A stretch of DNA of 64,000 nt from Janibacter sp. DB-40 (lineage in GTDB: Bacteria > Actinomycetota > Actinomycetes > Actinomycetales > Dermatophilaceae), in the NCBI RefSeq assembly GCF_029510815.1, contig NZ_CP120360.1:3038001-3102000 (forward strand). Direction: 5' to 3'. A model generated the notes under the pieces. The model did no database searches. It was not told the DNA's origin and was given only the letters and a program-made list of their open reading frames with translations. Shown in pieces: positions 1 through 64,000 of the stretch (within the stretch, counting starts at the first letter, position 1; every line of letters begins with the position of its first letter). Both the position numbers and the translations under genes were made by a program.

Positions 1-848
1 GAGGACAGGTCCCACTCTCCCGGCTCGCCGTGTCGCAGCAGGTGCCGGTAGACGCCGGGCACCGCCGCGAGGTGCGTCGCGCGGTACCCCTCGACCAGCC
101 GCGGCCAGAGCAGCCGGTCTCGGGGGCCGTCGTGGACGACCGCCGTGGCGGCGTTGGCCCAGGGGTCGGTCAGGCCGACGCCGAGGGTGTACGTCCAGTT
201 CAGCGCGCCCGCGTGCACCATGACGTCCCCCTCCGCCAGGCCGTACCAGCCGCGGTACATCGGGCGCCTCCCCCACGCGCTGCGGTGGGCGTGGGTGACG
301 CCCTTCGGCCTGCCGGTGGTGCCCGAGGTGTAGGTGATGAAGGCGGCGCGGTCGGGATGGCCGACGTCGTGCTCGGCACGCTCGTCGCCCGCCACCCACT
401 CGGCGATCGTGTGGGCGGTGACCGTCGGGACGTGCGGTGGCACGGTCAGCGGCAGGTCCTCGTCGAGGGCGACCGCGGCCGCGCCGCTGTCGGTCAACAG
501 TGCGGCGGCCTCCTCGCCCGTCAGCTGGGCGCTCGTCGGCACGGCGACGAGACCGGCCGCGATGGCACCGAAGAAGACGAAGGGGAAGTCCGACCGGTTG
601 CCCATCCGCAGCAGCACCCGGTCACCGCGCTCGAGGCCGAGACCGAGCAGACCGGCCGCGACCGCCCGGACCGCGTCGTCGACCTGCGCGAAGGTCCAGG
701 TCGAGTCGTCCCCGGGCTCGGAGTGGACGACGACGAGCGCCCGCCGGTCGGGGGCGCGCGCCGCCGGGTCGGCGACGCAGTACTGCGACATGCCGAAGGG
801 GGCGGGCGTCGCCTCTCCCTCGGTCGGCTCGACGGGCCAGCGGCTCAC
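1..848 (-). CDS. Acyl-CoA synthetase / AMP-dependent ligase, N-terminal part (runs off the window)
   Basis: Activates a carboxylic acid to its acyl-CoA through an acyl-adenylate. Only the first ~280 residues are inside the window; the C-terminal part lies before base 1. The AMP-binding P-loop appears as FITYTSGTTGRPKGVTHAH (complement of about 290-350), the family signature. No ATG fits the expected N-terminus; the best start is a GTG at 848 whose last bases overlap the TGA of the aldo/keto reductase (GTGA), giving VSRWPVEPTEGE before a second possible start, ATG at about 791 (MSQYCVADPAARAP). The stop-start overlap indicates translational coupling and one operon with the reductase. Substrate cannot be told from this part; short or medium chain acids are likely because the protein is compact up to the P-loop. 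Confidence 0.85.
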   Translation of the reverse strand, partial: MSRWPVEPTEGEATPAPFGMSQYCVADPAARAPDRRALVVVHSEPGDDSTWTFAQVDDAVRAVAAGLLGLGLERGDRVLLRMGNRSDFPFVFFGAIAAGLVAVPTSAQLTGEEAAALLTDSGAAAVALDEDLPLTVPPHVPTVTAHTIAEWVAGDERAEHDVGHPDRAAFITYTSGTTGRPKGVTHAHRSAWGRRPMYRGWYGLAEGDVMVHAGALNWTYTLGVGLTDPWANAATAVVHDGPRDRLLWPRLVEGYRATHLAAVPGVYRHLLRHGEPGEWDLS

Positions 849-1678
849 ATCTCCTCGTGGGTGTCCGGGTCCGCGTCGAAGAGACGGCCGTCGGGGCGGC
901 CGAGCGCGGTGATCGCCTCGACCTCCCCGTCGGAGAGGTCGAAGCCCAGCACCTCGAGGTTGCTCGCCTGGCGCTGCGGGTCGGCGGACTTCGGCAGCGG
1001 CAGGGCGTCCAGGTGCAGGTGCCAGCGCAGCACGACCTGGGCCGGCGTGACCCCGTGGGCCCGCGCGGCGGTCGCGACCGGCTCGGCTGCCATGAGGTCC
1101 CCCGCGCGACCGATCGGCGCCCACGACTGGGTGGTGATGCCGCGGCGCTCGTTGTCGGCGCGCTGCTCGGCCTGGGGGAAGAAGGGGTGCAGCTCGATCT
1201 GGTTCGAGGCCGGCGTGACGCCGGTGGCCTCGATGATCGCGTCGAGGTGGTGGGGCTTGAAGTTGCTCACGCCGATCGAGCGGACGAGGCCCTCCTCCTT
1301 CGCCTCGACGAGGCGCTCCCATGCGCGCACGAAGTTGCCCTGCGAGGGGTTGGGCCAGTGGATCAGGGCGCTGTCGACGAAGTCGAGGTCCATCACCTGC
1401 AGCGTCGTGCGCAGACTGCTGTCGGCGCTGCGGTGGTCACGACCGGGGATCTTCGTCTGGATGAAGACGTCTCCCCGCTCGACCCCGCTGGCCCGGACGG
1501 CCTCGGCGACCTCGCGCTCGTTGCGGTAGTTCACCGCCGTGTCGAGGAAGCGGTACCCGGCCTCGAGCGCGGCCACCATGGCCCGGACACCGGCATCGCC
1601 GCGCAGGGGGTAGGTGCCGAAGCCGACGACCGGGACGGAGACGCCGTCACCGAGGGTGCGAGTGGGGAGCTCAGCCAT
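845..1678 (-). CDS. Aldo/keto reductase (2,5-diketo-gluconate reductase-like)
   Basis: NADPH-dependent cytosolic reductase of aldehydes or ketones, 277 aa, normal length for the family. Visible landmarks: N-terminal GFGTYPLRGD strand, LDTAVNYRNE carrying the catalytic Asp and Tyr (about residues 45-50), KIPG with the catalytic Lys (about 77), IHWPNP with the active-site His (about 111), GVSNFKPHHL and the C-terminal PKSADPQRQASN coenzyme-binding segment. I chose ATG 1678 (MAELPTRTLGDG), which aligns with family N-termini; reading further upstream enters the 31-bp tandem repeats and gives low-quality sequence. Its stop overlaps the start of the downstream acyl-CoA ligase. Physiological substrate unknown. 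Confidence 0.93.
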   Translation of the reverse strand: MAELPTRTLGDGVSVPVVGFGTYPLRGDAGVRAMVAALEAGYRFLDTAVNYRNEREVAEAVRASGVERGDVFIQTKIPGRDHRSADSSLRTTLQVMDLDFVDSALIHWPNPSQGNFVRAWERLVEAKEEGLVRSIGVSNFKPHHLDAIIEATGVTPASNQIELHPFFPQAEQRADNERRGITTQSWAPIGRAGDLMAAEPVATAARAHGVTPAQVVLRWHLHLDALPLPKSADPQRQASNLEVLGFDLSDGEVEAITALGRPDGRLFDADPDTHEEM

Positions 1679-1730
1679 GTCCCCAACGTAGAGGACGAGC
1701 CGAACGCGTCGCGAGGGGTGTTCCGCTCGC

Positions 1731-1904
1731 AGGAGCCTAAGCAGTTGCGAACCACACCCGCAGGAGCCTAAGCAGTTGCGAACCACACCTGCAGGAGCCT
1801 AAGCAGTTGCGAACCACACCCGCAGGAGCCTAAGCAGATGCGAACCACACCCGCAGGAGCCTAAGCAGATGCGAACCACACCTGCAGGAGCCTAAGCAGC
1901 TGCG
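1731..1904. repeat. 31-bp tandem repeat array, about 5.6 copies
   Basis: Units begin at 1731, 1762, 1793, 1824, 1855 and 1886, exactly 31 bp apart. Each starts AGGAGCCTAAGCAGTTGCG and continues with AACCACACC plus three bases; the last copy breaks off after about 19 bp. Copies differ mainly at one central base (GCAGTTGC, GCAGATGC, GCAGCTGC) and at a C/T near the end. There are no unique spacers, so it is a direct tandem array, not CRISPR. It lies between the start of the aldo/keto reductase and the end of the nitronate monooxygenase gene, so it sits in the reductase promoter region. Confidence 0.97.
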
Positions 1905-1917
1905 GGCTGGAGAGGAC

Positions 1918-2940
1918 TCAGCCGTCGAAGAGGGCGAGCAGCTCCCCCTTCGCCGTGAGGTACTCGGCCTCGAGCTGGTCGACGAGCTGGGCCACCGGGA
2001 GGACCTCGGTGATGCCGGCGACGGAGTGGCCGGCGCTCCACACGTCCCGCCACGCCTTGGGCGCGACGGTCGAGCTCGTGCTGCGCGGCTCCTCGGTGTG
2101 CGGGTTGGTCACGTGCGAGACGTCGACCGCGTCCGGGGCGGGGAGGTTGTCCGGGTCGAGGCCGGCCTCGATGATGCTGCGGCGCAGGAAGTTCGCCGGG
2201 ATGGTGCTGATCGAGGGCGTGTAGACGATCTCCTCGGCGCCGGAGTGCACGAGCATCTGGCGGTACTCCTCGGAGGCGATCGACTCCTTCGTCGCGAGGA
2301 ACCGCGTGCCCATGTACGCCAGGTCCGCGCCGGCGGCCTGCGCCGCGAGGACGTCGCGCCCGGTGCTCAGCCCGCCACCGAGGATGAGCGGCCCGTCCCA
2401 GACGCGGCGCACCTCGTGGAGGAGTGCGAAGGGGTTGATCCCGCCTGCGTGCCCACCGGCACCGGCCGTGACGAGGATGAGTCCGTCGACGCCGGCCTCG
2501 GCGGCCTTGGCCGCGAACTTCGCGTTGGTGACGTCGTGGAAGACGAGCCCGCCGTAGGAGTGGACCGCGTCGACGACGTCCTTGGCCGCGCCGAGGCTGG
2601 TGATGACGACCGGCACCTCGTGCTCGACGATCTTCGCCAGGTCGGCCTCGAGGCGCTTGTTCGTGCGGTGGACGATGAAGTTCACGCCGTACGGGGCGGG
2701 CTGCCGGGCGGACGTGTCGGACCCACCGGGCACCGCCAACGCGGTCTCGATCTCGGTCAACCAGGCGTCGAACTCCTCGGTCGTGCGCAGGTTGAGCGCG
2801 GGGAAGGTCCCGAGCACACCGGCGCGGCAGGCGCCGATGACGAGGTCGGTACCGGAGCCGAGGAACATCGGCGCGGAGATCACGGGCAGGCGCAGACGCC
2901 CCTGGAGCTGGGTAGGCATGGTCATGGGGCCATTGTTCAC
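1918..2940 (-). CDS. Nitronate monooxygenase (2-nitropropane dioxygenase family)
   Basis: FMN-dependent TIM-barrel enzyme that oxidises alkyl nitronates, detoxifying nitro compounds such as propionate-3-nitronate. 340 aa. The FMN-binding features are clear: PVISAPMFLGSG near the N-terminus, VTAGAGGHAGG (about 170-180), the phosphate-binding LGGGLSTGRDVLAAQAAGAD (about 213-232) and AYMGTRFLAT. Start at 2940 (MNNGPMTMPTQ); the ATGs at 2925 and 2919 are equally possible. It stands alone, bordered on the left by the 31-bp array and on the right by one inverted copy of the same motif. NMO sequences overlap with IMP-dehydrogenase-like and enoyl reductase (FabK) relatives, so the substrate is inferred. 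Confidence 0.9.
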   Translation of the reverse strand: MNNGPMTMPTQLQGRLRLPVISAPMFLGSGTDLVIGACRAGVLGTFPALNLRTTEEFDAWLTEIETALAVPGGSDTSARQPAPYGVNFIVHRTNKRLEADLAKIVEHEVPVVITSLGAAKDVVDAVHSYGGLVFHDVTNAKFAAKAAEAGVDGLILVTAGAGGHAGGINPFALLHEVRRVWDGPLILGGGLSTGRDVLAAQAAGADLAYMGTRFLATKESIASEEYRQMLVHSGAEEIVYTPSISTIPANFLRRSIIEAGLDPDNLPAPDAVDVSHVTNPHTEEPRSTSSTVAPKAWRDVWSAGHSVAGITEVLPVAQLVDQLEAEYLTAKGELLALFDG

Positions 2941-2975
2941 ACCCCCGCTGGGGCGCCTCGACCACCCCCACCATC

Positions 2976-2996
2976 TGCAACTGCTTAGGCTCTTGC
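2976..2996 (-). repeat. Single inverted copy of the 31-bp repeat core
   Basis: TGCAACTGCTTAGGCTCTTG read on the + strand is the reverse complement of the array motif AGGAGCCTAAGCAGTTGC at 1731-1904 with one change. It lies in the 80-bp gap upstream of the nitronate monooxygenase and downstream of the SDR gene, so the monooxygenase gene is bracketed by oppositely oriented copies. Confidence 0.85.
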
Positions 2997-3021
2997 GAGT
3001 CGGGTCCAGGACGAGGGGGGG

Positions 3022-3873
3022 TCAGCTCCGCTTCGCCGCCAGGGCCATGGCCCGCCCCATGAGTGACCAGTACCGGCCGGGGGTGACGCGGGCGAGGACG
3101 TCGAGACCCTTGGCGTCGTTGCCCACGAGCACCCGCGGACGACGCGCCACGGCGGCCTCGATGATCTCCTCGGCGGCCTTGTCCGCCGGGTAGCGCAGGA
3201 CCTTGGCGAAGTCGGCCTTGCCCTGCGCGGCCTCCGCCGGATCCGTCCCCGCTCCGACGCGGGCATTGGCGGCGATGTTGGTCCGGATCCCGCCGGGGTG
3301 GACAACGGTGACACCGACCGGGTGGCCCTCCTCCTCCAGCTCCGAACGCAGTGACTCGCTGAAGCCGCGCAGCCCGTACTTGCTCGTGGAGTACGCCGTC
3401 TGGCCGGGCGGGCCGACGAGCCCGAAGAGACTGGAGAGGTTGACGACCTGCCCCTGGCCGTTCGCGAGCATCAGCGGCAGCAGCGCCCGGGTGAAGCGGA
3501 TCGGCACGTGCAGGTTGATCTCGAGCAGCCAGTCGAAGTCGTCGGCGCCCACCTCGCCGAAGCGCCCGCCGAGGGCCACGCCGGCGTTGTTGAAGAGCAT
3601 CGTCACACCGGGGTGCTCGTCGCGCACCCGGGCGATGACCGCGTCGGCCGCGGGCCGGTCGGCGAGGTCGACGACGTGGCTCGTCACGGTCGCGCCCGGG
3701 GTCTCGCGGCCGATCTCCTCGACCACCCGGGCCAGACCGGTCCCGTCGCGGTCGATGACGACGACGTCCGCGCCCCGGCGGGCGACCCCCTTCGCCAGGT
3801 GCTCACCCATGCCGCCGGCGGCGCCGGTGACGACCGCGGTCCCGCCGAGGAGGACCAGCTCCGGCCGCTTCAT
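3022..3873 (-). CDS. Short-chain dehydrogenase/reductase
   Basis: NAD(P)-dependent alcohol/ketone oxidoreductase, 283 aa. Rossmann motif TGAAGGMGEHLAKG (about 14-27), NNAG strand motif, and catalytic Ser...Tyr-x3-Lys in SSLFGLVGPP followed by TAYSTSKYG (about 150-170). Start ATG 3873 (MKRPELVLLGG) overlaps the stop of the upstream monooxygenase as ATGA, so the two are translationally coupled. The pairing of a Baeyer-Villiger type flavoprotein with an SDR suggests the SDR supplies or removes the ketone/alcohol partner, but no substrate can be named. Confidence 0.92.
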   Translation of the reverse strand: MKRPELVLLGGTAVVTGAAGGMGEHLAKGVARRGADVVVIDRDGTGLARVVEEIGRETPGATVTSHVVDLADRPAADAVIARVRDEHPGVTMLFNNAGVALGGRFGEVGADDFDWLLEINLHVPIRFTRALLPLMLANGQGQVVNLSSLFGLVGPPGQTAYSTSKYGLRGFSESLRSELEEEGHPVGVTVVHPGGIRTNIAANARVGAGTDPAEAAQGKADFAKVLRYPADKAAEEIIEAAVARRPRVLVGNDAKGLDVLARVTPGRYWSLMGRAMALAAKRS

Positions 3874-5453
3874 CGGACCGGCTCCGGCACGCGGTCGCCC
3901 GGGGAGGCGTCCTCGTTGCTCGAGCTGCCCGGCAGAGGCAGCTCCTCCGGGGCCTCCGCGCCGACGGGCAGCGAGGCCCCCTTCGCCCCGGTCGGCACGA
4001 AGTGCATGTCCTGCGTGACGTCCGCGCGACGGAAGGCGATCTTGTCCCTGAGGTAGTTCTGCGGCATCGTCCACGGCACCCGGTCGCCGACCTTGGGGAA
4101 CTGGGAGATCACCCGCTGCACGTAGCCGGACGTGAGGTCGAGGATCGGTCCGGCGGTCATGCCGTCGGGGGCGACGGACACGGCCACGCCGAGGCCGCGG
4201 TCACGCATGTGCCGCAGGAGCCGGGCGACGTAGCGGCTCACGAGGTCCGCGCGCAGGGTCCACGAGGCGTTGACGTAGCCGACGGTCATGGTGACGTTGG
4301 GGACGCCGGCGAGCATGAGGCCCCGGTAGGCGAAGCGTCGGGCCAGCGGGACCTCCTGCCCGTCGACGACGAAGCGGATCCCACCGAGCGCCTTCATCAG
4401 CAGCCCGGTCGCGGTGACGATGATGTCGGCCTCGACGACCCGTCCGTCCGTGAGGCGGATGCCCTCGGGGACGAAGCGGTCGACGTGCCCGGTGACGACG
4501 GAGACCCGCCCGCGGCGCATCTGCGCGTAGAGGTCGCCGTCCGGCACGGCGCACAGGCGCTGGTCCCACACGTCGTACGGCGGGTCGAAGTGCTCGTCGA
4601 TGACGTCCTGGGGCAGGAAGCGACGCAGGTTGCCCTGGACGACCTTCTTGGCGGCCGTCGGGTTCCGCCGCGAGAGCTGGTAGAGGAAGGTCTGCAGACC
4701 GAGGTTCTTCACCCGCGTCGCGGACTGGACGGCCTTCGGACCCAGGCGCCGGCGCAGCAGCTGGACGAAGGGGTCGACCGACGGCTGGTCGAAGACGTAG
4801 CTGGGGGTGCGCTGCAGCATCGTCACGTGCGCGGCCGTGTCCGCCATCGCGGGCACGACGGTGACGGCCGTGGCGCCGGAGCCGATGACGACGACGCGCT
4901 TGCCGGTGTGGTCGAGGCCCTGCGGCCAGAACTGCGGGTGGACCACCTGCCCGGCGAAGTCCTCGACACCCGCGAAGCCCGGGTCGTGCGTCTGCTCGTA
5001 GTCGTAGTAACCGCTGCCGAGGTGGACGAAGCCGGCACGCACCTGCCGCGGGCCGTCGGTGGTCTCGAGGTCGACCGTCCACTCCTGCTCCTCGCTCGAC
5101 CAGGTCGCGGCAGTGACCCGGCAGCCGGTGTGCACCAGCTCGGCGACACCCGTCTCCTCGGCGGTCTCGCGGATGTAGTCGAGGATGTCCGCGCCGTCGG
5201 CGATGGCCTTGCGGCCCGTCCACGGCCGGAAGGGGAAGGACAGCGTGAACATGTCCGAGTCCGAGCGCACCCCCGGGTAGCGGAAGAGGTCCCACGTCCC
5301 GCCGGTCACCCCGCGGGCCTCGACGAGGGCGAGCTCGATGTCGGGGTTGGCCTCGCGGATGCGGTGCGCTGCACCGATCCCGGACAGGCCGGCGCCGACG
5401 ACGAGGACGTCGACCCGCTCGGGCAGCTCGCGGGTACGGGGCTCCGTGGTCAT
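3870..5453 (-). CDS. Flavin-containing monooxygenase, Baeyer-Villiger type
   Basis: FAD/NADPH monooxygenase, 527 aa. N-terminal FAD Rossmann motif VVGAGLSGIGAAHRI (about 17-31), second dinucleotide motif VVIGSGATAVTVVPAM (about 190-205). Between them FAGQVVHPQFWPQ fits the Baeyer-Villiger fingerprint FxGxxxHxxxW(P/D), favouring oxidation of ketones to esters or lactones over N/S-oxidation. RYPGVRSDSDMFTLSF is typical of the EthA/actinobacterial branch. First gene of an operon with the overlapping SDR. The ~90-bp gap to the divergently oriented-away regulator contains the likely promoter. Confidence 0.9.
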   Translation of the reverse strand: MTTEPRTRELPERVDVLVVGAGLSGIGAAHRIREANPDIELALVEARGVTGGTWDLFRYPGVRSDSDMFTLSFPFRPWTGRKAIADGADILDYIRETAEETGVAELVHTGCRVTAATWSSEEQEWTVDLETTDGPRQVRAGFVHLGSGYYDYEQTHDPGFAGVEDFAGQVVHPQFWPQGLDHTGKRVVVIGSGATAVTVVPAMADTAAHVTMLQRTPSYVFDQPSVDPFVQLLRRRLGPKAVQSATRVKNLGLQTFLYQLSRRNPTAAKKVVQGNLRRFLPQDVIDEHFDPPYDVWDQRLCAVPDGDLYAQMRRGRVSVVTGHVDRFVPEGIRLTDGRVVEADIIVTATGLLMKALGGIRFVVDGQEVPLARRFAYRGLMLAGVPNVTMTVGYVNASWTLRADLVSRYVARLLRHMRDRGLGVAVSVAPDGMTAGPILDLTSGYVQRVISQFPKVGDRVPWTMPQNYLRDKIAFRRADVTQDMHFVPTGAKGASLPVGAEAPEELPLPGSSSNEDASPGDRVPEPVR

Positions 5454-5547
5454 CCTCGACCTTCCGTTCGACTGGGGTTCCTCACGAGTAACATACGCGA
5501 CACCGCGAGGGAAAGCACTGTCCGGTCGACTCCGGAGGGGAGCGGGC

Positions 5548-6207
5548 TCAGCGCTCCGGCACGCGCAGCAGGCAGGCCCCCGGCTCGGCGAAGGGGATCA
5601 GCTCGGCCGGCTCGTCGCCGTCGCCCCGACCCAGGGTCCCGTCGACGAGGCCGAGGTGGACCTGGCAGATGACGTCCGGGTTCTCCACCGCGAGGTCGAG
5701 GAGCGGGCAGGTCGTCAGACGCACGGTCGCGCCGTCCCGGACCGGCCCGAATCCCAGATCGGCGAGGGTGGAGTCGAGGTGCTCCCGCTCGGTCACCGTG
5801 GTCCCGCGGGCGGCCAGCCGCGCACCCCAGGCGCGGCCGATGCGCCGGGCCCGGTCGCGCACGTGCGGGCTGTCCTCGCTGGCGACGAGGTCGGCGGCGA
5901 AGGCGCCGGCAAGGGCGCGGTACTCGTCCACGCGCACTCCCGGCCGCGGGCCGGCCTCGTACAGCACCGCGGGACGACCGCGCCCCTCGGCGGGTGCGGT
6001 GTCGGCGGTGACGAGGGAGCGCTCGAGCAGCTGGGTGAGGTGGCTGCGGACGGTGTTCTCGTGGGAGCCGACGCTGGCGGCGATCTCGGTGACCCGCATG
6101 GGTCGACCACCGGCGCGCAGGGCCTCGAGCACCTGCCGCACCGCGGCCCCGAGATCGCCCGGGTCTGCCTCCGGCGCCGGCTCCGGCCCAAGGGTTGTAT
6201 TTTCCAC
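5548..6207 (-). CDS. ArsR-like / COG2345 winged-helix regulator with conserved cysteines
   Basis: 219 aa. The N-terminal winged helix reads VTEIAASVGSHENTVRSHL (about 39-57), a MarR/ArsR-like DNA-reading helix. The C-terminal half has the COG2345 sensory pattern with cysteines: TTCPLLDLAVENPDVIC (Cys-x13-Cys) followed by QVH and a later GACLLRV. In the related SufR family such cysteines bind an iron-sulfur cluster, so redox or NO sensing is plausible; that is inference. It is divergent, with a 77-bp gap, from the DUF2249-hemerythrin-NirK-like genes and is their probable regulator. Confidence 0.85.
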   Translation of the reverse strand: MENTTLGPEPAPEADPGDLGAAVRQVLEALRAGGRPMRVTEIAASVGSHENTVRSHLTQLLERSLVTADTAPAEGRGRPAVLYEAGPRPGVRVDEYRALAGAFAADLVASEDSPHVRDRARRIGRAWGARLAARGTTVTEREHLDSTLADLGFGPVRDGATVRLTTCPLLDLAVENPDVICQVHLGLVDGTLGRGDGDEPAELIPFAEPGACLLRVPER

Positions 6208-6284
6208 GAGACCTAATGTAGTAATTTGGGGGGTGGCGGGGCAACTCCCCTTCCCCGATCCGAGCCGACGCCGAAGGAAGCACC
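6208..6284. promoter_or_regulatory. Divergent promoter region, regulator / NirK-like operon
   Basis: This 77-bp gap holds the only AT-rich patch of the neighbourhood, CTAATGTAGTAATTTGG at 6212-6228, expected for promoters of both divergent transcription units and for the operator of the COG2345 regulator. I do not see a clean dyad in it. The DUF2249 gene has a ribosome site AAGGAAG 6 bases before its ATG. Confidence 0.5.
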
Positions 6285-6542
6285 ATGACGACGAACCTGC
6301 CCATGGTGGAGGAGATCCCCGCCCTCGACGTGCGGCCCATCCCCCGCTCGATCCGTCACGCCACCGTCATCGGTGCGCTCTCGGCGATCCGGCCGGGCCG
6401 CTCCCTGGACCTCGTCGCGCCCCACGACCCCCAGCCGCTGCTGCGTCAGATCGACGGCCACGAGCCCGACACGTGGACCGTCGACTACCTCGAGCAGGGC
6501 CCCGAGGCGTGGACCCTGCGCCTGACCCGAGGGGAGTCCTGA
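6285..6542 (+). CDS. DUF2249 (TusA-related) small protein
   Basis: 85 aa cytosolic protein of the DUF2249 family, a SirA/TusA-like two-layer fold. Visible family features are LDVRPIPRSIRHATVIGAL at the front and the closing W-x-V-x-x-L pattern (WTVDYLEQGPEAWTLRL). DUF2249 proteins are frequently encoded with hemerythrins, Nor/Nir genes and nitrosative-stress regulators; their biochemical role is not settled. It begins the three-gene + strand operon; the next gene starts 6 bases after its stop. Confidence 0.85.
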   Translation: MTTNLPMVEEIPALDVRPIPRSIRHATVIGALSAIRPGRSLDLVAPHDPQPLLRQIDGHEPDTWTVDYLEQGPEAWTLRLTRGES

Positions 6543-6548
6543 CCCTCG

Positions 6549-7010
6549 ATGTGCTCCTACTGCGGGTGCCGCTCCATCGGCATCATCGGTCGCTTCAGCA
6601 CCGAGCACGACGAGCTGGTCAACGTGACCGGCCTGCTGCGCCGCGCCGTTGCCGCCGGCCGCACCGACGAGGTCGCCGGGCTGGTCGATGACGTCGAGCG
6701 CCTGCTCCATCCGCACACCGACGCGGAGGAGGCCGGACTCTTCGCCGTGCTGCGCCGCGACGAGGACTTCACCGAGCACATCGACGCCCTGTGCGGCGAG
6801 CACGTGGACCTCGACGGCCTCCTCGCCCGCATCCGCGCCGGTGAGACCGAGCTGGTCGCCCGGTTCGACACCGAGCTGCGTGCGCACATCCAGCGCGAGG
6901 AGAACGGCCTCTTCCCCGCCTCCCTGACGACTCTCGGCGGTGCCGAGTGGGAGGAGGTCGACGAGCTGACCGCCGCCGCCTCCCCGGTCTCCCCGCTCCG
7001 CTCGTCATGA
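6549..7010 (+). CDS. Hemerythrin-domain protein with an N-terminal Cys motif
   Basis: 153 aa. Four-helix hemerythrin (HHE) pattern: STEHDELVN (about 18-26), HPHTDAEEAGLFAVL (about 55-69), CGEHVDLDGLL and LRAHIQREENGLFPA (about 116-130) supply the His/Glu ligands of a di-iron centre that binds O2 or NO. The protein opens with MCSYCGCRS, a CxxCxC motif that is unusual for a plain hemerythrin and may hold a metal or be a redox switch. Its last bases overlap the start of the NirK-like gene (ATGA), so the two are translationally coupled. A role in NO or oxygen handling is inferred from context. Confidence 0.88.
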   Translation: MCSYCGCRSIGIIGRFSTEHDELVNVTGLLRRAVAAGRTDEVAGLVDDVERLLHPHTDAEEAGLFAVLRRDEDFTEHIDALCGEHVDLDGLLARIRAGETELVARFDTELRAHIQREENGLFPASLTTLGGAEWEEVDELTAAASPVSPLRSS

Positions 7011-9694
7011 CCTCCCACGTCCCCTCGCCGCAGCCGGCACCCAATGCCCGGCCGAAGGGGGGCGCCTGGGCGATGCGGGACCATCCCGGCCTCCTATGGA
7101 TGGTCACCGCCGTCATCACGGCGGCCGTGCACCCCTTCGTCCCGGACTCGACCTGGCTGATGGTGCACATGGTCGCGCTGGGCGCACTCACCCACTCGAT
7201 CATGGTGTGGAGCACGCACTTCACGGTAAGCCTGCTGAAGAACGACCCCGACATCGACGTGCGCGCCACCCAGAACCGGCGTCTCGTCCTGCTCCACCTC
7301 GGCGTCATCGGGGTGCTCGTCGGCGTCCCGACCACGTGGTGGTGGCTCACCCTCGCCGGTGCGGGCGCCGTCGTCGTCGCGGTCGTGTGGCACGGGTGGC
7401 AGCTGGTGCGGCGCCTGCGCGGCGCCCTCCCCGGACGATTCCGGATCGTCGTGCACCACTACCTCGCCTCGGCCGCCTTCCTGCCCGTCGGCGCGACCCT
7501 GGGCGTGCTCCTGGCCCGCGGGTACTCCGAGGAGATGCACGCGCGGATGACGCTGGCGCACTCCCTCGTCAACGTCCTCGGCTGGGTCGGCATCACCGTC
7601 GCCGGCACCCTGATCACGCTGTGGCCGACGATCCTGCGCGTGCGCATGGACCCGGCCGCCGAGCGGCGCGCCACCCAGGCCCTCCCCGGCCTCGTCGCGG
7701 GGCTCTCGGTCGCCGTCGTCGGCGCCCTCGTCGGGTGGCGCTGGGTGCTGCTCGCCGGCGTCCTCGGCTACCTGGTCGCCCTGCTGTGGACAGGGCGCTC
7801 GCTCGTCGCGCCCGCCCGGGCGAAGCCGCCGATGCACTTCGCGTCCTGGTCGGTCGCCGCCGGTGCCGTGTGGTTCCTCGTGGGGATCGCGATGGTCGCG
7901 TGGCGCGTCGCCACCGCACCCGACATGACCGCCATGACCGCTGGGTACGGCCGGGTGGCGGCGGTACTCATCGTCGGATTCGGCCTGCAGGTGCTCTGCG
8001 GCGCCCTCAGCCACCTGGTGCCCGCGGTCATCGGTGGCGGCCCGAAGGTCGTGCGTGTCGGGATCCAGGCCTTCGACCGGCTGGGCATGACCCGCATCGT
8101 CATCATCAACGTGCCCCTCGCCCTGTCGCTCCTGCCGGTCCCGTCCGGGACCCGGGTCGTGCTGACCACCCTCGTGCTCATCGGGCTGGCGGCGTTCATC
8201 CCGATCATGCTCATTGCCGTCAAGCGCCTGGTCGTCGCCCGGCGCGCGGCCGCGACCTCGACCCCCACCCGCGCCGTGACCTCGAGCTGGGCCGGTCCGA
8301 GGCCGCCCGGGTGCTCGATCCCCCTTCCCCCGCACGCAGCTCATGGCCGGCGTCACCCTCGTGGCACTCGCCCTGGCCGCCGGGCCCGCCCTCCAACCTG
8401 TGCTCGACGGTGGCAGCGGCGCGGTCGCGGCACCCGCGACGAGCGTCACGCCGACGGGCGAGACCACCACGGTCGAGGTCGTCGCCCAGGAGGACATGTC
8501 CTTCTCCCCTCCGGTGTCGAGGTGCCGGCGGGTGACCGGTTGGTCATCGAGCTGACCAACGAGGACGGCGGCACCGTCCACGACCTCCACCTCGACGAGG
8601 AGACGAGCACTCCCCGACTGGCGAAGGGGGAGAGCGCCACCCTCGACGTCGGCATCGTCGGTGACGACCGGGAGGGCTGGTGCACCGTCACCGGCCACAA
8701 GGCCATGGGGATGACCTTCGACATCGCCGTCATCGGCGGCGCGACCGCCGGCGACGCCCCGTCCGAGCCCGGCGCCACGGGCGGGTCCGTGGGTGCGGGC
8801 ACGCACAGCATGCCCGGCGGGGCGAGCGGTGACGACGCCCTCGCCCTGGACCCGGGCGAGAAGTGGCCCGAGGACCACGAGGCCTACGACGCCACCCTGC
8901 CGCCCCTGGGCGACGAGACGACCCACCGGGTGACGCTGCGGGTGCAGGACGTGGAGATGGAGGTCGCGCCCGGGGTCACGCAGACGCGCTGGACCTTCGG
9001 GGACACCGCGCCCGGGCCGGTGCTGCACGGTCGGGTCGGCGACAGGTTCGTCATCACGCTCGTCAACGACGGCAGCATCGGGCACTCGATCGACTTCCAT
9101 GCGGGGGCACTGGCCCCTGACCGCCCCATGCGCACGATCGCCCCCGGTGAGGAGCTGACGTACACCTTCACCGCCGAGCGCGCGGGGATCTGGATGTACC
9201 ACTGCTCGACGATGCCGATGTCGACGCACATCACCAAGGGCATGCACGGCGCGGTGGTCATCGAGCCCCCGGACCTGCCCGAGGTGGACCGCTCCTACGT
9301 GCTCACCGCGTCCGAGATCTACGGCGACACCGCGGACGGGACGCCGGCCGCCACGACCTTCAACGGGAGCGCCTTCCAGTACGACGCGGACCAGCTGACG
9401 GCGAAGGTCGGTGAGCGCGTCCGCTTCTGGGTGCTCGACGCGGGACCGAACGGTCCGCTGTCCTTCCACGTCGTCGGTGGCCAGTTCGACACCGTGTGGC
9501 GGGAGGGCGCCTACACCCTCGGCGGACCGGACGAGGTGGGCGGGCCGAGCACCGGGTCACAGGCGCTGGGGCTGCTGCCGGGCCAGGGCGGATTCGTCGA
9601 GCTGAGTTTCCCGGAGCCGGGGCACTACCCCTTCGTCAACCACGTGATGAGCGCCGCGGAGAAGGGCGCGCACGGCGTCGTCCGCGTGCGCTGA
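7007..9694 (+). CDS. Membrane-anchored multicopper protein: TM domain + cupredoxin + NirK-like nitrite reductase
   Basis: 895 aa as read. Residues ~20-415 form about 10 membrane segments with His-rich stretches (VVHHYLASAAF, AHSLVNVLGWVG). Residues ~505-580 are a cupredoxin with type-1 copper ligands H525, C559, H564 and M567/M569 (WCTVTGHKAMGM). Residues ~640-895 are NirK-like: H693 and H698 in HSIDFHAG with the catalytic-type Asp, YHCST giving H732/C733, H741, M746, and H821 in SFHVVGGQFD; the spacing copies the type-1/type-2 ligand pattern of copper nitrite reductase. The inter-domain loop is short and I could not place the second catalytic His. Start ATG 7007 overlaps the hemerythrin stop. 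Residues ~420-500 are arginine-rich junk caused by three compensating single-base losses at 8262-8266, 8320-8331 and 8506-8509; correcting them restores a hydrophobic segment (MAGVTLVALALAAG) and MSFSPSGVEVPAG. Probable activity: nitrite to NO. Confidence 0.8.
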   Translation: MTSHVPSPQPAPNARPKGGAWAMRDHPGLLWMVTAVITAAVHPFVPDSTWLMVHMVALGALTHSIMVWSTHFTVSLLKNDPDIDVRATQNRRLVLLHLGVIGVLVGVPTTWWWLTLAGAGAVVVAVVWHGWQLVRRLRGALPGRFRIVVHHYLASAAFLPVGATLGVLLARGYSEEMHARMTLAHSLVNVLGWVGITVAGTLITLWPTILRVRMDPAAERRATQALPGLVAGLSVAVVGALVGWRWVLLAGVLGYLVALLWTGRSLVAPARAKPPMHFASWSVAAGAVWFLVGIAMVAWRVATAPDMTAMTAGYGRVAAVLIVGFGLQVLCGALSHLVPAVIGGGPKVVRVGIQAFDRLGMTRIVIINVPLALSLLPVPSGTRVVLTTLVLIGLAAFIPIMLIAVKRLVVARRAAATSTPTRAVTSSWAGPRPPGCSIPLPPHAAHGRRHPRGTRPGRRARPPTCARRWQRRGRGTRDERHADGRDHHGRGRRPGGHVLLPSGVEVPAGDRLVIELTNEDGGTVHDLHLDEETSTPRLAKGESATLDVGIVGDDREGWCTVTGHKAMGMTFDIAVIGGATAGDAPSEPGATGGSVGAGTHSMPGGASGDDALALDPGEKWPEDHEAYDATLPPLGDETTHRVTLRVQDVEMEVAPGVTQTRWTFGDTAPGPVLHGRVGDRFVITLVNDGSIGHSIDFHAGALAPDRPMRTIAPGEELTYTFTAERAGIWMYHCSTMPMSTHITKGMHGAVVIEPPDLPEVDRSYVLTASEIYGDTADGTPAATTFNGSAFQYDADQLTAKVGERVRFWVLDAGPNGPLSFHVVGGQFDTVWREGAYTLGGPDEVGGPSTGSQALGLLPGQGGFVELSFPEPGHYPFVNHVMSAAEKGAHGVVRVR

Positions 9695-9717
9695 GCCGGG
9701 CGCCTACGAGCAACCCG

Positions 9718-9777
9718 GGACGCGGAAATCGACTCCGGACGTGGGTATTGCCGCGTCCGGAATCGATTTCCGCGTCC
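9718..9777. terminator. Bidirectional hairpin terminator, palindrome family A
   Basis: Arms 9718-9741 and 9754-9777 are 24 bases each and complementary at 23 of 24 positions, with a 12-base loop. The arm begins GGACGCGGAAATCGACTCC. It lies between two converging genes (9694 and 9796), the right place for a shared terminator. A second copy of the same arms occurs at 28608-28667. Confidence 0.85.
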
Positions 9778-9795
9778 TGCTTCGATGCCGGCGTG

Positions 9796-10632
9796 TCAGC
9801 CGGCCGGGCGCTGCGTTGCGGCGGACTCCATCGCCCCGCTCGAGACCCGATTGATCGTCGCCGACACGACGTCGACGACCAGCTCCGGGTGGTCGTGCTG
9901 CGGGCAGTGGCCGCTGTCCGGCAGGGTCACGTGCGTGGCGCCGGGCAGCCGACGCCGAGCGGTGTGCGCCTCGGACGGCAGCAGCAGCCGGTCGGTGTCA
10001 CCCCAGGCGACCGTCGTCGGGACCTGCACGTCCTTGGTGAAGCGCAGGAACGTCGCCCGGACGAAGTGCGGCCAGAACCCCTTCGACCGACGCAGGTTGA
10101 GGGTGTCGCCCACCCCCGCCTCGACCGTGATGGTCTCGGGGTGGGTGTAGAGCGAGCGGAAGGCGATCCTGCGGAACCACTCGTGGCCGACCAGCGAGCG
10201 GTGCACCGCCTCGGGGAGGTAGCTGCCGAGCTTCATGAAGAGCAGGTTCACCGCGATGTTGGGCAGGTGGTGCACGGGGAAGAAGCCCGCCGGGGAGAGC
10301 ACGGTGGCCGTGCGCGCCGCACCGGCGTGGGCGAGCTCGAGCGCGACGGCCCCACCGAGGGAGTTGCCGACGACGTGCGGCCGGTCGACCCCGAGCGAGG
10401 CGAAGAGCCGCTCGAGCTGCTCGGCGGTGCTGCGCATCGTGTAGCCGTCCGGCCGGGTGGGCGTCGGCGAGGTCCCGTGGCCCGGCAGGTCGACGACGTA
10501 CACGTCGTACCCGCGGTCATTGAGCAGCCGCGGCACCTCACCCCACGCCTGGCGCCGGTGGCCGATCCCGTGGATGAGGACGACGGGCTCGCCGGGCCCG
10601 GGCAGGTGCGTGAACTCGATGGTGCTCTTCAT
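9796..10632 (-). CDS. Alpha/beta hydrolase
   Basis: 278 aa soluble hydrolase of the alpha/beta fold. Oxyanion-hole motif VVLIHGIGHRRQAWG (about 17-31), nucleophile elbow GNSLGG with the catalytic Ser (about 100), acid in VAWGDTDRLL (about 215) and catalytic His in LPDSGHCPQHDHPE (about 250). This is the classical Ser-Asp-His triad and lid arrangement of esterase/haloperoxidase/C-C hydrolase relatives. Monocistronic; its 3' end faces the NirK-like gene across hairpin family A. No substrate evident. Confidence 0.9.
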   Translation of the reverse strand: MKSTIEFTHLPGPGEPVVLIHGIGHRRQAWGEVPRLLNDRGYDVYVVDLPGHGTSPTPTRPDGYTMRSTAEQLERLFASLGVDRPHVVGNSLGGAVALELAHAGAARTATVLSPAGFFPVHHLPNIAVNLLFMKLGSYLPEAVHRSLVGHEWFRRIAFRSLYTHPETITVEAGVGDTLNLRRSKGFWPHFVRATFLRFTKDVQVPTTVAWGDTDRLLLPSEAHTARRRLPGATHVTLPDSGHCPQHDHPELVVDVVSATINRVSSGAMESAATQRPAG

Positions 10633-10818
10633 GACGTCGAGGTTACTCGGAAGTCACGTCGGGGCGCCACGGGATCCCGGGCCGGCGCGCACAGCGCAGG
10701 TGCGCCCGGCTCAGGCCTCGGCCCGGACCGCGCGACGAGGTGCGATGACCTCGAAGGCGTCCGGGCCGAGCGCCAAGGGCGTGCGTGCGCTGCGCGCGTC
10801 GGTGACGCGCGAGGGTCG

Positions 10819-11247
10819 TCAGTCCTCCGTCGGGTCCGCGTCCTGGTCGGCCTTGGTCGCGTGGACCGTGCCGTGGACGTGCTCCGGCGGGGAGTAGAGC
10901 GAGTACACCTTCAGCGGGACGTCACCGATGTTGGTGATGTTGTGCCACTGGCCGGCGGGGACCATGACGATGTCGTCGTCGCCGACCTCGCGGTCGAAGG
11001 ACAGGTCGTCCTCAGCCGGACCGAGCTGGGCACGACCGCGGCCCTCCTCGATGCGCAGGAACTGGTCGTGGTCCTCGTGGACCTCCAGGCCGATGTCGTC
11101 GCCGGGCGCGATGGCCATGACGGTCAGCTGCATGTACTTCCCGGTCCACAGGGTGGAGCGGTAGTTGGAGTTCTGCAGCGTCGCGTCCTCGATGTTGACG
11201 ACGTAGGGCGCGGGACCGTGGTCGGACAGGTCGATCTGCTCGCTCAT
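10819..11247 (-). CDS. Cupin-domain protein
   Basis: 142 aa single-domain cupin. Motif 1 is HEDHDQFLRIEEGRG (metal-binding His, His, Glu; about 57-71) and motif 2 PAGQWHNITN (about 97-106). Resembles the small cupins found beside peroxide-stress or sugar genes; function not assignable from sequence. Strong ribosome site AAGGAGA before ATG 11247. It lies 50 bp downstream of ahpF on the same strand, so it may be the third gene of the ahpC-ahpF transcript. The 186-bp gap between its stop and the hydrolase start shows nothing recognisable. Confidence 0.88.
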   Translation of the reverse strand: MSEQIDLSDHGPAPYVVNIEDATLQNSNYRSTLWTGKYMQLTVMAIAPGDDIGLEVHEDHDQFLRIEEGRGRAQLGPAEDDLSFDREVGDDDIVMVPAGQWHNITNIGDVPLKVYSLYSPPEHVHGTVHATKADQDADPTED

Positions 11248-11298
11248 GGCGGGTCTCCTTGTGTGCGAAGGGGGTCGAACCGACAGTAGCCGTCCGGC

Positions 11299-12978
11299 TC
11301 AGGCGGAGGCGCCCACCGAGTCGGGAACGTCGATCTGGTCCCCGGCCTCGATCGGCCCGTCGGCCACCTTCGTCGCGGCCATCGCGGCCTCGTCCGAGGG
11401 TGCGCTGGTGCGGATCAGGTGGTCGAAGGCGCTCAGTGATGCGGTGGATCCGGCACCGAGCGCGCTCACGATCTGCTTGTACGGCTCGGTCGTGCAGTCG
11501 CCGGCGGCGAAGACGCCCGGGAGGTTCGTCCTGCCGACGCCGTCGATGACGATCTCGCCGCGCTCGCTCAGCTCGACCGCGTCACCGAGCCACTCGGTGT
11601 TGGGGAGCAGACCGATCTGGACGAAGACACCCTCGACGTCGAGCTGCTCGGTCTCGCCACCCTCGCGCGGCTCGACCGCGATGCCGGTGACCTTGGCGCC
11701 GTCACCGATGACCTCGGTGGTCTTGGTGCCGAGGCGGACGTCGACGTTGGGCAGCGAGCGCAGCTTGCGCTGGAGCACCTCGTCGGCGCGCATCTCGTCG
11801 AGGAACTCGATGAGTGTCACGTGACCGACGACGCCGGCGAGGTCGATCGCGGCCTCGACGCCGGAGTTGCCGCCGCCGATGACGGCGACGTCCTTGCCCT
11901 TGAAGAGGGGGCCGTCGCAGTGGGGGCAGAAGGTGACGCCCTTGTTGCGGTACTCCTCCTCGCCGGGGACACCCATGGTCCGCCAGCGGGCACCGGTGGC
12001 CAGGACGACGGTCTTGCCGGACAGGGCCGCGCCGTTGGCGAGGTCGAGCACGGTCAGGCCGTTCTCCCCCTCGCTGAGGCCGGCCGCCTGCTGGCTGCGC
12101 ACGAGATCGATGTCGTACTCGGACATGTGGCGCTCGAGGTCGGCCGCAAGCTTCGGGCCCTCGGTGTGCGGGACGGACACGAGGTTCTCGATCGACATGG
12201 TGTCGAGGACCTGGCCGCCGACCCGGTCGGCGACGAGCCCGGTGCGGATGCCCTTGCGCGCGGCGTAGATCGCGGCGGAGGCACCGGCAGGACCGCCACC
12301 GACGACGAGGACGTCATAGGGGTCACGGGAGCTGAGCTCCTCGGCGGCACGCGCGGCGGCGTCGCCACCGGACAGCTCGTCGACCTTGCCGACGATCTCG
12401 GCGAGCTCCATCCGGCCGGAGCCGAAGAGCTCACCGTTGCGGAAGACGGTGGGGACCGCGAGGACGCCGCGGTCCTCGGCCTCGGTCGGGAAGACCGCAC
12501 CGTCGATCGCGACGTGCGTGATGTTGGGGTTGAGCACGCTCATGAGATTGAGGGCCTGGACGACGTCCGGGCAGTTCTGGCAGCTGAGCGAGAAGAAGGT
12601 CTCGAACGTGTGCTCACCCTGCAGGGAACCGATCTGCTCGAGGACGTCCTGCGAGGCCTTGCTCGGGTGGCCACCGACCTGCAGCAGCGCGAGGACCAGC
12701 GAGGTGAACTCGTGACCCATCGGGATGCCGGCGAAGCGCACGGACACGTCCGGGGAGCCGGCGCGGGTGATCGCGAAGGAGGGGACGCGCTCGTTGCGCT
12801 CGGCACCCTCGGCGAGACGGCGGGTGATCTTGTCGCTCATGCCCTCGATCTCGACGAGCAGCTCGTCGAGCTCCGTGGACTTGGCGCCGTCGTCGAGGGT
12901 CGCGACGAGCTCGATCGGCTCGCGGAGGTTCTCGAGGTAGGCCTTGAGCTGGGTGGCGAGGTTCGGATCGAGGGCCAT
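11299..12978 (-). CDS. ahpF: Alkyl hydroperoxide reductase subunit F
   Basis: 559 aa flavoprotein disulfide reductase that passes electrons from NAD(P)H to AhpC. Residues 1-200: double thioredoxin-fold N-terminal domain with the redox pair in [11 protein letters not shown] (CxxC, about 128-131). Residues ~215-559: thioredoxin-reductase-like body with FAD motif [19 protein letters not shown], a second CxxC in [10 protein letters not shown] (about 350), NAD(P)H motif [17 protein letters not shown] and closing [13 protein letters not shown]. Length matches the family. It follows ahpC by 102 bp, and that gap contains a perfect hairpin, implying partial read-through from the ahpC promoter. Confidence 0.97.
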
Positions 12979-13027
12979 GGTGCTGCGACTCCTGTAGGAC
13001 GAAGGGGGCGTGCGGGGGGGTGTGGGC

Positions 13028-13059
13028 GAGGGGTGGCGCGCGGTGGCGCGCCACCCCTC
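13028..13059 (-). terminator. Perfect 14-bp hairpin between ahpC and ahpF
   Basis: GAGGGGTGGCGCGC (13028-13041) and its exact reverse complement (13046-13059) are separated by a GGTG loop. It lies 21 bases after the ahpC stop and about 50 bases before the ahpF start. There is no clear T-run, so it may act as a processing/attenuation element leaving ahpC more abundant than ahpF, as the stoichiometry requires. Confidence 0.8.
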
Positions 13060-13080
13060 ATCCGAGATGCGTCAGGTCGA

Positions 13081-13647
13081 TCAGATCTTGCCGACGAGGT
13101 CCAGGCTCGGGGCGAGCGTGTCGGCGCCCTCTTCCCACTTGGCCGGGCAGACCTCGCCCGGGTTGTTGCGCACGTACTGCGCGGCCTTGACCTTGCGCAC
13201 GAGCTCCTTGGCGTTGCGGCCGATGCCCTCGGCGGTGATCTCCATGAACTGGATGACGCCGTCCGGGTCGACGAGGAAGGTGCCACGGTTGGCCAGGCCC
13301 TCGTCCTCACGCAGGATGTCGAAGTTGCGCGAGATCGTCGCGGTCGGGTCGCCGAGCATCGGGTAGGTGACCTTGCCGACCGCGTCGGAGGTCTCGTGCC
13401 ACGCCTTGTGCGTGAAGTGCGTGTCGGTCGAGACGGAGAAGACCTCGACGCCCAAGTCCTTCAGCTCGCTGTCGTACTCGGCGGCCAGGTCCTCGAGCTC
13501 CGTCGGGCAGACGAAGGTGAAGTCGGCCGGGTAGAAGAAGAAGATCGCCCACTTGCCGGCGATGTCCTTGTCGGAGAAGTCCTTGAACTCACCGTTGATG
13601 TAGCCGGTGGCCTCGAAGGGCTGGATCTGGGTGTTGATGAGCGACAT
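13081..13647 (-). CDS. ahpC: Alkyl hydroperoxide reductase subunit C (2-Cys peroxiredoxin)
   Basis: 188 aa typical AhpC. Start ATG 13647 ([19 protein letters not shown]), preceded by AGGAGA; a longer reading from 13668 adds an MHTGDQR leader without support. Peroxidatic Cys in [17 protein letters not shown] (about 47) and resolving Cys in [10 protein letters not shown] (about 167) are both present, as is the conserved Trp/His region. Reduces H2O2, organic peroxides and peroxynitrite, being recycled by the downstream AhpF. Upstream 144 bp carries two dyads at 13697-13738. No oxyR is adjacent. Confidence 0.98.
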
Positions 13648-13696
13648 GCGTTGGTCTCCTGTGTGCATCTCTCGGGTTCTCGGGTTCCGTCCACGC

Positions 13697-13738
13697 GTTC
13701 TCTCTGGAGAACCTCGTGTTCTGGAATGACTCCAGACT
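13697..13738 (-). promoter_or_regulatory. Two dyads upstream of ahpC, possible operators
   Basis: Dyad 1 is GTTCTC-TCTG-GAGAAC (13697-13712, perfect 6-bp arms). Dyad 2 is TCTGGA-ATGAC-TCCAGA (13720-13736), and its left side also begins GTTCT. The two sit about 22 bp apart centre to centre in front of ahpC, fitting a peroxide-response operator. They do not match the mycobacterial OxyR or the SOS box (GAAC-N4-GTTC is the opposite order); the regulator is unknown. Confidence 0.55.
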
Positions 13739-13791
13739 AATCGAGATGTGGGGGGACTGCAAATCCGTCCCGCCCCCTCTCCCGGGACCGC

Positions 13792-14496
13792 TCAGGTGTG
13801 CTGGATGGCCTTGAGGGACAACGGCTTCCTCGTCCGGTGCGAGAGCTCCGAGGTCTGCGCGAGGTAGAGCTCCGCGCACGCGAGGGCGTCGGTCAGGGGC
13901 TCGTGGGCCCGGTAGTGCGGCAGGCCGTAGCGCTCCCGCGCCGCCCACAGGCGTAGCTCCCCGGGGTGCAGCTCCGGATGAGCCTCGAGGCGACCGGCGA
14001 GCACCCGGCGCTGGAGCGCGAGGGTGTCGACCACGGGCGTGGCGAAGGAAGCTCCCCACACCCGCCGGCACGCAGCATCGAGGAAACCGACCTCGATCGC
14101 GGCGTGGTGCGCCAGCAGCACGCGGCCACGCAGCACCCGGAGGATCTCCTCCAGGACGGCGATCGGGACCTCACCCCGGGCGATCGCGTCGTCGGTGAGG
14201 CCGTGCACCGTCGCGGACTGCCCGACGTCCATGCGCACGCCGAGGACGCGCCGCCCGGCGCCGGAGAGGTCGATGGACCGGCCGTCGACCGGCACCCAGC
14301 CGACCGCGACGACCCGGTCGCGCTGGACGTCCAGGCCCGTGGTCTCGACGTCGAGCGCGAGCAGCGGCAGCTCGTCCACGCGGGTCCCCGGATCGACGAA
14401 GGGGGCGGACAGGTAGTCCCGCAGCGGGCCGGGTGGAGCCGCAGCCAGCGCCGCCCCGCGCCGCCGTTGCGGTGATCGGACCGGGCCGAGCCTCAT
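13792..14496 (-). CDS. DnaQ-like 3'-5' exonuclease (DEDDh)
   Basis: 234 aa exonuclease domain protein related to PolIII epsilon. ExoI: LLALDVETTGLDVQRDRVV with Asp/Glu; ExoII: LLAHHAAIEVGFLD; ExoIII: YRAHEPLTDALACAELYL with the His-x4-Asp of the DEDDh group. Start ATG 14496 (MRLGPVRSPQRRR) overlaps the upstream stop as ATGA. The coupled upstream gene encodes a cNMP/CBS/nucleotidyltransferase protein; this pair is widespread in actinobacteria and proteobacteria, but what it processes is not known. Upstream in-frame sequence back to 15078 is only a shadow of the neighbouring gene. Confidence 0.9.
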   Translation of the reverse strand: MRLGPVRSPQRRRGAALAAAPPGPLRDYLSAPFVDPGTRVDELPLLALDVETTGLDVQRDRVVAVGWVPVDGRSIDLSGAGRRVLGVRMDVGQSATVHGLTDDAIARGEVPIAVLEEILRVLRGRVLLAHHAAIEVGFLDAACRRVWGASFATPVVDTLALQRRVLAGRLEAHPELHPGELRLWAARERYGLPHYRAHEPLTDALACAELYLAQTSELSHRTRKPLSLKAIQHT

Positions 14497-16391
14497 GAGT
14501 AGCGCACGGACGGGTCGCTGTGGGCGAGCGCCTGCTGGGCGGAGCGGATCACGTGGAAGGCCTCGCGGAGCGAGCGCTGCTCGAACGCGCTGAGGTCGCT
14601 CGGCCGCACCCGGGAGTCGGGCCGGTTGCCGCTCGCCGCCTGCGCGGCCTGGTGCACCAGACGCACGTGCGTGATGAAGTCCAGCGCGTCGACCAGGCTG
14701 GCGGCCAACGACGGGCTGAGCGAGCCGGCCCGCCCGGCGGCGAGCAGGCGGGAGCGGGTGTTGACCGACACGAGCCCGGCACGCAGGGCGTGCACCCGGG
14801 CGAGGTCGACGATCGACCCCATCCCCCCGCGCTTGAGGTCGAGGGTGTCCTTGTGCTCGCCCGCCTTGGCGAGCACGAAGCCGCGGAAGAACCCGAGCGG
14901 CGGCTCGTTGGACACGGCCTGCTTGCCGAGGTGGGCGAGGAAGTTGCTCCCGTCGGGGGCGAGCTCGGTGATGTCCTCCTCGAGGCGGGCGTGCAGGCTC
15001 TCGTCGCCCAGAAGCGGTCGCGAGTCGAAGAAGATGCTCGCCCGCAGTACCGCATCGGGGACCGGCTCGGTGATCCAACGGCGGTACTCCCGGCGCCAGC
15101 CGGTGAGTCGCTGGCGCCAGCGCGGGTTGCTCGCCATGACATCGCCGAGGCAGCGGGGGTACCCGGCGGCCTCGAGCCCCGAGACGACCTCGTGGGCGAG
15201 CGCGGCGATGTACTCCTCGGCCCCCTCGGGGGCGTCGTCGGCGATGATCACGGCGTGGTCCTGGTCGCTGCCGAGCGCCTGCTCGTGCCGGGCGCGGGAG
15301 CCGAGCACCATCCAGCAGTACCGGGGCGCCGGCCCGTACCCCCGGGCGGCCAGCCGTTCCTCCGCCAGTGCGATCAGGCGGCGCTCGACGGCGTCGCCGA
15401 CGGTCGTGACGACGCGGGTGATGTCTGCTGCGCCCACGTCCTGGCCGACGAGCTGCTCGACGAGGCGCGGTGTCCGACGCGCGAGCCCGACCACGCCCGC
15501 GACGTCGCGCTGCTTCGTGACGTCACCGACGATGTGGACCACGTTGGCCCGCTCCAGCCGCATGAGGTCGGTCGTCGTCACCACCCCGACGGGCTGCCCA
15601 CCGTCGACGACGGGGAGGTGGTGCACGGCGCGCTCCGTCATCGTCATGAGCAGCTCGAGCGCGGAGGCCTCGGCGGGTGCGACGACGGGGTCGGCGGTCA
15701 TCACCGAGGACACGGGCCCGGCCGGGTCGACCCTCGCTGCCACCACGCGTCGGCGGAGGTCGCGATCGGTGAGGATCCCGACGACCTCACGGCCCTCCAC
15801 GACGAGGAGGCTGGAGATCCCTTCGTCGGTCATCACCCCGGCAGCGTCGGCGATGGTGACATGGGGCGGCACGGTGACCGGTGGCCGACGGACGAGCTCA
15901 CCCGCCGAGGTGCGCAGGATGGCCTCCCCCGTCGCGTTGGTCATCGTCGACGATGCGGCCGACCGCAGCCGGTCAGCCCGCTCGGCGTCGAAGTGGTCGG
16001 CGAAGTCGGGGTGCTCGCTCGAGAGCTCGTGGAAGAGCGTCCCGGGCAGGTGCAGGGCGAGCGTGTCCTCGATGGCCACGACGTCGAAGCGCGAGGGGTT
16101 GCCGCCGACGAGCGTCGTCGACCCGACCGTCGTGCCCTCCGCCCCCCGGTCGACCAGCCCACCGTCGGCGTCCCGGATCTCGATCGCGCCCGAGCGCACG
16201 AGCATCAGGTCGTGGCTGTCGACGCCGACGGCCATCAGGCTCGTGCCGCGACGGTGGTAACGCACCGTCATCCGCGCGGGCAGGGCCCGGCGGACCCGCT
16301 CCGGAAGCGCATCGAAGGGAGCGTGCTCCGCGAGGAAGTCAGCGACCTCGGCCAGCTCGACATCGACCATGTCCTCATCGTGACAGGTCAC
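14493..16391 (-). CDS. cNMP-binding / double CBS / DUF294 nucleotidyltransferase protein
   Basis: 632 aa cytosolic signalling protein. Residues ~15-130: cyclic-nucleotide-binding beta-barrel (GTTVGSTTLVGGNPSRFDVV). Residues ~170-295: two CBS domains (GISSLLVVEGREVVGILTDRDLRRRV; HHLPVVDGGQPVGVVTTTDL, here shown only in part). Residues ~330-450: DUF294 nucleotidyltransferase with GSRARHEQALGSDQDHA (GSxxR...D-x-D type) and a C-terminal helical DUF294 domain. Probably senses an adenine or cyclic nucleotide and modifies a partner; targets unknown. I keep GTG 16391 because GGAGG lies 4 bases upstream; ATG 16370 (MVDVELAEV) is the alternative with AGG too close. Confidence 0.9.
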   Translation of the reverse strand: MTCHDEDMVDVELAEVADFLAEHAPFDALPERVRRALPARMTVRYHRRGTSLMAVGVDSHDLMLVRSGAIEIRDADGGLVDRGAEGTTVGSTTLVGGNPSRFDVVAIEDTLALHLPGTLFHELSSEHPDFADHFDAERADRLRSAASSTMTNATGEAILRTSAGELVRRPPVTVPPHVTIADAAGVMTDEGISSLLVVEGREVVGILTDRDLRRRVVAARVDPAGPVSSVMTADPVVAPAEASALELLMTMTERAVHHLPVVDGGQPVGVVTTTDLMRLERANVVHIVGDVTKQRDVAGVVGLARRTPRLVEQLVGQDVGAADITRVVTTVGDAVERRLIALAEERLAARGYGPAPRYCWMVLGSRARHEQALGSDQDHAVIIADDAPEGAEEYIAALAHEVVSGLEAAGYPRCLGDVMASNPRWRQRLTGWRREYRRWITEPVPDAVLRASIFFDSRPLLGDESLHARLEEDITELAPDGSNFLAHLGKQAVSNEPPLGFFRGFVLAKAGEHKDTLDLKRGGMGSIVDLARVHALRAGLVSVNTRSRLLAAGRAGSLSPSLAASLVDALDFITHVRLVHQAAQAASGNRPDSRVRPSDLSAFEQRSLREAFHVIRSAQQALAHSDPSVRYS

Positions 16392-16598
16392 ACACCCTCC
16401 GCGGCCGAGTCGCCGGGGCCGCGGAAGAGCAGGAATTCCTCCGGGACGTGGTCAGGAGGTCAGGAGGATTTATCGGGCGGCCCAACGTTTCCCCCTGCTT
16501 TCACGGAATCGGTCATCTCACATCACGGGCGCACTCGTCCTGCGCCACGGTCGGACCGGGCCGGACACCCCGGCCGGGTCGACATCAAAGGAGATGGC

Positions 16599-17771
16599 AT
16601 GAACCTGCGTAGCTCACTCAGCCTCACCGGAGCGCTCATCGGCGCGAGCGTGGTGCTCGCCCCCATGGGCGCCGCCGCCCCGTCACCCGGGGACCCCGGG
16701 GAACCGAAGAGCATGGCGGCGCCGCTGACCGAGTACGTGATGGAGCGTGACGGGAAGAGTCGGGCACAGGCCGAGAAGTACCTCGAGACCAAGGACGAGA
16801 AGCAGCAGGCCCTGCGGTCGCTCGAGGAGCGCGGTGTCGACGTCGACGGAGCATGGTTCGAGGGGACCCAGCTCGTCGTGGGCGTCCCGCGCGCCGACGC
16901 CGCCGAGGTCCGCGCAGCGGGGCTGCGGCCGAGCACCGCCACGTCGCAGAGCGAGCTCGACTCGATCGCCGACGCGGTGCTCGAGCGCGCCGGCAAGGAC
17001 TCCGGGCACGTGCTCACCGTCGGCGCGAACCTGCCCGACGGGGTCGTCGACGTGCGTGTCGCCGAGGACGCCCCCCGTGGGCTCCGCCAGCGGCTGGACG
17101 CCATGAAGAAGGTCTCCGTCAGCACCGGCGAGGCGCTCGCCACCCAGGCCGACGTGGTGCCGGGCCGGATCATGGACCTCTCCCCCGGCACCAACTGCAG
17201 CCTCGGGTACCCCGGACGCCTGTCGAACGGGAACAACGTCCTGCTCACCGCCGGCCATTGCGTCGAGGGCATGCCGTCCATCCTCGACGCCAACGGCACC
17301 CACATCGGCGAGGGCGTGCACACCCGCTTCCGCAGCGGGTACAGCAGCGTCGACATGGGCCTGATGGACATCGACTCCGAGGACACCGGGGTGCCCTACG
17401 TCGACAGCCGCGGCCACTCCGGCTACTACGGCGTGCAGGGCATGAGCAAGAACGCGATCGGTTCCGAGATCTGCAAGGCCGGCAACACGACCGGCTGGAC
17501 CTGTGGCCAGATCAAGGCGTACAACCGCACCGTCAACTACGGCGGGACCGTGGTCTCCGGCCTGGCCGAGGCGAGCGTGTGCACCGAGGGCGGTGACTCC
17601 GGCGGCGCCTACATCGGCGTCGGCAACCTCGCCCAAGGCATGACCTCCGGCGGGCCGGTCGGTGTCGAGTGTGGCTGGAACCGTGACTACTCGGCCGGCT
17701 CCTACTCGTTCTTCCAGCCCGTCGTCGACGCCGCGAACTACTACGGCGTCACGATCGACACGGTGGGCTGA
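16599..17771 (+). CDS. Secreted trypsin-like serine protease (S1, streptogrisin/alpha-lytic type)
   Basis: 390 aa. Signal peptide 1-~27 (MNLRSSLSLTGALIGASVVL then AAA). A pro-region of ~150 residues (about 35-190) precedes the mature chymotrypsin fold. Catalytic triad: His in LLTAGHCVEG (about 222), Asp in SVDMGLMDI (about 253) and Ser in GGDSGGAYIG (about 330). Cysteine pairs around the His and Ser fit secreted S1E enzymes. AAAGGAG ribosome site 8 bases before ATG 16599. The 207-bp upstream gap must contain the promoter; nothing else recognised there. Extracellular protein degradation. Confidence 0.93.
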   Translation: MNLRSSLSLTGALIGASVVLAPMGAAAPSPGDPGEPKSMAAPLTEYVMERDGKSRAQAEKYLETKDEKQQALRSLEERGVDVDGAWFEGTQLVVGVPRADAAEVRAAGLRPSTATSQSELDSIADAVLERAGKDSGHVLTVGANLPDGVVDVRVAEDAPRGLRQRLDAMKKVSVSTGEALATQADVVPGRIMDLSPGTNCSLGYPGRLSNGNNVLLTAGHCVEGMPSILDANGTHIGEGVHTRFRSGYSSVDMGLMDIDSEDTGVPYVDSRGHSGYYGVQGMSKNAIGSEICKAGNTTGWTCGQIKAYNRTVNYGGTVVSGLAEASVCTEGGDSGGAYIGVGNLAQGMTSGGPVGVECGWNRDYSAGSYSFFQPVVDAANYYGVTIDTVG

Positions 17772-17788
17772 CCGACGGCGACGGGGAA

Positions 17789-17853
17789 CCCGGCCGCACG
17801 TCATCGAGCCATCCACAGCCTCCGCTGTGGCCGGCGCCCGACGTGCCGCCGGG
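17789..17853. terminator. Long two-part hairpin between converging genes
   Basis: Outer arms 17789-17802 (CCCGGCCGCACGTC) and 17840-17853 pair at 13 of 14 positions. Inside is a perfect small stem CCACAGC-CTCC-GCTGTGG (17813-17830). It lies between the protease stop (17771) and the anti-sigma stop (17889), so it probably ends both transcripts. Confidence 0.8.
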
Positions 17854-17888
17854 CTCCCTCGCGTCCGGACGGGCCGTGCTCGCCGACG

Positions 17889-18686
17889 TCACGACTCCTG
17901 CGACAGCGGTCCGCGCACGAAGCTGTCGCCGGAGTGCTGCGGCTGGTCGTCGAAGTCCTCACGCGAGATGTCGACGACGACGTACCCGTTGTCCAGCAGC
18001 GAGCGGGAGATGGGGAACGAGGCAGTCGACCTCGAGTCCTCGAGCACCCCGACCGAGACCATGCGCTCGCCGTCACTGTTGATCAACCACACCTCGGCGT
18101 AGCCATCGGTGACCTCGACGCCGGGCGCCGTGACCTCGAGGACGAGCCGCCCCTCACGCTCGTGGACCGTGGCCGAGCCACGCTGCTCCTCCGTGTCCAG
18201 GGTGGCCAGCTCGGCGGTCGCGACGGTGCGCTGCTCCTCCGACCCGGGGGATCCGAGTCGCTCGGCGACCACGCTGCCGACCGCCCCGAGGAGCACGCCC
18301 GCCGCGCAGGCGGCAGCAAGCCACACCACCGCCGGACGGCGTGCGCGGCGCGATCGCGCACCGGTGGCCGAGGTCAGGGGCACCACCTCCGGGTCCGTGA
18401 CCGCTCGTGGCCGATCCGGTGAGTCGGCATCGGCCCGGCCGATCTCGTCGGTGGCGATCGTGTCCGCGATCCGTGACCAGACCTCGTCGGGTGGGGTGAT
18501 CAGGTCGATCCGGCTCGAGTCGCGAGTCACGTCCATCGTGCGGTGCAGCGAGTCGAGCAACGACCCGCAGTCCGCGCAGGCCTGCAGGTGCTGGTCCTCC
18601 CCGGTGGACGGTGCCTCACCCAGGGCGAGGTCGACGAGTCGGTCCTCGGGGACGTGGTGGTGCGAGGTCGTCGGGACGTGGGTCAT
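17889..18686 (-). CDS. Anti-sigma factor, zinc-motif transmembrane (RskA-like)
   Basis: 265 aa. Residues 1-~100 form the cytosolic anti-sigma domain with the zinc signature His-x3-Cys-x2-Cys in HLQACADCGSLLD (about 34-46). One membrane span at about 120-145 (VVWLAAACAAGVLLGAVGSV). The outer ~120 residues are an anti-sigma-K (RskA) type domain ending LLDNGYVVVDISREDF. Binds and silences the ECF sigma factor encoded immediately upstream; starts overlap as ATGA (18683-18686), so the two are made in step. Release is expected through regulated proteolysis. Confidence 0.92.
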   Translation of the reverse strand: MTHVPTTSHHHVPEDRLVDLALGEAPSTGEDQHLQACADCGSLLDSLHRTMDVTRDSSRIDLITPPDEVWSRIADTIATDEIGRADADSPDRPRAVTDPEVVPLTSATGARSRRARRPAVVWLAAACAAGVLLGAVGSVVAERLGSPGSEEQRTVATAELATLDTEEQRGSATVHEREGRLVLEVTAPGVEVTDGYAEVWLINSDGERMVSVGVLEDSRSTASFPISRSLLDNGYVVVDISREDFDDQPQHSGDSFVRGPLSQES

Positions 18687-19249
18687 GCCGTCACCTCCTC
18701 GAGGCGGGAGCGCAGGTGCATCAATCCTCGGCGGACGTGGCTCTTCACCGTGCCGAGGGGGAGCTGGAGGGTGGTCGCGATGTCCTCCTGGCGGCGGTCC
18801 TCGAGGATCGCCATCCTGATGATCGTCGCCCGTGGATCGCCGAGCGCCTCGAGCGCGTCGGCGATGAGCACGCGATCGGTCGCATCCGCCGGGTCCGGCC
18901 CCGGCCGGGCGGGCTCGCGGCTGAAGACCTGCTCGTCGCGCGTACGACGGGCCCGGGTCGCGTGGTGGTCGGCGCAACGACGCCGGGTGACCGTGGCGAG
19001 CCAGCCGGCGAGGGAGCCGGACGAGGGGTCCAGCGACTGCCGTCCCCTCCACAGTGCGACGAAGACCTGCTGGGTGATGTCCTCGGCGTCGTGGTGCTCA
19101 CCGACGGACCGCAGGGCGATGGTGTGGACGAGTGGGCCGAAACGGCGGTAGGCGTCGGCGAGGGCCTCCTGGTCGGCGCGGGCGATGCGACGCAGGAGCT
19201 CGTCGTCAGCCGTCGCTGCTCGCGGGTCAGCCTCCACGTGACCCACCAT
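18683..19249 (-). CDS. ECF RNA polymerase sigma factor (SigK-like)
   Basis: 188 aa from ATG 19249 (MVGHVEADPRAATADDELL). Region 2: HDAEDITQQVFVALWRG and the -10 reading helix GWLATVTRRRCADHH; region 4: ALGDPRATIIRMAI, EDIATTLQLPLGTVKSHV helix-turn-helix reading the -35. The start overlaps the end of the sortase gene by 23 bases; a GTG at 19237 would shorten the overlap. Third gene of the DUF4397-sortase-sigma-anti-sigma operon and likely drives that operon itself. Partner of the overlapping RskA-like anti-sigma gene. Confidence 0.93.
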   Translation of the reverse strand: MVGHVEADPRAATADDELLRRIARADQEALADAYRRFGPLVHTIALRSVGEHHDAEDITQQVFVALWRGRQSLDPSSGSLAGWLATVTRRRCADHHATRARRTRDEQVFSREPARPGPDPADATDRVLIADALEALGDPRATIIRMAILEDRRQEDIATTLQLPLGTVKSHVRRGLMHLRSRLEEVTA

Positions 19250-19949
19250 AGGCGAGCACCTCCGGATCGGTGATGCGCGTCGCCACGGCGATGACGTTGT
19301 CCTCGTAGCTGCGCGTGCGCGGGTCCCACTCCCCGCCACAGCTGACGAGGTGCAGGCGCGGCGGACCGGATCGGTCGAAGAGCGCATCGAGGTCAAGAGC
19401 CTTCTTCGCGTGGTTGTCGACACGGGTGACGGCGTACACGAGGAGTTCGTCGCCGACGGCGACCCGGATGTGGTCGCCCCGCTCGAGCTCGGCCAGGCGC
19501 GAGAGCGGACCGATCTCGCCCTCGGTGTCGGTGTGCGCCGCGATCACGCTCGCGCCGCTCGCCGCCGTGGGCGCCGGCCCGTACCGGTACCAGCCCGCGG
19601 TGTCGGGGTCCTCGGGGATCTGCATCGCGTCCTGGCGGTCCACGCCGACCGGTCGCACGGGTAGCGAGGCATCGAGGGAGGGGAGCGTCACCCGCGTGGG
19701 TGAGGGCGTCGCCTCCGCGGCCGTTAGCGGTGCGGCGGACCGCGTCCCGGGGGTCACTGCGACCTCCGGGGACGGCTGCGCGCGGGGTTCCACCGGCACC
19801 GGGGCGAGCGCCTGCGTCGTGTCGGCCGAGTCATCGAGTCGAGGTGGTGACGACGTCGAGTGGACGGCGAGGGTGAGCAGGGCCGCCAGGAGGGCGGTCA
19901 CCGTGATGATGGCCGCCCTCCTGCCGTCCGAACCGACGGAGGAGCTCAC
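19227..19949 (-). CDS. Class F sortase
   Basis: 240 aa. N-terminal membrane anchor (about 12-30, AIITVTALLAALLTLAVHS), Pro/Thr-rich linker to ~90, then the sortase barrel. Catalytic residues: His in VIAAHTDTEG (about 139), Cys in LHLVSCGGEWD (about 204) and Arg in RTRSYEDNV (about 213-218). Joins surface proteins to the wall. GTG start at 19949, one base after the stop of the DUF4397 gene, whose product is its obvious candidate substrate. No LPxTG protein is seen in the window. Confidence 0.92.
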   Translation of the reverse strand: MSSSVGSDGRRAAIITVTALLAALLTLAVHSTSSPPRLDDSADTTQALAPVPVEPRAQPSPEVAVTPGTRSAAPLTAAEATPSPTRVTLPSLDASLPVRPVGVDRQDAMQIPEDPDTAGWYRYGPAPTAASGASVIAAHTDTEGEIGPLSRLAELERGDHIRVAVGDELLVYAVTRVDNHAKKALDLDALFDRSGPPRLHLVSCGGEWDPRTRSYEDNVIAVATRITDPEVLAYGGSRGG

Positions 19950-19950
19950 C

Positions 19951-20766
19951 TCAGACGCGGGCCGTGGCCCGCCGACGGGTCACGACGAACGCTGCGGCAC
20001 CGGCGAGCAGGGCGGCGGCCCCGGCTGCGCCCACAGCGCCGTAGGAGCCGGTCTCCATCTGTCCACCGGTGCCGCTCGGCACCCCGCTCGGGGAGCTGTG
20101 CATCCCGTCGACCTCCTGCACCGCGAGCTGGAGGTTCTCGTCCTCGGCCGAGCCCCAGGCGTAGACGATCGTGTTGGTGCCTTCCTTGAGCATGACGTCG
20201 GCCGGCCCGATCGCCACGTCCTCGGTCCCCGCGAGCACCACGTCCGCGCTGACGCTCCCGGCGGGCAGGTCGGCCATGGCCTCGTTCGGGTTGGTCAGGT
20301 CGGAGAAGGCGACCTCCCCGTTGGCGCGGACGTCGACGGCGGGGGCGGCCGCCGTGTGCCGCACGGTCAGTCGGGCGTCACCGGGCTCAGTGGCGCTCGT
20401 GTCGTTGGCGAAGGGGGTCAGCACGGGAGCGCCGTCCGCGTCGAGGTGCGCCGCGACGGTGACGTTCGTCCCTGCGGTGACCGCCACGTCGTTGGCCTCG
20501 ATGACGGCCTCGCCGTCGGCGCCGGCACCGGCAGCCGTCACCTTCAGGTCGTACTCACCTGCGGGCAGCGGCATGGGATCGGTGATCGTACCGGGCTCGA
20601 AGCCCTCGAGGAGGACGTCGCCGTTGGCGTAGACGTCGACGGTGGCACCGGGGACGCCGTGCAGGATGCTCACGGTCGCGTCCTCGGCTGCGTGTGCGGG
20701 GGCACTGAGCACGGTGGCGAACCCGGTGGTGAGGGCGGCGATGGCAAGGGGGCGGCTGAGTCGCAT
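19951..20766 (-). CDS. Secreted DUF4397 surface protein, probable sortase F substrate
   Basis: 271 aa. Signal peptide 1-~26 (SAPAHAAED cleavage region). Two DUF4397 beta-domains (about 30-115, VSILHGVPGATVDVYANGD; and about 120-205, TVRHTAAAPAVDVRANGE), an SPSGVPSGTGGQ linker, then METGSYG, a hydrophobic span (VGAAGAAALLAGAAAFVV) and a TRRRATARV tail. The motif-span-basic-tail order is that of a wall-sorting signal although LPxTG is absent. AGGAG ribosome site 6 bases before ATG 20766. First gene of the sortase/sigma operon. The domain's ligand is unknown. Confidence 0.9.
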   Translation of the reverse strand: MRLSRPLAIAALTTGFATVLSAPAHAAEDATVSILHGVPGATVDVYANGDVLLEGFEPGTITDPMPLPAGEYDLKVTAAGAGADGEAVIEANDVAVTAGTNVTVAAHLDADGAPVLTPFANDTSATEPGDARLTVRHTAAAPAVDVRANGEVAFSDLTNPNEAMADLPAGSVSADVVLAGTEDVAIGPADVMLKEGTNTIVYAWGSAEDENLQLAVQEVDGMHSSPSGVPSGTGGQMETGSYGAVGAAGAAALLAGAAAFVVTRRRATARV

Positions 20767-20791
20767 GACAAGCTCCTGATCTGGTGGTCAC

Positions 20792-20829
20792 GGGCGCAGG
20801 AGTGCGTCCTGTCTGCTTCTTCTGCGCCC
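20792..20829 (-). promoter_or_regulatory. Inverted repeat in the leader of the DUF4397-sortase operon
   Basis: GGGCGCAG (20792-20799) and CTGCGCCC (20822-20829) are perfect 8-bp arms 22 bases apart, directly upstream of the operon. It could be an operator or leader hairpin. The 108-bp gap also holds GCATCC at about 20842-20847 on the - strand, reminiscent of a SigK-type -35, but I see no convincing -10. Confidence 0.5.
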
Positions 20830-20874
20830 ACCCCCCTCAGGGATGCACTTGGCGGAAACTTTTTTCTCGAGCGC

Positions 20875-22377
20875 TCAGCGCGAGTGGGTGATGCGCCCCC
20901 GGACGAAGGTCGCCAGCGGACGCATTCTTCGCAGGTGGGCCGCCTGCTCGGCGGTCCCGTGCAGGTCCTCCCGTGCCGGGTCGTCGTCGAGGAGGACGAG
21001 GTCTCCGGGGCCGCCGACCTCGATCGAGGTGATCCCGTCGGTCGAGGCCGCGAGCGCCTCCTGCGGGGTGAGTGCCTGCTCGGGGGCCCACGGCTCACGC
21101 TCGTCGGCGCTGCGGTGGACCGCGGCGGCCATGGCCAGCCACGGGTCGAGCGGAGCGACCGGCGCATCCGACCCCAGGCGAAGGGGGACCCCCGCCTGCA
21201 CCATCCAGCGCAGGGCGAAGCACCGCTCGAGCCGGTCGGGCCAGAGGTCCTCGGTCGAGTCGCGGTCGTCGAGCAGGTGGGCCGGCTGGACACTGGCGAC
21301 CAGCCCGAGCTCGGCCATCCGGGGCAGCACCTCGCGGCGGACGAGCTGGGCGTGCTCGATGCTGCCGCGGGCGCCGCTGGCGGCGAAGGCTGCGACGGCA
21401 TCAAGGAGAGCCGCATCGCCGATGGCGTGGACGGCTCCGACGAGGCCGTGGGCGTGGGCGCGGGCGAGCAGCTCGGTCAGCTCCTCGCGGTCGACGTTCT
21501 GCTTCCCCCGCGGGTCGCCGAGCGACACGTCGCCGAGGAAGGGATCGCAGCACCACGCCGTGCGGGTGTTGAGCGAGCCGTCGCTGATGATCTTCAGCGG
21601 GCCCATGGTGACCATGCCGGCCTCGTCGAGGACGTCCCCGGAGCGCACCCGGGCAGCGATGACGTCCTCGAGGCCCTCGGGGTAGGTGCAGGTGCGCACG
21701 TGCAGGCGGTCGAGACCGGCAGCGGTACGCCAGGGCCACGCCGTGCGGCCCGACTCGAACTCCATGTCGACGATACCGACGACCCCCTTGGCCGCGGCGT
21801 CACGCATGGCGGCGTCGATGGAGCCGTGGACGTCCCGGGGGTCCTCGGGCAGGTCGGTCAGGTGGGTGTAGATCGGGAACCAGTCGTCCTCGTCGAGGGG
21901 GCCGGGCCGGTGCGGTCGGCCGAGCGCACGGAAGGCCGCGCTGCTCAGCCACCCTGCATGGCAGTCCCCGGAGATGAGGACGACGGGGTGGTCGCCGGCG
22001 ACGTCGTCGAGCTCGGCGGTCGTCGGCAGCCGGTCCCAGTCGGTGATCCGCCAGCCGAATCCCTGCACCACCGCGCCGGGCTCGAGGTCGGTCTCCGCGA
22101 TGTGCCGGGCGATGCGCGCGGTGACCTCCTCCGGCGCCGCGGTGTCGGAGACGTCGACGCGCCGGGTCGTGGCCGCCCACTGCCCGAAGTGCACGTGGGC
22201 GTCCCAGAGCCCGGGGATGACGAGCGCACCACCGCCGTCGTGGACCAGGGCGCCGGAACGGCGCAGGTGCGCGCCGATCTCGGCGATCTTCCCGTCGCGC
22301 ACGCGCACGTCGACGGGGTCGGTTCCGGGCCGGAGTCGGACGCCCGCGAGGAGGGCGTGCGGGTCCTGAGAGGGCAT
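20875..22377 (-). CDS. Amidohydrolase, YtcJ-like metal-dependent hydrolase
   Basis: 500 aa from ATG 22377 (MPSQDPHALLAGVRL). N-terminal beta-sandwich, then IPGLWDAHVHFGQWA with the metal His-x-His (about 60), central KIISDGSLNTRT typical of the YtcJ/amidohydrolase-3 group, ALIGDAALL-like AIGDAALLDAV, and GSDAPVAPLDPW with the metal Asp (about 390). Hydrolyses an amide or N-formyl bond of small molecules; substrate unknown. Reading on upstream would overlap the divergent nucleosidase gene and has no family support. Confidence 0.9.
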   Translation of the reverse strand: MPSQDPHALLAGVRLRPGTDPVDVRVRDGKIAEIGAHLRRSGALVHDGGGALVIPGLWDAHVHFGQWAATTRRVDVSDTAAPEEVTARIARHIAETDLEPGAVVQGFGWRITDWDRLPTTAELDDVAGDHPVVLISGDCHAGWLSSAAFRALGRPHRPGPLDEDDWFPIYTHLTDLPEDPRDVHGSIDAAMRDAAAKGVVGIVDMEFESGRTAWPWRTAAGLDRLHVRTCTYPEGLEDVIAARVRSGDVLDEAGMVTMGPLKIISDGSLNTRTAWCCDPFLGDVSLGDPRGKQNVDREELTELLARAHAHGLVGAVHAIGDAALLDAVAAFAASGARGSIEHAQLVRREVLPRMAELGLVASVQPAHLLDDRDSTEDLWPDRLERCFALRWMVQAGVPLRLGSDAPVAPLDPWLAMAAAVHRSADEREPWAPEQALTPQEALAASTDGITSIEVGGPGDLVLLDDDPAREDLHGTAEQAAHLRRMRPLATFVRGRITHSR

Positions 22378-22411
22378 GCTCGGAACTGTACGGCGCGGAT
22401 ACCCTCCGAGC

Positions 22412-22963
22412 ATGCACCTGCTCGTCGTCGCCGCCATCGCGGCCGAGGCCGCCCACGTCCCTGACGACGTGGAGGTCCTCGTCACCGGGGTCGGCAAGAC
22501 CCTCGCGGCGGTCGCCGTGACCCGGGCGATCTGCGAGCACCCGCGAAGGGAGGAGCTCGCCGTCGTCAACATCGGCACCGCCGGCGCCCTGCGCCCGGAC
22601 GTCACCGGCCTGCACGAGATCGGCACGGTCGTCAACCACGACCTGTCCGCCGAGCCGATCCGGCAGCTCGGGCTCGACCCGCGCGACCTCATCGAGCTGC
22701 CCGGCGAGCACGAGGCGGTGCTCGCCAGTGGCGACCTCTTCGTCACCGACCCGGCCGTGCGCGATGCCCTGGCCGAGCGTGCCGGCCTCGTCGACATGGA
22801 GGGCTACGCGATCGCCCTCGCGTGCACCGAGCTGGGAGTGCCCGTGCACCTGGTGAAGATCGTCAGCGACAACGCCGACGAGACCGCCCACGACTGGTCG
22901 GCCGCGGTCGACGGTTGCGCACGGGAGCTGGCCCGCTGGCTGGAGGATTTCCTCGGGCGGTGA
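22412..22963 (+). CDS. Nucleosidase, phosphorylase superfamily (MTAN-like)
   Basis: 183 aa. PNP/UDP superfamily fold with LVTGVGKTLAAVAV (about 24-37), VVNIGTAGALRP (about 52-63), and VDMEGYAIALAC (about 126-137), where Met-Glu contact the ribose. Cleaves a purine-type nucleoside such as methylthioadenosine or S-adenosylhomocysteine; it is shorter than true MTAN (about 230) and is the actinobacterial short nucleosidase type. Start ATG 22412, 34 bp from the divergent amidohydrolase start, so the promoters overlap. Confidence 0.87.
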   Translation: MHLLVVAAIAAEAAHVPDDVEVLVTGVGKTLAAVAVTRAICEHPRREELAVVNIGTAGALRPDVTGLHEIGTVVNHDLSAEPIRQLGLDPRDLIELPGEHEAVLASGDLFVTDPAVRDALAERAGLVDMEGYAIALACTELGVPVHLVKIVSDNADETAHDWSAAVDGCARELARWLEDFLGR

Positions 22964-23050
22964 TGTGCGAGCGCTCGGGCTGCGCGGTGCGCACCCCGGG
23001 CACCGGGCCGGGCCGGGAAGAGTTCGGGCCCCGCCGGCGTTTGCCGGGAC

Positions 23051-23470
23051 ATGAGCACCCCCATCCACGGCTACGAGCGGTACGAGCGGGCGAAGGCCTT
23101 CTTCGCCGAGGCCCAGTACCTCGATGCCGCCCGTGAGCTGGAGGAGTTCTTCACGGACGTGGCTGCCGCCCGCGCCGAGCAGGAGAGTGCGTCCTACGCC
23201 GACGACCCGGTCGGCCACGGGACGGCCGAGGTGCACCTGCTGCTGGCTCGCGCCTACTTCCACTCCGCGCAGCTCTCCCGCGCCGAGTCCGCGGCCCGCC
23301 GGGTCCTCCACGAGGCCCCGGACGATCCCTACGCCCACCTCCTGCTCGGGCGCACCCTGCAACGGGCGGGGCGGCCCGAGGAGGCGCGGGGCCCCCTTCG
23401 CCTGGCCGAGCTGCTCGGTGGTTACGCGACGTCGTCGGGGTCCGCCGAGGTCATCGATCCCGGCTCCTGA
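23051..23470 (+). CDS. Tetratricopeptide-repeat protein
   Basis: 139 aa helical protein. About three TPR-like units: YERAKAFFAEAQYLDAAREL (about 8-27), VHLLLARAYFHSAQLSRAES (about 60-79) and PYAHLLLGRTLQRAGRPEEA (about 95-114). Protein-protein scaffold; partner unknown. Its last 49 bases overlap, tail to tail, the end of the opposite small membrane protein gene, which limits independent evolution of both C-termini. The 87-bp gap upstream shows nothing special. Confidence 0.85.
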   Translation: MSTPIHGYERYERAKAFFAEAQYLDAARELEEFFTDVAAARAEQESASYADDPVGHGTAEVHLLLARAYFHSAQLSRAESAARRVLHEAPDDPYAHLLLGRTLQRAGRPEEARGPLRLAELLGGYATSSGSAEVIDPGS

Positions 23471-23787
23471 GAGCGCACGCGCAGCATCTCGCGGAGGTCG
23501 TCGATCTTCGCCGCGGTGATGACGATCCCGTAGGCGAGGGAGGTCCACCCGACGAGTGCGGCGACGAGGCTCGCGATGAGCAGGCCGGTGACGTCCTCCC
23601 CCGCCGGCGGCCACATCGCCCACGGCAGCCATCCGGTGGCGAAGATGCCCAGCGCCGCGAGGACCCCGAGCACGACCGTGCCGGTGACGAGCGGCGGGAC
23701 GGGGTCCTTGTCGACGAGGCCGCTGAGGTGCGGCTCCTCCCGGCGTGCGGCCGAGCGTCGACCGGGACCCCGGTTCCCGATCGGCAT
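23422..23787 (-). CDS. Small two-span membrane protein
   Basis: 121 aa from ATG 23787 (MPIGNRGPGRRSAARREE). Basic cytosolic N-terminus, then two hydrophobic spans (about 32-52, VTGTVVLGVLAALGIFATGW; about 64-86, LLIASLVAALVGWTSLAYGI), and a charged C-terminal tail (KIDDLREMLRVRSQEPG). No known domain recognised. It starts two bases after the fumarase stop and is therefore in the fumC operon. Confidence 0.8.
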   Translation of the reverse strand: MPIGNRGPGRRSAARREEPHLSGLVDKDPVPPLVTGTVVLGVLAALGIFATGWLPWAMWPPAGEDVTGLLIASLVAALVGWTSLAYGIVITAAKIDDLREMLRVRSQEPGSMTSADPDDVA

Positions 23788-23789
23788 GG

Positions 23790-25193
<1,404 letters not shown>

Positions 25194-25295
25194 GCGGCAC
25201 ACGCTACTCGGCCACCCGGCGACATCCCGCGCGAGCCCGGCGGCGGGGTGCACACCCGGCAGGCGAACTCCGGGACACGGACGCTCGCACCACCG

Positions 25296-25871
25296 TCAGG
25301 TGCGCCCGGTGAGCATGCGCGTGCCGCTCCCGCGTGCCTCGAGGCTCGCGAGGGCCGAGTCGAGGTCCGCCTCCACGACGATCTCCGCCAGGCTGGCCGC
25401 GGACATGAACCCGGCGTCGGCGATCCCGTGGAGCGAGTCCAGCAGGGGCGTCCAGAAGCCGTCCGCGTCGAGGAAGCCCACGGGCTTGTCGAGCAGCCCG
25501 ATCTGGCGCCACGTCCACACCTCGAAGATCTCCTCCAGCGTGCCCATGCCGCCCGGCAGGGCGAGGAAGGCACTCGTCAGGTCGGCCATGAGCGCCTTGC
25601 GCTCGTGCATGGAGGCGACGACGTGGACCTCGGTGAGGTCCCCCCTTCCCCACTCGCGGTCGATCATGAACTCCGGGATGACCCCGATGACCTCACCACC
25701 GCGCTCGAGCGCGCCCTGGGCGAGCGCACCCATGAGACCGCTCCCCCCGCCGCCGTAGACGACGCCGATGCCGCGGCCGGCGAGGTCGGCCCCGACCGCG
25801 TGGGCGAGGTCGACCCACTTGGGGTCGTTGCCGGTGGTGGAGCCGGTGAAGCACGTCAGTCGCTTGATCAC
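25296..25871 (-). CDS. LOG family protein (nucleoside 5'-monophosphate phosphoribohydrolase)
   Basis: 191 aa, Rossmann-like LOG/TIGR00730 family. Key motifs: VVYGGGGSGLMGALA (about 38-52) and the family signature LPGGMGTLEEIFEVWTW (about 104-120). Members hydrolyse AMP or cytokinin nucleotides to base and ribose-5-phosphate; the physiological role in actinobacteria is uncertain. The usual N-terminal CVFCGSS appears here as CFTGSTTGND. GTG start at 25871. It follows a TetR gene by 25 bp on the same strand. Confidence 0.9.
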   Translation of the reverse strand: MIKRLTCFTGSTTGNDPKWVDLAHAVGADLAGRGIGVVYGGGGSGLMGALAQGALERGGEVIGVIPEFMIDREWGRGDLTEVHVVASMHERKALMADLTSAFLALPGGMGTLEEIFEVWTWRQIGLLDKPVGFLDADGFWTPLLDSLHGIADAGFMSAASLAEIVVEADLDSALASLEARGSGTRMLTGRT

Positions 25872-25896
25872 CCGATGACGATACGGGGCGCGGAGG

Positions 25897-26493
25897 TCAT
25901 CGCAGCGTGACGACGGACAGCAGCCGGGTCAGGCGCGCCGCCATGTCCTGCGCGGAGTGGTCCTCGTGGTCCTGCCACCACCGCACCGTCTCCTCGACGA
26001 TCGACTCCCAGATCCGGTCGAGCAGGTCGTGGTCGAGCGGGTCCTCGAGCCCGGCGGCGGCCAGGACGTCGCGCGTGCCGACCGTGCCCATGGTGCGCAG
26101 CTGCTTGCGGTAGTCGGCCGCGAGAGCGGCGGCGGGCGACCCCTCGGGCAGGGTGTCGTCCTTGATCAGGGCCCAGGCGTGCCGGTGCTCGGCCATGGCG
26201 CCGAAGATCGCCGTGAAGGTCTCCTGCGCGCGCCGACCCGGGTCGTCCGCCGTCTGCGCCGCGGCGATCGAGGCGATGAGCCCGGGCCCCACCTCCTCGA
26301 GGCAGGCCGCGGCGAGGTCGGCCTTGGAGCCGAAGACGTTGTGCACCATGGACTTCGAGACGCCGGCTCGCTCGGCGACGTCGGCCATCGAGGCGCTGGC
26401 GTAGCCCCGCCGCCCCAGCTCCTCGACGGCCCCGTGCACCAGCTGCCGCCTGCGCTCGGCGCGGGCGACGCCCTTCGTCCCGATCTCGCCCAT
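25897..26493 (-). CDS. TetR family regulator
   Basis: 198 aa from ATG 26493 (MGEIGTKGVARAERRRQL), preceded by AGGAGGAG. N-terminal helix-turn-helix: YASASMADVAERAGVSKSMV then HNVFGSKADLAAACL (about 30-65). The C-terminal ligand domain is not diagnostic. Divergent from the sterol-desaturase-like gene; a perfect 24-bp palindrome between the two starts (26532-26555) is its likely operator, so it probably represses both itself and the neighbour until it binds a ligand. Confidence 0.92.
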   Translation of the reverse strand: MGEIGTKGVARAERRRQLVHGAVEELGRRGYASASMADVAERAGVSKSMVHNVFGSKADLAAACLEEVGPGLIASIAAAQTADDPGRRAQETFTAIFGAMAEHRHAWALIKDDTLPEGSPAAALAADYRKQLRTMGTVGTRDVLAAAGLEDPLDHDLLDRIWESIVEETVRWWQDHEDHSAQDMAARLTRLLSVVTLR

Positions 26494-26531
26494 CCGCTCC
26501 TCCTGTGCTCGGCCACATCTTGTCACCGCCG

Positions 26532-26555
26532 TGAACTGACTCTATGGTCAGTTCA
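26532..26555. promoter_or_regulatory. Perfect palindromic operator, probable TetR site
   Basis: TGAACTGAC-TCTATG-GTCAGTTCA: 9-bp arms with no mismatch and a 6-bp centre. It lies in the 92-bp gap between the divergent TetR and sterol-desaturase genes, 31 bp before the latter's ATG, where it would cover a promoter. Confidence 0.88.
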
Positions 26556-26585
26556 TCCGCGCACCGCACGACACAGGAGTCGTCC

Positions 26586-27710
26586 ATGGCACGACCTGAC
26601 CTCACGGTCCTGGCGATACCGGCCTTCGTCGGGGCGATGGGCGCCGAGCTCTGGTGGCAGCGCCGCAATCCCGCTGCGCCCGGGATGAGCCGTGCCGGCG
26701 ACTACGAGCTGGGCGACACCATCGCCTCCCTGACGATGGGTGTGGGGAGCCTGATCGCCCCCTTCGTCGCCGGCCCGATGGTCCGCCGGCTCGCTCCCGG
26801 CAGGACGAAGGGGGGAACCACCCTCCTCGCGGTCGGTGCCGTGGCAGGGGTGGTCACCACGGTCGGGGACGTCCTGCGCCGACGCCGCGAGCACGGGGGC
26901 GACCTGCCGGAGGCCGGCACCCTCCCGGACCAGCCGACCCCGGTGACCGTGCGCTCACGGGTCGACGCGCTCCGGCTGATGACATCGGGGGCGGCCGTGG
27001 CCGCCGTGGGCTCGACGGCCATCGCCGCCGCCTCGGTGTGGTCGCTGCAGACGAGCGCGACGCGGCTGGGCCGGCTGACGCCCGTCGCGGCGCGGGGCGG
27101 GCCGCTGACCTACCTGGCCGCGATCGCCGCGTGGGACTTCCTCTACTACTGGAACCACCGCCTCTCCCACGAGTCGCGCTGGCTGTGGGCCGTCCACGTC
27201 GTCCACCACAGCAGCGAGCGCTACAACCTGTCCACGGCGCTGCGGCAGCCGGTGGCCGAGGCCTTCACGATGGCGGTGCCGTTCGGGGCGCTCGCGCTGG
27301 CCGGGATCCCGCCCCGCTACATCGAGGACGCACGGGCGATCAACCTGATCTACCAGTTCTGGATCCACACCGAGGCGGTCCGCTCGATCGGGTGGCTGGA
27401 GAAGGTGCTCAACACCCCGAGCCACCACCGCGCCCACCACGGCAGCCAGCGGCAGTACCTCGACATCAACCACGGCTCGATCCTCATCCTGTGGGACAAG
27501 CTCTTCGGGACCTTCGAGCCGGAGGTCGAGCCGGTGCGCTACGGGCTCACCCGCAACATCGAGACGCTCAACCCGGTCGTGATCGCGACGCACGAGTGGC
27601 GCTCGATCGCGGCGGACGTCGCGGGGGCCCGCACGTGGAGCGAGCGGTTCGGGTACCTGCTGCGCGGGCCGGGGTGGGCGCACGAGCCGGGTCGCGCAGG
27701 GATCAGCTGA
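26586..27710 (+). CDS. Sterol desaturase / fatty acid hydroxylase family membrane protein
   Basis: 374 aa di-iron membrane oxygenase. Histidine boxes: NHRLSHESRW (H-x3-H), WAVHVVHHSSERYN (H-x2-HH) and NTPSHHRAHHGSQ (HHxxHH) in the C-terminal half (about 190-310). N-terminal ~150 residues hold extra hydrophobic spans and a loop. Introduces OH or a double bond into a lipid. Downstream of the TetR operator; RBS CAGGAG before ATG 26586. Its last 8 bases overlap the end of the opposite gene. Confidence 0.9.
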   Translation: MARPDLTVLAIPAFVGAMGAELWWQRRNPAAPGMSRAGDYELGDTIASLTMGVGSLIAPFVAGPMVRRLAPGRTKGGTTLLAVGAVAGVVTTVGDVLRRRREHGGDLPEAGTLPDQPTPVTVRSRVDALRLMTSGAAVAAVGSTAIAAASVWSLQTSATRLGRLTPVAARGGPLTYLAAIAAWDFLYYWNHRLSHESRWLWAVHVVHHSSERYNLSTALRQPVAEAFTMAVPFGALALAGIPPRYIEDARAINLIYQFWIHTEAVRSIGWLEKVLNTPSHHRAHHGSQRQYLDINHGSILILWDKLFGTFEPEVEPVRYGLTRNIETLNPVVIATHEWRSIAADVAGARTWSERFGYLLRGPGWAHEPGRAGIS

Positions 27711-28545
27711 TCGGTTGGGCGAGGATCGTCCGCAGCCGCTGCACGACCTCCCGCGACCCGTCGAGCTCCGGCTCGGCGCGACCGTTGCGGTGCCACAGCC
27801 ACAGGTCGAGCTCCTCTGCACTGCCGCTGACCCGCGCGTCGAAGGAGTCGTCCCGTGCGCTGGTGTGGTCGTGGCCGAGCACCTGCACGTCGTCGAGGTC
27901 GTGGTCCTCCTGCGTGGCCGGGTCGTGACCGGTGAAGCGGCCCAGGGCGAGGACGACCCGGTGGCCGGTGTCGGTGATGTCGACGGCGACCCGGGTGCCG
28001 TCGTCGGCGAAACGTCCCCACGACGGCAGCCCCCCGTACATCACCTCGAGGCACTCGACGACACCGTCGGTCGCCAGCTGCGGGTCCAGCGGGGTCCGGG
28101 CGCCGGCCGCGAGCTCCGCGTCGACCCGGTGGATGAGCGCCTCGTGCGCCTGCCGACGCATGGTGAACGCGACCGTGTGGAGGCTGGTGTCCGACGCCCA
28201 GGACCAGCACCCGTCCGCCGGGTCCGCGTTGCGCAGGCGCAGCATGAGGTCCTCGTGGGCGCGGTCGAGGGCGACGACGATCCCGTGGCGGTCCGCGGGG
28301 CGCTCCGGCTGCAGGTAGTCCTGCGGCCCCTCGGGGCGGTTGGCGACGATCCATGCCCAGAAGTGCTGGACGTCCCCTCCGCCGAGGTGCCACAGCAGGT
28401 CGTCGACGTCCCAGCCGGGGCAGCTCGGGACCGGTGTGCCCTCGGGCAGGTCGACGAGCACCTCCCGGAAGCGTCGCGTCTCCCGCTCGATGGCCGCGAG
28501 GTAGGTCTCCATCGGCAGCCAGTGCCGTTCCGGGTGGGGCTTCAT
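27703..28545 (-). CDS. Maleylpyruvate isomerase family protein (mycothiol-dependent / DinB-like)
   Basis: 280 aa. N-terminal DinB-like helix bundle of the MDMPI family (VPSCPGWDVDDLLWHLGG, about 40-57; SLHTVAFTMRRQAHEALIHR, about 120-139) with the three His ligands for a metal, and a C-terminal MDMPI_C domain. In characterised members mycothiol serves as cofactor; most actinobacterial paralogues have no assigned substrate. ATG 28545. Monocistronic, 3' end overlapping the sterol-desaturase gene by 8 bp. Confidence 0.87.
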   Translation of the reverse strand: MKPHPERHWLPMETYLAAIERETRRFREVLVDLPEGTPVPSCPGWDVDDLLWHLGGGDVQHFWAWIVANRPEGPQDYLQPERPADRHGIVVALDRAHEDLMLRLRNADPADGCWSWASDTSLHTVAFTMRRQAHEALIHRVDAELAAGARTPLDPQLATDGVVECLEVMYGGLPSWGRFADDGTRVAVDITDTGHRVVLALGRFTGHDPATQEDHDLDDVQVLGHDHTSARDDSFDARVSGSAEELDLWLWHRNGRAEPELDGSREVVQRLRTILAQPIS

Positions 28546-28607
28546 GGGGGGACTCTTGCCCGCTTCACCGCCGGTGGCAAGAGGACTCCCGGACCGCGCG
28601 CCACCCG

Positions 28608-28667
28608 GGGCACGGAAATCGAGTCAGGACGCAGAAATACCTGCGTCCGGACTCGATTTCCGCGTCC
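28608..28667 (-). terminator. Hairpin terminator, palindrome family A (second copy)
   Basis: Arms 28608-28634 and 28641-28667 pair at 24 of 27 positions around an AAATAC loop. The right arm CGTCCGGACTCGATTTCCGC is nearly identical to the 9754-9777 arm. It starts 6 bases after the stop of the ABC ATPase gene, so it ends the siderophore operon. Confidence 0.85.
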
Positions 28668-28672
28668 GCGGA

Positions 28673-29428
28673 TCAGTAGTAGACGGCGATCCGACCGCGC
28701 GGCCCCTCGATGACCCCGACGTCGGTGTCGAAGACCCGCGTGAGGACCTCGTCGGTCATGATCTCCTCGGGCGTGCCGAACTCGACGACATCGCCGTTCT
28801 TCACCGCGCAGATGTGGTCGGCGTAGTGGCTGGCGAAGTTGATGTCGTGGATGACGATGATGATCGTGCGCCCGAGCTCCTCGGCGGCGCGTCTCAGGTG
28901 CTTCATCATGTGCACGGAGTGCTTCATGTCGAGGTTGTTCAGCGGCTCGTCGAGCAGGACGTACTCGGTGTCCTGGGTCAGGACCATCGCGACGTAGGCC
29001 CGTTGACGCTGCCCGCCGGAGAGCTGGTCGAGGTAGCGGTCCTCCAGGTCGGTGAGGTCGAGGAAGTCGATCGAGCGGGAGATCACCTCCTCGTCGGTGG
29101 GCGTCAGCCGCCCCTGCGAGTACGGGAAGCGCCCGAAGCCCACGAGCTGGCGCACGGTCAGGCGGGTGATGAAGTGGTTCTCCTGGCGCAGGATCGACAG
29201 GATCCGGGCCAGGTCCTTCGACTTCGTGCTCGCGATGTCGTAGCCGGCGACCTCCACGACCCCCTCGTCGATGTCGAGGAGCCGGCCGATCATCGTCAGC
29301 AGGGTCGACTTGCCGGCGCCGTTGGGGCCGACGAGCGCGGTGATGCCCTCTGCAGGGATCGTCAGGTCGACCGGGCCGATCCGTACGTCGCTGGTGTAGC
29401 GCTTGCCGACACCGGTCAGCGTGATCAC
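28673..29428 (-). CDS. Iron-siderophore ABC transporter, ATP-binding protein
   Basis: 251 aa FecE/FhuC-type ATPase. Walker A GPNGAGKSTLLTMIG (about 34-48), Q-loop ILRQENHF, signature LSGGQRQRAYVAMVL (about 136-150), Walker B YVLLDEPLNNLDMKH (about 157-171) and switch His in IVIHDINFA. Powers uptake of ferric siderophore through the two permeases. GTG start at 29428 overlaps the permease stop as GTGA. Last gene of the four-gene operon, followed by hairpin family A. Confidence 0.96.
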   Translation of the reverse strand: MITLTGVGKRYTSDVRIGPVDLTIPAEGITALVGPNGAGKSTLLTMIGRLLDIDEGVVEVAGYDIASTKSKDLARILSILRQENHFITRLTVRQLVGFGRFPYSQGRLTPTDEEVISRSIDFLDLTDLEDRYLDQLSGGQRQRAYVAMVLTQDTEYVLLDEPLNNLDMKHSVHMMKHLRRAAEELGRTIIIVIHDINFASHYADHICAVKNGDVVEFGTPEEIMTDEVLTRVFDTDVGVIEGPRGRIAVYY

Positions 29429-30483
29429 AGGCGTCCCTTTCTCAGGATGACGAGGAGGAAGACCGAGCCACCGACCATCTCGATGATGATCGAGACGACC
29501 CCCTCGGCGTAGAAGACGTTCTTCATCACGAAGTACGACCCGGCGAGGACGACGAACCCGATGAGCACCGAGACCGGGAAGATGTGGCGGTGGTCGTAGG
29601 TGTCGGCCGCCTGGTAGGCCAGCGTCGCGACGAGGAACCCCAGGAAGGTCATCGGCCCGACGAGGGCCGTGGAGACCGCCATGAGGACGGAGACGAGGAA
29701 GAGCACCCGGATGACCTGGCGACGGTGGTCGACCCCGAGGTTGGTGCACGCGTCCTGCCCGAGGGCGACGACGTCGAGGCGCTTGGCCTGCCACCACAGG
29801 GCGCCGCCGGCGGCGAGGCACAGCGGGATCGCCACCGGTAGGTAGGCCGCGTCGGCGTTGGACATCGAGCCGAACATCCGCGCGGTGAGCACGTCGAACT
29901 CGCTCGGCGTGAGCATCCGCTGCATGAAGGCGGCCACCGAGGCCAGCCCCCCGCCGATGATGATGCCGATGAGCAGCATGATCTGGATGTCGCCGTAGCG
30001 GCCGGTCAGCAACCACCCGTAGAGGCCCAGGGACAGGGCCACCATGAGCGCGACCATGAGGACGAACTGGCCCACCCCCTGGAAGAGCTGGATCCCGGCC
30101 ACTCCGAGGACGTAGACCGCCGCCGTCTGCACCGCGACGTAGAGCGCCTCGAAGCCCATGAGCGAGGGGGTCACGATCCGGTTGTTCGTCACCGTCTGGA
30201 AGCTCACCGTGGCCAGCGCCTGGCAGACGGCGACGATGAGCATGACCACGACGGTGGTCACGCGCAGCTCGGCGATCCGCCAGAAGCCCTCGGTGCCGAG
30301 GGGCATCGGGTTGTCCCAGGCGAGCAGACCCCCGGCGAAGAGGGCCGCGAGCGCCAGGAGCGTGCCGAGCACGAGCCGGTAGCGGCGGCGGGCGCGCTGC
30401 GTCGGCAGCGGCCCGGAGGCCCGCTCCGGTCCGTGGGTCCTGGTCGCCGGCGTGGTCCGCGGGCGGGCGGGTGCCTCAGCCAC
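29425..30483 (-). CDS. Iron-siderophore ABC transporter permease 2 (FecCD family)
   Basis: 352 aa, about 9-10 membrane spans, FecCD family. A ~45-residue Pro/Arg-rich cytosolic N-terminus precedes the first span (YRLVLGTLLALAALFAGGLL). Family landmark GPMTFLGFLVATLAYQ (about 280-295) forms the coupling helix region. GTG start at 30483 overlaps the preceding permease by 8 bases. Forms a heterodimeric channel with the upstream permease. Confidence 0.94.
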   Translation of the reverse strand: MAEAPARPRTTPATRTHGPERASGPLPTQRARRRYRLVLGTLLALAALFAGGLLAWDNPMPLGTEGFWRIAELRVTTVVVMLIVAVCQALATVSFQTVTNNRIVTPSLMGFEALYVAVQTAAVYVLGVAGIQLFQGVGQFVLMVALMVALSLGLYGWLLTGRYGDIQIMLLIGIIIGGGLASVAAFMQRMLTPSEFDVLTARMFGSMSNADAAYLPVAIPLCLAAGGALWWQAKRLDVVALGQDACTNLGVDHRRQVIRVLFLVSVLMAVSTALVGPMTFLGFLVATLAYQAADTYDHRHIFPVSVLIGFVVLAGSYFVMKNVFYAEGVVSIIIEMVGGSVFLLVILRKGRL

Positions 30484-31459
30484 GGCGACGCTGCCCCAGC
30501 AGGAGGGCGATGAAGACGATCGCCCCGACGACTCCGAGGATCAACGAGACCGGGACCTCGAAGGGAGCGATGATCGTGCGCCCGATGATGTCGCACACGG
30601 TGACGACGGCGATGCCGAGGAGGCAGACCCACGGCAGGTTGCTGCGCAGGTCGTCCCCGCGGAACATCGAGACGACGTTGGGCACGATCAGGCCGAGGAA
30701 GGGCAGGTTGCCGACGACCACGGTGACCACTCCGGTGGCGACGGCGATCAGCCCGGTGCCGATGAGGAGCACCTGGTTGTAGTTGAGGCCCACGTTGGTC
30801 GCGATCTCCTCGCCCAGGCCCGCGACGGTGAACCGGTCGGCCACGACGAAGATCGCGACGGCCACGAGTGCGACGACCCACAGCACCTCGTACTGCCCGC
30901 GCAGCACGGAGGTGAAGCTCCCGGCGAACCAGACGCCGAGGTTCTGCAGCGTGTCGGTCTGCAGCGCGATGAAGGTCGAGACCGAGCCGACGACCGCGCC
31001 GAGCATGATGCCGACGATCGGGACGATCAGCGACGAGCGCAGGGAGACCCGGCGCAGGAAGAGGAAGAAGATCATCGTGCCGACGAAGGCGGCGACGACG
31101 GCCCCGACCATCCGCCCCATGATCGAGGCGGTCGGGAAGAGCAGCATCACCCCGAGCAGCCCGAGCCCGGCCCACTCCGTCGTGCCGGTCGTCGTCGGCT
31201 CGACGAACCGGTTCTGCGTGAGCAGCTGCATCACCAGTCCCGACATCGCCATGGCAGCCCCGGCGAGGACGAGCGCGATCGTGCGGGGGACCCGCGTGAT
31301 GGCGAACATCTCGGCGCCGTCGTCGGCACCGAGGACGTCGTAGACACCGGTGGTCAGGCTCAGCGCGAGCAGCACGGCGACGGCAAGCGCTCCGAGGAGC
31401 AGCCTGCCGTCGATGAGCCGCCCCCTGGCCGGGGCGGCCCGCCGCGCGATCGTGCTCAG
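30476..31459 (-). CDS. Iron-siderophore ABC transporter permease 1 (FecCD family), apparent CTG start
   Basis: 327 aa. FecCD permease with RVPRTIALVLAGAAMAMSG (about 55-73), the classic segment after span 1, and GNLPFLGLIVPNVVSMF (about 245-261). The first in-frame GTG (31375) would remove most of span 1 (LLLGALAVAVLLALSL). No ATG/GTG/TTG exists further up in frame. A CTG at 31459 overlaps the substrate-binding protein stop as CTGA and has GGAGG 7 bases before it, giving an N-terminus LSTIARRAAPARGRLIDGR of ordinary FecCD shape. I take the CTG as start; about 65 percent sure of that choice, the gene itself is certain. Confidence 0.9.
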   Translation of the reverse strand: MSTIARRAAPARGRLIDGRLLLGALAVAVLLALSLTTGVYDVLGADDGAEMFAITRVPRTIALVLAGAAMAMSGLVMQLLTQNRFVEPTTTGTTEWAGLGLLGVMLLFPTASIMGRMVGAVVAAFVGTMIFFLFLRRVSLRSSLIVPIVGIMLGAVVGSVSTFIALQTDTLQNLGVWFAGSFTSVLRGQYEVLWVVALVAVAIFVVADRFTVAGLGEEIATNVGLNYNQVLLIGTGLIAVATGVVTVVVGNLPFLGLIVPNVVSMFRGDDLRSNLPWVCLLGIAVVTVCDIIGRTIIAPFEVPVSLILGVVGAIVFIALLLGQRRRG

Positions 31460-32430
31460 TTCGAGGCCTCCAGCTCGTCCGCGAAGGCGGCGAAGAACTC
31501 GGTGTAGGTCTGGATGCCGTCGTTGGTGTAGGTGTCGGCCGGCATGTAGACGACGTTGCCCTCCTCGATGGCGGTGACGTCACCCAGTGCCTCGGACTTC
31601 TCGAGCAGCTGCGCCGCGGGCGTGTAGCCCTCCTCCTCCGCGGCGATCGCGGCGTCGCGGTCCATGACGAGCAACCAGTCGGGGTCGGCCTTCGCGATGG
31701 CCTCGACGGAGATGTCGTCGCCCTGGTGGTCGTCGCTCGCGTTGTCCACCTCGAGCGCCGGGGTCAGGCCGAGGATGTCGAAGACCGGGCCGAGGACGCG
31801 CCCCTTGCCCGGCGCGATGTACCCCAGCTCGCCACCCGAGGTGGTGATGGCCATGACGGTGTCACCCTCCTCGTACGCCTGGTCGGCCTGCTCGATCGCC
31901 TCGTCCAGGTCGGAGTTGAGCTCCTCCGCCCGGTCCGCCTTGTCGAAGACCTCGCCCAGGACGGTGGTCTGCCGCTTCAGCTCCTCGTCGAGGGGCTGGC
32001 CCTCGCGCGGGTCGAGGTCGAGGATCGTCGCCTCCGGCGCGAGCTCGGCGAGCGTGTCCTCGTACTCGGCGTAGCGCATGCCGTTGATGATCAGGTCGGG
32101 CTCGACGGCGACGACGGCCTCGAGGTCCGGCTCGCGGTGGCTGCCGAGGTCGACGATCGAGTCGTCCCGGGTGTACGGGTTGGTGCTCGGCATGAGGGTG
32201 ACGGCGGCGGCGGAGAGCTCGACGTCCCAGTCGGCCAGCGTCTCGAAGGTGCGGTTGTCCGTGGCGACGACGGAGGTCGGGGGCGAGGGGACGGTCTGCG
32301 TGCCGTTGTTGTCCTCCACCTCGATGGTCGCGCTCGAGCCACCCTCGGCGTCCTCCGACGAGACACCCCCGCAGGCGCTCAGGGCGAGGGCGACACCACC
32401 GACGAGAGCGATCGACCGCGTACGCGTCAT
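31456..32430 (-). CDS. Iron-siderophore substrate-binding lipoprotein
   Basis: 324 aa from ATG 32430. Lipoprotein signal with lipobox ALSAC then GGVSS (Cys ~20). Periplasmic-binding-protein type III fold (helical backbone): TSVVATDNRTFETLADW near the N-terminus, PDLEAVVAVEPDLIING (about 98-114) and the closing ADPDWLLVMDRDAA. Captures a ferric siderophore outside the membrane and hands it to the two permeases. First gene of the operon; AAAGGA ribosome site; an IdeR/DtxR-like box lies ~60 bp upstream. Confidence 0.95.
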   Translation of the reverse strand: MTRTRSIALVGGVALALSACGGVSSEDAEGGSSATIEVEDNNGTQTVPSPPTSVVATDNRTFETLADWDVELSAAAVTLMPSTNPYTRDDSIVDLGSHREPDLEAVVAVEPDLIINGMRYAEYEDTLAELAPEATILDLDPREGQPLDEELKRQTTVLGEVFDKADRAEELNSDLDEAIEQADQAYEEGDTVMAITTSGGELGYIAPGKGRVLGPVFDILGLTPALEVDNASDDHQGDDISVEAIAKADPDWLLVMDRDAAIAAEEEGYTPAAQLLEKSEALGDVTAIEEGNVVYMPADTYTNDGIQTYTEFFAAFADELEASN

Positions 32431-32488
32431 CACAGGTCCTTTCGACAGAGAGCGGGCGTACGGATCGACACCCCGGGGAAAGCAGTTG

Positions 32489-32507
32489 TAAGGGTAGCCT
32501 CACCTAC
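32489..32507. promoter_or_regulatory. IdeR/DtxR-like iron box
   Basis: TAAGGGTAGCCTCACCTAC agrees with the 19-bp DtxR/IdeR consensus (TTAGGTTAGGCTAACCTAA) at 14 of 19 positions by my alignment. It lies upstream of the iron-siderophore operon, so the operon is probably repressed by iron-loaded IdeR. Confidence 0.8.
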
Positions 32508-32510
32508 TCT

Positions 32511-32531
32511 CGGACCCGCACCGCGGGTCCG
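32511..32531. repeat. Short perfect inverted repeat next to the iron box
   Basis: CGGACCCGC-ACC-GCGGGTCCG, 9-bp arms with a 3-bp centre, 4 bp from the IdeR-like box and in the shared upstream region of two divergent genes. May be a second operator or a short hairpin at the start of the PIG-L gene transcript. Confidence 0.55.
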
Positions 32532-32607
32532 GTATGCGGAACGCCCGGTCGCGGGAACCACGGGACAGGGGAGGCATCCCCCCTTCGCACACGGCACAAT
32601 CGCCCGC

Positions 32608-33396
32608 GTGGCCACCACTGTCTTCCTGCACGCCCACCCCGACGACGAGGCGAGCGGCACGGCCGGGTCGATGATCCTGACCTCCCGGGCCGGGCACCGC
32701 GTCGTCCTCGTCTACGCGACCTTCGGCGAGCACGGCACCGTGCCACCGGACCTGGCCGAAGGGGGGTCCCTCGCCGACCACCGCCGCGCCGAGGCGATGG
32801 CCTCGGCCCGGATCACCGGCGCGGCCCGGGTGGAGTGGCTCGGCTACAGCGACTCGGGGATGAGCGGGTGGGACCAGAACGCCCACGCGGCCTCCTTCCA
32901 CGGGGCCGACCTCGACGAGGCCGCCGGGCGGGTCGCGGCGGTCCTCGACGAGGAGGACGCGGACATCCTCGTCGGCTACGACTGGCACGGCGGCTACGGC
33001 CACCCCGACCACGTGAAGGTCCACCACGTCGCCCACCGCGCCGCGGAGCTGGCCGCCCGCCGCCCCCGCGTCCTGGAGAGCACGATGAACCGGGACCGCC
33101 TGCGCGAGCAGCTCGCGGCCGCCCGGGAGACGGGGATCGACCCGGGACTCGACGCGGACGAGCCGATGGACGACGGCAACCTGATCGGACTGCCGCAGAG
33201 CGAGATCCACCACGCGGTCGACGTCACCGAGGTGATCGCGGACAAGCGGGCCGCCCTCACCTGCCACGCCTCCCAGGTCGACGTGCAGCAGATGCTGGCC
33301 ATGCCGCCGGAGGTGTACGCTGCGGCCTTCGGCACCGAGCACTACGCGGAGCCGGGGCGACCACCGGGGATGGCGAGCGACCTCCCCTTCGTCTGA
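32608..33396 (+). CDS. PIG-L family deacetylase (MshB/Mca-like)
   Basis: 262 aa zinc deacetylase. Signature HAHPDDEASGTAG (about 8-20) supplies metal His and the catalytic Asp; the distal ligands are in DWHGGYGHPDHVKVHH (about 130-145). Relatives are MshB (mycothiol synthesis) and Mca (mycothiol conjugate amidase). The sequence is closest in feel to the general actinobacterial PIG-L group, so I do not assign mshB. GTG start at 32608 (VATTVFLHAHP); no other start is possible close to the motif. Confidence 0.9.
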   Translation: MATTVFLHAHPDDEASGTAGSMILTSRAGHRVVLVYATFGEHGTVPPDLAEGGSLADHRRAEAMASARITGAARVEWLGYSDSGMSGWDQNAHAASFHGADLDEAAGRVAAVLDEEDADILVGYDWHGGYGHPDHVKVHHVAHRAAELAARRPRVLESTMNRDRLREQLAAARETGIDPGLDADEPMDDGNLIGLPQSEIHHAVDVTEVIADKRAALTCHASQVDVQQMLAMPPEVYAAAFGTEHYAEPGRPPGMASDLPFV

Positions 33397-33412
33397 GCCC
33401 CGGTCCGCAGGC

Positions 33413-34084
33413 TCAGCGCAGGCCCACCCTGACCCGACCGTCCACGGCGGCGAAGGCGACGTCCGCGAGGGACGCGACCACCAGGTCGGCCCCGGCCAGC
33501 TCGCTGACCGGGGCTGTCGTCGTCACGGCGAGCACGGCGCACCCGGCCGCCCTGGCGGCATCGATCCCGCTCGGCGCGTCCTCGCACACCAGTGCGCGCG
33601 CGGGGTCGACACCCAGGCGCTCGGCGGCGAGCAGGAACGGGTCCGGGTGCGGCTTGCCCCGCTCGACGTCGTCGACGGTCACGAAGCCGGCGGGCACGTC
33701 GATCCCCGCTGCCGCGAGGCGGATCTCCGCGAGCGCCCGCGTCGCGGAGGTGGCGATGGCGAAGGGGGCGGGGGGCTCGGCCCCGGACAGCACCGCGATC
33801 GCCTCCAGGACGCCGGGCAGCGCCACGATGCCGGTGACGTCGGCGATCTCGAGCTCCTCGATCCGCGCGAGCGCGTCCCGCGCGTCGAGGTGCGGGCCGA
33901 TCTGCTCGATGATCGCTGCCGCCGGCATCCCGTGGAAGCCGCGCAACCGCTCCGGGTCGATCCCGTGCTCGCGCGCCCAGCGCACCCACGAGCGCTCGAC
34001 GGAGGCGCTGGAGTCGACGAGCGTGCCGTCGTTGTCGAAGATCACGGCGTCGAAGGTGCGCTCGAGCACGGCAGAGGAGGTCAT
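33413..34084 (-). CDS. HAD family hydrolase (beta-phosphoglucomutase-like)
   Basis: 223 aa HAD phosphatase, subfamily IA. Motif I VIFDNDGTLVDSSASVE (nucleophile Asp ~16), motif II ATSATRAL, motif III Lys in VERGKPHPDPFLLAAE (about 148) and motif IV VCEDAPSGIDAARAAG (about 167-182). Acts on a phosphorylated sugar or similar metabolite; specificity unknown. ATG 34084. Its stop is 17 bp from the PIG-L gene end (converging), too short for a separate terminator. Confidence 0.93.
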   Translation of the reverse strand: MTSSAVLERTFDAVIFDNDGTLVDSSASVERSWVRWAREHGIDPERLRGFHGMPAAAIIEQIGPHLDARDALARIEELEIADVTGIVALPGVLEAIAVLSGAEPPAPFAIATSATRALAEIRLAAAGIDVPAGFVTVDDVERGKPHPDPFLLAAERLGVDPARALVCEDAPSGIDAARAAGCAVLAVTTTAPVSELAGADLVVASLADVAFAAVDGRVRVGLR

Positions 34085-34117
34085 GCGCCCAGTGTCCGTC
34101 ACTGCGACGATGTCCCC

Positions 34118-34588
34118 ATGATCGACCCGACCGACCGACGTCACCTGCTGCGGGCCGTGGAGCTGGCGGAGGAGGCGCTCGACGACCACGACGAGCCCTT
34201 CGGCTCCCTCCTGGTCACTGCCGACGGCACCGTGCGCCTCGAGGACCGCAACCGGGTCTCGGGTGGCGACCACACCCAGCACCCCGAGTTCGCCATCGCC
34301 CGGTGGGCGGCGCAGCACCTGTCGCCGCAGGAGCGCGCGGCGGCCACCGTCTACACCTCCGGCGAGCACTGCCCGATGTGCGCCGCCGCCCACGGCTGGG
34401 TCGGCCTGGGGCGCATCGTCTTCGCGAGCAGCTCCGCGCAGCTGGCGCAGTGGGCGGGCGAGCTGGACCTGCCGCCCTCCCCGGTCGCGACGATCCCGAT
34501 CACGACGATCGTCCCGGGCGCCGTCGTCGACGGCCCGGACGAGGAGCTCGCCCGGCAGGTGCGCGCGCTGCACGCCCGCCGGGTTTGA
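34118..34588 (+). CDS. Nucleoside / cytosine deaminase-like protein
   Basis: 156 aa zinc deaminase of the CMP/dCMP/guanine deaminase fold. Substrate and metal motifs: EPFGSLLVTADGTVRL (about 26-41), HPEFAIARWA (His ligand and catalytic Glu, about 55) and TSGEHCPMCAAAHGW (two Cys ligands, about 83-97). Converts an amino-purine or pyrimidine base/nucleoside to the keto form. The usual PCxxC is HCPMC, seen in the actinobacterial branch. ATG 34118, 33 bp from the divergent HAD gene. Confidence 0.88.
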   Translation: MIDPTDRRHLLRAVELAEEALDDHDEPFGSLLVTADGTVRLEDRNRVSGGDHTQHPEFAIARWAAQHLSPQERAAATVYTSGEHCPMCAAAHGWVGLGRIVFASSSAQLAQWAGELDLPPSPVATIPITTIVPGAVVDGPDEELARQVRALHARRV

Positions 34589-34613
34589 CGCGTCGGCGAC
34601 TCTCTCACTCGCT

Positions 34614-34661
34614 GGGTCGATGTATTCAGGCGCGTCCTGACGCACCCGAATACATCGACCC
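34614..34661. repeat. Palindromic intergenic element, family B (copy 1)
   Basis: Perfect 14-bp arms GGGTCGATGTATTC (34614-34627) and GAATACATCGACCC (34648-34661) around a 20-base centre that itself contains GCGT-CCTG-ACGC. Located after the deaminase stop and before the aldolase. The same arms, the same 20-base spacing and a similar downstream GCGAGGGGCC occur at 35492-35539. Confidence 0.92.
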
Positions 34662-34715
34662 GACGGTGGCGAGGGGCCACCTGTCTAGAGTTGGGCTCGA
34701 CACGGGAGGTCACGC

Positions 34716-35483
34716 ATGTACGCCACATCCTCGTCCGCACCGGAGCCATCACCCCGGCCGGCCATCGGGCCGGCCTCGCGCGGCCTGTGGCTCATGGGCA
34801 GCGACGTGGACCTGGCCCGCCGGCTGGCCCGGTCGGGCTTCGACTGGCTCGCGCTCGACGCCCAGCACGGCGCCGTCGACCGCTCCGCACTGGTCGACCT
34901 CGGCCGTGCGCTCGGTGACGTCGGGGCCAACTTCGTCGTGCGCGTCCCCGGGGTCGACCACTCGTGGATCGGCGCCTCGCTCGACGCCGGGGCCGCCGGC
35001 GTGGTCATCCCCTCGGTGACCTCGCTCGACGACGCCCGGTCAGGGGTCCGCGCGACCTTCTACCCGCCGCTCGGCGAGCGCAGCTGGGGTCCGCTCACCC
35101 CGATGTGGGACGGCTACGCCCCGGACGCCGAGCGGGCGAACGCCCACGTGCAGTGCGCGGTGATGATCGAGACGGCCGGCGCGCTCGAGGCGGTCGAGGA
35201 GATCGCCGCGCTCGACGGGGTGGGGCTGCTCTTCCTCGGTCCCGTCGACCTGTCGCTCTCGCTGGGGGTGAGCGTCGACGAGCTGCTCGCCGACGACTCC
35301 CCGACCGGCCCGGTGCCCCGCATCCTCGCCGCGGCCCGGCGCAACGGCAGCGACGTCGCGGCCTTCGCCGGCGACCCCGCACGGGTCCCCGCGCTGCGTG
35401 CCCTGGGCATCGACCGCGTCGCCGTCACGACTGACATCGCGCTCGTCGCCCTGGGCGCCGAGCGGGTGCTCGACCTGACCTGA
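34716..35483 (+). CDS. HpcH/HpaI aldolase / citrate lyase family protein
   Basis: 255 aa class II, metal-dependent pyruvate aldolase fold. Motifs: SRGLWLMGSDVDLARRLA (about 21-38), LDAQHGAVDRSAL with the catalytic His (about 47-59), VVRVPGVDH (about 70), TFYPPLGERSWGP and MIETAGALEAVEE with the metal Glu (about 150). Splits or forms 4-hydroxy-2-keto acids. GGGAGG ribosome site region before ATG 34716. Flanked on both sides by family B palindromes, making it a self-contained unit. Confidence 0.9.
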   Translation: MYATSSSAPEPSPRPAIGPASRGLWLMGSDVDLARRLARSGFDWLALDAQHGAVDRSALVDLGRALGDVGANFVVRVPGVDHSWIGASLDAGAAGVVIPSVTSLDDARSGVRATFYPPLGERSWGPLTPMWDGYAPDAERANAHVQCAVMIETAGALEAVEEIAALDGVGLLFLGPVDLSLSLGVSVDELLADDSPTGPVPRILAAARRNGSDVAAFAGDPARVPALRALGIDRVAVTTDIALVALGAERVLDLT

Positions 35484-35491
35484 CCCCGGCT

Positions 35492-35539
35492 GGGTCGATG
35501 TATTCCGGCGCCTTCAGGCACGCCCGAATACATCGACCC
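35492..35539. repeat. Palindromic intergenic element, family B (copy 2)
   Basis: Same 14-bp arms as copy 1: GGGTCGATGTATTC (35492-35505) and GAATACATCGACCC (35526-35539), again 20 bases apart; the centres differ in sequence. It begins 8 bases after the aldolase stop, so it probably ends that transcript. Confidence 0.92.
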
Positions 35540-35581
35540 GGCGGCAGCGAGGGGCCGATGGGCCGTCTACGCTCGTCCCCC

Positions 35582-37119
35582 GTGACCGAACCCACGGACC
35601 GGCCGGGTGTCGACCCCGACGACCTGGCCACCACCCTTCGCGTCCTCGGGATGCTCCACGAGCTGCCCGCGGGCCACGAGGACGTCGCCACGGTCAAGCG
35701 CGCGGCGGGGACGATGTACAACCGGGTGCGCAAGGCCCGCCGACGCGAGGCACGCCGGGCCGAGCGGGCGCCGAAGGTCGCCCACGACACGGCGGTGCTC
35801 GAGGCGACGGCGACCGGCTCGCCGATGCGCATCGACGACGAGACGAAGGGGTCCCCCTCACCTCGTCCGTGGCCGGCGAGCACCGCTTCGCGGGTGAGCT
35901 GCAGATCCCCCGCGGCTGCTACGTCTGCCACGGGAAGTACACCCTCGTCGACAGCTTCTACCACTGGCTGTGCCCGGACTGCGCCGTCACGAGCCACGCC
36001 CGACGCGGCCAGGGCACCGACCTGCGCGGACGCCGCGCGCTGCTCACCGGCGGTCGCGCCAAGATCGGGATGTACATCGCCCTGCGCCTGCTGCGCGACG
36101 GCGCGGACCTGACGATCACGACCCGCTTCCCTCGGGACGCGGCGCGGCGGTTCGCGGAGCTCGCCGACTCCCCCGAGTGGATCGAGCGGCTGACCATCGT
36201 CGGAATCGACCTGCGTGACCCGACCCAGGTGGTCGCCCTGGCCGACGAGGTCGCTGCCGCAGGGCCGCTCGACATCCTGATCAACAACGCCTGCCAGACG
36301 GTGCGCCGCTCCCCCGGCGCGTACTCTCACCTCGTCGAGGGCGAGTCGCAGCCGCTGCCGAGCGATGGGCCGACGCCGACGATGCTCTCCTTCGACCGGG
36401 TGAGCGAGGCCCACCCCGCCCAGCTCGTCGGCACCCTCGCCGAGCACGCCGTCGCCCACTCGGAGGGCACCGAGGGCAGTGAGGGCACCGTCACGGCGGC
36501 GGACATGACCCGGCTCGCGCTGAGCGCGGGGAATGCCAGCCTCGAGGCGCATCGGGCCGGCACCGCCGTCGACGCCGGCGGGCTGCTCCCGGACGTCGTC
36601 ACGACCAACTCGTGGAAGCAGACCGTCGACGAGGTCGACCCGCTCGAGCTGCTCGAGGTGCAGATGTGCAACTCGGTCGCCCCCTTCCTCCTCGTCTCGC
36701 GGCTGCGCGTGGCGATGCGAGCGGCCGTCGAGCGGCGGCGGGAGCAGCTCGCCCACGGGGACACCGCCCGGGCCTACGTCGTCAACGTCTCGGCGATGGA
36801 GGGACAGTTCTCCCGCCGCTACAAGGGCGCCGGCCACCCGCACACCAACATGGCCAAGGCCTCGCTCAACATGCTCACCCGGACCTCCGCGGGCGAGATG
36901 TTCACGACCGACCGGATCCTCATGACGGCCGTCGACACCGGCTGGATCACCGACGAGCGACCCCACCACGAGAAGCTGGCGATCGCCGAGGAGGGCTGGC
37001 ACGCACCGCTGGACCTCGTTGACGGAGCCGCACGCGTCTACGACCCGATCGTGCGCGGCGAGCGCGGCGAGGACCTGCACGGCGTCTTCCTCAAGGACTA
37101 CGAGCCGCACCCCTGGTGA
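35582..37119 (+). pseudogene. Zinc-ribbon / SDR fusion oxidoreductase, interrupted by a one-base shift
   Basis: About 512 aa when one base is restored. Residues 1-~90: basic helical region (VTEPTDRPGVDPDDLATTLR ... RRREARRAERAP). Residues ~100-130: zinc-ribbon, CYVCHGKYTLVD followed by LCPDCA (two CxxC pairs). Residues ~140-512: Rossmann SDR (LTGGRAKIGMYIALRLL, NNACQ, VNVSAMEGQ, and HPHTNMAKASLNM as the Tyr/Lys-region equivalent). The frame changes at the GGGG run 35849-35852 (GACGAAGGGGTCCCC): adding one G joins MRIDDETKG to VPLTSSVAGEHRFAG without a break. The downstream part can also be read from ATG 35869. The shift is probably a sequencing error. Reaction unknown. GTG start at 35582. Confidence 0.75.
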
Positions 37120-37137
37120 GGCGGCACAACGGTATTG

Positions 37138-37165
37138 TTTGGTCCCGCCCACAACGGGGAACAAA
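37138..37165. promoter_or_regulatory. Imperfect hairpin between the SDR fusion and fdhA
   Basis: TTTGGTCCC (37138-37146) pairs with GGGAACAAA (37157-37165) at 8 of 9 positions, loop of 10. It could terminate the upstream gene or act as an operator/leader element of the formate dehydrogenase operon, whose start is 51 bp further on. The AT-rich ACGGTATTGTTT next to it is the best promoter candidate. Confidence 0.45.
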
Positions 37166-37215
37166 GAAGGCTACGGTGAGGACAGTCACACCGGCGGACG
37201 AAGGGAGCGGTGGCC

Positions 37216-40200
37216 ATGGCCCCGAAGGATTCGACGTTCTTGGGCTGGCCGGTGCTGCGGCAGCTGGCCTCCGGAGACTTCCTCGGCCGCGGCAGCGCGG
37301 TCACCTCGCGCCGGACCCGTGAGGTCGAGGCGCGCACCACGACCGCCGACCGCGTCGTGCAGAGCGTGTGCCCCTACTGCGCCGTCGGCTGCGGGCAGCG
37401 GGTCTTCGTCAAGGACGAGAAGGTCGTGCAGATCGAGGGCGACCCGGACTCCCCGGTGAGCCGAGGGCGGCTCTGCCCCAAGGGCGCCGCCAGCGAGCAG
37501 CTCGTCAACTCGCCCACCCGCCAGACGCACGTGCTCTACCGGGCACCGGGTGCCACGGAGTGGCAGCGGATGGACCGGGACGAGGCGATCGACATGGTCG
37601 CCGACCGGTACCTCGAGGCCCGCGCCAACAAGTGGCAGGAGTTCGACGACAAGGGACGACGCCTGCGTCGGACCATGGGGATCGCCTCGCTCGGGGGAGC
37701 CACCCTCGACAACGAGGAGAACTACCTCATGAAGAAGCTGTTCACGGCTTCCGGGGCGATCCAGATCGAGAACCAGGCCCGCATTTGACACAGCGCAACG
37801 GTTCCCAGTCTGGGATCCTCGTTCGGCCGAGGCGGCGCCACGCAGTACCTGCAGGACATGGCCAACTCGGACTGCATCATCATCCAGGGCTCCAACATGG
37901 CCGAGTGCCACCCGGTGGGCTTCCAGTGGGTCTCCGAGGCCAAGGCCCGGGGGGCGCGGGTCATCCACGTCGACCCCCGGTTCACCCGCACGTCGGCGAT
38001 CGCGGACACGCACGCCGCCATCCGGGCGGGCACGGACGTCGTCCTGCTCGGTGCGCTGATCAACCACGTCCTGAGCAAGGACCTGTACTTCCACGACTAC
38101 GTCGTCAGCTACACCAACGCCGCGACCCTCGTCAGCGAGGACTTCCGCGACACCGAGGACCTCGACGGCGTCTTCTCCGGGTACGACCCGGAGACCGGCA
38201 AGTACGACATGACCTCGTGGGGCTACGAAGAGGGATCGGAGCCGCCGAGCGAGTCCGACCCCGACGACAAGGTCGGTGGACCCGACTCCGAGCACGGCGG
38301 GACGAAGGCATCGCGGGCAGCCGGTGACCAGCACGGCGGTGCGGGGCCGACGCTGGAGAACGGCTCCGTCACACGTGACGAGACCCTGCAGCACCCGCGT
38401 ACGGTCTTCCAGCTGCTCAAGCGGCACTACCAGCGCTACACGCCGGAGATGGTCGCGGACGTCTGCGGCGTCCCGGTGGAGCAGTTCCACGAGATCGCCG
38501 ACGCACTGACCACCAACTCCGGCCGTGAGCGCACGACGTGCTTCGCCTACGCGCTGGGCTGGACCCAGCACAGCCTCGGCGCGCAGTTCATCCGCACCGC
38601 CGCGATCCTCCAGCTGCTCATGGGCAACGTGGGTCGCCCGGGTGGCGGGATCATGGCCCTGCGTGGGCACGCGAGCATCCAGGGCTCGACCGACATCCCG
38701 ACCCTCTTCAACATCCTGCCGGGATACCTGCCGATGCCGATGGTCGGTCAGCACGACACCTTCGAGAACTACCTGGCCAGCATCGCCAAACCAGAGCAGA
38801 AGGGCTTCTGGACCGAGGCCGACAGCTACACGACGAGCCTGCTCAAGGCGTGGTGGGGCGACGCCGCGCAGCCGGAGAACGACTTCTGCTACGACTACCT
38901 GCCTCGGCTGACGGGCGCCCACGGGACCTACCAGTCGGTCATGGCGATGCTCGACGACGAGGTCGAGGGCTACTTCGTCGTCGGGCAGAACCCCGCCGTC
39001 GGGTCCGCCCACGGCAAGATGCAGCGGATGGCGATGACCCACCTGAAGTGGGTCGTCGTCCGCGACTTCCAGCTGCTCGAGTCGGCGACCTTCTGGAAGG
39101 ACTCCCCCGAGATCGCCACCGGTGAGCTGCGGACGGAGGACATCGACACCGAGGTCTTCTTCTTCCCCGCGGCCACGCACGTGGAGAAGTCGGGGACCTT
39201 CACCCAGACCCAGCGCATGCTCCAGTGGCACCACCAGGCGGTGCAGCCGCCGGGTGACGCGCAGAGCGAGCTGGCCTTCTTCCACGAGCTCGGGTTGCGC
39301 ATCCGCGATCGTCTCGCCGGGTCGACCGACGAGCGCGACCGTCCGCTGCTCGACCTCACCTGGGACTACCCCAGGGACGAGCACGGGGAGACCGACGCCG
39401 AGGCCGTCCTGAAGGAGATCAACGGCTACCACCTCACCGGGGAGAAGGCCGGGCAGCTGCTCGACAAGTTCGCCGACATGAGGCCCGACGGTTCCACCGC
39501 TGGTGGGTGCTGGATCTACACCGGCGTCTACGCCGGCGGGGTCAACAAGTCGGCCAACCGCGTGCCGGCACAGGAGCAGGACGAGGTCGCCAAGGAGTGG
39601 GGCTGGGCCTGGCCGATGAACCGGCGGATCCTGTACAACCGCGCCTCCGCCGACCCCGAGGGCAAGCCGTGGAGCGAGCGGAAGAAGTACATCTGGTGGG
39701 ACGAGGCGGAAGGGAAGTGGGTCGGCAAGGACGTCCCCGACTTCCCCGTCGACCGGGCACCGTCCTTCCGTCCCGGCCCGGACGACAGCGGTCCGGGAGC
39801 ACTGGCCGGTGACGACCCCTTCATCATGCAGTCCGACGGCAAGGGCTGGCTCTTCGCGCCCAAGGGCATGGTCGACGGGCCGCTCCCGACGCACTACGAG
39901 GCGCAGGAGTCACCCGTCGCCAACCCGCTCTACACCCAGCAGAGCAATCCGAGCCGTCTGGTCTACCCGCGCAAGGACAACCTGTGGAGCCCCTCCGGCA
40001 ACGCTCCCGGGGCGGAGGTCTACCCCTTCGTCTTCACCACCTACCGGTTGACCGAGCACCACACCGCCGGCGGCATGAGTCGCTGGCTGCCCTACCTGTC
40101 GGAGCTGCAGCCGGAGATGTTCTGCGAGGTCTCGCCCGAGCTGGCGGAGCAGCAGGGCCTGGTCAACGGCGAGTGGGCGACGATCATCTCCGCGCGCAGC

Positions 40201-40578
40201 GCGATCGAGGCGCGGGTGCTCGTGACCGAGCGGATGAGACCGCTGACGATCAAGGGCCGCACCGTCCACCAGATCGGTCTGCCCTACCACTGGGGCGTCG
40301 GCCGTGACGCCGTCGTCGAGGGCGACGGCGCCAACGACCTGCTCGGTGTCGTGCTCGACCCCAACGTGCAGATCCAGGAGTCGAAGGTCGGGTCCTGCGA
40401 CATCCGGCCCGGCCGCCGGCCACGCGGGGAGGACCTGCTGCGACTCGTCGCGGAGTACCAGTCACGGGCGGGCACGACCGTCGAGACGAGCAACGAGCGC
40501 GTCAACGAGGTCTCCGACGAGATCCGCGAGCGCCGTGCCGCCGCCAGGCATCAGGACCCCATGGAAGGAGACCAGTGA
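37216..40578 (+). CDS. fdhA: Formate dehydrogenase alpha subunit, selenocysteine-containing
   Basis: 1120 aa read through an in-frame TGA at 37786-37788 as selenocysteine (U191). Mo/W-bis-MGD enzyme oxidising formate to CO2. Residues 52-87: [4Fe-4S] ligands C52, C55, C59, C87 (CPYCAVGCG ... RGRLCPKG). Residues 185-200: ENQARI-U-HSATVPSLGSSFG, where other FDHs have RV-U/C-HG or RI-C-HS, so TGA falls exactly on the metal ligand. The rest follows the FdnG pattern (QGSNMAECHPVGFQW, GNVGRPGGGI, VVGQNPAVGSAHGKM, HWGVGRDAVVEGDGANDL) with an acidic/Gly insert near 340-380. ATG 37216 has AAGGGAG 8 bases upstream. No Tat signal is visible. Followed directly by fdhB. Standard callers will split this gene at 37788. 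Confidence 0.96.
37786..37818 (+). promoter_or_regulatory. UGA codon and bacterial SECIS hairpin of fdhA
   Basis: Counting the U of UGA as 1, GG 15-16, U17, an apical loop with G23-U24 and closing CC 32-33 form GGUUCCCA-GUC-UGGGAUCC. In E. coli fdhF the bulged U17 and loop G23/U24 needed for SelB binding occupy the same positions (from memory of that element). Here U17 faces U31 as a mismatch. Directs SelB to insert Sec. Confidence 0.92.
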
Positions 40579-41690
40579 TGGGTTACCTCGAGCGCCAGCT
40601 CGCCGGGCGGACCAACCCGGCGGAGGACGCCGGGTGGCAGGACGCGCCCAGTCGCAAGGGCTTCTTCACCGACACCTCGATCTGCATCGGCTGCAAGGCC
40701 TGCGAGGTGGCGTGCAAGGAGTGGAACGGCATCCCGCTCGACGGTCTGACCATCAGCGGCAACTCCTACGACAACACCGGTGATCTCGGCGCGAGCACGT
40801 GGCGCCACGTCGCCTTCGTGGAGCAGAGCCAGGACCGCATCGAGGCCGCCCGCGAGTCCGGCAAGCGTCTCGTCGACCTGGGGATGCCGAGCATCGGGAC
40901 ACCCGAGCCTGCGCCCGGGCCCTCCGGCGCGCAGCCGGCGGGGTACGGCACCCTGCCGGCACCGATCGAGGGGCACGGCCCCGCGCTGTCGGACATGCTC
41001 GACGAGAAGGCGAACGTCGAGGCCGGCGGCACCGGGGACTACGGGCTCACCGTGGACGGTGTCCCGATCGTCGGCCCGGTGCCGGAGTTCCGTTGGCTGA
41101 TGTCCTCCGACGTGTGCAAGCACTGCACCCACGCGGGCTGCCTCGACGTCTGCCCCACCGGCTCGCTCTTCCGCTCCGAGCACGGCACCGTCGTCGTCCA
41201 GGACGACATCTGCAACGGCTGCGGCTACTGCGTCGGGGCGTGCCCCTTCGGCGTCATCGAGCGACGCACCGACGACAGCGTCAGCGTGCGGGCGGACGAC
41301 CACGTGCCCAACGTCGGCGTCGCCCAGAAGTGCACGCTCTGCTACGACCGCCTCGCGCACGACCAGACACCCGCCTGCGCGCAGACCTGTCCGACGACCT
41401 CGATCAAGTTCGGCACGCACGAGGACATGGTCGCCTCGGCGAAGGAGCGGGTGGTCCAGCTGCACGAGCAGGGCTTCACCGAGGCCCGACTGTACGGGGC
41501 CAACGAGGACGACGGCGTCGGCGGGACCGGCTCGGTCTTCCTCCTGCTCGACGAGCCGGAGGTCTACGGCCTGCCACCGGACCCGGTCGTCCCGACCGCG
41601 AAGCTGCCCGAGATGTTCCGCACCGCGGGAGTCGCCGGCCTCGGCCTCCTGGGCGCGGCCGCTCTCGCCTTCATCGGGAGCAAGTCGTGA
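40578..41690 (+). CDS. Formate dehydrogenase beta subunit (4Fe-4S ferredoxin type)
   Basis: 370 aa electron-transfer subunit. Four [4Fe-4S] clusters: SICIGCKACEVACKEW (about 34-49), VCKHCTHAGCLDVCPTG (about 179-195), ICNGCGYCVGACPFGVI (about 213-229) and KCTLCYDRLAHDQTPAC plus AQTCPTTSIKFG (about 255-280). A C-terminal hydrophobic span (about 348-366, GVAGLGLLGAAALAFIG) anchors it to the membrane. Takes electrons from FdhA. ATG 40578 shares its A with the fdhA TGA and has AAGGAG 7 bases upstream. Confidence 0.96.
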   Translation: MGYLERQLAGRTNPAEDAGWQDAPSRKGFFTDTSICIGCKACEVACKEWNGIPLDGLTISGNSYDNTGDLGASTWRHVAFVEQSQDRIEAARESGKRLVDLGMPSIGTPEPAPGPSGAQPAGYGTLPAPIEGHGPALSDMLDEKANVEAGGTGDYGLTVDGVPIVGPVPEFRWLMSSDVCKHCTHAGCLDVCPTGSLFRSEHGTVVVQDDICNGCGYCVGACPFGVIERRTDDSVSVRADDHVPNVGVAQKCTLCYDRLAHDQTPACAQTCPTTSIKFGTHEDMVASAKERVVQLHEQGFTEARLYGANEDDGVGGTGSVFLLLDEPEVYGLPPDPVVPTAKLPEMFRTAGVAGLGLLGAAALAFIGSKS

Positions 41691-42823
41691 CCACCTCCCC
41701 CTTCGACAGCTATCGCCCCCCGGAGACCGGACGACGGCGCCGGCGCGCCTCGGGCGTGCGTGGCGCCGTCAGCGGTGCCACTGAGGTGGCGAAGGGGGCC
41801 CGCCGCAGCTGGATGAATCGCGAGGGCGGGGGCCAGCGCGAGGCGCCGGCCGTGCCCGACGCCGAGTTCTCCAGCTACTACGGGCAGCCGGTCGTCAAGC
41901 CGGTGCCGTGGGACCACCGGATCTCCGCCTACCTCTTCGTCGGTGGCATCGCCGGCACGTCGGGCATCATCGCCGCGGGCGCGGCGGCCACCGGCAACGA
42001 GCTGCTGCGCCGCAACTCGCGGCTGACCTCGATGGCCACCGTCGGCCTGAGTGGGGTGGCGCTCGTCGCCGACCTCGGCCGGCCGGAGCGCTTCCTCAAC
42101 ATGCTGCGCACGGTCAAGCTGACCTCCCCGATGTCGGTCGGCACGTGGATCCTGTCCGGCTACTCGGCCTTCGCCGGGGTGACCACCGCGACCGAGGTGC
42201 TCGGCATGCTGCCGGCGCGCGGCCCCCTTCGCTCCCTCGCGCGGGTCCTCGCCCCGGTGACCGCCCCCGCCACGATCGGCCAGGCCCTGCTGGGCGCGCC
42301 CCTGGCGGCCTACACCTCGGTGCTGCTGTCCGACACCGCGCACCCGGTGTGGCACGAGAGCCGGCGGCAGCTGCCCTTCGTCTTCGTCGGCTCCGCCGCC
42401 CTCGCCTCCGGCGGTGTGCAGATGCTGCTCGCCCCGGCCGGCCACGCCGGCCCCGCCCGCAGGCTCGCGCTGATCGGCGTGGGCACCGAGCTGGTGGCGA
42501 TGCACCAGCTCGAGGAGCACCTCGCGCAGCTGAACATCGACGAGCCGCTCACCGCCGGCACGGGCGCTGGCAAGCTGCGGCTGGCCAGGGCCCTGACCAT
42601 CGCCGGTGGCGTGGGGACCCTGCTGGCCGGACGCAGCCGCCTCGCGGCACTCGCCGCGGGTGCCGCGCTGACCACCGCGTCCGCCCTGACCCGGGCCGGC
42701 ATCGTCGAGGCGGGCATCGAGTCCGCCAAGGACCCCCAGTACACGGTCCGGCTGCAGAAGGCCCGGCTGGAGGAGCGCCGCAGCCAGGGCGTCGTCCACG
42801 ACAGCGCCGTCACGGTCAGGTAG
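41687..42823 (+). CDS. Formate dehydrogenase membrane subunit, NrfD/PsrC family
   Basis: 378 aa. A ~85-residue basic and polar cytosolic leader is followed by 8-9 membrane spans of the NrfD family, containing VALVADLGRPERFLNMLRT (about 126-144), the characteristic short motif after span 2, and SPMSVGTWILSGYSAFAG. Unlike FdnI it has no haem-b pattern. Passes electrons from FdhB to the quinone pool. GTG start at 41687 overlaps the fdhB stop as GTGA, with GGGAG upstream. Confidence 0.92.
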   Translation: MTTSPFDSYRPPETGRRRRRASGVRGAVSGATEVAKGARRSWMNREGGGQREAPAVPDAEFSSYYGQPVVKPVPWDHRISAYLFVGGIAGTSGIIAAGAAATGNELLRRNSRLTSMATVGLSGVALVADLGRPERFLNMLRTVKLTSPMSVGTWILSGYSAFAGVTTATEVLGMLPARGPLRSLARVLAPVTAPATIGQALLGAPLAAYTSVLLSDTAHPVWHESRRQLPFVFVGSAALASGGVQMLLAPAGHAGPARRLALIGVGTELVAMHQLEEHLAQLNIDEPLTAGTGAGKLRLARALTIAGGVGTLLAGRSRLAALAAGAALTTASALTRAGIVEAGIESAKDPQYTVRLQKARLEERRSQGVVHDSAVTVR

Positions 42824-42866
42824 GTCCGCACACCCAGGTCGCAGCACCCGAGCAGTGGGAGGTCCC

Positions 42867-44171
42867 ATGAGTACGGTCGGAACCACGCACGAGTCCGAGT
42901 CCACGTCCAGCAGAGCCGGCAACCGCTGGATCATCCTCGCGGGTGGTGTCCTCGTCCAGCTGACGATCGGCGCCGTGTACGCGTGGAGCACAATGGGCCG
43001 GGCCCTGAACGATGAGCAGTCGGCCTTCGACCTGACGAAGGTGCAGACGGCCATCCCCTTCGAGGTGGCCATCGGGATGCTCTTCCTCGGGACCTTCCTC
43101 GGCGGTCGGATCCAGGACCGCAAGGGCCCGCGCGTCGTCGCACTCTCCGGTGTGGTCCTCTACTCGATCGGCATCATCCTCGCCGGCTTCGCGCGTGACA
43201 CCTCCGACTTGTGGCTGCTCATCCTCGGTTACGGCGTGCTCGGCGGCTTCGGCCTCGGCCTCGCCTACATCGTGCCGATCGCGATGCTGCAGAAGTGGTT
43301 CCCGGACAAGCGTGGCCTGATCACCGGCGTCGCCGTCGGCGGGTTCGGCTTCGGCGCCGTGATCACCTCGCCGATGATGAACCGGCTCATCTCCGGCATG
43401 GAGGGCTACCAGGCCGAGCCGACCAAGGCCTTCCTCTGGCTCGGTGGCGCGTACCTGGTTTTCGGGCTCCTCGGCGCCTCCGTCTTCAAGAACCCGCCGG
43501 CGGACTACGTCGCGCCCGGTGCGGCCACGGCCGACGGTCAGGACGACCCGAAGAAGAAGGAGGAGCCGGCCAAGAAGGCCGCTCGCGACTTCACCCAGCA
43601 GGAGGCCCTGAGCACGCCGCAGTGGTACCTGCTCACCCTCATCCTCACGGTCTCGGTCACCGCGGGCATCTCGCTGATCTCGGTCGCTGCCGATGCCGCG
43701 ACGAACATCGCCGGCTTCAGCGTCGCGGCGGCCGCGACCCTCGTCGGCATCATGGGTCTGTTCAACGGCGCCGGTCGGATCGCCTGGGCCGCGACCTCGG
43801 ACAAGATCGGCCGCAGGCCGGCCTTCGTCGGCATTCTGGGCCTGCAGGGCCTGGCGCTGCTCGCGCTCCCGCACGTCGGCAACGTGGTGCTCTTCTACAT
43901 CCTGGCCGCCATCATCTACACCTGCTACGGAGGCGCCTTCGGCACCCTCCCGGCCACGGCCGGCGACTTCTTCGGTCTGAAGCACTCCGGCGGCATCTAC
44001 GGGCTGATGCTCATCGGGTGGTCCATCGGTGGCATCGTCGGCCCGCTGCTCATCTCCTGGCTGATCGGGTCCGAAGGGCGCTACACGCTCGGCTTCACGG
44101 TGATGGGCATCATCGCGCTGGTCGGCGTGATCATCCCGATCATCGCGCGCCCGCCGAAGGCGCAGCGCTGA
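42867..44171 (+). CDS. OFA-family MFS transporter (oxalate/formate antiporter type)
   Basis: 434 aa, 12 membrane spans with a charged central loop (DDPKKKEEPAKKAARDF, about 220-236). N-terminal GGVLVQLTIGAVYAWS (about 25-40) and GGFGLGLAYIVPIAMLQKWFP (shown in part: AMLQKWFPDKRGLITG) are hallmarks of the oxalate:formate antiporter subfamily. Formate import for the adjacent FDH, or oxalate/formate exchange, is likely; neither is proven. ATG 42867 with GGGAGG four bases upstream. 43 bp after the membrane subunit, so it ends the fdh operon. No fdhD is in the window. Confidence 0.92.
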   Translation: MSTVGTTHESESTSSRAGNRWIILAGGVLVQLTIGAVYAWSTMGRALNDEQSAFDLTKVQTAIPFEVAIGMLFLGTFLGGRIQDRKGPRVVALSGVVLYSIGIILAGFARDTSDLWLLILGYGVLGGFGLGLAYIVPIAMLQKWFPDKRGLITGVAVGGFGFGAVITSPMMNRLISGMEGYQAEPTKAFLWLGGAYLVFGLLGASVFKNPPADYVAPGAATADGQDDPKKKEEPAKKAARDFTQQEALSTPQWYLLTLILTVSVTAGISLISVAADAATNIAGFSVAAAATLVGIMGLFNGAGRIAWAATSDKIGRRPAFVGILGLQGLALLALPHVGNVVLFYILAAIIYTCYGGAFGTLPATAGDFFGLKHSGGIYGLMLIGWSIGGIVGPLLISWLIGSEGRYTLGFTVMGIIALVGVIIPIIARPPKAQR

Positions 44172-44197
44172 CCTCTCGCGCGCCGGTCACGGACGGC

Positions 44198-44222
44198 GGG
44201 AAGGCCCGGCCCGCACCTTCCC
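44198..44222. terminator. Hairpin between converging OFA and acyl-CoA dehydrogenase genes
   Basis: GGGAAGG (44198-44204) and CCTTCCC (44216-44222), perfect 7-bp arms with an 11-base C/G-rich loop, centred in the 88-bp gap between two converging operons. Confidence 0.65.
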
Positions 44223-44259
44223 TTCGTCCGCTCCCTCCCCGCGGTGTGGACAGCTCTTC

Positions 44260-45412
44260 TCAGACGAAGGCGCTGATGCCGGTCTCGGCGCGGCCGATGA
44301 GCAGCTTTTGGATCTGGGAGGTGCCTTCGTAGAGCGTCATCACCCGGGCGTCGCGCATGTACTTCGCCACCGGGTACTCGTCGACGTAGCCGTAGCCGCC
44401 GAAGGCCTGGATGGCGAGGTTGGCTGCCTTGACGGCCGCTTCCGAGGCGAAGTACTTCGCCTTGGACGCCTCGGTGCCGAAGGGCTCGCCGCGCTCGATC
44501 AGGTCGGCCGCCCGCCAGGTCAGGAGGCGTGCCGCATCGGCGTCGATGGAGATCTCGGCGATCATGTCCTGGATCATCTGGAAGGACGCGAGCGGACGTC
44601 CGAACTGGGTGCGTTCCTGCGAGTAGGACACGACGGCCTCCAGGCAGCCCTGGATGATCCCGGTGCAGCCGGCACCGACGGATACCCGACCCTTGTCGAG
44701 TGACTTCATGGCGAAGGCGAAGCCGTCACCCTCCTCGCCGACCATCGCCGAGGCCGGGACGCGGACCTTGTCGAAGGCCAGCTCGGCGGTGGCCTGCCCC
44801 CGCAGCCCGAGCTTGCCCTTGATCTCGGTGCTGGTGAAGCCGGGGGCGTCGGTCGGCACGAGGAAGGCCGAGACCCCCTTCGGCCCGGGTCCACCGGTGC
44901 GGGCGAAGACCATGCACACGTCCGCCCACGTGCCGTTGGTGATGAAGATCTTGCCCCCGGTGATCAGCCAGTCGTCGCCATCACGGACGGCGCGCGTCTT
45001 CAGGTTGGCGGCGTCGGAGCCGGTGTCGGGCTCGGTGAGGCCGAAGCAGCCGAGCTTGGTGCCGTCGGCGATCCCGGGCAGCCACTCCTGCTTCTGCTCC
45101 TCGCTGCCGTGGTCGAGCAGGATCTTGCCGAAAAGACCCATCGAGACCGAGACGATCCCCCGGACCGAGGAGTCGGCACGACCGAGCTCCTCCATTCCCA
45201 AGCAGTACGTGATGTAGTCGCCGCCGAGGCCGCCGTACTCCTCGGGGATCGTCAGACCGAAGAAGCCGATCTCGCCCATCTTGGGGATGATCGCCGTGTC
45301 CACGGACTCGCGGCGGTCCCACTCGGTCCGGTAGGGGACCACTTCCTTGTCGAGGAACTCACGGGCCAGCCTCTGGAAAGCTGATCTGGTCCTCGTTCAG
45401 TGCCAGGTCCAT
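44260..45412 (-). pseudogene. Acyl-CoA dehydrogenase, N-terminus interrupted by a one-base insertion
   Basis: About 383 aa if corrected. ATG 45412 gives MDLALNEDQIS and then hits a stop; the adjoining frame continues QRLAREFLDKEVVPYRTEW, exactly the family N-terminus. Removing one A from AAA at 45377-45379 (TTT in the coding strand) gives EDQISFQRLAREF. The body is complete: CFGLTEPDTGSDAAN (FAD/substrate, about 125-139), ITNGTWADVCMVFAR, YSQERTQFGRPLASFQ (about 265-280), catalytic Glu in MTLYEGTSQIQKLLIGR (about 365-380). Dehydrogenates an acyl-CoA at C2-C3. Last gene of the eight-gene acyl-CoA operon; the start overlaps the preceding stop (TGATG). Confidence 0.8.
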
Positions 45413-46287
45413 CAGTGGTTCCCTTCGTTCGTGTAGTCGTACCAGCCCTTGCCGGTCTTGCGGCCGAGCTCCCCGCGCTCGACCTTGTCGACGACGCTCC
45501 GGGAAGGGGCGTCGGCGGGATGGCCGGTCTCCTCGAACCGGGCCTGCTTCGTGTGGTACCCGATGTCGATCCCGGTGAGGTCCATCAGCTCGAACGGTCC
45601 CATCGGGTATCCGAGAGCGGTGCGCGCAGCAGTGTCGATCGACTCGACGCTCGCGTAGCCACCCTCGAGGAGCCGGATCGCCTCATCACGCACCGCGTTG
45701 AGCAGCCGGTTGGCGATGAATCCGGGGATCTCCTTGTCGACGACTACGGCCGTCTTGCCGAGTCGCTCGACCAGTGCCACCGTCATGGCGGCCGTCTCGT
45801 CGGAGGTCTGCGGGCCCCTCACCACCTCGACACACTTCATGACTAGGGCTGGGTTGAAGAAGTGCATGCCCACGACCCGGTCGGGCCGGGTGGTCGCGTC
45901 GGCGATCTTCGAGGGGACGAAGCTCGATGAGTTCGTGGCGAGGATCGCATGCTCCGGGGTGAGCCGGTCGAGATCGGCGAAGAGCGAGCGCTTGACGTCG
46001 ATCTTCTCGACGGCCGCCTCGATGGCGATGTCGACCCCCTTCGCCGCCTCTGCGAGGTCAGTACCGAAGCGCATCCGGGTGAAGGAGGCGTCGCGCTCCT
46101 CGGCGGTGATCCGGCCCTTGTCGACGGAGCGCTGCATCCGCTGGGTGAGCTCCTCCCTCGCGCGCTCGAGCGAGGCTTCGGCGACGTCCTGCACCGCGAC
46201 CTCTAGCCCGGCGAGGGAGCAGACCATCGCAATCTGCGCGCCCATGGCGCCGGAGCCGACGACGAGGACCTTCGTGATGTCAGCCAT
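45412..46287 (-). CDS. 3-hydroxyacyl-CoA dehydrogenase (3-hydroxybutyryl-CoA dehydrogenase type)
   Basis: 291 aa. NAD-binding VLVVGSGAMGAQIAMVCSLA (about 7-26), catalytic His in VVGMHFFNPALVMKCVEV (about 139-156), Asn in PGFIANRLLNAVRDEA (about 187-202) and C-terminal GPFELMDLTGIDIGY. Oxidises a 3-hydroxyacyl-CoA to the 3-ketoacyl-CoA in beta-oxidation. One base after the crotonase stop; downstream gene starts within its stop codon. Stand-alone (not fused to a hydratase). Confidence 0.96.
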   Translation of the reverse strand: MADITKVLVVGSGAMGAQIAMVCSLAGLEVAVQDVAEASLERAREELTQRMQRSVDKGRITAEERDASFTRMRFGTDLAEAAKGVDIAIEAAVEKIDVKRSLFADLDRLTPEHAILATNSSSFVPSKIADATTRPDRVVGMHFFNPALVMKCVEVVRGPQTSDETAAMTVALVERLGKTAVVVDKEIPGFIANRLLNAVRDEAIRLLEGGYASVESIDTAARTALGYPMGPFELMDLTGIDIGYHTKQARFEETGHPADAPSRSVVDKVERGELGRKTGKGWYDYTNEGNH

Positions 46288-46288
46288 C

Positions 46289-47065
46289 TCAGCTCCCCGT
46301 GAACTCGGCAGGGCGCTTGGCGAGGAATGCTTCGGTGCCCTCCCGCTTGTCGTCGGAGGTGTAGAGCAGCGCCTGCGCGAGACGCTCGACGACCAGGCCG
46401 GTGTGCTGGTCCGCGTCCATCCCGGAGCGGACGACGAGCTTGGCCAGGCGCACCGCGAGGGGGCCCTTGGCCAGGACCTGGTCGGCGACCTCGCGAGCCG
46501 CGCCGAGCAACTCGTCCGGAGCCACGACGGTGGTCACCAGGCCGAAGGAGAGCGCCTCGTCCGCCGGGACCATCCGGCCGGTGAGGATCATCTCGATGGC
46601 CCGGCCGGTGCCGACGAGCCGGGCCAGCCGCTGGGTGCCGCCGGCACCGGGCAGCACGGACAGGTTCGTCTCCGGCAACCCGAAGCGTGCGGTCTCGGAT
46701 GCGACGCGGATGTCACAGGCCATGGCCAGCTCGCACCCACCGCCGAGGGCGTAGCCGTTGACGGCCGCGATCGTCGGCTTCTCGAAGGCCTCGACCTCGT
46801 CGTAGAGCTTCTGCATCTGCGAGGCGAGACCCGTGTGCAGGGTGTATCCGGCGAGCTGGGCGATGTCGGCCCCCGCGACGAAGGCCTTCTCCCCGGCGCC
46901 GGTGAAGACGACCGCGCCGATGGAGTCGTCGTCACGGGCCGCGGTCAGGAACGAGCGCAGGTCGGCCTGCACCTGCGCGCTGACCGCGTTGCGCACGTCG
47001 GGTCGGTTGATCGTCACGGTGGCGACCCGGTCGACGACCTCGACCAGCAGGGTCTCGTAGGTCAT
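46289..47065 (-). CDS. Enoyl-CoA hydratase (crotonase), both catalytic Glu present
   Basis: 258 aa from ATG 47065 (MTYETLLVEVVDRVATVTIN). Oxyanion-hole residues in AFVAGADIAQLAG (about 66-78), first catalytic Glu region in GYALGGGCELAMACD (about 105-119) and second in LPETNLSVLPGAGGTQRLAR (about 130-149). Both acids are kept, so a genuine hydratase is expected, adding water to a 2-enoyl-CoA. In this operon it could act on cyclohexenecarboxyl-CoA or on linear enoyl-CoA. Three bases from the thiolase stop. Confidence 0.94.
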   Translation of the reverse strand: MTYETLLVEVVDRVATVTINRPDVRNAVSAQVQADLRSFLTAARDDDSIGAVVFTGAGEKAFVAGADIAQLAGYTLHTGLASQMQKLYDEVEAFEKPTIAAVNGYALGGGCELAMACDIRVASETARFGLPETNLSVLPGAGGTQRLARLVGTGRAIEMILTGRMVPADEALSFGLVTTVVAPDELLGAAREVADQVLAKGPLAVRLAKLVVRSGMDADQHTGLVVERLAQALLYTSDDKREGTEAFLAKRPAEFTGS

Positions 47066-47067
47066 GG

Positions 47068-48267
47068 TCAGACTCCTTCCAGGAGGACGGAGATGCCCTG
47101 GCCGACGCCGACGCACATGGTGGCGAGGGCGTGACGGGCACCGCGATCTGAGAGCTCGAGGGCTGCGGTGAGGGCGATTCGGGCGCCGCTGGCTCCCAGC
47201 GGGTGGCCGAGTGCGATCGCGCCGCCGTTGGGGTTGACGTGCTCGGCGTCGTCGGGCAAGCCGAGGCCGCGCAGGACCGCGAGCGACTGCGCGGCGAAGG
47301 CCTCGTTGAGCTCGATGACGTCGAGGTCGCCGACCTGTAGGTTGTGGCGCTCGAGGAGGCGGTTGGTGGCCGGGACCGGACCGATCCCCATCGTGCGGGG
47401 CGGGACGCCGGCAGCGGCACCCGCGGTGACACGGGCCAGCGGGGTCAGCCCGTGCTTCTCCACAGCGGCCTCGGAGGCGATGAGCACGGCGGCGGCCCCG
47501 TCGTTGACGCCAGAGGCGTTGCCGGCGGTGACGCTGCCACCACTGAAGATCGGGCGCAGCCCGGACAGCTTGTCCATTGACGTGTCGCGTGGGTGCTCGT
47601 CGGCGTCGACGACGACCGGCTCACCCCGTCGCTGCGGCACCTCCACGGGGGTGATCTCCCGGGCCAGCCGGCCGCTCGCGATCGCCGCGGCCGCCCGCTC
47701 CTGGGACCGCAGCGCGAAGGCGTCCTGGTCGGCACGCGAGATCCCAAGCTCGAGGGCCAGGTTCTCGGCCGTCTGCGGCATGCCGTCGGTGCCGTACTGC
47801 TCCTCCATCTGAGGGTTGACGAAGCGCCAGCCGATGGTGGTGTCGTGGACCTCTGCGTTGCGCGACCAGGCCGCGCTCGCCTTGGGCATGACGAAGGGGG
47901 CCCGCGTCATGGACTCGACGCCTCCGGCGATGACGAGGTCGGCGTCGCCGGCGCGGACGCTGCGCGCCGCACTCATCACTGCATCGAGGCTGGAGCCGCA
48001 CAACCGGTTGATCGTGCTGCCGGGCACCTCGACGGGGAGCCCGGATAGCAGCACAGCCATGCGAGCGACGTTGCGGTTGTCCTCGCCCGCCTGGTTGGCA
48101 CAGCCCAGCAGCACGTCGTCGATCGCCGCCCAGTCCACCTGGGGCAGGCTGTCAGCCAGGCTGCGGATGGTGTGCGCGGCGAGGTCGTCCGGCCGGACGG
48201 GCGCCAGAGCCCCTCCGTACCGCCCGAAGGGGGTTCGGACGCCCGACACGAGATAGGCGGTGGTCAC
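47068..48267 (-). CDS. Thiolase (acetyl-CoA acyltransferase)
   Basis: 399 aa. Nucleophile Cys in INRLCGSSLDAVMSAARSV (about 86-104), NEAFAAQSLAVLRGLG with the Asn/Glu box (about 315-330), catalytic His in NGGAIALGHPLGASGARIA (about 348-366) and second Cys in TMCVGVGQGISVLLE (about 382-396). Cleaves a 3-ketoacyl-CoA with CoA to acetyl-CoA and a shortened acyl-CoA; the pattern is close to 3-ketoadipyl/pimeloyl-type thiolases. GTG start at 48267 overlaps the ligase stop (GTGA). Confidence 0.95.
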   Translation of the reverse strand: MTTAYLVSGVRTPFGRYGGALAPVRPDDLAAHTIRSLADSLPQVDWAAIDDVLLGCANQAGEDNRNVARMAVLLSGLPVEVPGSTINRLCGSSLDAVMSAARSVRAGDADLVIAGGVESMTRAPFVMPKASAAWSRNAEVHDTTIGWRFVNPQMEEQYGTDGMPQTAENLALELGISRADQDAFALRSQERAAAAIASGRLAREITPVEVPQRRGEPVVVDADEHPRDTSMDKLSGLRPIFSGGSVTAGNASGVNDGAAAVLIASEAAVEKHGLTPLARVTAGAAAGVPPRTMGIGPVPATNRLLERHNLQVGDLDVIELNEAFAAQSLAVLRGLGLPDDAEHVNPNGGAIALGHPLGASGARIALTAALELSDRGARHALATMCVGVGQGISVLLEGV

Positions 48268-49901
48268 GTCTGCTTCCCGACCTGATCACGGAGGTGGAAC
48301 TTCTGGATCTTGCCGCTCGGCGTGGTGGGGAAGGCATCCAGGACACGGAGTGACTCCGGCCAGTACTGCTTCGCCACCCCTTTGGCTGCGAGGAAGTCCG
48401 TCATCTCCTCGAAGGTGAACTCGCCGCCGGCATCGGGCTTGAGCATGACGCACGCGCACGCACGCTCTTGCAGCCGAGGGTCGGGTACGCCGATGACGGC
48501 CACCGACTGGAGCTTTGGGTTCTCGTAGAGCACGTTCTCGACGTAGGCGACCGGTATGTTCTCACCGCCGCGGATGATCACGTCCTTGGTGCGTCCTGAG
48601 AGGCGCACGTACCCCTCGTCGTCGATCTTGGCGAGGTCTCCGGTGTCGAACCACCCGTCCTCGAAGAGGTCGCGCGTCATCTCGATGCGCTTGGCGTACC
48701 CGATGAAGAGGAAGGGCCCACGGACCTGCAGGCGTCCCTCCTCGCCGGGCATGACCCGAGCGCCGTCGGCATCGACGGTGCGGATCTCCATCCCCGGCCA
48801 CGGATACCCGTCGGTCTCGATGATCTTCTCCTCCGGGTCACCGGGGATCCCCAGGGTGACCAACCCGTTCTCCGTCTGGCCCCAACCGCCGAGCACGACC
48901 GTGTTCGGCAGCTTCTCCTTCGCCTCGCGCACGATGGCGCGGGGGATAGGGGCGCCCATGCAGCAGAACCGCGTCAACGACGACAGGTCGTGATCAGCGA
49001 GGTTGGGCGCGCCCAGCATGTCGTGGAGGAAGGGGGTGGCCCCCGAGGTGTAGGAGATGCCGTGCTTCTCGACGAGTCGGGCGAACTCCTCGTTGTTCCA
49101 CACGTCCTGCAAGACGCAGGTCGCGCCGTTCTGGACGTTCAGCCGGGCACCGTAGAGGAAGCCGGTCAGGTGGGCCAGCGTGGAGGCCATGTGGAAGACC
49201 GTCTCGCTGGTGATCCCGAGCCGGTCCGGCAGGGCGGCGTTCGCGGCCACCACCGTGTTGTGGCTGTGCATGACCCCTTTCGGCTCCCCGGTCGTCCCGG
49301 AGGTGAAGATCAGCAGCGTCACGTCGTTGGGGTCGGGGCGAAGGGCGGCCAGCTCGGCCCGGTCACGCCGCTCCCCCCACGGGGTGGCGACGAAGTCCTC
49401 CCACGACGACGTTCCCTGACCGGGCTTCCCGTCGACGACGAGCACGGACTCCAGCGCGGGCCAGTCGCCCCGTAGCTGGTCGATCATGTCGACATGGTCG
49501 AAGCCGCGGAAGGTCGAGGGGACGACGATCATCTTGGACTCGGCCAGGCCGACCATGAAGTCGACCTCACGTGCGCGGTAGATCGGGATGAGTGGGTTGC
49601 TGATCGCGCCGACCCGGGTCGCGGCGTAGTGCAGGACGACCCACTCGATCCAGTTAGGCAGCTGGAAGGAGATGACGTCACCGGGCGAGATGCCGAGCTC
49701 CAACAACCCGAGGGCGACATGGTCGACTTCGGTTTGTAGCTCGCCGTAGGTGATCTGACGACGGGGGTCGATGAAGGCGACCTTGTCGGGTGTGTGCTCG
49801 GCCCACTCGTCGAGGTAGTCGGTGATGGTGCGGTCGATCCAGTAGCCAGCGCTCGTGTACTGCTCCACGAGCTGCGGGGTGAGGATGGTCTCGAACGTCA
49901 T
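48264..49901 (-). CDS. Acyl-CoA ligase, cyclohexanecarboxylate-CoA ligase (AliA) type
   Basis: 545 aa AMP-forming ligase. The start MTFETILTPQLVEQY ... GYWIDRTITDYLDEW is the N-terminal style of AliA-type ligases. P-loop LLIFTSGTTGEPKGVMHSHN (about 195-214), GGWGQTENGLVTLG (about 340), WFDTGDLAKIDDEGY (about 415), SGRTKDVIIRGGENI hinge, and catalytic Lys in TTPSGKIQKFHLRDQ (about 525-539). Activates the entry acid of the operon to its CoA ester. The alicyclic substrate is inferred from resemblance and from the BadH-like neighbour. GGAGG 9 bases before ATG 49901. Confidence 0.92.
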   Translation of the reverse strand: MTFETILTPQLVEQYTSAGYWIDRTITDYLDEWAEHTPDKVAFIDPRRQITYGELQTEVDHVALGLLELGISPGDVISFQLPNWIEWVVLHYAATRVGAISNPLIPIYRAREVDFMVGLAESKMIVVPSTFRGFDHVDMIDQLRGDWPALESVLVVDGKPGQGTSSWEDFVATPWGERRDRAELAALRPDPNDVTLLIFTSGTTGEPKGVMHSHNTVVAANAALPDRLGITSETVFHMASTLAHLTGFLYGARLNVQNGATCVLQDVWNNEEFARLVEKHGISYTSGATPFLHDMLGAPNLADHDLSSLTRFCCMGAPIPRAIVREAKEKLPNTVVLGGWGQTENGLVTLGIPGDPEEKIIETDGYPWPGMEIRTVDADGARVMPGEEGRLQVRGPFLFIGYAKRIEMTRDLFEDGWFDTGDLAKIDDEGYVRLSGRTKDVIIRGGENIPVAYVENVLYENPKLQSVAVIGVPDPRLQERACACVMLKPDAGGEFTFEEMTDFLAAKGVAKQYWPESLRVLDAFPTTPSGKIQKFHLRDQVGKQT

Positions 49902-49917
49902 TGGTCGTCGCCTCCGC

Positions 49918-50664
49918 TCAGTTCATGGTCAGGCCGCCGCTGACGGACAGCGTCTGGCCAGTGATGTAGGACGCCTCGTCAGAGGCAAGGAAGACGACCG
50001 CATTCGCGAGGTCGTCCGGTGCCCCGAGGCGGCGGAACGGGATCGCCTTGATCAGCGCCTCGCGCAGCTTCGGGCTCTCGCCGCCCATGGAGGCGAAGAA
50101 GGCCGTGTCGGTCGGCCCGGGAGAGACGACGTTGACGTTGACCTGGTTGCGGGCCATCTCGCGGGCGATCGTCTTCGAGAAGGCGATGACGCCCCCCTTC
50201 GCGCCCGAGTAGACCGCCTCGCCGGTGGAACCCACGCGGCCGGAGTCCGAGCCGAGGTTGACGACGGACCCGCCCCCCTGCTCCTTCATGTGCGGCAGGA
50301 CCGCGTGGCAGGTGTTGAGGACCCCGACGAAGTTGATCGCGATGACCTTCTGCCAGAACTCGGGCGTGGTCTCGAGGAAAGGCATCCCCTCATCCCATCC
50401 GGCGTTGTTGACGAGGACGTCGATGCGGCCGTGCTCGTCCGCGACGGCCGCGACCATGGCGTCGACGGACTCTTTGTCGGTGACGTCGACCTGGTAGGCG
50501 CTGGCGGCGTTACCGATCTCGCCGGCGGCCTGCTGGGCCGACTCGAGGTCGCGGTCGGTGACGATGACGGTGGCGCCCTCGGCAGCGGCCTTGAGCGCGA
50601 TGGCCCGGCCGATGCCGGCCCCTGCACCCGTGATGATGGTGATCTTCTGGTCAAGACGACCCAT
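49918..50664 (-). CDS. SDR dehydrogenase, 2-hydroxycyclohexanecarboxyl-CoA dehydrogenase (BadH) type
   Basis: 248 aa. TGAGAGIGRAIALKAAAEG (about 12-30), NNAGWDEGMPF (about 86-96), catalytic Ser in SDSGRVGSTGEAVYSGAKGG (Tyr-x3-Lys, about 140-159), PGPTDTAFFASMGG (about 184-197) and C-terminal VSGGLTMN. NNAGWD, SGEAVY/STGEAVY, PGPTDTA, KAIPFRRLG and the VSGGLTMN end recur in Rhodopseudomonas BadH as I remember it, so oxidation of 2-hydroxycyclohexanecarboxyl-CoA to the 2-keto ester is the best guess. AAGGAG before ATG 50664. Confidence 0.9.
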   Translation of the reverse strand: MGRLDQKITIITGAGAGIGRAIALKAAAEGATVIVTDRDLESAQQAAGEIGNAASAYQVDVTDKESVDAMVAAVADEHGRIDVLVNNAGWDEGMPFLETTPEFWQKVIAINFVGVLNTCHAVLPHMKEQGGGSVVNLGSDSGRVGSTGEAVYSGAKGGVIAFSKTIAREMARNQVNVNVVSPGPTDTAFFASMGGESPKLREALIKAIPFRRLGAPDDLANAVVFLASDEASYITGQTLSVSGGLTMN

Positions 50665-50694
50665 GATGGGCTCCTTCTGTCGTGGTTGGTCGGG

Positions 50695-51843
50695 TCAGGG
50701 CGCGTACGCGCGCCCGAGCAGATGTCGCGAGATGACGAGCTTGGAGACCTGGGCGGTGCCGTCGCCGATCTCGAGACCGATGACGTCGCGGAGGCGCTGG
50801 CCCACCTTCGCCTCGGACGAGTAGCCGACATGGCCGATCGTCAGCAGGCACTGGTGGATGACCTCCGCGGCCAGCTTGGGCGCCCAGAACTTTGCCATGG
50901 CCGCCTCCTCGCTGTGCTCGAGGTCGTTGTCCTTGCGCCACAGCGCCTCGAGGCAGACGTGGCGCGCCCCCCGCAGGTGCGTCGCGCACTCGGCGAGCGG
51001 GAAGGAGACTCCCTGGAAGCGGCCGATCGGCTGACCGAAGGCCTCCCGGTCGCGTGACCACTGCACGGCCTCGTCGAGCGACTCTGAGGCCGCACCGATG
51101 CAGGCCAGGCCGATGATCGCCCGTGAGTAATCGAAGCCCTGCATGACCGAGACGAACCCGCCGCCCTCCTCACCGATGAGCTCGTCGGCAGCGATCGGAG
51201 TGCCGTCGAAGTGAAGGGACGCGCGGCCGATGGATCGACCACCGAGGTCGTCGAAGGCGGACCGGGTGACGCTCTCGTGTGACAGATCCACCCAGAAGGC
51301 GCTGATACCCCGGGCGCCCGGGCCGCCGGTACGGGCAAGCACGACCGCCCGGTCGGCGGTCATCCCGAGCGTGATGGAGGTCTTCTCCCCGTGCAGCATC
51401 CAGCCACCATCCTCGCCGGGCACCGCCTTGACCTCCATGGCCGCCGCGTCGGTGCCATGCCCCGGCTCGGTGATGCAGATGCACGGCACGGTCTCGCCGG
51501 AGGCGATCCCCGGCAACCAGGACGCCTGCTGCTCGTCGGTGGCGTTGCGGACGATGACGTCTGAGATGAGGGCGGTGTTGATGATGAGGTAGGTGGCGTT
51601 GAAGTCGTGCCGACCGACCTCCTCGGCCGCGATCCCCGCGATGAGCGCCGTTGCCTCCTGTCCGCCGTACTGCTCGGGGATACGTAGTCCGGTAAGCCCC
51701 ATGCCCGCCATGTCCAGGGCGAGCTGGCGACGGAACTCCGCCTTCTTGTCATCGCTTTGGTAGTGCGGGGCCAGCACCTTCGCCGCAAATCTCGCGACCT
51801 CGGTGCGGTAGGCCTCTTGGTCCTCGTCAAAGGAGTAGTCCAC
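50695..51843 (-). CDS. Acyl-CoA dehydrogenase (AliB-like candidate)
   Basis: 382 aa. FAD/substrate loops: ICITEPGHGTDAAAMEV (about 120-136), YSRAIIGLACIGAASESLDEA (in part, about 235-250), WSRDREAFGQPIGRFQGVSF (about 258-277) and a C-terminal GDGTAQVSKLVISRHLLGRA (about 358-377). In the last motif the usual YEGT catalytic Glu region reads IGDGTAQ, with Asp where short-chain enzymes have Glu; cyclohexanecarboxyl-CoA dehydrogenases are reported to use a different acid. GTG start at 51843, five bases after the crotonase stop; no strong ribosome site. Confidence 0.9.
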   Translation of the reverse strand: MDYSFDEDQEAYRTEVARFAAKVLAPHYQSDDKKAEFRRQLALDMAGMGLTGLRIPEQYGGQEATALIAGIAAEEVGRHDFNATYLIINTALISDVIVRNATDEQQASWLPGIASGETVPCICITEPGHGTDAAAMEVKAVPGEDGGWMLHGEKTSITLGMTADRAVVLARTGGPGARGISAFWVDLSHESVTRSAFDDLGGRSIGRASLHFDGTPIAADELIGEEGGGFVSVMQGFDYSRAIIGLACIGAASESLDEAVQWSRDREAFGQPIGRFQGVSFPLAECATHLRGARHVCLEALWRKDNDLEHSEEAAMAKFWAPKLAAEVIHQCLLTIGHVGYSSEAKVGQRLRDVIGLEIGDGTAQVSKLVISRHLLGRAYAP

Positions 51844-51848
51844 GGCGA

Positions 51849-52646
51849 TCAGCGCGCCGAGGGGAAGTTCGGCTCGCGCTTCTCGCGCAGGGCGGTGTAG
51901 CCCTCGACGACGTCGGGGCTCATGAAGGTGAGCATCTCGTAGGCAGCTGACTGGTCGAAGATCGGTGCAGCCTGGCGTACCCAGCTGTTGAGCGTGCGCT
52001 TGGTCAGGCGGATCGCCTGCTGGGCGCCGGTCGCCATGACGTTGGCGACGCGCAGCGCCTCGTCGAGGACCTCCTCGCGGGGCAGGGCCTTGCTGACGAG
52101 CCCAATCCGTTCGGCCTCCTCGCCGGTGAGCATCTCGCCGGTCATCAGGTAGTAGCGGGACTTCGCCATGCTGGTCAGCAGCGGCCAGATGATCGCGGCG
52201 TGGTCGCCGGCGGCCACGCCGAGCTTGACGTGCCCGTCTCCGAGCTTCGCGTCCTTGGCGATGATCGAGATGTCGGACAGGAGTCCGACGACCGTCCCGG
52301 CACCGACCGCGACGCCGTTGATCGCGGAGACGATCGGCTTTTCACACTCGATCATGCTGTAGACGATGTCGCTCATCTCCTTGAGCATGTGTGACACCCG
52401 CTCGTGGTCGCCGGCCAGCCGCTCCACCATCTCCAGGTCGCCCCCGGCGCTGAAGGCCTTGCCGGCCCCGGTGACCACTGCCACACGGATGCTCGGATCT
52501 TCGGAGACGTCGCGGAAGACGCGGGCCAACTCGCCGTGCATCTGCTCGTCGGTGGCGTTGTACTTCTCCGGCCGGTTCAGCGTGATCTTGAAGACGCCGT
52601 TGTCCAGACGGTCGAAGGCAAGCTGGTCGTAGGTGCTGAAGTCCAT
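51849..52646 (-). CDS. Crotonase-superfamily protein lacking the usual second Glu
   Basis: 265 aa from ATG 52646 ([19 protein letters not shown]), with AGGAG five bases upstream. Oxyanion hole [16 protein letters not shown] (about 64-79) and [20 protein letters not shown] (about 108-127). In hydratases the next loop carries Glu and PGAGGTQ; here it reads [16 protein letters not shown] (about 140-155), so simple hydration is doubtful and hydrolysis or isomerisation is possible. First gene of the operon. It is the obvious candidate for the ring-opening step if the pathway is the alicyclic one, but it is not BadI-like in sequence. Confidence 0.9.
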
Positions 52647-52659
52647 GGTTCTCCTAATC

Positions 52660-52705
52660 GAATGAACAGTCATTCAGTGCTATTCTGAATAGTGGTTCAT
52701 TCACC
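52660..52705. promoter_or_regulatory. Operator cluster of the acyl-CoA operon / TetR divergon
   Basis: GAATGA-ACAG-TCATTC (52660-52675) is a perfect 16-bp palindrome 14 bp upstream of the crotonase ATG. TATTC-T-GAATA follows at 52681-52691 and a further GGTTCATTC half-site at 52694-52702. The AT-rich region lies between the operon and the divergent TetR gene and probably binds it. Confidence 0.8.
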
Positions 52706-52826
52706 CGTTTCTGTCAAGGGTGGATGTGAACAGGCACGAATGAACCTTCACTCGCGATGTAGCCGGCTGGGTACCATCGGTCGCGAGACGCCACTCCACC
52801 CCAGAAGACGACGAGGCATCGCACAC

Positions 52827-53453
52827 GTGTCCAGCAGCACGACAGACCAAGAATCGGCGAGAGCGGAGCGCATCGAGCGCCGTCGTCGCCAAGTGATCGT
52901 CAGTGCGGCGAAGATCCTGTACGAGACCGGCTACCACGGCATGGTCATGCAGGCCGTCGCCGACGATGCGGGGACGAGCGTCGGCCTGATCTACCAGTAC
53001 TTCGGCGGCAAGAGCGACGTCCTGCGGGCGGTCATCCTCGACATCCTCGAGGACTTCCACCGCACCGTCCCCCCGGCCATGCTCGCTGTTGGAGATGACC
53101 CCGAGGCACGGATCCGCGCCGGCTTCACCACCTTCTGCACCACCATCGACCAGAAGCGGGAGGCCACGCTGCTGGCCTACCGCGAGTCCCAGACCCTGAC
53201 CGAGGAGGGTCGGGCCGAGCTGATGCGACTGGAGACCGAGACGATCTACCCCATCCGGGAGGCGGTCGAGGACGGCATCCGCTCGGGCGCCTTCCGCGAG
53301 GTCTCGTCCGCCCTCGTGGCGCACAATCTGAAGATGGCCGCCCACGGCTGGGCGCTCAAGCACTGGGACCTCGCCGCGGAGATGTCCCTGATGGAGTACG
53401 TCGAGGCGGAGCTCGACCTCACCTTCGCCGCCCTGCGAACCGTCGGCCCCTGA
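52827..53453 (+). CDS. TetR family regulator of the acyl-CoA operon
   Basis: 208 aa from GTG 52827 (VSSSTTDQESARAERIERR). Helix-turn-helix: GYHGMVMQAVADDAGTSVGL then IYQYFGGKSDVLRAVIL (about 38-75), very like FadR/KstR2-type regulators that respond to acyl-CoA esters. An in-frame ATG at 52740 would add a low-complexity Arg-rich leader and is less likely. Divergent from, and presumably repressor of, the eight-gene operon 52646-44260. Confidence 0.9.
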   Translation: MSSSTTDQESARAERIERRRRQVIVSAAKILYETGYHGMVMQAVADDAGTSVGLIYQYFGGKSDVLRAVILDILEDFHRTVPPAMLAVGDDPEARIRAGFTTFCTTIDQKREATLLAYRESQTLTEEGRAELMRLETETIYPIREAVEDGIRSGAFREVSSALVAHNLKMAAHGWALKHWDLAAEMSLMEYVEAELDLTFAALRTVGP

Positions 53454-53464
53454 CGCCGAAGCCC

Positions 53465-53857
53465 CTACTCCCGGACGTCGGCCGGGCCGTCCGTCAGGGG
53501 CAGCCCGGCCGCGGCCCAGGCCTCGACGCCCCCGACGACGTCGGTCGCGTCGACGCCGAGCGCGCGCAGGGACGCGGCCGCCAGCGACGAGCTGTAGCCC
53601 TGCCGGCACAGGACGACGACCTGCACGCCGGCGATCGCCTCGGGGATGCGGTGGGGGCTCGTCGGGTCCAGCCGCCACTCGAGGACCGTGCGGTCGATGA
53701 CGACGGCGCCGTGGATCTCCCCTTGGCGGCTGCGCTGCACGATGGTGCGGGTGTCGACGAGGAGGGCGCCCCCCTTCGCAACGGTCCACGCCTGCTCGGG
53801 GGTCATCCGGGCGACGCCGGACCGGACCTCCTGCAGGAGCCGGTCGACCTCGCTCAC
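53465..53857 (-). CDS. Rhodanese-domain protein
   Basis: 130 aa single rhodanese domain. Active-site loop VVLCRQGYSSSLAAASLRAL (Cys ~86), N-terminal GGALLVDTRTIVQRSRQGEI and VVGGVEAWAAAGLPL at the end. Transfers sulfane sulfur to cyanide or thiols. GTG start at 53857 overlaps the selD stop (GTGA), so it is translationally coupled to selenophosphate synthetase; rhodanese-bound selenium can feed SelD in vitro, which makes a selenium-delivery role attractive but unproven. Confidence 0.9.
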   Translation of the reverse strand: MSEVDRLLQEVRSGVARMTPEQAWTVAKGGALLVDTRTIVQRSRQGEIHGAVVIDRTVLEWRLDPTSPHRIPEAIAGVQVVVLCRQGYSSSLAAASLRALGVDATDVVGGVEAWAAAGLPLTDGPADVRE

Positions 53858-54855
53858 GTCACCTGGACGAGCGCGCCGTCCGGGAGCGACCCGGCGGCGA
53901 CCGTCTCACCCACGACCGGCGCTCCCGGGACCTCGCCGACGACGAGCAGCCCACCGGAGGTCTGGGCGTCCGCGAGCAGGATCAGCTCGTCCTCGCTGAT
54001 GCCGTCGGCGGACAGGTGCGGGCGCACCCAGTCGAGGTTGCGCTTCGAACCCCCGGGCACGTGTCCGGCCGCGAGCGCCTCCCGGGCTCCGGCGACGTAG
54101 GGCACGGCAGTCGCGTCGATCCGGGCGGCCACGCCGGAGGCCCGCGCCATCTTGTAGAGGTGCCCGAGCAGGCCGAAGCCGGTGACGTCCGTCGCCGCGC
54201 GCACCCCGGCGGCGAGGGCGGCGCGGGCGGCGTCCCGGTTGAGGGCGGCCATGGAGGCGATGGCCTCCTCGCTGCGCTCCCCCGTCGCCTTGTGCCGGTT
54301 GTTGAGCACGCCGACGCCCAAGGGTTTGGTCAGGCTGATCGGCAGCCCCGCCTCGGCGGCGTCGTTGCGCATCATCCGGTCGGGGTCGGCGGTGCCGGTG
54401 ACCGCCATCCCGTAGATCGGCTCGGGGGCGTCGATGCTGTGCCCGCCGAGGACGGGGCAGCCTGCCTCGGTGGCCACGTCGAGCCCGCCACGCAGCACCT
54501 CGCGCAGGTGGTCGGTCGAGATCAGCTCGCGCGGCCAGGCGACGAGGTTGATCGCCATGATCGGCTCACCGCCCATCGCATAGATGTCGGAGACGGCGTT
54601 GGCCGCGGCGATGCGACCCCAGTCGTAGGGGTCGTCGACGACGGGCGTGAAGAAGTCCGACGTGGAGAGCACCGCCTGGCCCCCCCGGATGCGCACAGCG
54701 CCCGCGTCGTCACCATCGTCCAACCCGACGACGACATCCGCGCCGGGCGGGCTCGCGCCGTACAGCCCGGCGACGATCTCCTCGAGCTCACCGGCCGGGA
54801 TCTTGCAGGCGCAGCCACCGCCGCGCGCGTACTGGGTCAGGCGAACGGGGTCCAT
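53854..54855 (-). CDS. selD: Selenide, water dikinase (selenophosphate synthetase)
   Basis: 333 aa. Makes monoselenophosphate from selenide and ATP for tRNA-Sec charging. N-terminal GGGCACKIPAGELEEI holds the catalytic Cys and Lys (about 14-18); this is a Cys form, not Sec. ATP/Mg motifs STSDFFTPVVDDPYDWGRIA (about 64-83) and AVSDIYAMGGEPIMAINLV (about 87-105), TDVTGFGLLGHLYKMA and ADAQTSGGLLV complete the family. ATG 54855. Divergent from the HhH-GPD gene and tRNA-Sec/selA/selB. Confidence 0.97.
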   Translation of the reverse strand: MDPVRLTQYARGGGCACKIPAGELEEIVAGLYGASPPGADVVVGLDDGDDAGAVRIRGGQAVLSTSDFFTPVVDDPYDWGRIAAANAVSDIYAMGGEPIMAINLVAWPRELISTDHLREVLRGGLDVATEAGCPVLGGHSIDAPEPIYGMAVTGTADPDRMMRNDAAEAGLPISLTKPLGVGVLNNRHKATGERSEEAIASMAALNRDAARAALAAGVRAATDVTGFGLLGHLYKMARASGVAARIDATAVPYVAGAREALAAGHVPGGSKRNLDWVRPHLSADGISEDELILLADAQTSGGLLVVGEVPGAPVVGETVAAGSLPDGALVQVT

Positions 54856-54908
54856 GTCAGGAGGCTAGGCCACGGCATGGCCCGCCGGAACCCGGGTACG
54901 AGGAACGC

Positions 54909-55517
54909 ATGGGCCACGAGGACATCGTCGAGCGGCTTCTGCGCGATCACGGGACCACCTACGCGCAGGAGGCGGGGATCCGACTGCGGGACACGCCGGC
55001 CCCGCTGTTCCAGCTGCTGTGCCTCACCCAGCTCTTCTCGGCACCCATCGGTGCCTCCGTCGCCGTGGCCACGATGCGCGAGCTGCTCGGGGCAGGATGG
55101 ACCACACCGGAGCACCTCCTCGACTCGACGTGGCAGGAGCGGGTGGACGCGCTCGGCCGCGGGGGCTACCGCCGGTACGACGAGAGCACGGCGACGTACC
55201 TCGCGGAGATGGCCCAGCTGCTGCAGGAGCGGTGGCGGGGTGATCTGCGCCGGCTGCACGAGGCGGCCGAGGACGAAGGGAGCCTGCGTGCCCTGCTGGA
55301 GGAGTTTCCCCGCGTCGGCCCGACGGGCTCGGGGATCTTCTGCCGTGAGGTCCAGGCCGTCTGGCCGGACCTGCGGCCGCAGGTCGACGAGCGGGTGCGC
55401 CAGGGCGCCAGAGCGGTCGGCCTCCCCACCGACCCGGAGAAGCTCGCCGCGCTCGTCGACGGCGACGATGTCGCCCGGTTGACCGCCGCCCTGGTCCGCG
55501 TCGACCTCGACGACTGA
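54909..55517 (+). CDS. HhH-GPD family base-excision DNA repair-like protein
   Basis: 202 aa, endonuclease III-like helical fold: GTTYAQEAGIRLRDTPAPLF (about 16-35), a second helix block LGAGWTTPEHLLDSTW, GGYRRYDESTATYLAEM (about 85-101) and a helix-hairpin-helix-like FPRVGPTGSGIFCREVQAVW (about 133-152). No C-terminal 4Fe-4S cysteine cluster. Actinobacterial proteins of this type are annotated as endonuclease but not characterised. ATG 54909 with GAGG upstream. Its stop is 53 bp before tRNA-Sec. Confidence 0.8.
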   Translation: MGHEDIVERLLRDHGTTYAQEAGIRLRDTPAPLFQLLCLTQLFSAPIGASVAVATMRELLGAGWTTPEHLLDSTWQERVDALGRGGYRRYDESTATYLAEMAQLLQERWRGDLRRLHEAAEDEGSLRALLEEFPRVGPTGSGIFCREVQAVWPDLRPQVDERVRQGARAVGLPTDPEKLAALVDGDDVARLTAALVRVDLDD

Positions 55518-55569
55518 CGGTGCGGACCTGGGGGCGCACGCCCACCCCCGAGGTCCTATGGTGGGCCGT

Positions 55570-55665
55570 GGAGGCGTCTGGGTTCCTGGTGGTCCCCCCG
55601 GTCTTCAACACCGGTGAGGCCGAGCATCTCGGTCTGGCGGGTTCGATTCCCGTCCGTCTCCGCCA
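55570..55665 (+). tRNA. selC: Selenocysteine tRNA, anticodon UCA
   Basis: 96 nt including encoded CCA. Acceptor strands GGAGGCG (55570-55576) and CGTCTCC pair over 7 bp, discriminator G, then CCA. Anticodon stem CCGGT / ACCGG with loop CTTCAAC gives anticodon TCA, which reads UGA. The extra-long variable arm GGCCGAG-CAT-CTCGGTC and T-loop TTCGATT are typical of tRNA-Sec. Lies 106 bp upstream of selA. Confidence 0.97.
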
Positions 55666-55771
55666 CGCATTGCCCGTGTCACGACGTGCGCGCCCGTGCG
55701 ACGCTGCGACGTGACCCGGGCGCGCAGTGCATGACACAGGCACGACCAGTCCCGGACGAAGGGAGCGCCAG

Positions 55772-57130
55772 GTGACCACGATCGACCCTCGTCGGGCGAT
55801 CCCCCGCACGGACGCGCTCCTGGCCGAGCCCCCCTTCGTCGCCGCCGCCACGCGACTGGGCCGCTCCACGGTGCGCGCCGTCGTCAACCGCGCCCAGGAC
55901 CGCGCCCGCCGCGGTGAGATCGCCCCGGGGGACGTGGCGGCCACCGCCCTGGCCGGCCTCCCGACCCGGGCCTCGTCCCTCACTCCGCTGCTCAACGCGA
56001 CCGGCGTGGTCATCCACACCAACATCGGGCGGGCGCCCCTGTCCCCCAGTGCCGTCGAGGCGATCGTCGACGCCGCCGGCTACGTGGACGTCGAGATGGA
56101 CCTGGCCTCGGGCGCGCGCAGCCGGCGTGGTGCCGGGGCACTCGCCGCCCTGCGCGAGGCCGTGCCCGAGGTCGGTGACGCGCTCGTCGTCAACAACGGC
56201 GCCGCCGCGCTCGTCCTCGCGACGACCGCCCTCGCCGCGGGCAAGGAGGTCATCGTCTCCCGCGGGGAGATGATCGAGATCGGCGACGGCTTCCGCCTGC
56301 CGGACCTCATCGCCTCGACCGGCGCCCGGCTGCGCGAGGTGGGCACGACCAACCGCACCCACCAGCGCGACTACCTCGACGCGATCGGCCCGGAGACCGG
56401 ATGCATCCTCAAGGCGCACCCGAGCAACTTCCGGGTCGACGGCTTCACCACGGCGGTCGGGTACGAGGAGCTGCGTGACGCGGTGCGCCCGGACGGCTCG
56501 CCCGTCCCGCTCGTCGCCGACATCGGCTCCGGCCTGCTGGCCCCCGACCCGCTCCTGCCCGACGAGCCCGACGCGAGCACCGCGCTACGACAGGGCGCGA
56601 CGATCGTCACCGCGAGCGGCGACAAGCTGCTCGGCGGCCCCCAGGCGGGCCTGGTCCTCGGTGACGCCGACGTCGTCGCGTCCCTGCGCCGCCACCCGCT
56701 CGCCCGGGCGCTGCGGATCGACAAGCTGACCATCGCCGCGCTCGAGGCGACGGTGCGCGGGCCGGCCCCACCGGTGGCGGCCGCACTCCACGCGCGCGCC
56801 GACGCGCTGCTCCCCCGGGTCGAGCGCCTGGCCGCCGCGCTCGGCCGCGGCGTCGTGCCCGTCGAGGGACGGGTCGGTGGCGGCGGCGCCCCCGGGGTGC
56901 CGCTGCCCGGCTGGGCGGTCGAGATCCCCGTCGCCGCGGTCGAGCGACTGCGCACCCCGCCTCCCGGCACCCCGGCCGTGCTCGCCCGGGTCGACGAGGG
57001 CCGCGGCCTGATCGACCTGCGCTGCATCCCCGCCGACCACGACGGCGACGTGGAGGCGGCGGTGCGCATCGCCCTTCGCGATGGGTCCGACGCGGTGACC
57101 GGGGCCGACGAGCGGCCCGGTCTGCCATGA
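55772..57130 (+). CDS. selA: L-seryl-tRNA(Sec) selenium transferase
   Basis: 452 aa PLP enzyme converting seryl-tRNA-Sec to selenocysteyl-tRNA-Sec with selenophosphate. LLNATGVVIHTNIGRAPLSP (about 72-91), VNNGAAALVLATTALAAGKE (about 140-159), LKAHPSNFRVDGFT and the PLP Lys in TASGDKLLGGPQAGLV (about 285). GTG start 55772 (VTTIDPRRAIPRTDALL) has GGGAG 6 bases upstream. Followed by selB after 10 bp. Confidence 0.97.
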   Translation: MTTIDPRRAIPRTDALLAEPPFVAAATRLGRSTVRAVVNRAQDRARRGEIAPGDVAATALAGLPTRASSLTPLLNATGVVIHTNIGRAPLSPSAVEAIVDAAGYVDVEMDLASGARSRRGAGALAALREAVPEVGDALVVNNGAAALVLATTALAAGKEVIVSRGEMIEIGDGFRLPDLIASTGARLREVGTTNRTHQRDYLDAIGPETGCILKAHPSNFRVDGFTTAVGYEELRDAVRPDGSPVPLVADIGSGLLAPDPLLPDEPDASTALRQGATIVTASGDKLLGGPQAGLVLGDADVVASLRRHPLARALRIDKLTIAALEATVRGPAPPVAAALHARADALLPRVERLAAALGRGVVPVEGRVGGGGAPGVPLPGWAVEIPVAAVERLRTPPPGTPAVLARVDEGRGLIDLRCIPADHDGDVEAAVRIALRDGSDAVTGADERPGLP

Positions 57131-57140
57131 GACCGGTGTC

Positions 57141-58951
57141 ATGAGGCGGGTACTGGCCACGGCCGGGCACGTCGACCACGGCAAGTCCACCCTCGTGCGG
57201 GCCCTGACCGGACGCGACCCGGACCGGTTGGCGCAGGAGCGTCGGCGCGGCCTGACGATCGAGCTCGGCTACGCGTGGACGACGCTGCCGAGCGGGGCCG
57301 AGGTCGCCTTCGTCGACGTGCCGGGCCATCAACGCTTCGTCGGCACGATGCTCTCGGGGCTCGGGCCCGCGCCGACGGTGGTCTTCGTCGTCGCCGCGGA
57401 CCAGGGGTGGCAGGCCCAGAGCAGCGAGCACCTCGCCGCGGTCCACGCGCTCGGGATCACCGACGGGCTGCTCGTGCTCACCCGGTGCGACCTCGCCGAC
57501 GCCGAGCAGCGGGCGGAGGTGCGCTCCCAGGCGACCAGGCGACTCGCGGCGGCCGGCCTCGACGTGCCGGTCTGCGAGGTCTCCGCCGTGACCGGCGAGG
57601 GCCTGGAGTCGGTGCGTGAGGGGTTGGACGCGCTCGTCGACCGCATGCCGACGCCCGACCCCGACGCGCCGGTGCGGCTGTGGGGCGACCGGTCCTTCTC
57701 CATCTCCGGGGCGGGGACGGTCATCACCGGCACCCTCGGCGCGGGCACCCTGCGCAGCGGCGACCGGCTGACCCTCCTCGACCACGGCACCGCCCGCGAG
57801 GTGACCGTACGCGGTCTGCACAGCCAGGACTCCGCCCGCGAGCAGGTCGGTCCGGTCTCCCGGGTCGCGGTCAACCTCCGCGGGGTGGAGGCCGACACCG
57901 TGGGCCGATCGCTCGTCCTGCTCACCCCGGACGCCTTCGAGCCGGCCGATGTCGTCGACGTCGCCCTGACCCCCGTCGACGGGGACGAAGGGGTCGCCCC
58001 GGCCGGCCGGACCGCTCACCCCCGCAGGTGGCGACGCTGCACGTGGGGTCGGCGGACGCCAGCGTGCACGTGCGTCCGCTCGGTGCCGGGTTCGCTCGGC
58101 TGACCTCGGGGGTGGTCCTGCCGTGGCGGGTCGCCGACCGGGCGATCCTGCGCGACCCGGGCAGCCGCCGGTTGTGGTCCGCGCGCGTCGTGGACGTCGA
58201 CCCGCTCCCGCTGTCCCGGCGGGGCGCGGCGGGCCGGCGCGCCGAGGCGCTGTCCACCGGGGACCTGTCCGCCGTGCGGCTGCGGTCGCGGGGCGCCGAC
58301 CGGGAGGAGGTGCTGGGCCGGCTGGGCCTGACCGCGCCGGCCGGCGCCGTCCGAGTGGGCGACTGGCTCGTGGACGGGACCACCCTGGCCGACTGGCAGG
58401 CGCGCCTCGTCGCGGCCGTCCGCGAGCACCACCGACGCGAGCCGTTGAGCGCCGGGATGCCGGTGGCCGAGGCGGCCCACCACCTCGGGCTGGCGGCGCA
58501 CCTGCCGCCCTCGCTGGGGCAGGCGGCCGTGCGGGCGCTCATCGGGCCGGCCGGCCTGGCCCTGACGGACGGGACCGTCCACGACCCGGCCGCGGGAGGA
58601 CTGGGCGCCGCGGAGGCGAGCATCGCGGCCGTGGAGGAGAAGCTGCGGGTGACCCCCTTCGTCGCCCCGGAGCGCGGTGAGCTGGCCGACCTCGGTCTCG
58701 GGGCCACCGAGCTCGCCGCCGCGGCCCGGCTCGGCCGGCTGCTGCGCCTGCCCGACGACGTCGTCCTGCTGCCCGACGCACCGGCACGGGCCATGCGGGT
58801 GCTCGCCGGGCTGGAGCAGCCCTTCACCCTCAGCGCAGCGAGGCAGGCCCTCGGCACCACCCGGCGGGCCGCGGTGCCGTTGTTGGAGCACCTCGACGGG
58901 CGCGGCTGGACCCGGCGGGTCGACGGAAGCCTGCGCGAGGTCGTGCGCTAG
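57141..58951 (+). pseudogene. selB: Selenocysteine-specific elongation factor SelB, interrupted by a one-base shift
   Basis: About 603 aa if corrected. Residues 1-~170: GTPase with TAGHVDHGKSTLVRALTG (G1), FVDVPGHQRFVGTML (G3) and LTRCDLADAEQ (G4). Then EF-Tu-like domains 2-3 to ~370 and four winged helices (to 603) that bind SECIS. The 57141 frame runs to VVDVALTPVDGDEGVAPAG and then loses homology before a TGA near 58101; the adjoining frame resumes at PQVATLHVGSADASVHVRPL and runs to 58951. Restoring one base, either in GGGG 57989-57992 or CCCCC 58019-58023, rejoins them. As read, SECIS-binding domains would be lost and fdhA could not be decoded, so a sequence error is likelier than a real mutation. 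Confidence 0.85.
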
Positions 58952-59021
58952 CCCCCGGCGGCCGGACAGCACGGCGCCCGGCCTGCAACACCCCCTGCGG
59001 GCTGCAGACCGGACGACGTGG

Positions 59022-59049
59022 GCTGACTCCGCTGCCGGTCGGAGTCAGC
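59022..59049. terminator. Hairpin between converging selB and osmC-like genes
   Basis: GCTGACTCCG (59022-59031) and CGGAGTCAGC (59040-59049), perfect 10-bp arms with an 8-base loop, midway in the 122-bp gap between two converging genes. Probably a bidirectional terminator. Confidence 0.8.
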
Positions 59050-59073
59050 AGTGGCGACGGTTGAGCGTGGTGA

Positions 59074-59559
59074 TCAGCCGGCGGCCAGCTCGAGCGTGGT
59101 CCGCACCGGGACGCCGTTGGTGAGGTTGTCCGCGACCGGGCAGTGGGTCGAGACGGCCTCCTCGAGGCGGCGGTAGTCCGCGTCACTCTCCGGGCCGGTC
59201 AGGGTGACCTCGAGGTCGATGCCCCGGAAGCCCGGCCGCACGCCCTCGGCGGTGCCGAAGAAACCCCGCAGGTCGATGTCGCCGGAGAGCGCGACGTCCA
59301 CTCCGTCCAGGCGCAGGCCCAGCTTCTCCGCCCACACCTGGTAGGTGATGACCGTGCAGGAGGCGAGCGCGCCGAGCAGGTGCTCGACGGGGTTGGCGCC
59401 GAGGTCGGTGCCACCGAGACCGGCCGGCTCGTCGATGGTGAAGGTGTGCTGGCGCGCCGAGAGGGTGACCTCCGTGGCGGTGCCGCGCACGAGGGCGCCG
59501 GTGACCGAGGTGGTCACCAGGTTCGGGTCGGTGGTGGTCTCGTCGATCGTCTGGCTCAT
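59074..59559 (-). CDS. OsmC family protein (Ohr/YhfA-like)
   Basis: 161 aa. Alpha/beta OsmC fold with two redox cysteines: LLGALASCTVITYQVWAEKL (first Cys ~69) and VSTHCPVADNLTNGVPV (second Cys ~144). Members reduce organic hydroperoxides or act in sulfur metabolism; the YhfA-like branch fits better than Ohr because of the THCPVADN motif. ATG 59559. A SAM-IV-type riboswitch in its leader shows control by S-adenosylmethionine, linking it to sulfur supply. Confidence 0.92.
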   Translation of the reverse strand: MSQTIDETTTDPNLVTTSVTGALVRGTATEVTLSARQHTFTIDEPAGLGGTDLGANPVEHLLGALASCTVITYQVWAEKLGLRLDGVDVALSGDIDLRGFFGTAEGVRPGFRGIDLEVTLTGPESDADYRRLEEAVSTHCPVADNLTNGVPVRTTLELAAG

Positions 59560-59589
59560 GGCATGACTCTTTCGTCCAGGGCTCAGGTG

Positions 59590-59703
59590 AACCCGCGCTT
59601 GACGCGGCCGGTCGACCGCGTCCAGGTCCTCACCCGGGGCACCCCACCGAGGGTGGAGGGTTGCCGCCCAGCAAGCCGGGGCTTCGCGCTGGGACTCATG
59701 ACC
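59590..59703 (-). promoter_or_regulatory. SAM-IV type riboswitch in the osmC-like leader
   Basis: On the - strand the leader reads GGTCATGAGTCCCAGCG, then GCCCCGGCTTGCTGGG, GGCAACCCTCCACC, GGTGGGGTGCCCCGGGTGA and GGACC, the order of the actinobacterial SAM-IV (SAM clan) core as I know it. P1 closes with GGTC (59700-59703) and GACC (about 59626-59629). A perfect side hairpin GACGCGG / CCGCGTC at 59601-59622 follows, fitting P5. It ends ~30 bases before the ATG, so translational control is plausible. Confidence 0.85.
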
Positions 59704-59741
59704 AAGACATAACGTCACATATTGCGACCCATAATGTCCAG

Positions 59742-60452
59742 TTATGTGTCTGACGGTCCGGCATCCGGACGCCGGGGGGTCAGCTCGACCGTGAAGAGCG
59801 GCAGGAAGAGCTGCGCGAGGGGCCCGATGGCGACGGCGTAGAGCACGGTGCCGACACCGACGACACCGCCGAGGAGCCACCCGACGGCGACCACGGAGAC
59901 CTCGAGCCCGGTGCGCACCAGCCGGATCGAGCGCCCCGTCACCCGCGCCAGCCCGGTCATCAGGCCGTCACGCGGACCGGGACCGAACTGCGAGCCGATG
60001 TACATGCCCGTCGCGATGCCGTTGAGGACGACACCGCCGACCAGCAGCGCGATCCGCCACCCGAGGGCCTCCGGCGTCTGCAGGAGGGCGAGGACGACGT
60101 CCGCCGAGGGACCGATGAGCAGGGCATTGCCGATCGTGCCGACGCCCGGCTTCTGGCGCAGCGGGATCCAGGCCAGGAGGACGATCAGCGAGACCCCGAT
60201 GACGATCGTCCCGAAGGTCAGCGGGAGGTGCTTCGAGACGCCGACGTGCAGGACGTCCCACGGGATCTGCCCGAGCGTGCCGCGGATGACCATCGCCATC
60301 GAGGCGCCGTAGAAGAAGAGCCCGACGAGCAGCAGCGGCAACCGGATGCCGAGCCGGCCCGCACGCAGCTGGGCGAGGGGGCCGATGTCGGCGAGCTGGC
60401 GGTTGCGCACGCGCGTCGGCGCCTGCGGGGACGACGGGTCGGAGAGCGGCAT
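59742..60452 (-). CDS. YczE/YyaS/YitT-like membrane protein
   Basis: 236 aa from ATG 60452 (MPLSDPSSPQAPTRVRN). About 5-6 membrane spans, e.g. LPLLLVGLFFYGASMAMVI (about 40-58), with GTLGQIPWDVLHVGVSKHL (about 60-78) and the loop SQFGPGPRDGLMTGLARVTG (about 155-174) that characterise YczE-like proteins. Function unknown. The stop lies only 38 bp from the riboswitch 5' end, so the riboswitch promoter overlaps this gene's 3' end. A GTG at 60470 is an alternative start. Confidence 0.85.
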   Translation of the reverse strand: MPLSDPSSPQAPTRVRNRQLADIGPLAQLRAGRLGIRLPLLLVGLFFYGASMAMVIRGTLGQIPWDVLHVGVSKHLPLTFGTIVIGVSLIVLLAWIPLRQKPGVGTIGNALLIGPSADVVLALLQTPEALGWRIALLVGGVVLNGIATGMYIGSQFGPGPRDGLMTGLARVTGRSIRLVRTGLEVSVVAVGWLLGGVVGVGTVLYAVAIGPLAQLFLPLFTVELTPRRPDAGPSDT

Positions 60453-60486
60453 GCCCCCAGTCTCGCCCACGCCCCGGGGTGGGCGC

Positions 60487-61485
60487 TCAGGGCACGTCGT
60501 CGGGCCGGTCCGGGGGACGAGGCGCCGGGGCGCTGTGGAACCATCCCCGGCTGTGCACCGGGCAGTGGTCCTCGTCGTGGGCCCGGGCCCCGCTCAGGCC
60601 GCCCACGAGCACGCGGCTCGCCCAGCGGACACGACGGCGCAGGATGACCACGAGCAGCGCGAGCGAGAGGACCAGCGGCGGCCACAGCGGGCTCGGGCCG
60701 AAGTCGGGCGGGATCTCGTAACCGCCGTCCTCGAGGCCGGCGGCGCGCTCGAAGTGGTTGCGCGACAGGGGGAAGAGCAGGCTGTCGAGGTAGTACGCCG
60801 TCGGCAGCGCGAGGGGGCCACCGACCACCGTGCCGATGGCCCACTGGTCGACGTGCCGGGACTCGTGCCGCGCGATCGCCTCGACCAGGTCCGGGCGGGC
60901 GTTGGTGTCCGACCCGAACCGCACGTAGGACTCCTGGCCGGGCAGGGCGACGCCGGACGCGTCCAGCTGGCCGATCCAGCTGACGAAGACGTCCCCGACG
61001 ACGCTTCCGCCGCCGTCCGGGGTCGGGGCCGGGGAGAAGGCCACCAGTACCGAGGAACCCGAGCAGTGCTCCATCCCGGCCGCCCGGGTGGCCACGAGCA
61101 TGACTCCACCGATCGGCGCGTTCACCGCCGCGCGGGTCCTGGCCCACAGTCCCGGCGCCACATCCGGGGTCGGGGTCTCCGCCACCACCTCCTCCGCACC
61201 GGCGGCGAAGCGGACGCCGCAGTCCTCCAGCACCGCCATCTGCGTGCGCGCCGCGGCACCGACGAGCAGCAGCACCGCGAAGCCGGCGAGGGCGACGGTG
61301 CCGACCCGCTGGCGACGACGACAGGCGGTGCATGCCGCGGCGCGTCTGCGACGGCGACGGCGCGCCGGGGGCAGCAGCCACACGAGCCCGAGGAACCCGA
61401 AGCACAGCAGGAGCGCCGCGCCCCGGACCGACCGGAGCACCCGCGAGCGGGACGAGGAGCCCGCGACGTGTCTCCCGCCCTCCAT
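60487..61485 (-). CDS. Membrane protein with an HExxH zinc-protease-like motif, unknown family
   Basis: 332 aa. I do not recognise a named family. Two N-terminal spans (about 24-40, AALLLCFGFLGLVWLLP; about 62-78, VALAGFAVLLLVGAAA) separated by RRRRRRRAAACTACRRRQR with a CxxC pair. The outer domain (80-270) contains IARHESRHVDQWAIGTVVGG (HESRH at about 206-210), an HExxH pattern followed by Gln-Trp as in minimal metalloprotease or DUF4157-like domains. A further span near 277-296 and a His-rich tail (HDEDHCPVHSRGWFH). Could be a membrane-tethered zincin or a pseudoenzyme. Starts 34 bp upstream of nothing else; monocistronic. Confidence 0.75.
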   Translation of the reverse strand: MEGGRHVAGSSSRSRVLRSVRGAALLLCFGFLGLVWLLPPARRRRRRRAAACTACRRRQRVGTVALAGFAVLLLVGAAARTQMAVLEDCGVRFAAGAEEVVAETPTPDVAPGLWARTRAAVNAPIGGVMLVATRAAGMEHCSGSSVLVAFSPAPTPDGGGSVVGDVFVSWIGQLDASGVALPGQESYVRFGSDTNARPDLVEAIARHESRHVDQWAIGTVVGGPLALPTAYYLDSLLFPLSRNHFERAAGLEDGGYEIPPDFGPSPLWPPLVLSLALLVVILRRRVRWASRVLVGGLSGARAHDEDHCPVHSRGWFHSAPAPRPPDRPDDVP

Positions 61486-61536
61486 GGCGTCTCCCCTTCA
61501 TGAGGCCGCTCCCGACGGCGGCTGCTCATGAGATTA

Positions 61537-61550
61537 CCCCGCCGGCGGGG
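61537..61550 (-). terminator. GC palindrome downstream of ppk2
   Basis: CCCCGCCGGCGGGG is a perfect 14-bp palindrome 32 bases after the ppk2 stop and before the start region of the next gene on the same strand. With no loop bases it would close on itself as a short hairpin; a weak terminator or boundary element. Confidence 0.5.
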
Positions 61551-61581
61551 GCCCCAACCGGAGCGCGAGGACCCTCGGCCG

Positions 61582-62472
61582 TCAGTCGCCGACGACCTTC
61601 TTGCCGCGGGCGACGACCTTCTTGTCCGGCGCGAAGACGACCGAGGTGTCCTTGTCCGCGTAGTCGAACTGGTTGAGGAAATAGCGCATCGCGTTGATCC
61701 GGCCACGCTTCTTGTCGTTGGACCTGATGACGATCCACGGGGCGTGCTTGGTGTCGGTCCGCTCGAACATCTCCTCCTTCGCCTCGGTGTAGGCCTCCCA
61801 CTTGTCGAGGCTCTCCAGGTCCATGGGCGAGAGCTTCCACCGGCGCACCGGGTCGATCTGCCGGATGGCGAAGCGGGTGCGCTGCTCCTGCTGGGTCACC
61901 GAGAACCACAGCTTGGTGACGTGCACCCCGGCCTCGGCGAGCATCCGCTCGACCTTGGGCGCCTGGTCCATGAACTCCTCGTACTGCTCGTCCGTGCAGA
62001 AGCCCATGACCCGCTCCACGCCGGCACGGTTGTACCAGGAGCGGTCGAAGAGGACGATCTCGCCCCGCGTGGGCAGGTGCTGGATGTACCGCTGGAAGTA
62101 CCACTGCCCCTCCTCGCGCTCGCTCGGGCGGGTCAGCGCCACGACCCGTGCCCCGCGGGGGTTGAGGTGCTCGGTGAAGCGCTTGATCGTGCCGCCCTTG
62201 CCGGCCGCGTCGCGCCCCTCGAAGAGGAGGACGAACCGGCGGCCGGTGTCCTGCGTCCAGTACTGGAACTTCAGCAGCTCGATCTGCAGCAGGTACTTCT
62301 CGACGTCGTAGTCGTTGCGCGTCATCAGCTCGTCGTAGGGGTAGTTCTCCCGCCAGGTCTCCACCGCCTTGCCGTTCGGTGCGATGAGCTGCGGGTCATC
62401 GCCCTGGTCGTCGCGCACCGTGTACCCCTCGGCCGTGAGCCGGTCGATGTACTCCCGGAGATTCTGCTGCAT
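61582..62472 (-). CDS. ppk2: Polyphosphate kinase 2
   Basis: 296 aa. PPK2 family with Walker A LFEGRDAAGKGGTIKRFTEH (about 83-102), lid and Walker B IVLFDRSWYNRAGVERVMGF (about 138-157) and the polyP-binding KRWKLS-like RRWKLSPMDLESLDKWEAY (about 209-227). Single-domain class I PPK2 uses polyphosphate to phosphorylate NDPs (ADP/GDP to ATP/GTP). ATG 62472 (MQQNLREYIDRLTAEGY). The 85-bp gap to the divergent alaX gene is the shared promoter region. Confidence 0.96.
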   Translation of the reverse strand: MQQNLREYIDRLTAEGYTVRDDQGDDPQLIAPNGKAVETWRENYPYDELMTRNDYDVEKYLLQIELLKFQYWTQDTGRRFVLLFEGRDAAGKGGTIKRFTEHLNPRGARVVALTRPSEREEGQWYFQRYIQHLPTRGEIVLFDRSWYNRAGVERVMGFCTDEQYEEFMDQAPKVERMLAEAGVHVTKLWFSVTQQEQRTRFAIRQIDPVRRWKLSPMDLESLDKWEAYTEAKEEMFERTDTKHAPWIVIRSNDKKRGRINAMRYFLNQFDYADKDTSVVFAPDKKVVARGKKVVGD

Positions 62473-62557
62473 AGATGACCAATACCACGCGGGGATGTCG
62501 CGCGGGTGCCCGTGCACTCCCTCGGGTGACGCCGTGCAGCCCTGCTTCAATGGCGGC

Positions 62558-63220
62558 ATGGAGCAGCACCGCAGGTACTGGCAGGACACCTACCTCTTCG
62601 AGGTCGACACCGAGGTCGTCGAGGTGCGCGAGGAGCCGGCCCCCGGCATCGCGGTGCGCGACGGCATCGTCCACCCGAAGGGGGGCGGCCAGCCCGACGA
62701 CGTCGCCACCGTGGACGGGCGCCCGGCCACGGTGAGCAAGGACGACGTCGCTGTCTGGTTGCACCCGCAGGACATGCTCCCCGCCGTCGGGGACAAGGTG
62801 CACGTCGCGATCGACGCCGAGGTGCGCCGCCGTCACGCGGCCCTCCACTCCGCGGGGCACCTCCTCGACGCCTGCGTCGCTCCCCTCGGCTTCGTCAACA
62901 TCGGGCTGAGCCACGCCCCGGGGCAGGCCTTCCTCCTCTACGACGTCGACGGCGGCACCCTCCCGGACGGCGAGGAGGCCAAGGCCGCCCTGATCGAGGC
63001 CGTCCTCGACCGCGCCCGCGAGCTCGTCGCCGCCGACCTGGCCTACGGCGCCGAGGTCGACGCGGAGGGGGTGCGCCGGGTGACGATCGAGGGCCTCCAG
63101 AGGGACCCGTGCGGTGGCACCCACGTGCGCAGCACGAGTGACCTCACCGGCATCGGGATCACGCGCGTGCGCACCAAGAAGGGCCAGCTCAAGCTGAGCT
63201 ACACGGCCGAACACGCGTGA
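62558..63220 (+). CDS. Alanyl-tRNA editing protein AlaX
   Basis: 220 aa free-standing AlaRS editing domain that deacylates mischarged Ser- or Gly-tRNA-Ala. Zinc-site motifs HAALHSAGHLLDACVAPLGF (H-x3-H, about 89-108) and DPCGGTHVRSTSDLTGIGI (Cys-x3-His, about 182-200); opening HPKGGGQPDDVATVDGR is the conserved glycine-rich motif. ATG 62558. Next gene on the strand is selO, 67 bp later. Confidence 0.95.
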   Translation: MEQHRRYWQDTYLFEVDTEVVEVREEPAPGIAVRDGIVHPKGGGQPDDVATVDGRPATVSKDDVAVWLHPQDMLPAVGDKVHVAIDAEVRRRHAALHSAGHLLDACVAPLGFVNIGLSHAPGQAFLLYDVDGGTLPDGEEAKAALIEAVLDRARELVAADLAYGAEVDAEGVRRVTIEGLQRDPCGGTHVRSTSDLTGIGITRVRTKKGQLKLSYTAEHA

Positions 63221-63287
63221 CCCTGCCGCGTCCGGGCCGGCGGCGTCCGTGGCCGTCCCCGTTGATCGCGCGTGCGAGGGTGGAGGC

Positions 63288-64000
63288 ATGAGGTGGCCCT
63301 TCGACAACACCTTCGTCCGTGACCTCGGCTGGCTCGGGGCGCGGGTCGACCCGGTCCCGGTGCGCGCTCCCGAGCTGCTCGCCCTCAACGATGACCTCGC
63401 CGTCGAGCTCGGCCTCGCCCCTGCCGGGCTCCGCTCCCCGGAGGGGGTGGCGGTCCTCGCGGGCAACGCCCTCGCCGAGGGCTCGGAGCCGATCGCCCAG
63501 GGCTACGCCGGGCACCAGTTCGGACAGCTCACCCCGGTGCTCGGCGACGGCCGCGCGCACCTGCTCGGCGAGGTCGTCGACACCCACGGCCGTCGCCGGG
63601 ACATCGCGCTCAAGGGGTCGGGACGCACCCCCTTCTCCCGGGGCGGTGACGGGCGCGCGGTCACCGGCCCGGTGCTGCGGGAGTACCTCGTCTCGGAGTT
63701 CATGCACGCCGCCGGGGTCCCGACGACCCGGGCCCTGGCCGCCGTCGCGACCGGTGAGCAGGTCCTGCGCGGGCGTCCCCTCCCCGGAGCGGTCCTCACT
63801 CGCGTCGCCGCCTCGCACCTGCGGGTCGGCACCCTCGTCCTCCTCGCCACCCGGGGCAGCCGCGAGCAGCTCGCCGCCGCCGTCGAGCACGTCCGCGCCC
63901 GGCACTACCCCGAGCTGCCACCGCACGACCCGATGGCACTGCTGTCCGCGGTCGTCGAGCGCCAGGCCCGGCTCGTCGCGCAGTGGATGTCCCTCGGCTT
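63288..64000 (+). CDS. selO: Protein adenylyltransferase SelO (YdiU), N-terminal part (runs off the window)
   Basis: First ~237 residues only. SelO transfers AMP to protein Ser/Thr/Tyr. Clear family sequence: FDNTFVRDLGWL at the start, QGYAGHQFGQLTPVLGDGRA (about 68-87), DIALKGSGRTPFSRGGDGRA (nucleotide-binding Lys, about 105-124), PVLREYLVSEFMHAAGVPTT (about 129-148) and VASHLRVGT-like RVAASHLRVGT. ATG 63288 with GGAGG upstream. Whether the C-terminal redox residue is Cys or Sec lies beyond the window, which matters here because the genome decodes UGA. Confidence 0.95.
   Translation, partial: MRWPFDNTFVRDLGWLGARVDPVPVRAPELLALNDDLAVELGLAPAGLRSPEGVAVLAGNALAEGSEPIAQGYAGHQFGQLTPVLGDGRAHLLGEVVDTHGRRRDIALKGSGRTPFSRGGDGRAVTGPVLREYLVSEFMHAAGVPTTRALAAVATGEQVLRGRPLPGAVLTRVAASHLRVGTLVLLATRGSREQLAAAVEHVRARHYPELPPHDPMALLSAVVERQARLVAQWMSLG

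Follow-up and report, generated by a model that had tools for sequence, protein, structure and literature searches.

The window, by which we mean the whole stretch of 64,000 nucleotides of Janibacter sp. DB-40 analysed here, holds the genes of a predicted three-subunit formate dehydrogenase (FDH) and, at 53854-58951, a sel group (Table 1). The ATG of the beta subunit, whose open reading frame (ORF) is listed from 40575, overlaps the stop of fdhA. The interval between the fdh and sel groups contains genes of fatty-acid catabolism (44260-52673): two acyl-CoA dehydrogenases, a 3-hydroxyacyl-CoA dehydrogenase, two enoyl-CoA hydratases, a thiolase, an AMP-binding ligase and an SDR. In the window, selD, tRNA-Sec and selA lie 13-17 kb downstream of fdhA. 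The close relatives named in this work are Janibacter species. In the close relative G057, selD begins about 4 kb after fdhA, versus about 13 kb in the window, a distance about 9 kb longer. Beyond the sel group, a SAM-IV riboswitch (59590-59703, minus strand, 113.5 bits) is found directly upstream, on the minus strand, of an OsmC-like gene (ORF 59074-59880), the OsmC-like domain being in the C-terminal part of that ORF.

Table 1. Predicted features of the fdh and sel groups and of the genes near them, with the evidence for each.
Feature	Coordinates	Strand	Evidence and remarks
fdhA, formate dehydrogenase alpha subunit	37216..40578	+	1120 residues, predicted Sec at 191; NCBIfam NF041513 and TGA read as Sec
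UGA codon for selenocysteine (predicted)	37786..37788	+	structure alignment; TGA at this codon in relatives
SECIS hairpin	37800..37818	+	positions 15-33 counted from the U of UGA; core 37801-37817; conservation and covariation
FDH beta subunit, 4Fe-4S protein	40578..41690	+	PF13247; TIGR01582 172.8 bits, below the 334.7 cut-off
NrfD-type membrane subunit (gamma)	41687..42823	+	PF03916 66.5 bits
MFS carrier	42855-44171		
TetR-type regulator	52692-53453		
selD, selenophosphate synthase	53854..54855	-	TIGR00476 385.9 bits, cut-off 125
selC, tRNA-Sec, anticodon UCA	55570..55665	+	ARAGORN; RF01852 67.6 bits, gathering 47
selA, selenocysteine synthase	55772..57130	+	TIGR00474 383.4 bits, cut-off 267.9; PF03841; start 55772 inferred, ORF listed from 55727
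selB first piece, GTPase and domain 2	57141..58103	+	TIGR00475 227.8 bits; PF00009
selB second piece, other frame, C-terminal half with winged helices	57989..58951	+	PF09107, PF09106

The frame of fdhA contains one internal stop, the TGA of residue 191, in the context ENQARI-U-HSATV, and then continues unchanged. The first-pass annotation had proposed just this: a frame that stops at the Sec/Cys ligand position of FDHs and resumes without a shift, so that automatic calling would leave two fragments, the second starting at 37858. Mechanical ORF calling indeed yields 37210..37788 and 37858..40578. When Cys is written for Sec, the complete protein matches the profile NF041513 (formate_DH_Act) with 1942.9 bits, the cut-off being 1400, over positions 3-1067 of 1067, and TIGR01553 with 966.4 bits, which exceeds the cut-off of 814.2; the domains PF04879, PF00384 and PF01568, that is, the molybdopterin, Fe4S4 and dinucleotide-binding domains, are all above their cut-offs. 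An alignment with FDHs of solved structure, one of the checks that had been suggested, places residue 191 on the Sec/Cys ligand: it faces X in 1h0h and 1kqf, which we take to be Sec, and C in 9qm0. The genome is a single contig of 3,351,260 bases, and this is its single FDH with a TGA. It also carries a second FDH-like gene without TGA (G000:C1:2241815-2243899), which scores 501.3 bits against TIGR01591, under the cut-off of 666.25.

A hairpin had been claimed just after the TGA, and one exists, with U17 at 37802 and G23/U24 at 37808/37809. Single-sequence folding was dropped as evidence for it, the energies being no lower than those of shuffles: the stretch 37786-37825 folds no better than its dinucleotide shuffles (z = -0.46), three other stretches give z = +0.19, +0.18 and +1.24, and 234 of the 3342 21-mers of fdhA have a fold as good as or better than that of positions 13-33. 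What sets the hairpin apart from chance is the comparison with relatives, not its folding energy. A covariance model of the element gives 65 bits at the fdhA site and at most 18.1 bits at the other matches in the same genome listed up to an E-value of 5, with 150 of 2954 first-look candidates scored.

The N-terminal part of the FDH was searched in 186 genomes of the family, and 111 of them have this FDH with a Sec site that was read: the codon is TGA in 106 and TGC in 5. A separate motif scan for the Sec site gave 205 loci, window included, many of which repeat a genome: 200 with TGA and 5 with TGC. One further locus, L167, was missed by the scan owing to an N; its codon is TGA, followed by that N. 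The 200 TGA loci reduce to 111 distinct downstream sequences of 45 bases. In all 111 sequences, pairs 16-32, 18-30, 19-29, 20-28, 21-27 and 22-26 are kept, and the outer pair 15-33 is kept in 101. Pair 18-30 is kept with changing letters (UA in 70 sequences, UG in 10, CG in 30, GC in 1), a level of pairing that 0 of 10000 shuffles attain at this place. Positions U17, G23 and U24 are invariant. U24, a wobble base, is T in 111 of the 111 sequences; in the coding part after the hairpin, at the named loci, AGT makes up 11% of AGY codons and GGT 15% of GGN codons, and fdhA uses GTT for only one of its 76 Val codons, the one in the hairpin.

Covariation was tested on 45 of the 111 distinct sequences, picked for diversity. 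They contain 15 double-change cells, where the shuffle mean is 4.3 and none of 500 shuffles reaches 15; related sequences may exceed shuffles without any structure, and this count is therefore not to be read as a probability. When the hairpin is shifted by 1-3 columns, 16-70% of cells pair, as against 97.8% in register. Double changes occur at 2 of the hairpin pairs, a value that 170 of the 500 shuffles reach; three core pairs and pair 16-32 never vary and are thus uninformative on covariation. The gene shows both an in-frame UGA aligned with the Sec/Cys of its homologues and a conserved, covarying hairpin with G-U in the apical loop.

Under translation table 11 a TGA is a stop, and the split produced by mechanical calling is what an ordinary nonsense mutation, or a sequencing error, in a dying gene would produce. 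The comparison with relatives already contradicts this reading, whose probability we regard as practically negligible: TGA occupies this codon in 106 of the 111 genomes read, together with the conserved and covarying hairpin, and the dN/dS of fdhA against G057 is 0.08 on the 5' side of the codon and 0.14 on its 3' side. A copy that is perhaps decaying is found elsewhere in the family: the N-terminal FDH match at G099:C73:13804-14358 has two TAG stops, and its Sec site reads TGA.

The five TGC homologues make the family a natural test of SECIS function. All five of these genes lack pair 19-29 and four of them pair 18-30, while pairs 16-32, 20-28 and 22-26 keep letters that are able to pair; the folding energy of positions 14-34 averages -3.9 kcal/mol, versus -12.1 kcal/mol for the TGA genes. 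The winged-helix domain of SelB (PF09107) was detected in 101 of the 106 TGA genomes, a count that takes in our own genome with its split selB, in none of the 5 TGC genomes, and in 16 of the remaining 75. The five TGA genomes in which PF09107 was not found (G043, G060, G068, G070 and G127) are each in about 100 contigs or more, and in G060 the selB match runs into the end of a contig. Since five homologues carry TGC, Cys would be tolerated at residue 191, and one might conjecture that the UGA is translated as Cys or Trp, without any Sec machinery. However, the window carries a tRNA-Sec gene, selA and selD, and SelB is found in 101 of the 106 TGA genomes and in none of the 5 TGC genomes: we consider this conjecture extremely improbable.

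We hold with very high confidence that fdhA is built as a selenocysteine gene: its product would be the FDH catalytic subunit with Sec191 as metal ligand, its UGA being read by means of SelB and the downstream hairpin. The TGA almost certainly signals selenocysteine insertion. This confidence bears on the design of the gene; decoding in the present-day strain is a separate question, and depends on selB. In the proposed mechanism, SelD would supply selenophosphate, SelA would convert Ser-tRNA-Sec to Sec-tRNA-Sec, and SelB would bring Sec-tRNA-Sec to the ribosome and bind the hairpin just 3' of the UGA. The codon would be read as Sec rather than as a stop because SelB both delivers the charged tRNA and binds the hairpin. 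The FdhA protein would belong to a membrane-anchored enzyme with an FeS beta subunit and an NrfD-type gamma subunit; the insertion of Sec, the metal, the anchoring in the membrane and the direction of the reaction are inferred. Mechanical calling divides this actinobacterial Sec-FDH gene into two fragments; the correct gene model is the one with the predicted Sec at residue 191.

The first-pass annotation had listed selA, selB, selD and tRNA-Sec within the same window. All are there, but selB is not intact as assembled here: it is spread over two frames, and the match of its first piece to TIGR00475, at positions 3-271 of a profile of 581, stays below the cut-off of 242.25 bits. As to the trait of Sec decoding, tRNA-Sec, selA and selD are present, and selB has its sole copy split between frames in this assembly. 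Identity to the whole SelB of G057 is 93% for the first piece and 91% for the second, which corresponds to residues 284-603; the pieces meet at 57989-58022, and PF09107 and PF09106 are found in ORF 57680..58951. A search with the whole G057 SelB gave no second match to the winged-helix half elsewhere in the genome. Both halves share one frame in 13 of the 13 loci of the same genus that hold both, and one further same-genus locus, L078, is cut off by the end of its contig. Compared with G057, the linker lacks a single base, and the stretch abounds in runs of G and C, where consensus errors commonly arise. The dN/dS of the halves against G057 is 0.15 and 0.22, both well below 1, which leaves a recent break or none at all. 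The split (57141-58951) stems either from a fault of the assembly or from a recent lesion private to this strain.

Assuming that the lesion is real, fdhA would be a true Sec gene in a strain that has recently lost Sec decoding, with FdhA ending at residue 190. As far as the gene itself is concerned, this agrees with our explanation, and it would catch the loss of Sec decoding in progress. The sole selB of the genome is in two frames, its linker lacks one base relative to G057, and selB alone, of the splits between the window and G057, is flanked by recognised SelB domains on either side, so that a generally poor assembly is not demonstrated. On the other hand, the halves form one frame in every same-genus locus that holds both, the low dN/dS makes any break recent, the break falls in the G- and C-rich linker, and fdhA, the hairpin, tRNA-Sec, selA and selD look undamaged. 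On balance we find the loss of decoding rather unlikely, and SelB presumably works in this strain despite its split frame.

Frame changes are not confined to selB: 15 ORFs of G057, selB among them, have window matches that change frame. We rejected these 15 as a sign of poor assembly. Nine of the other 14 were given to Pfam; six are split N-terminal to a recognised domain and three have no match, so that none of the nine is split inside a recognised domain. These nine ORFs neither show nor exclude a high rate of assembly errors.

There is also the possibility that the split is real and Sec is decoded all the same, with the GTPase and winged-helix parts made as two polypeptides, or through ribosomal frameshifting. 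In eukaryotes, the GTPase and SECIS-binding functions are in a two-protein arrangement, of which a two-piece selB that decodes Sec would be a bacterial counterpart. Programmed frameshifting is unlikely since the split is common to none of the 13 same-genus loci, and we judge such continued decoding from two pieces or by frameshifting very improbable.

The 16 SelB-bearing genomes among the 75 that lack this Sec-FDH at a read site form a separate observation (G016, G107, G108, G116, G117, G120, G124, G125, G126, G132, G133, G137, G140, G144, G157 and G159). Six stretches (L256-L260 and L262), taken from 6 of these genomes, all have a tRNA-Sec gene close to selB. No TGA was found within their listed FDH-like and SelD matches. 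This is at odds with a published statement that FdhA or SelD is present in every selenoproteome (PMC1794560). Searches for a selenoprotein in SelB-bearing genomes without this FDH, based on GC3 and, among the matches listed, on conserved TGA codons, gave noise only. Genomes G139 and G142 have two SelB winged-helix matches each, and the second place in G142 (L261) is near a tRNA-Sec gene.

We finally compare the locus with known systems. The hairpin occupies the same position after the UGA as the SECIS elements of fdhF and fdnG of E. coli K-12, and like them has U17, and G23-U24 in the apical loop: the agreement by position that had been claimed for fdhF is borne out, and it extends to fdnG. 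The predicted apex (AGUCU, with a triloop) is nearer that of fdnG than that of fdhF. The Janibacter hairpin differs in having one extra nucleotide (position 31) opposite U17, hence a 1x1 internal loop where the E. coli elements have a bulge, and it has a CCC/GGG core. At the level of the enzyme, the likeness to E. coli FdnGHI (FDH-N) includes the TIGR01553 score above cut-off, the alignment with 1kqf at the Sec position, and the apex, U17, G23 and U24 of the fdnG SECIS; unlike FdnGHI, the Janibacter enzyme has an NrfD-like third subunit, and its beta subunit is under the FDH-N beta cut-off (Table 1). FdhA matches the family NF041513 over its full length, and nothing was seen that would set the Janibacter member apart in it.

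Our searches found no literature joining "Janibacter" and "selenocysteine"; for "Janibacter" and "formate dehydrogenase", the one match is a tea-cultivation study. FDH alpha is described as the most widespread bacterial selenoprotein (PMC5029168, PMC1794560), and a table of a 2005 survey includes Mycobacterium avium paratuberculosis with an FDH hit (PMC1242214). Among the closest known systems is FDH1 of Actinomycetospora chiangmaiensis DSM 45062, a membrane-bound Sec-FDH with subunits of 1078 (alpha), 362 (beta) and 366 (gamma) amino acids, Sec in alpha, selA and selB within the FDH1 cluster, and a removal of formic acid that depends on selenite (PMC7176365). Compared with that description, the Janibacter enzyme has subunits of similar size and its predicted Sec likewise in alpha; its selD, tRNA-Sec, selA and selB, by contrast, are 13-18 kb off, beyond the fatty-acid genes, and its selB is split in the assembly. 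A Sec-FDH with sel genes nearby is thus already known in Actinobacteria, and the Janibacter locus adds a member, with one oddity: SelB, which is needed to read the UGA signal, looks broken in the assembly.
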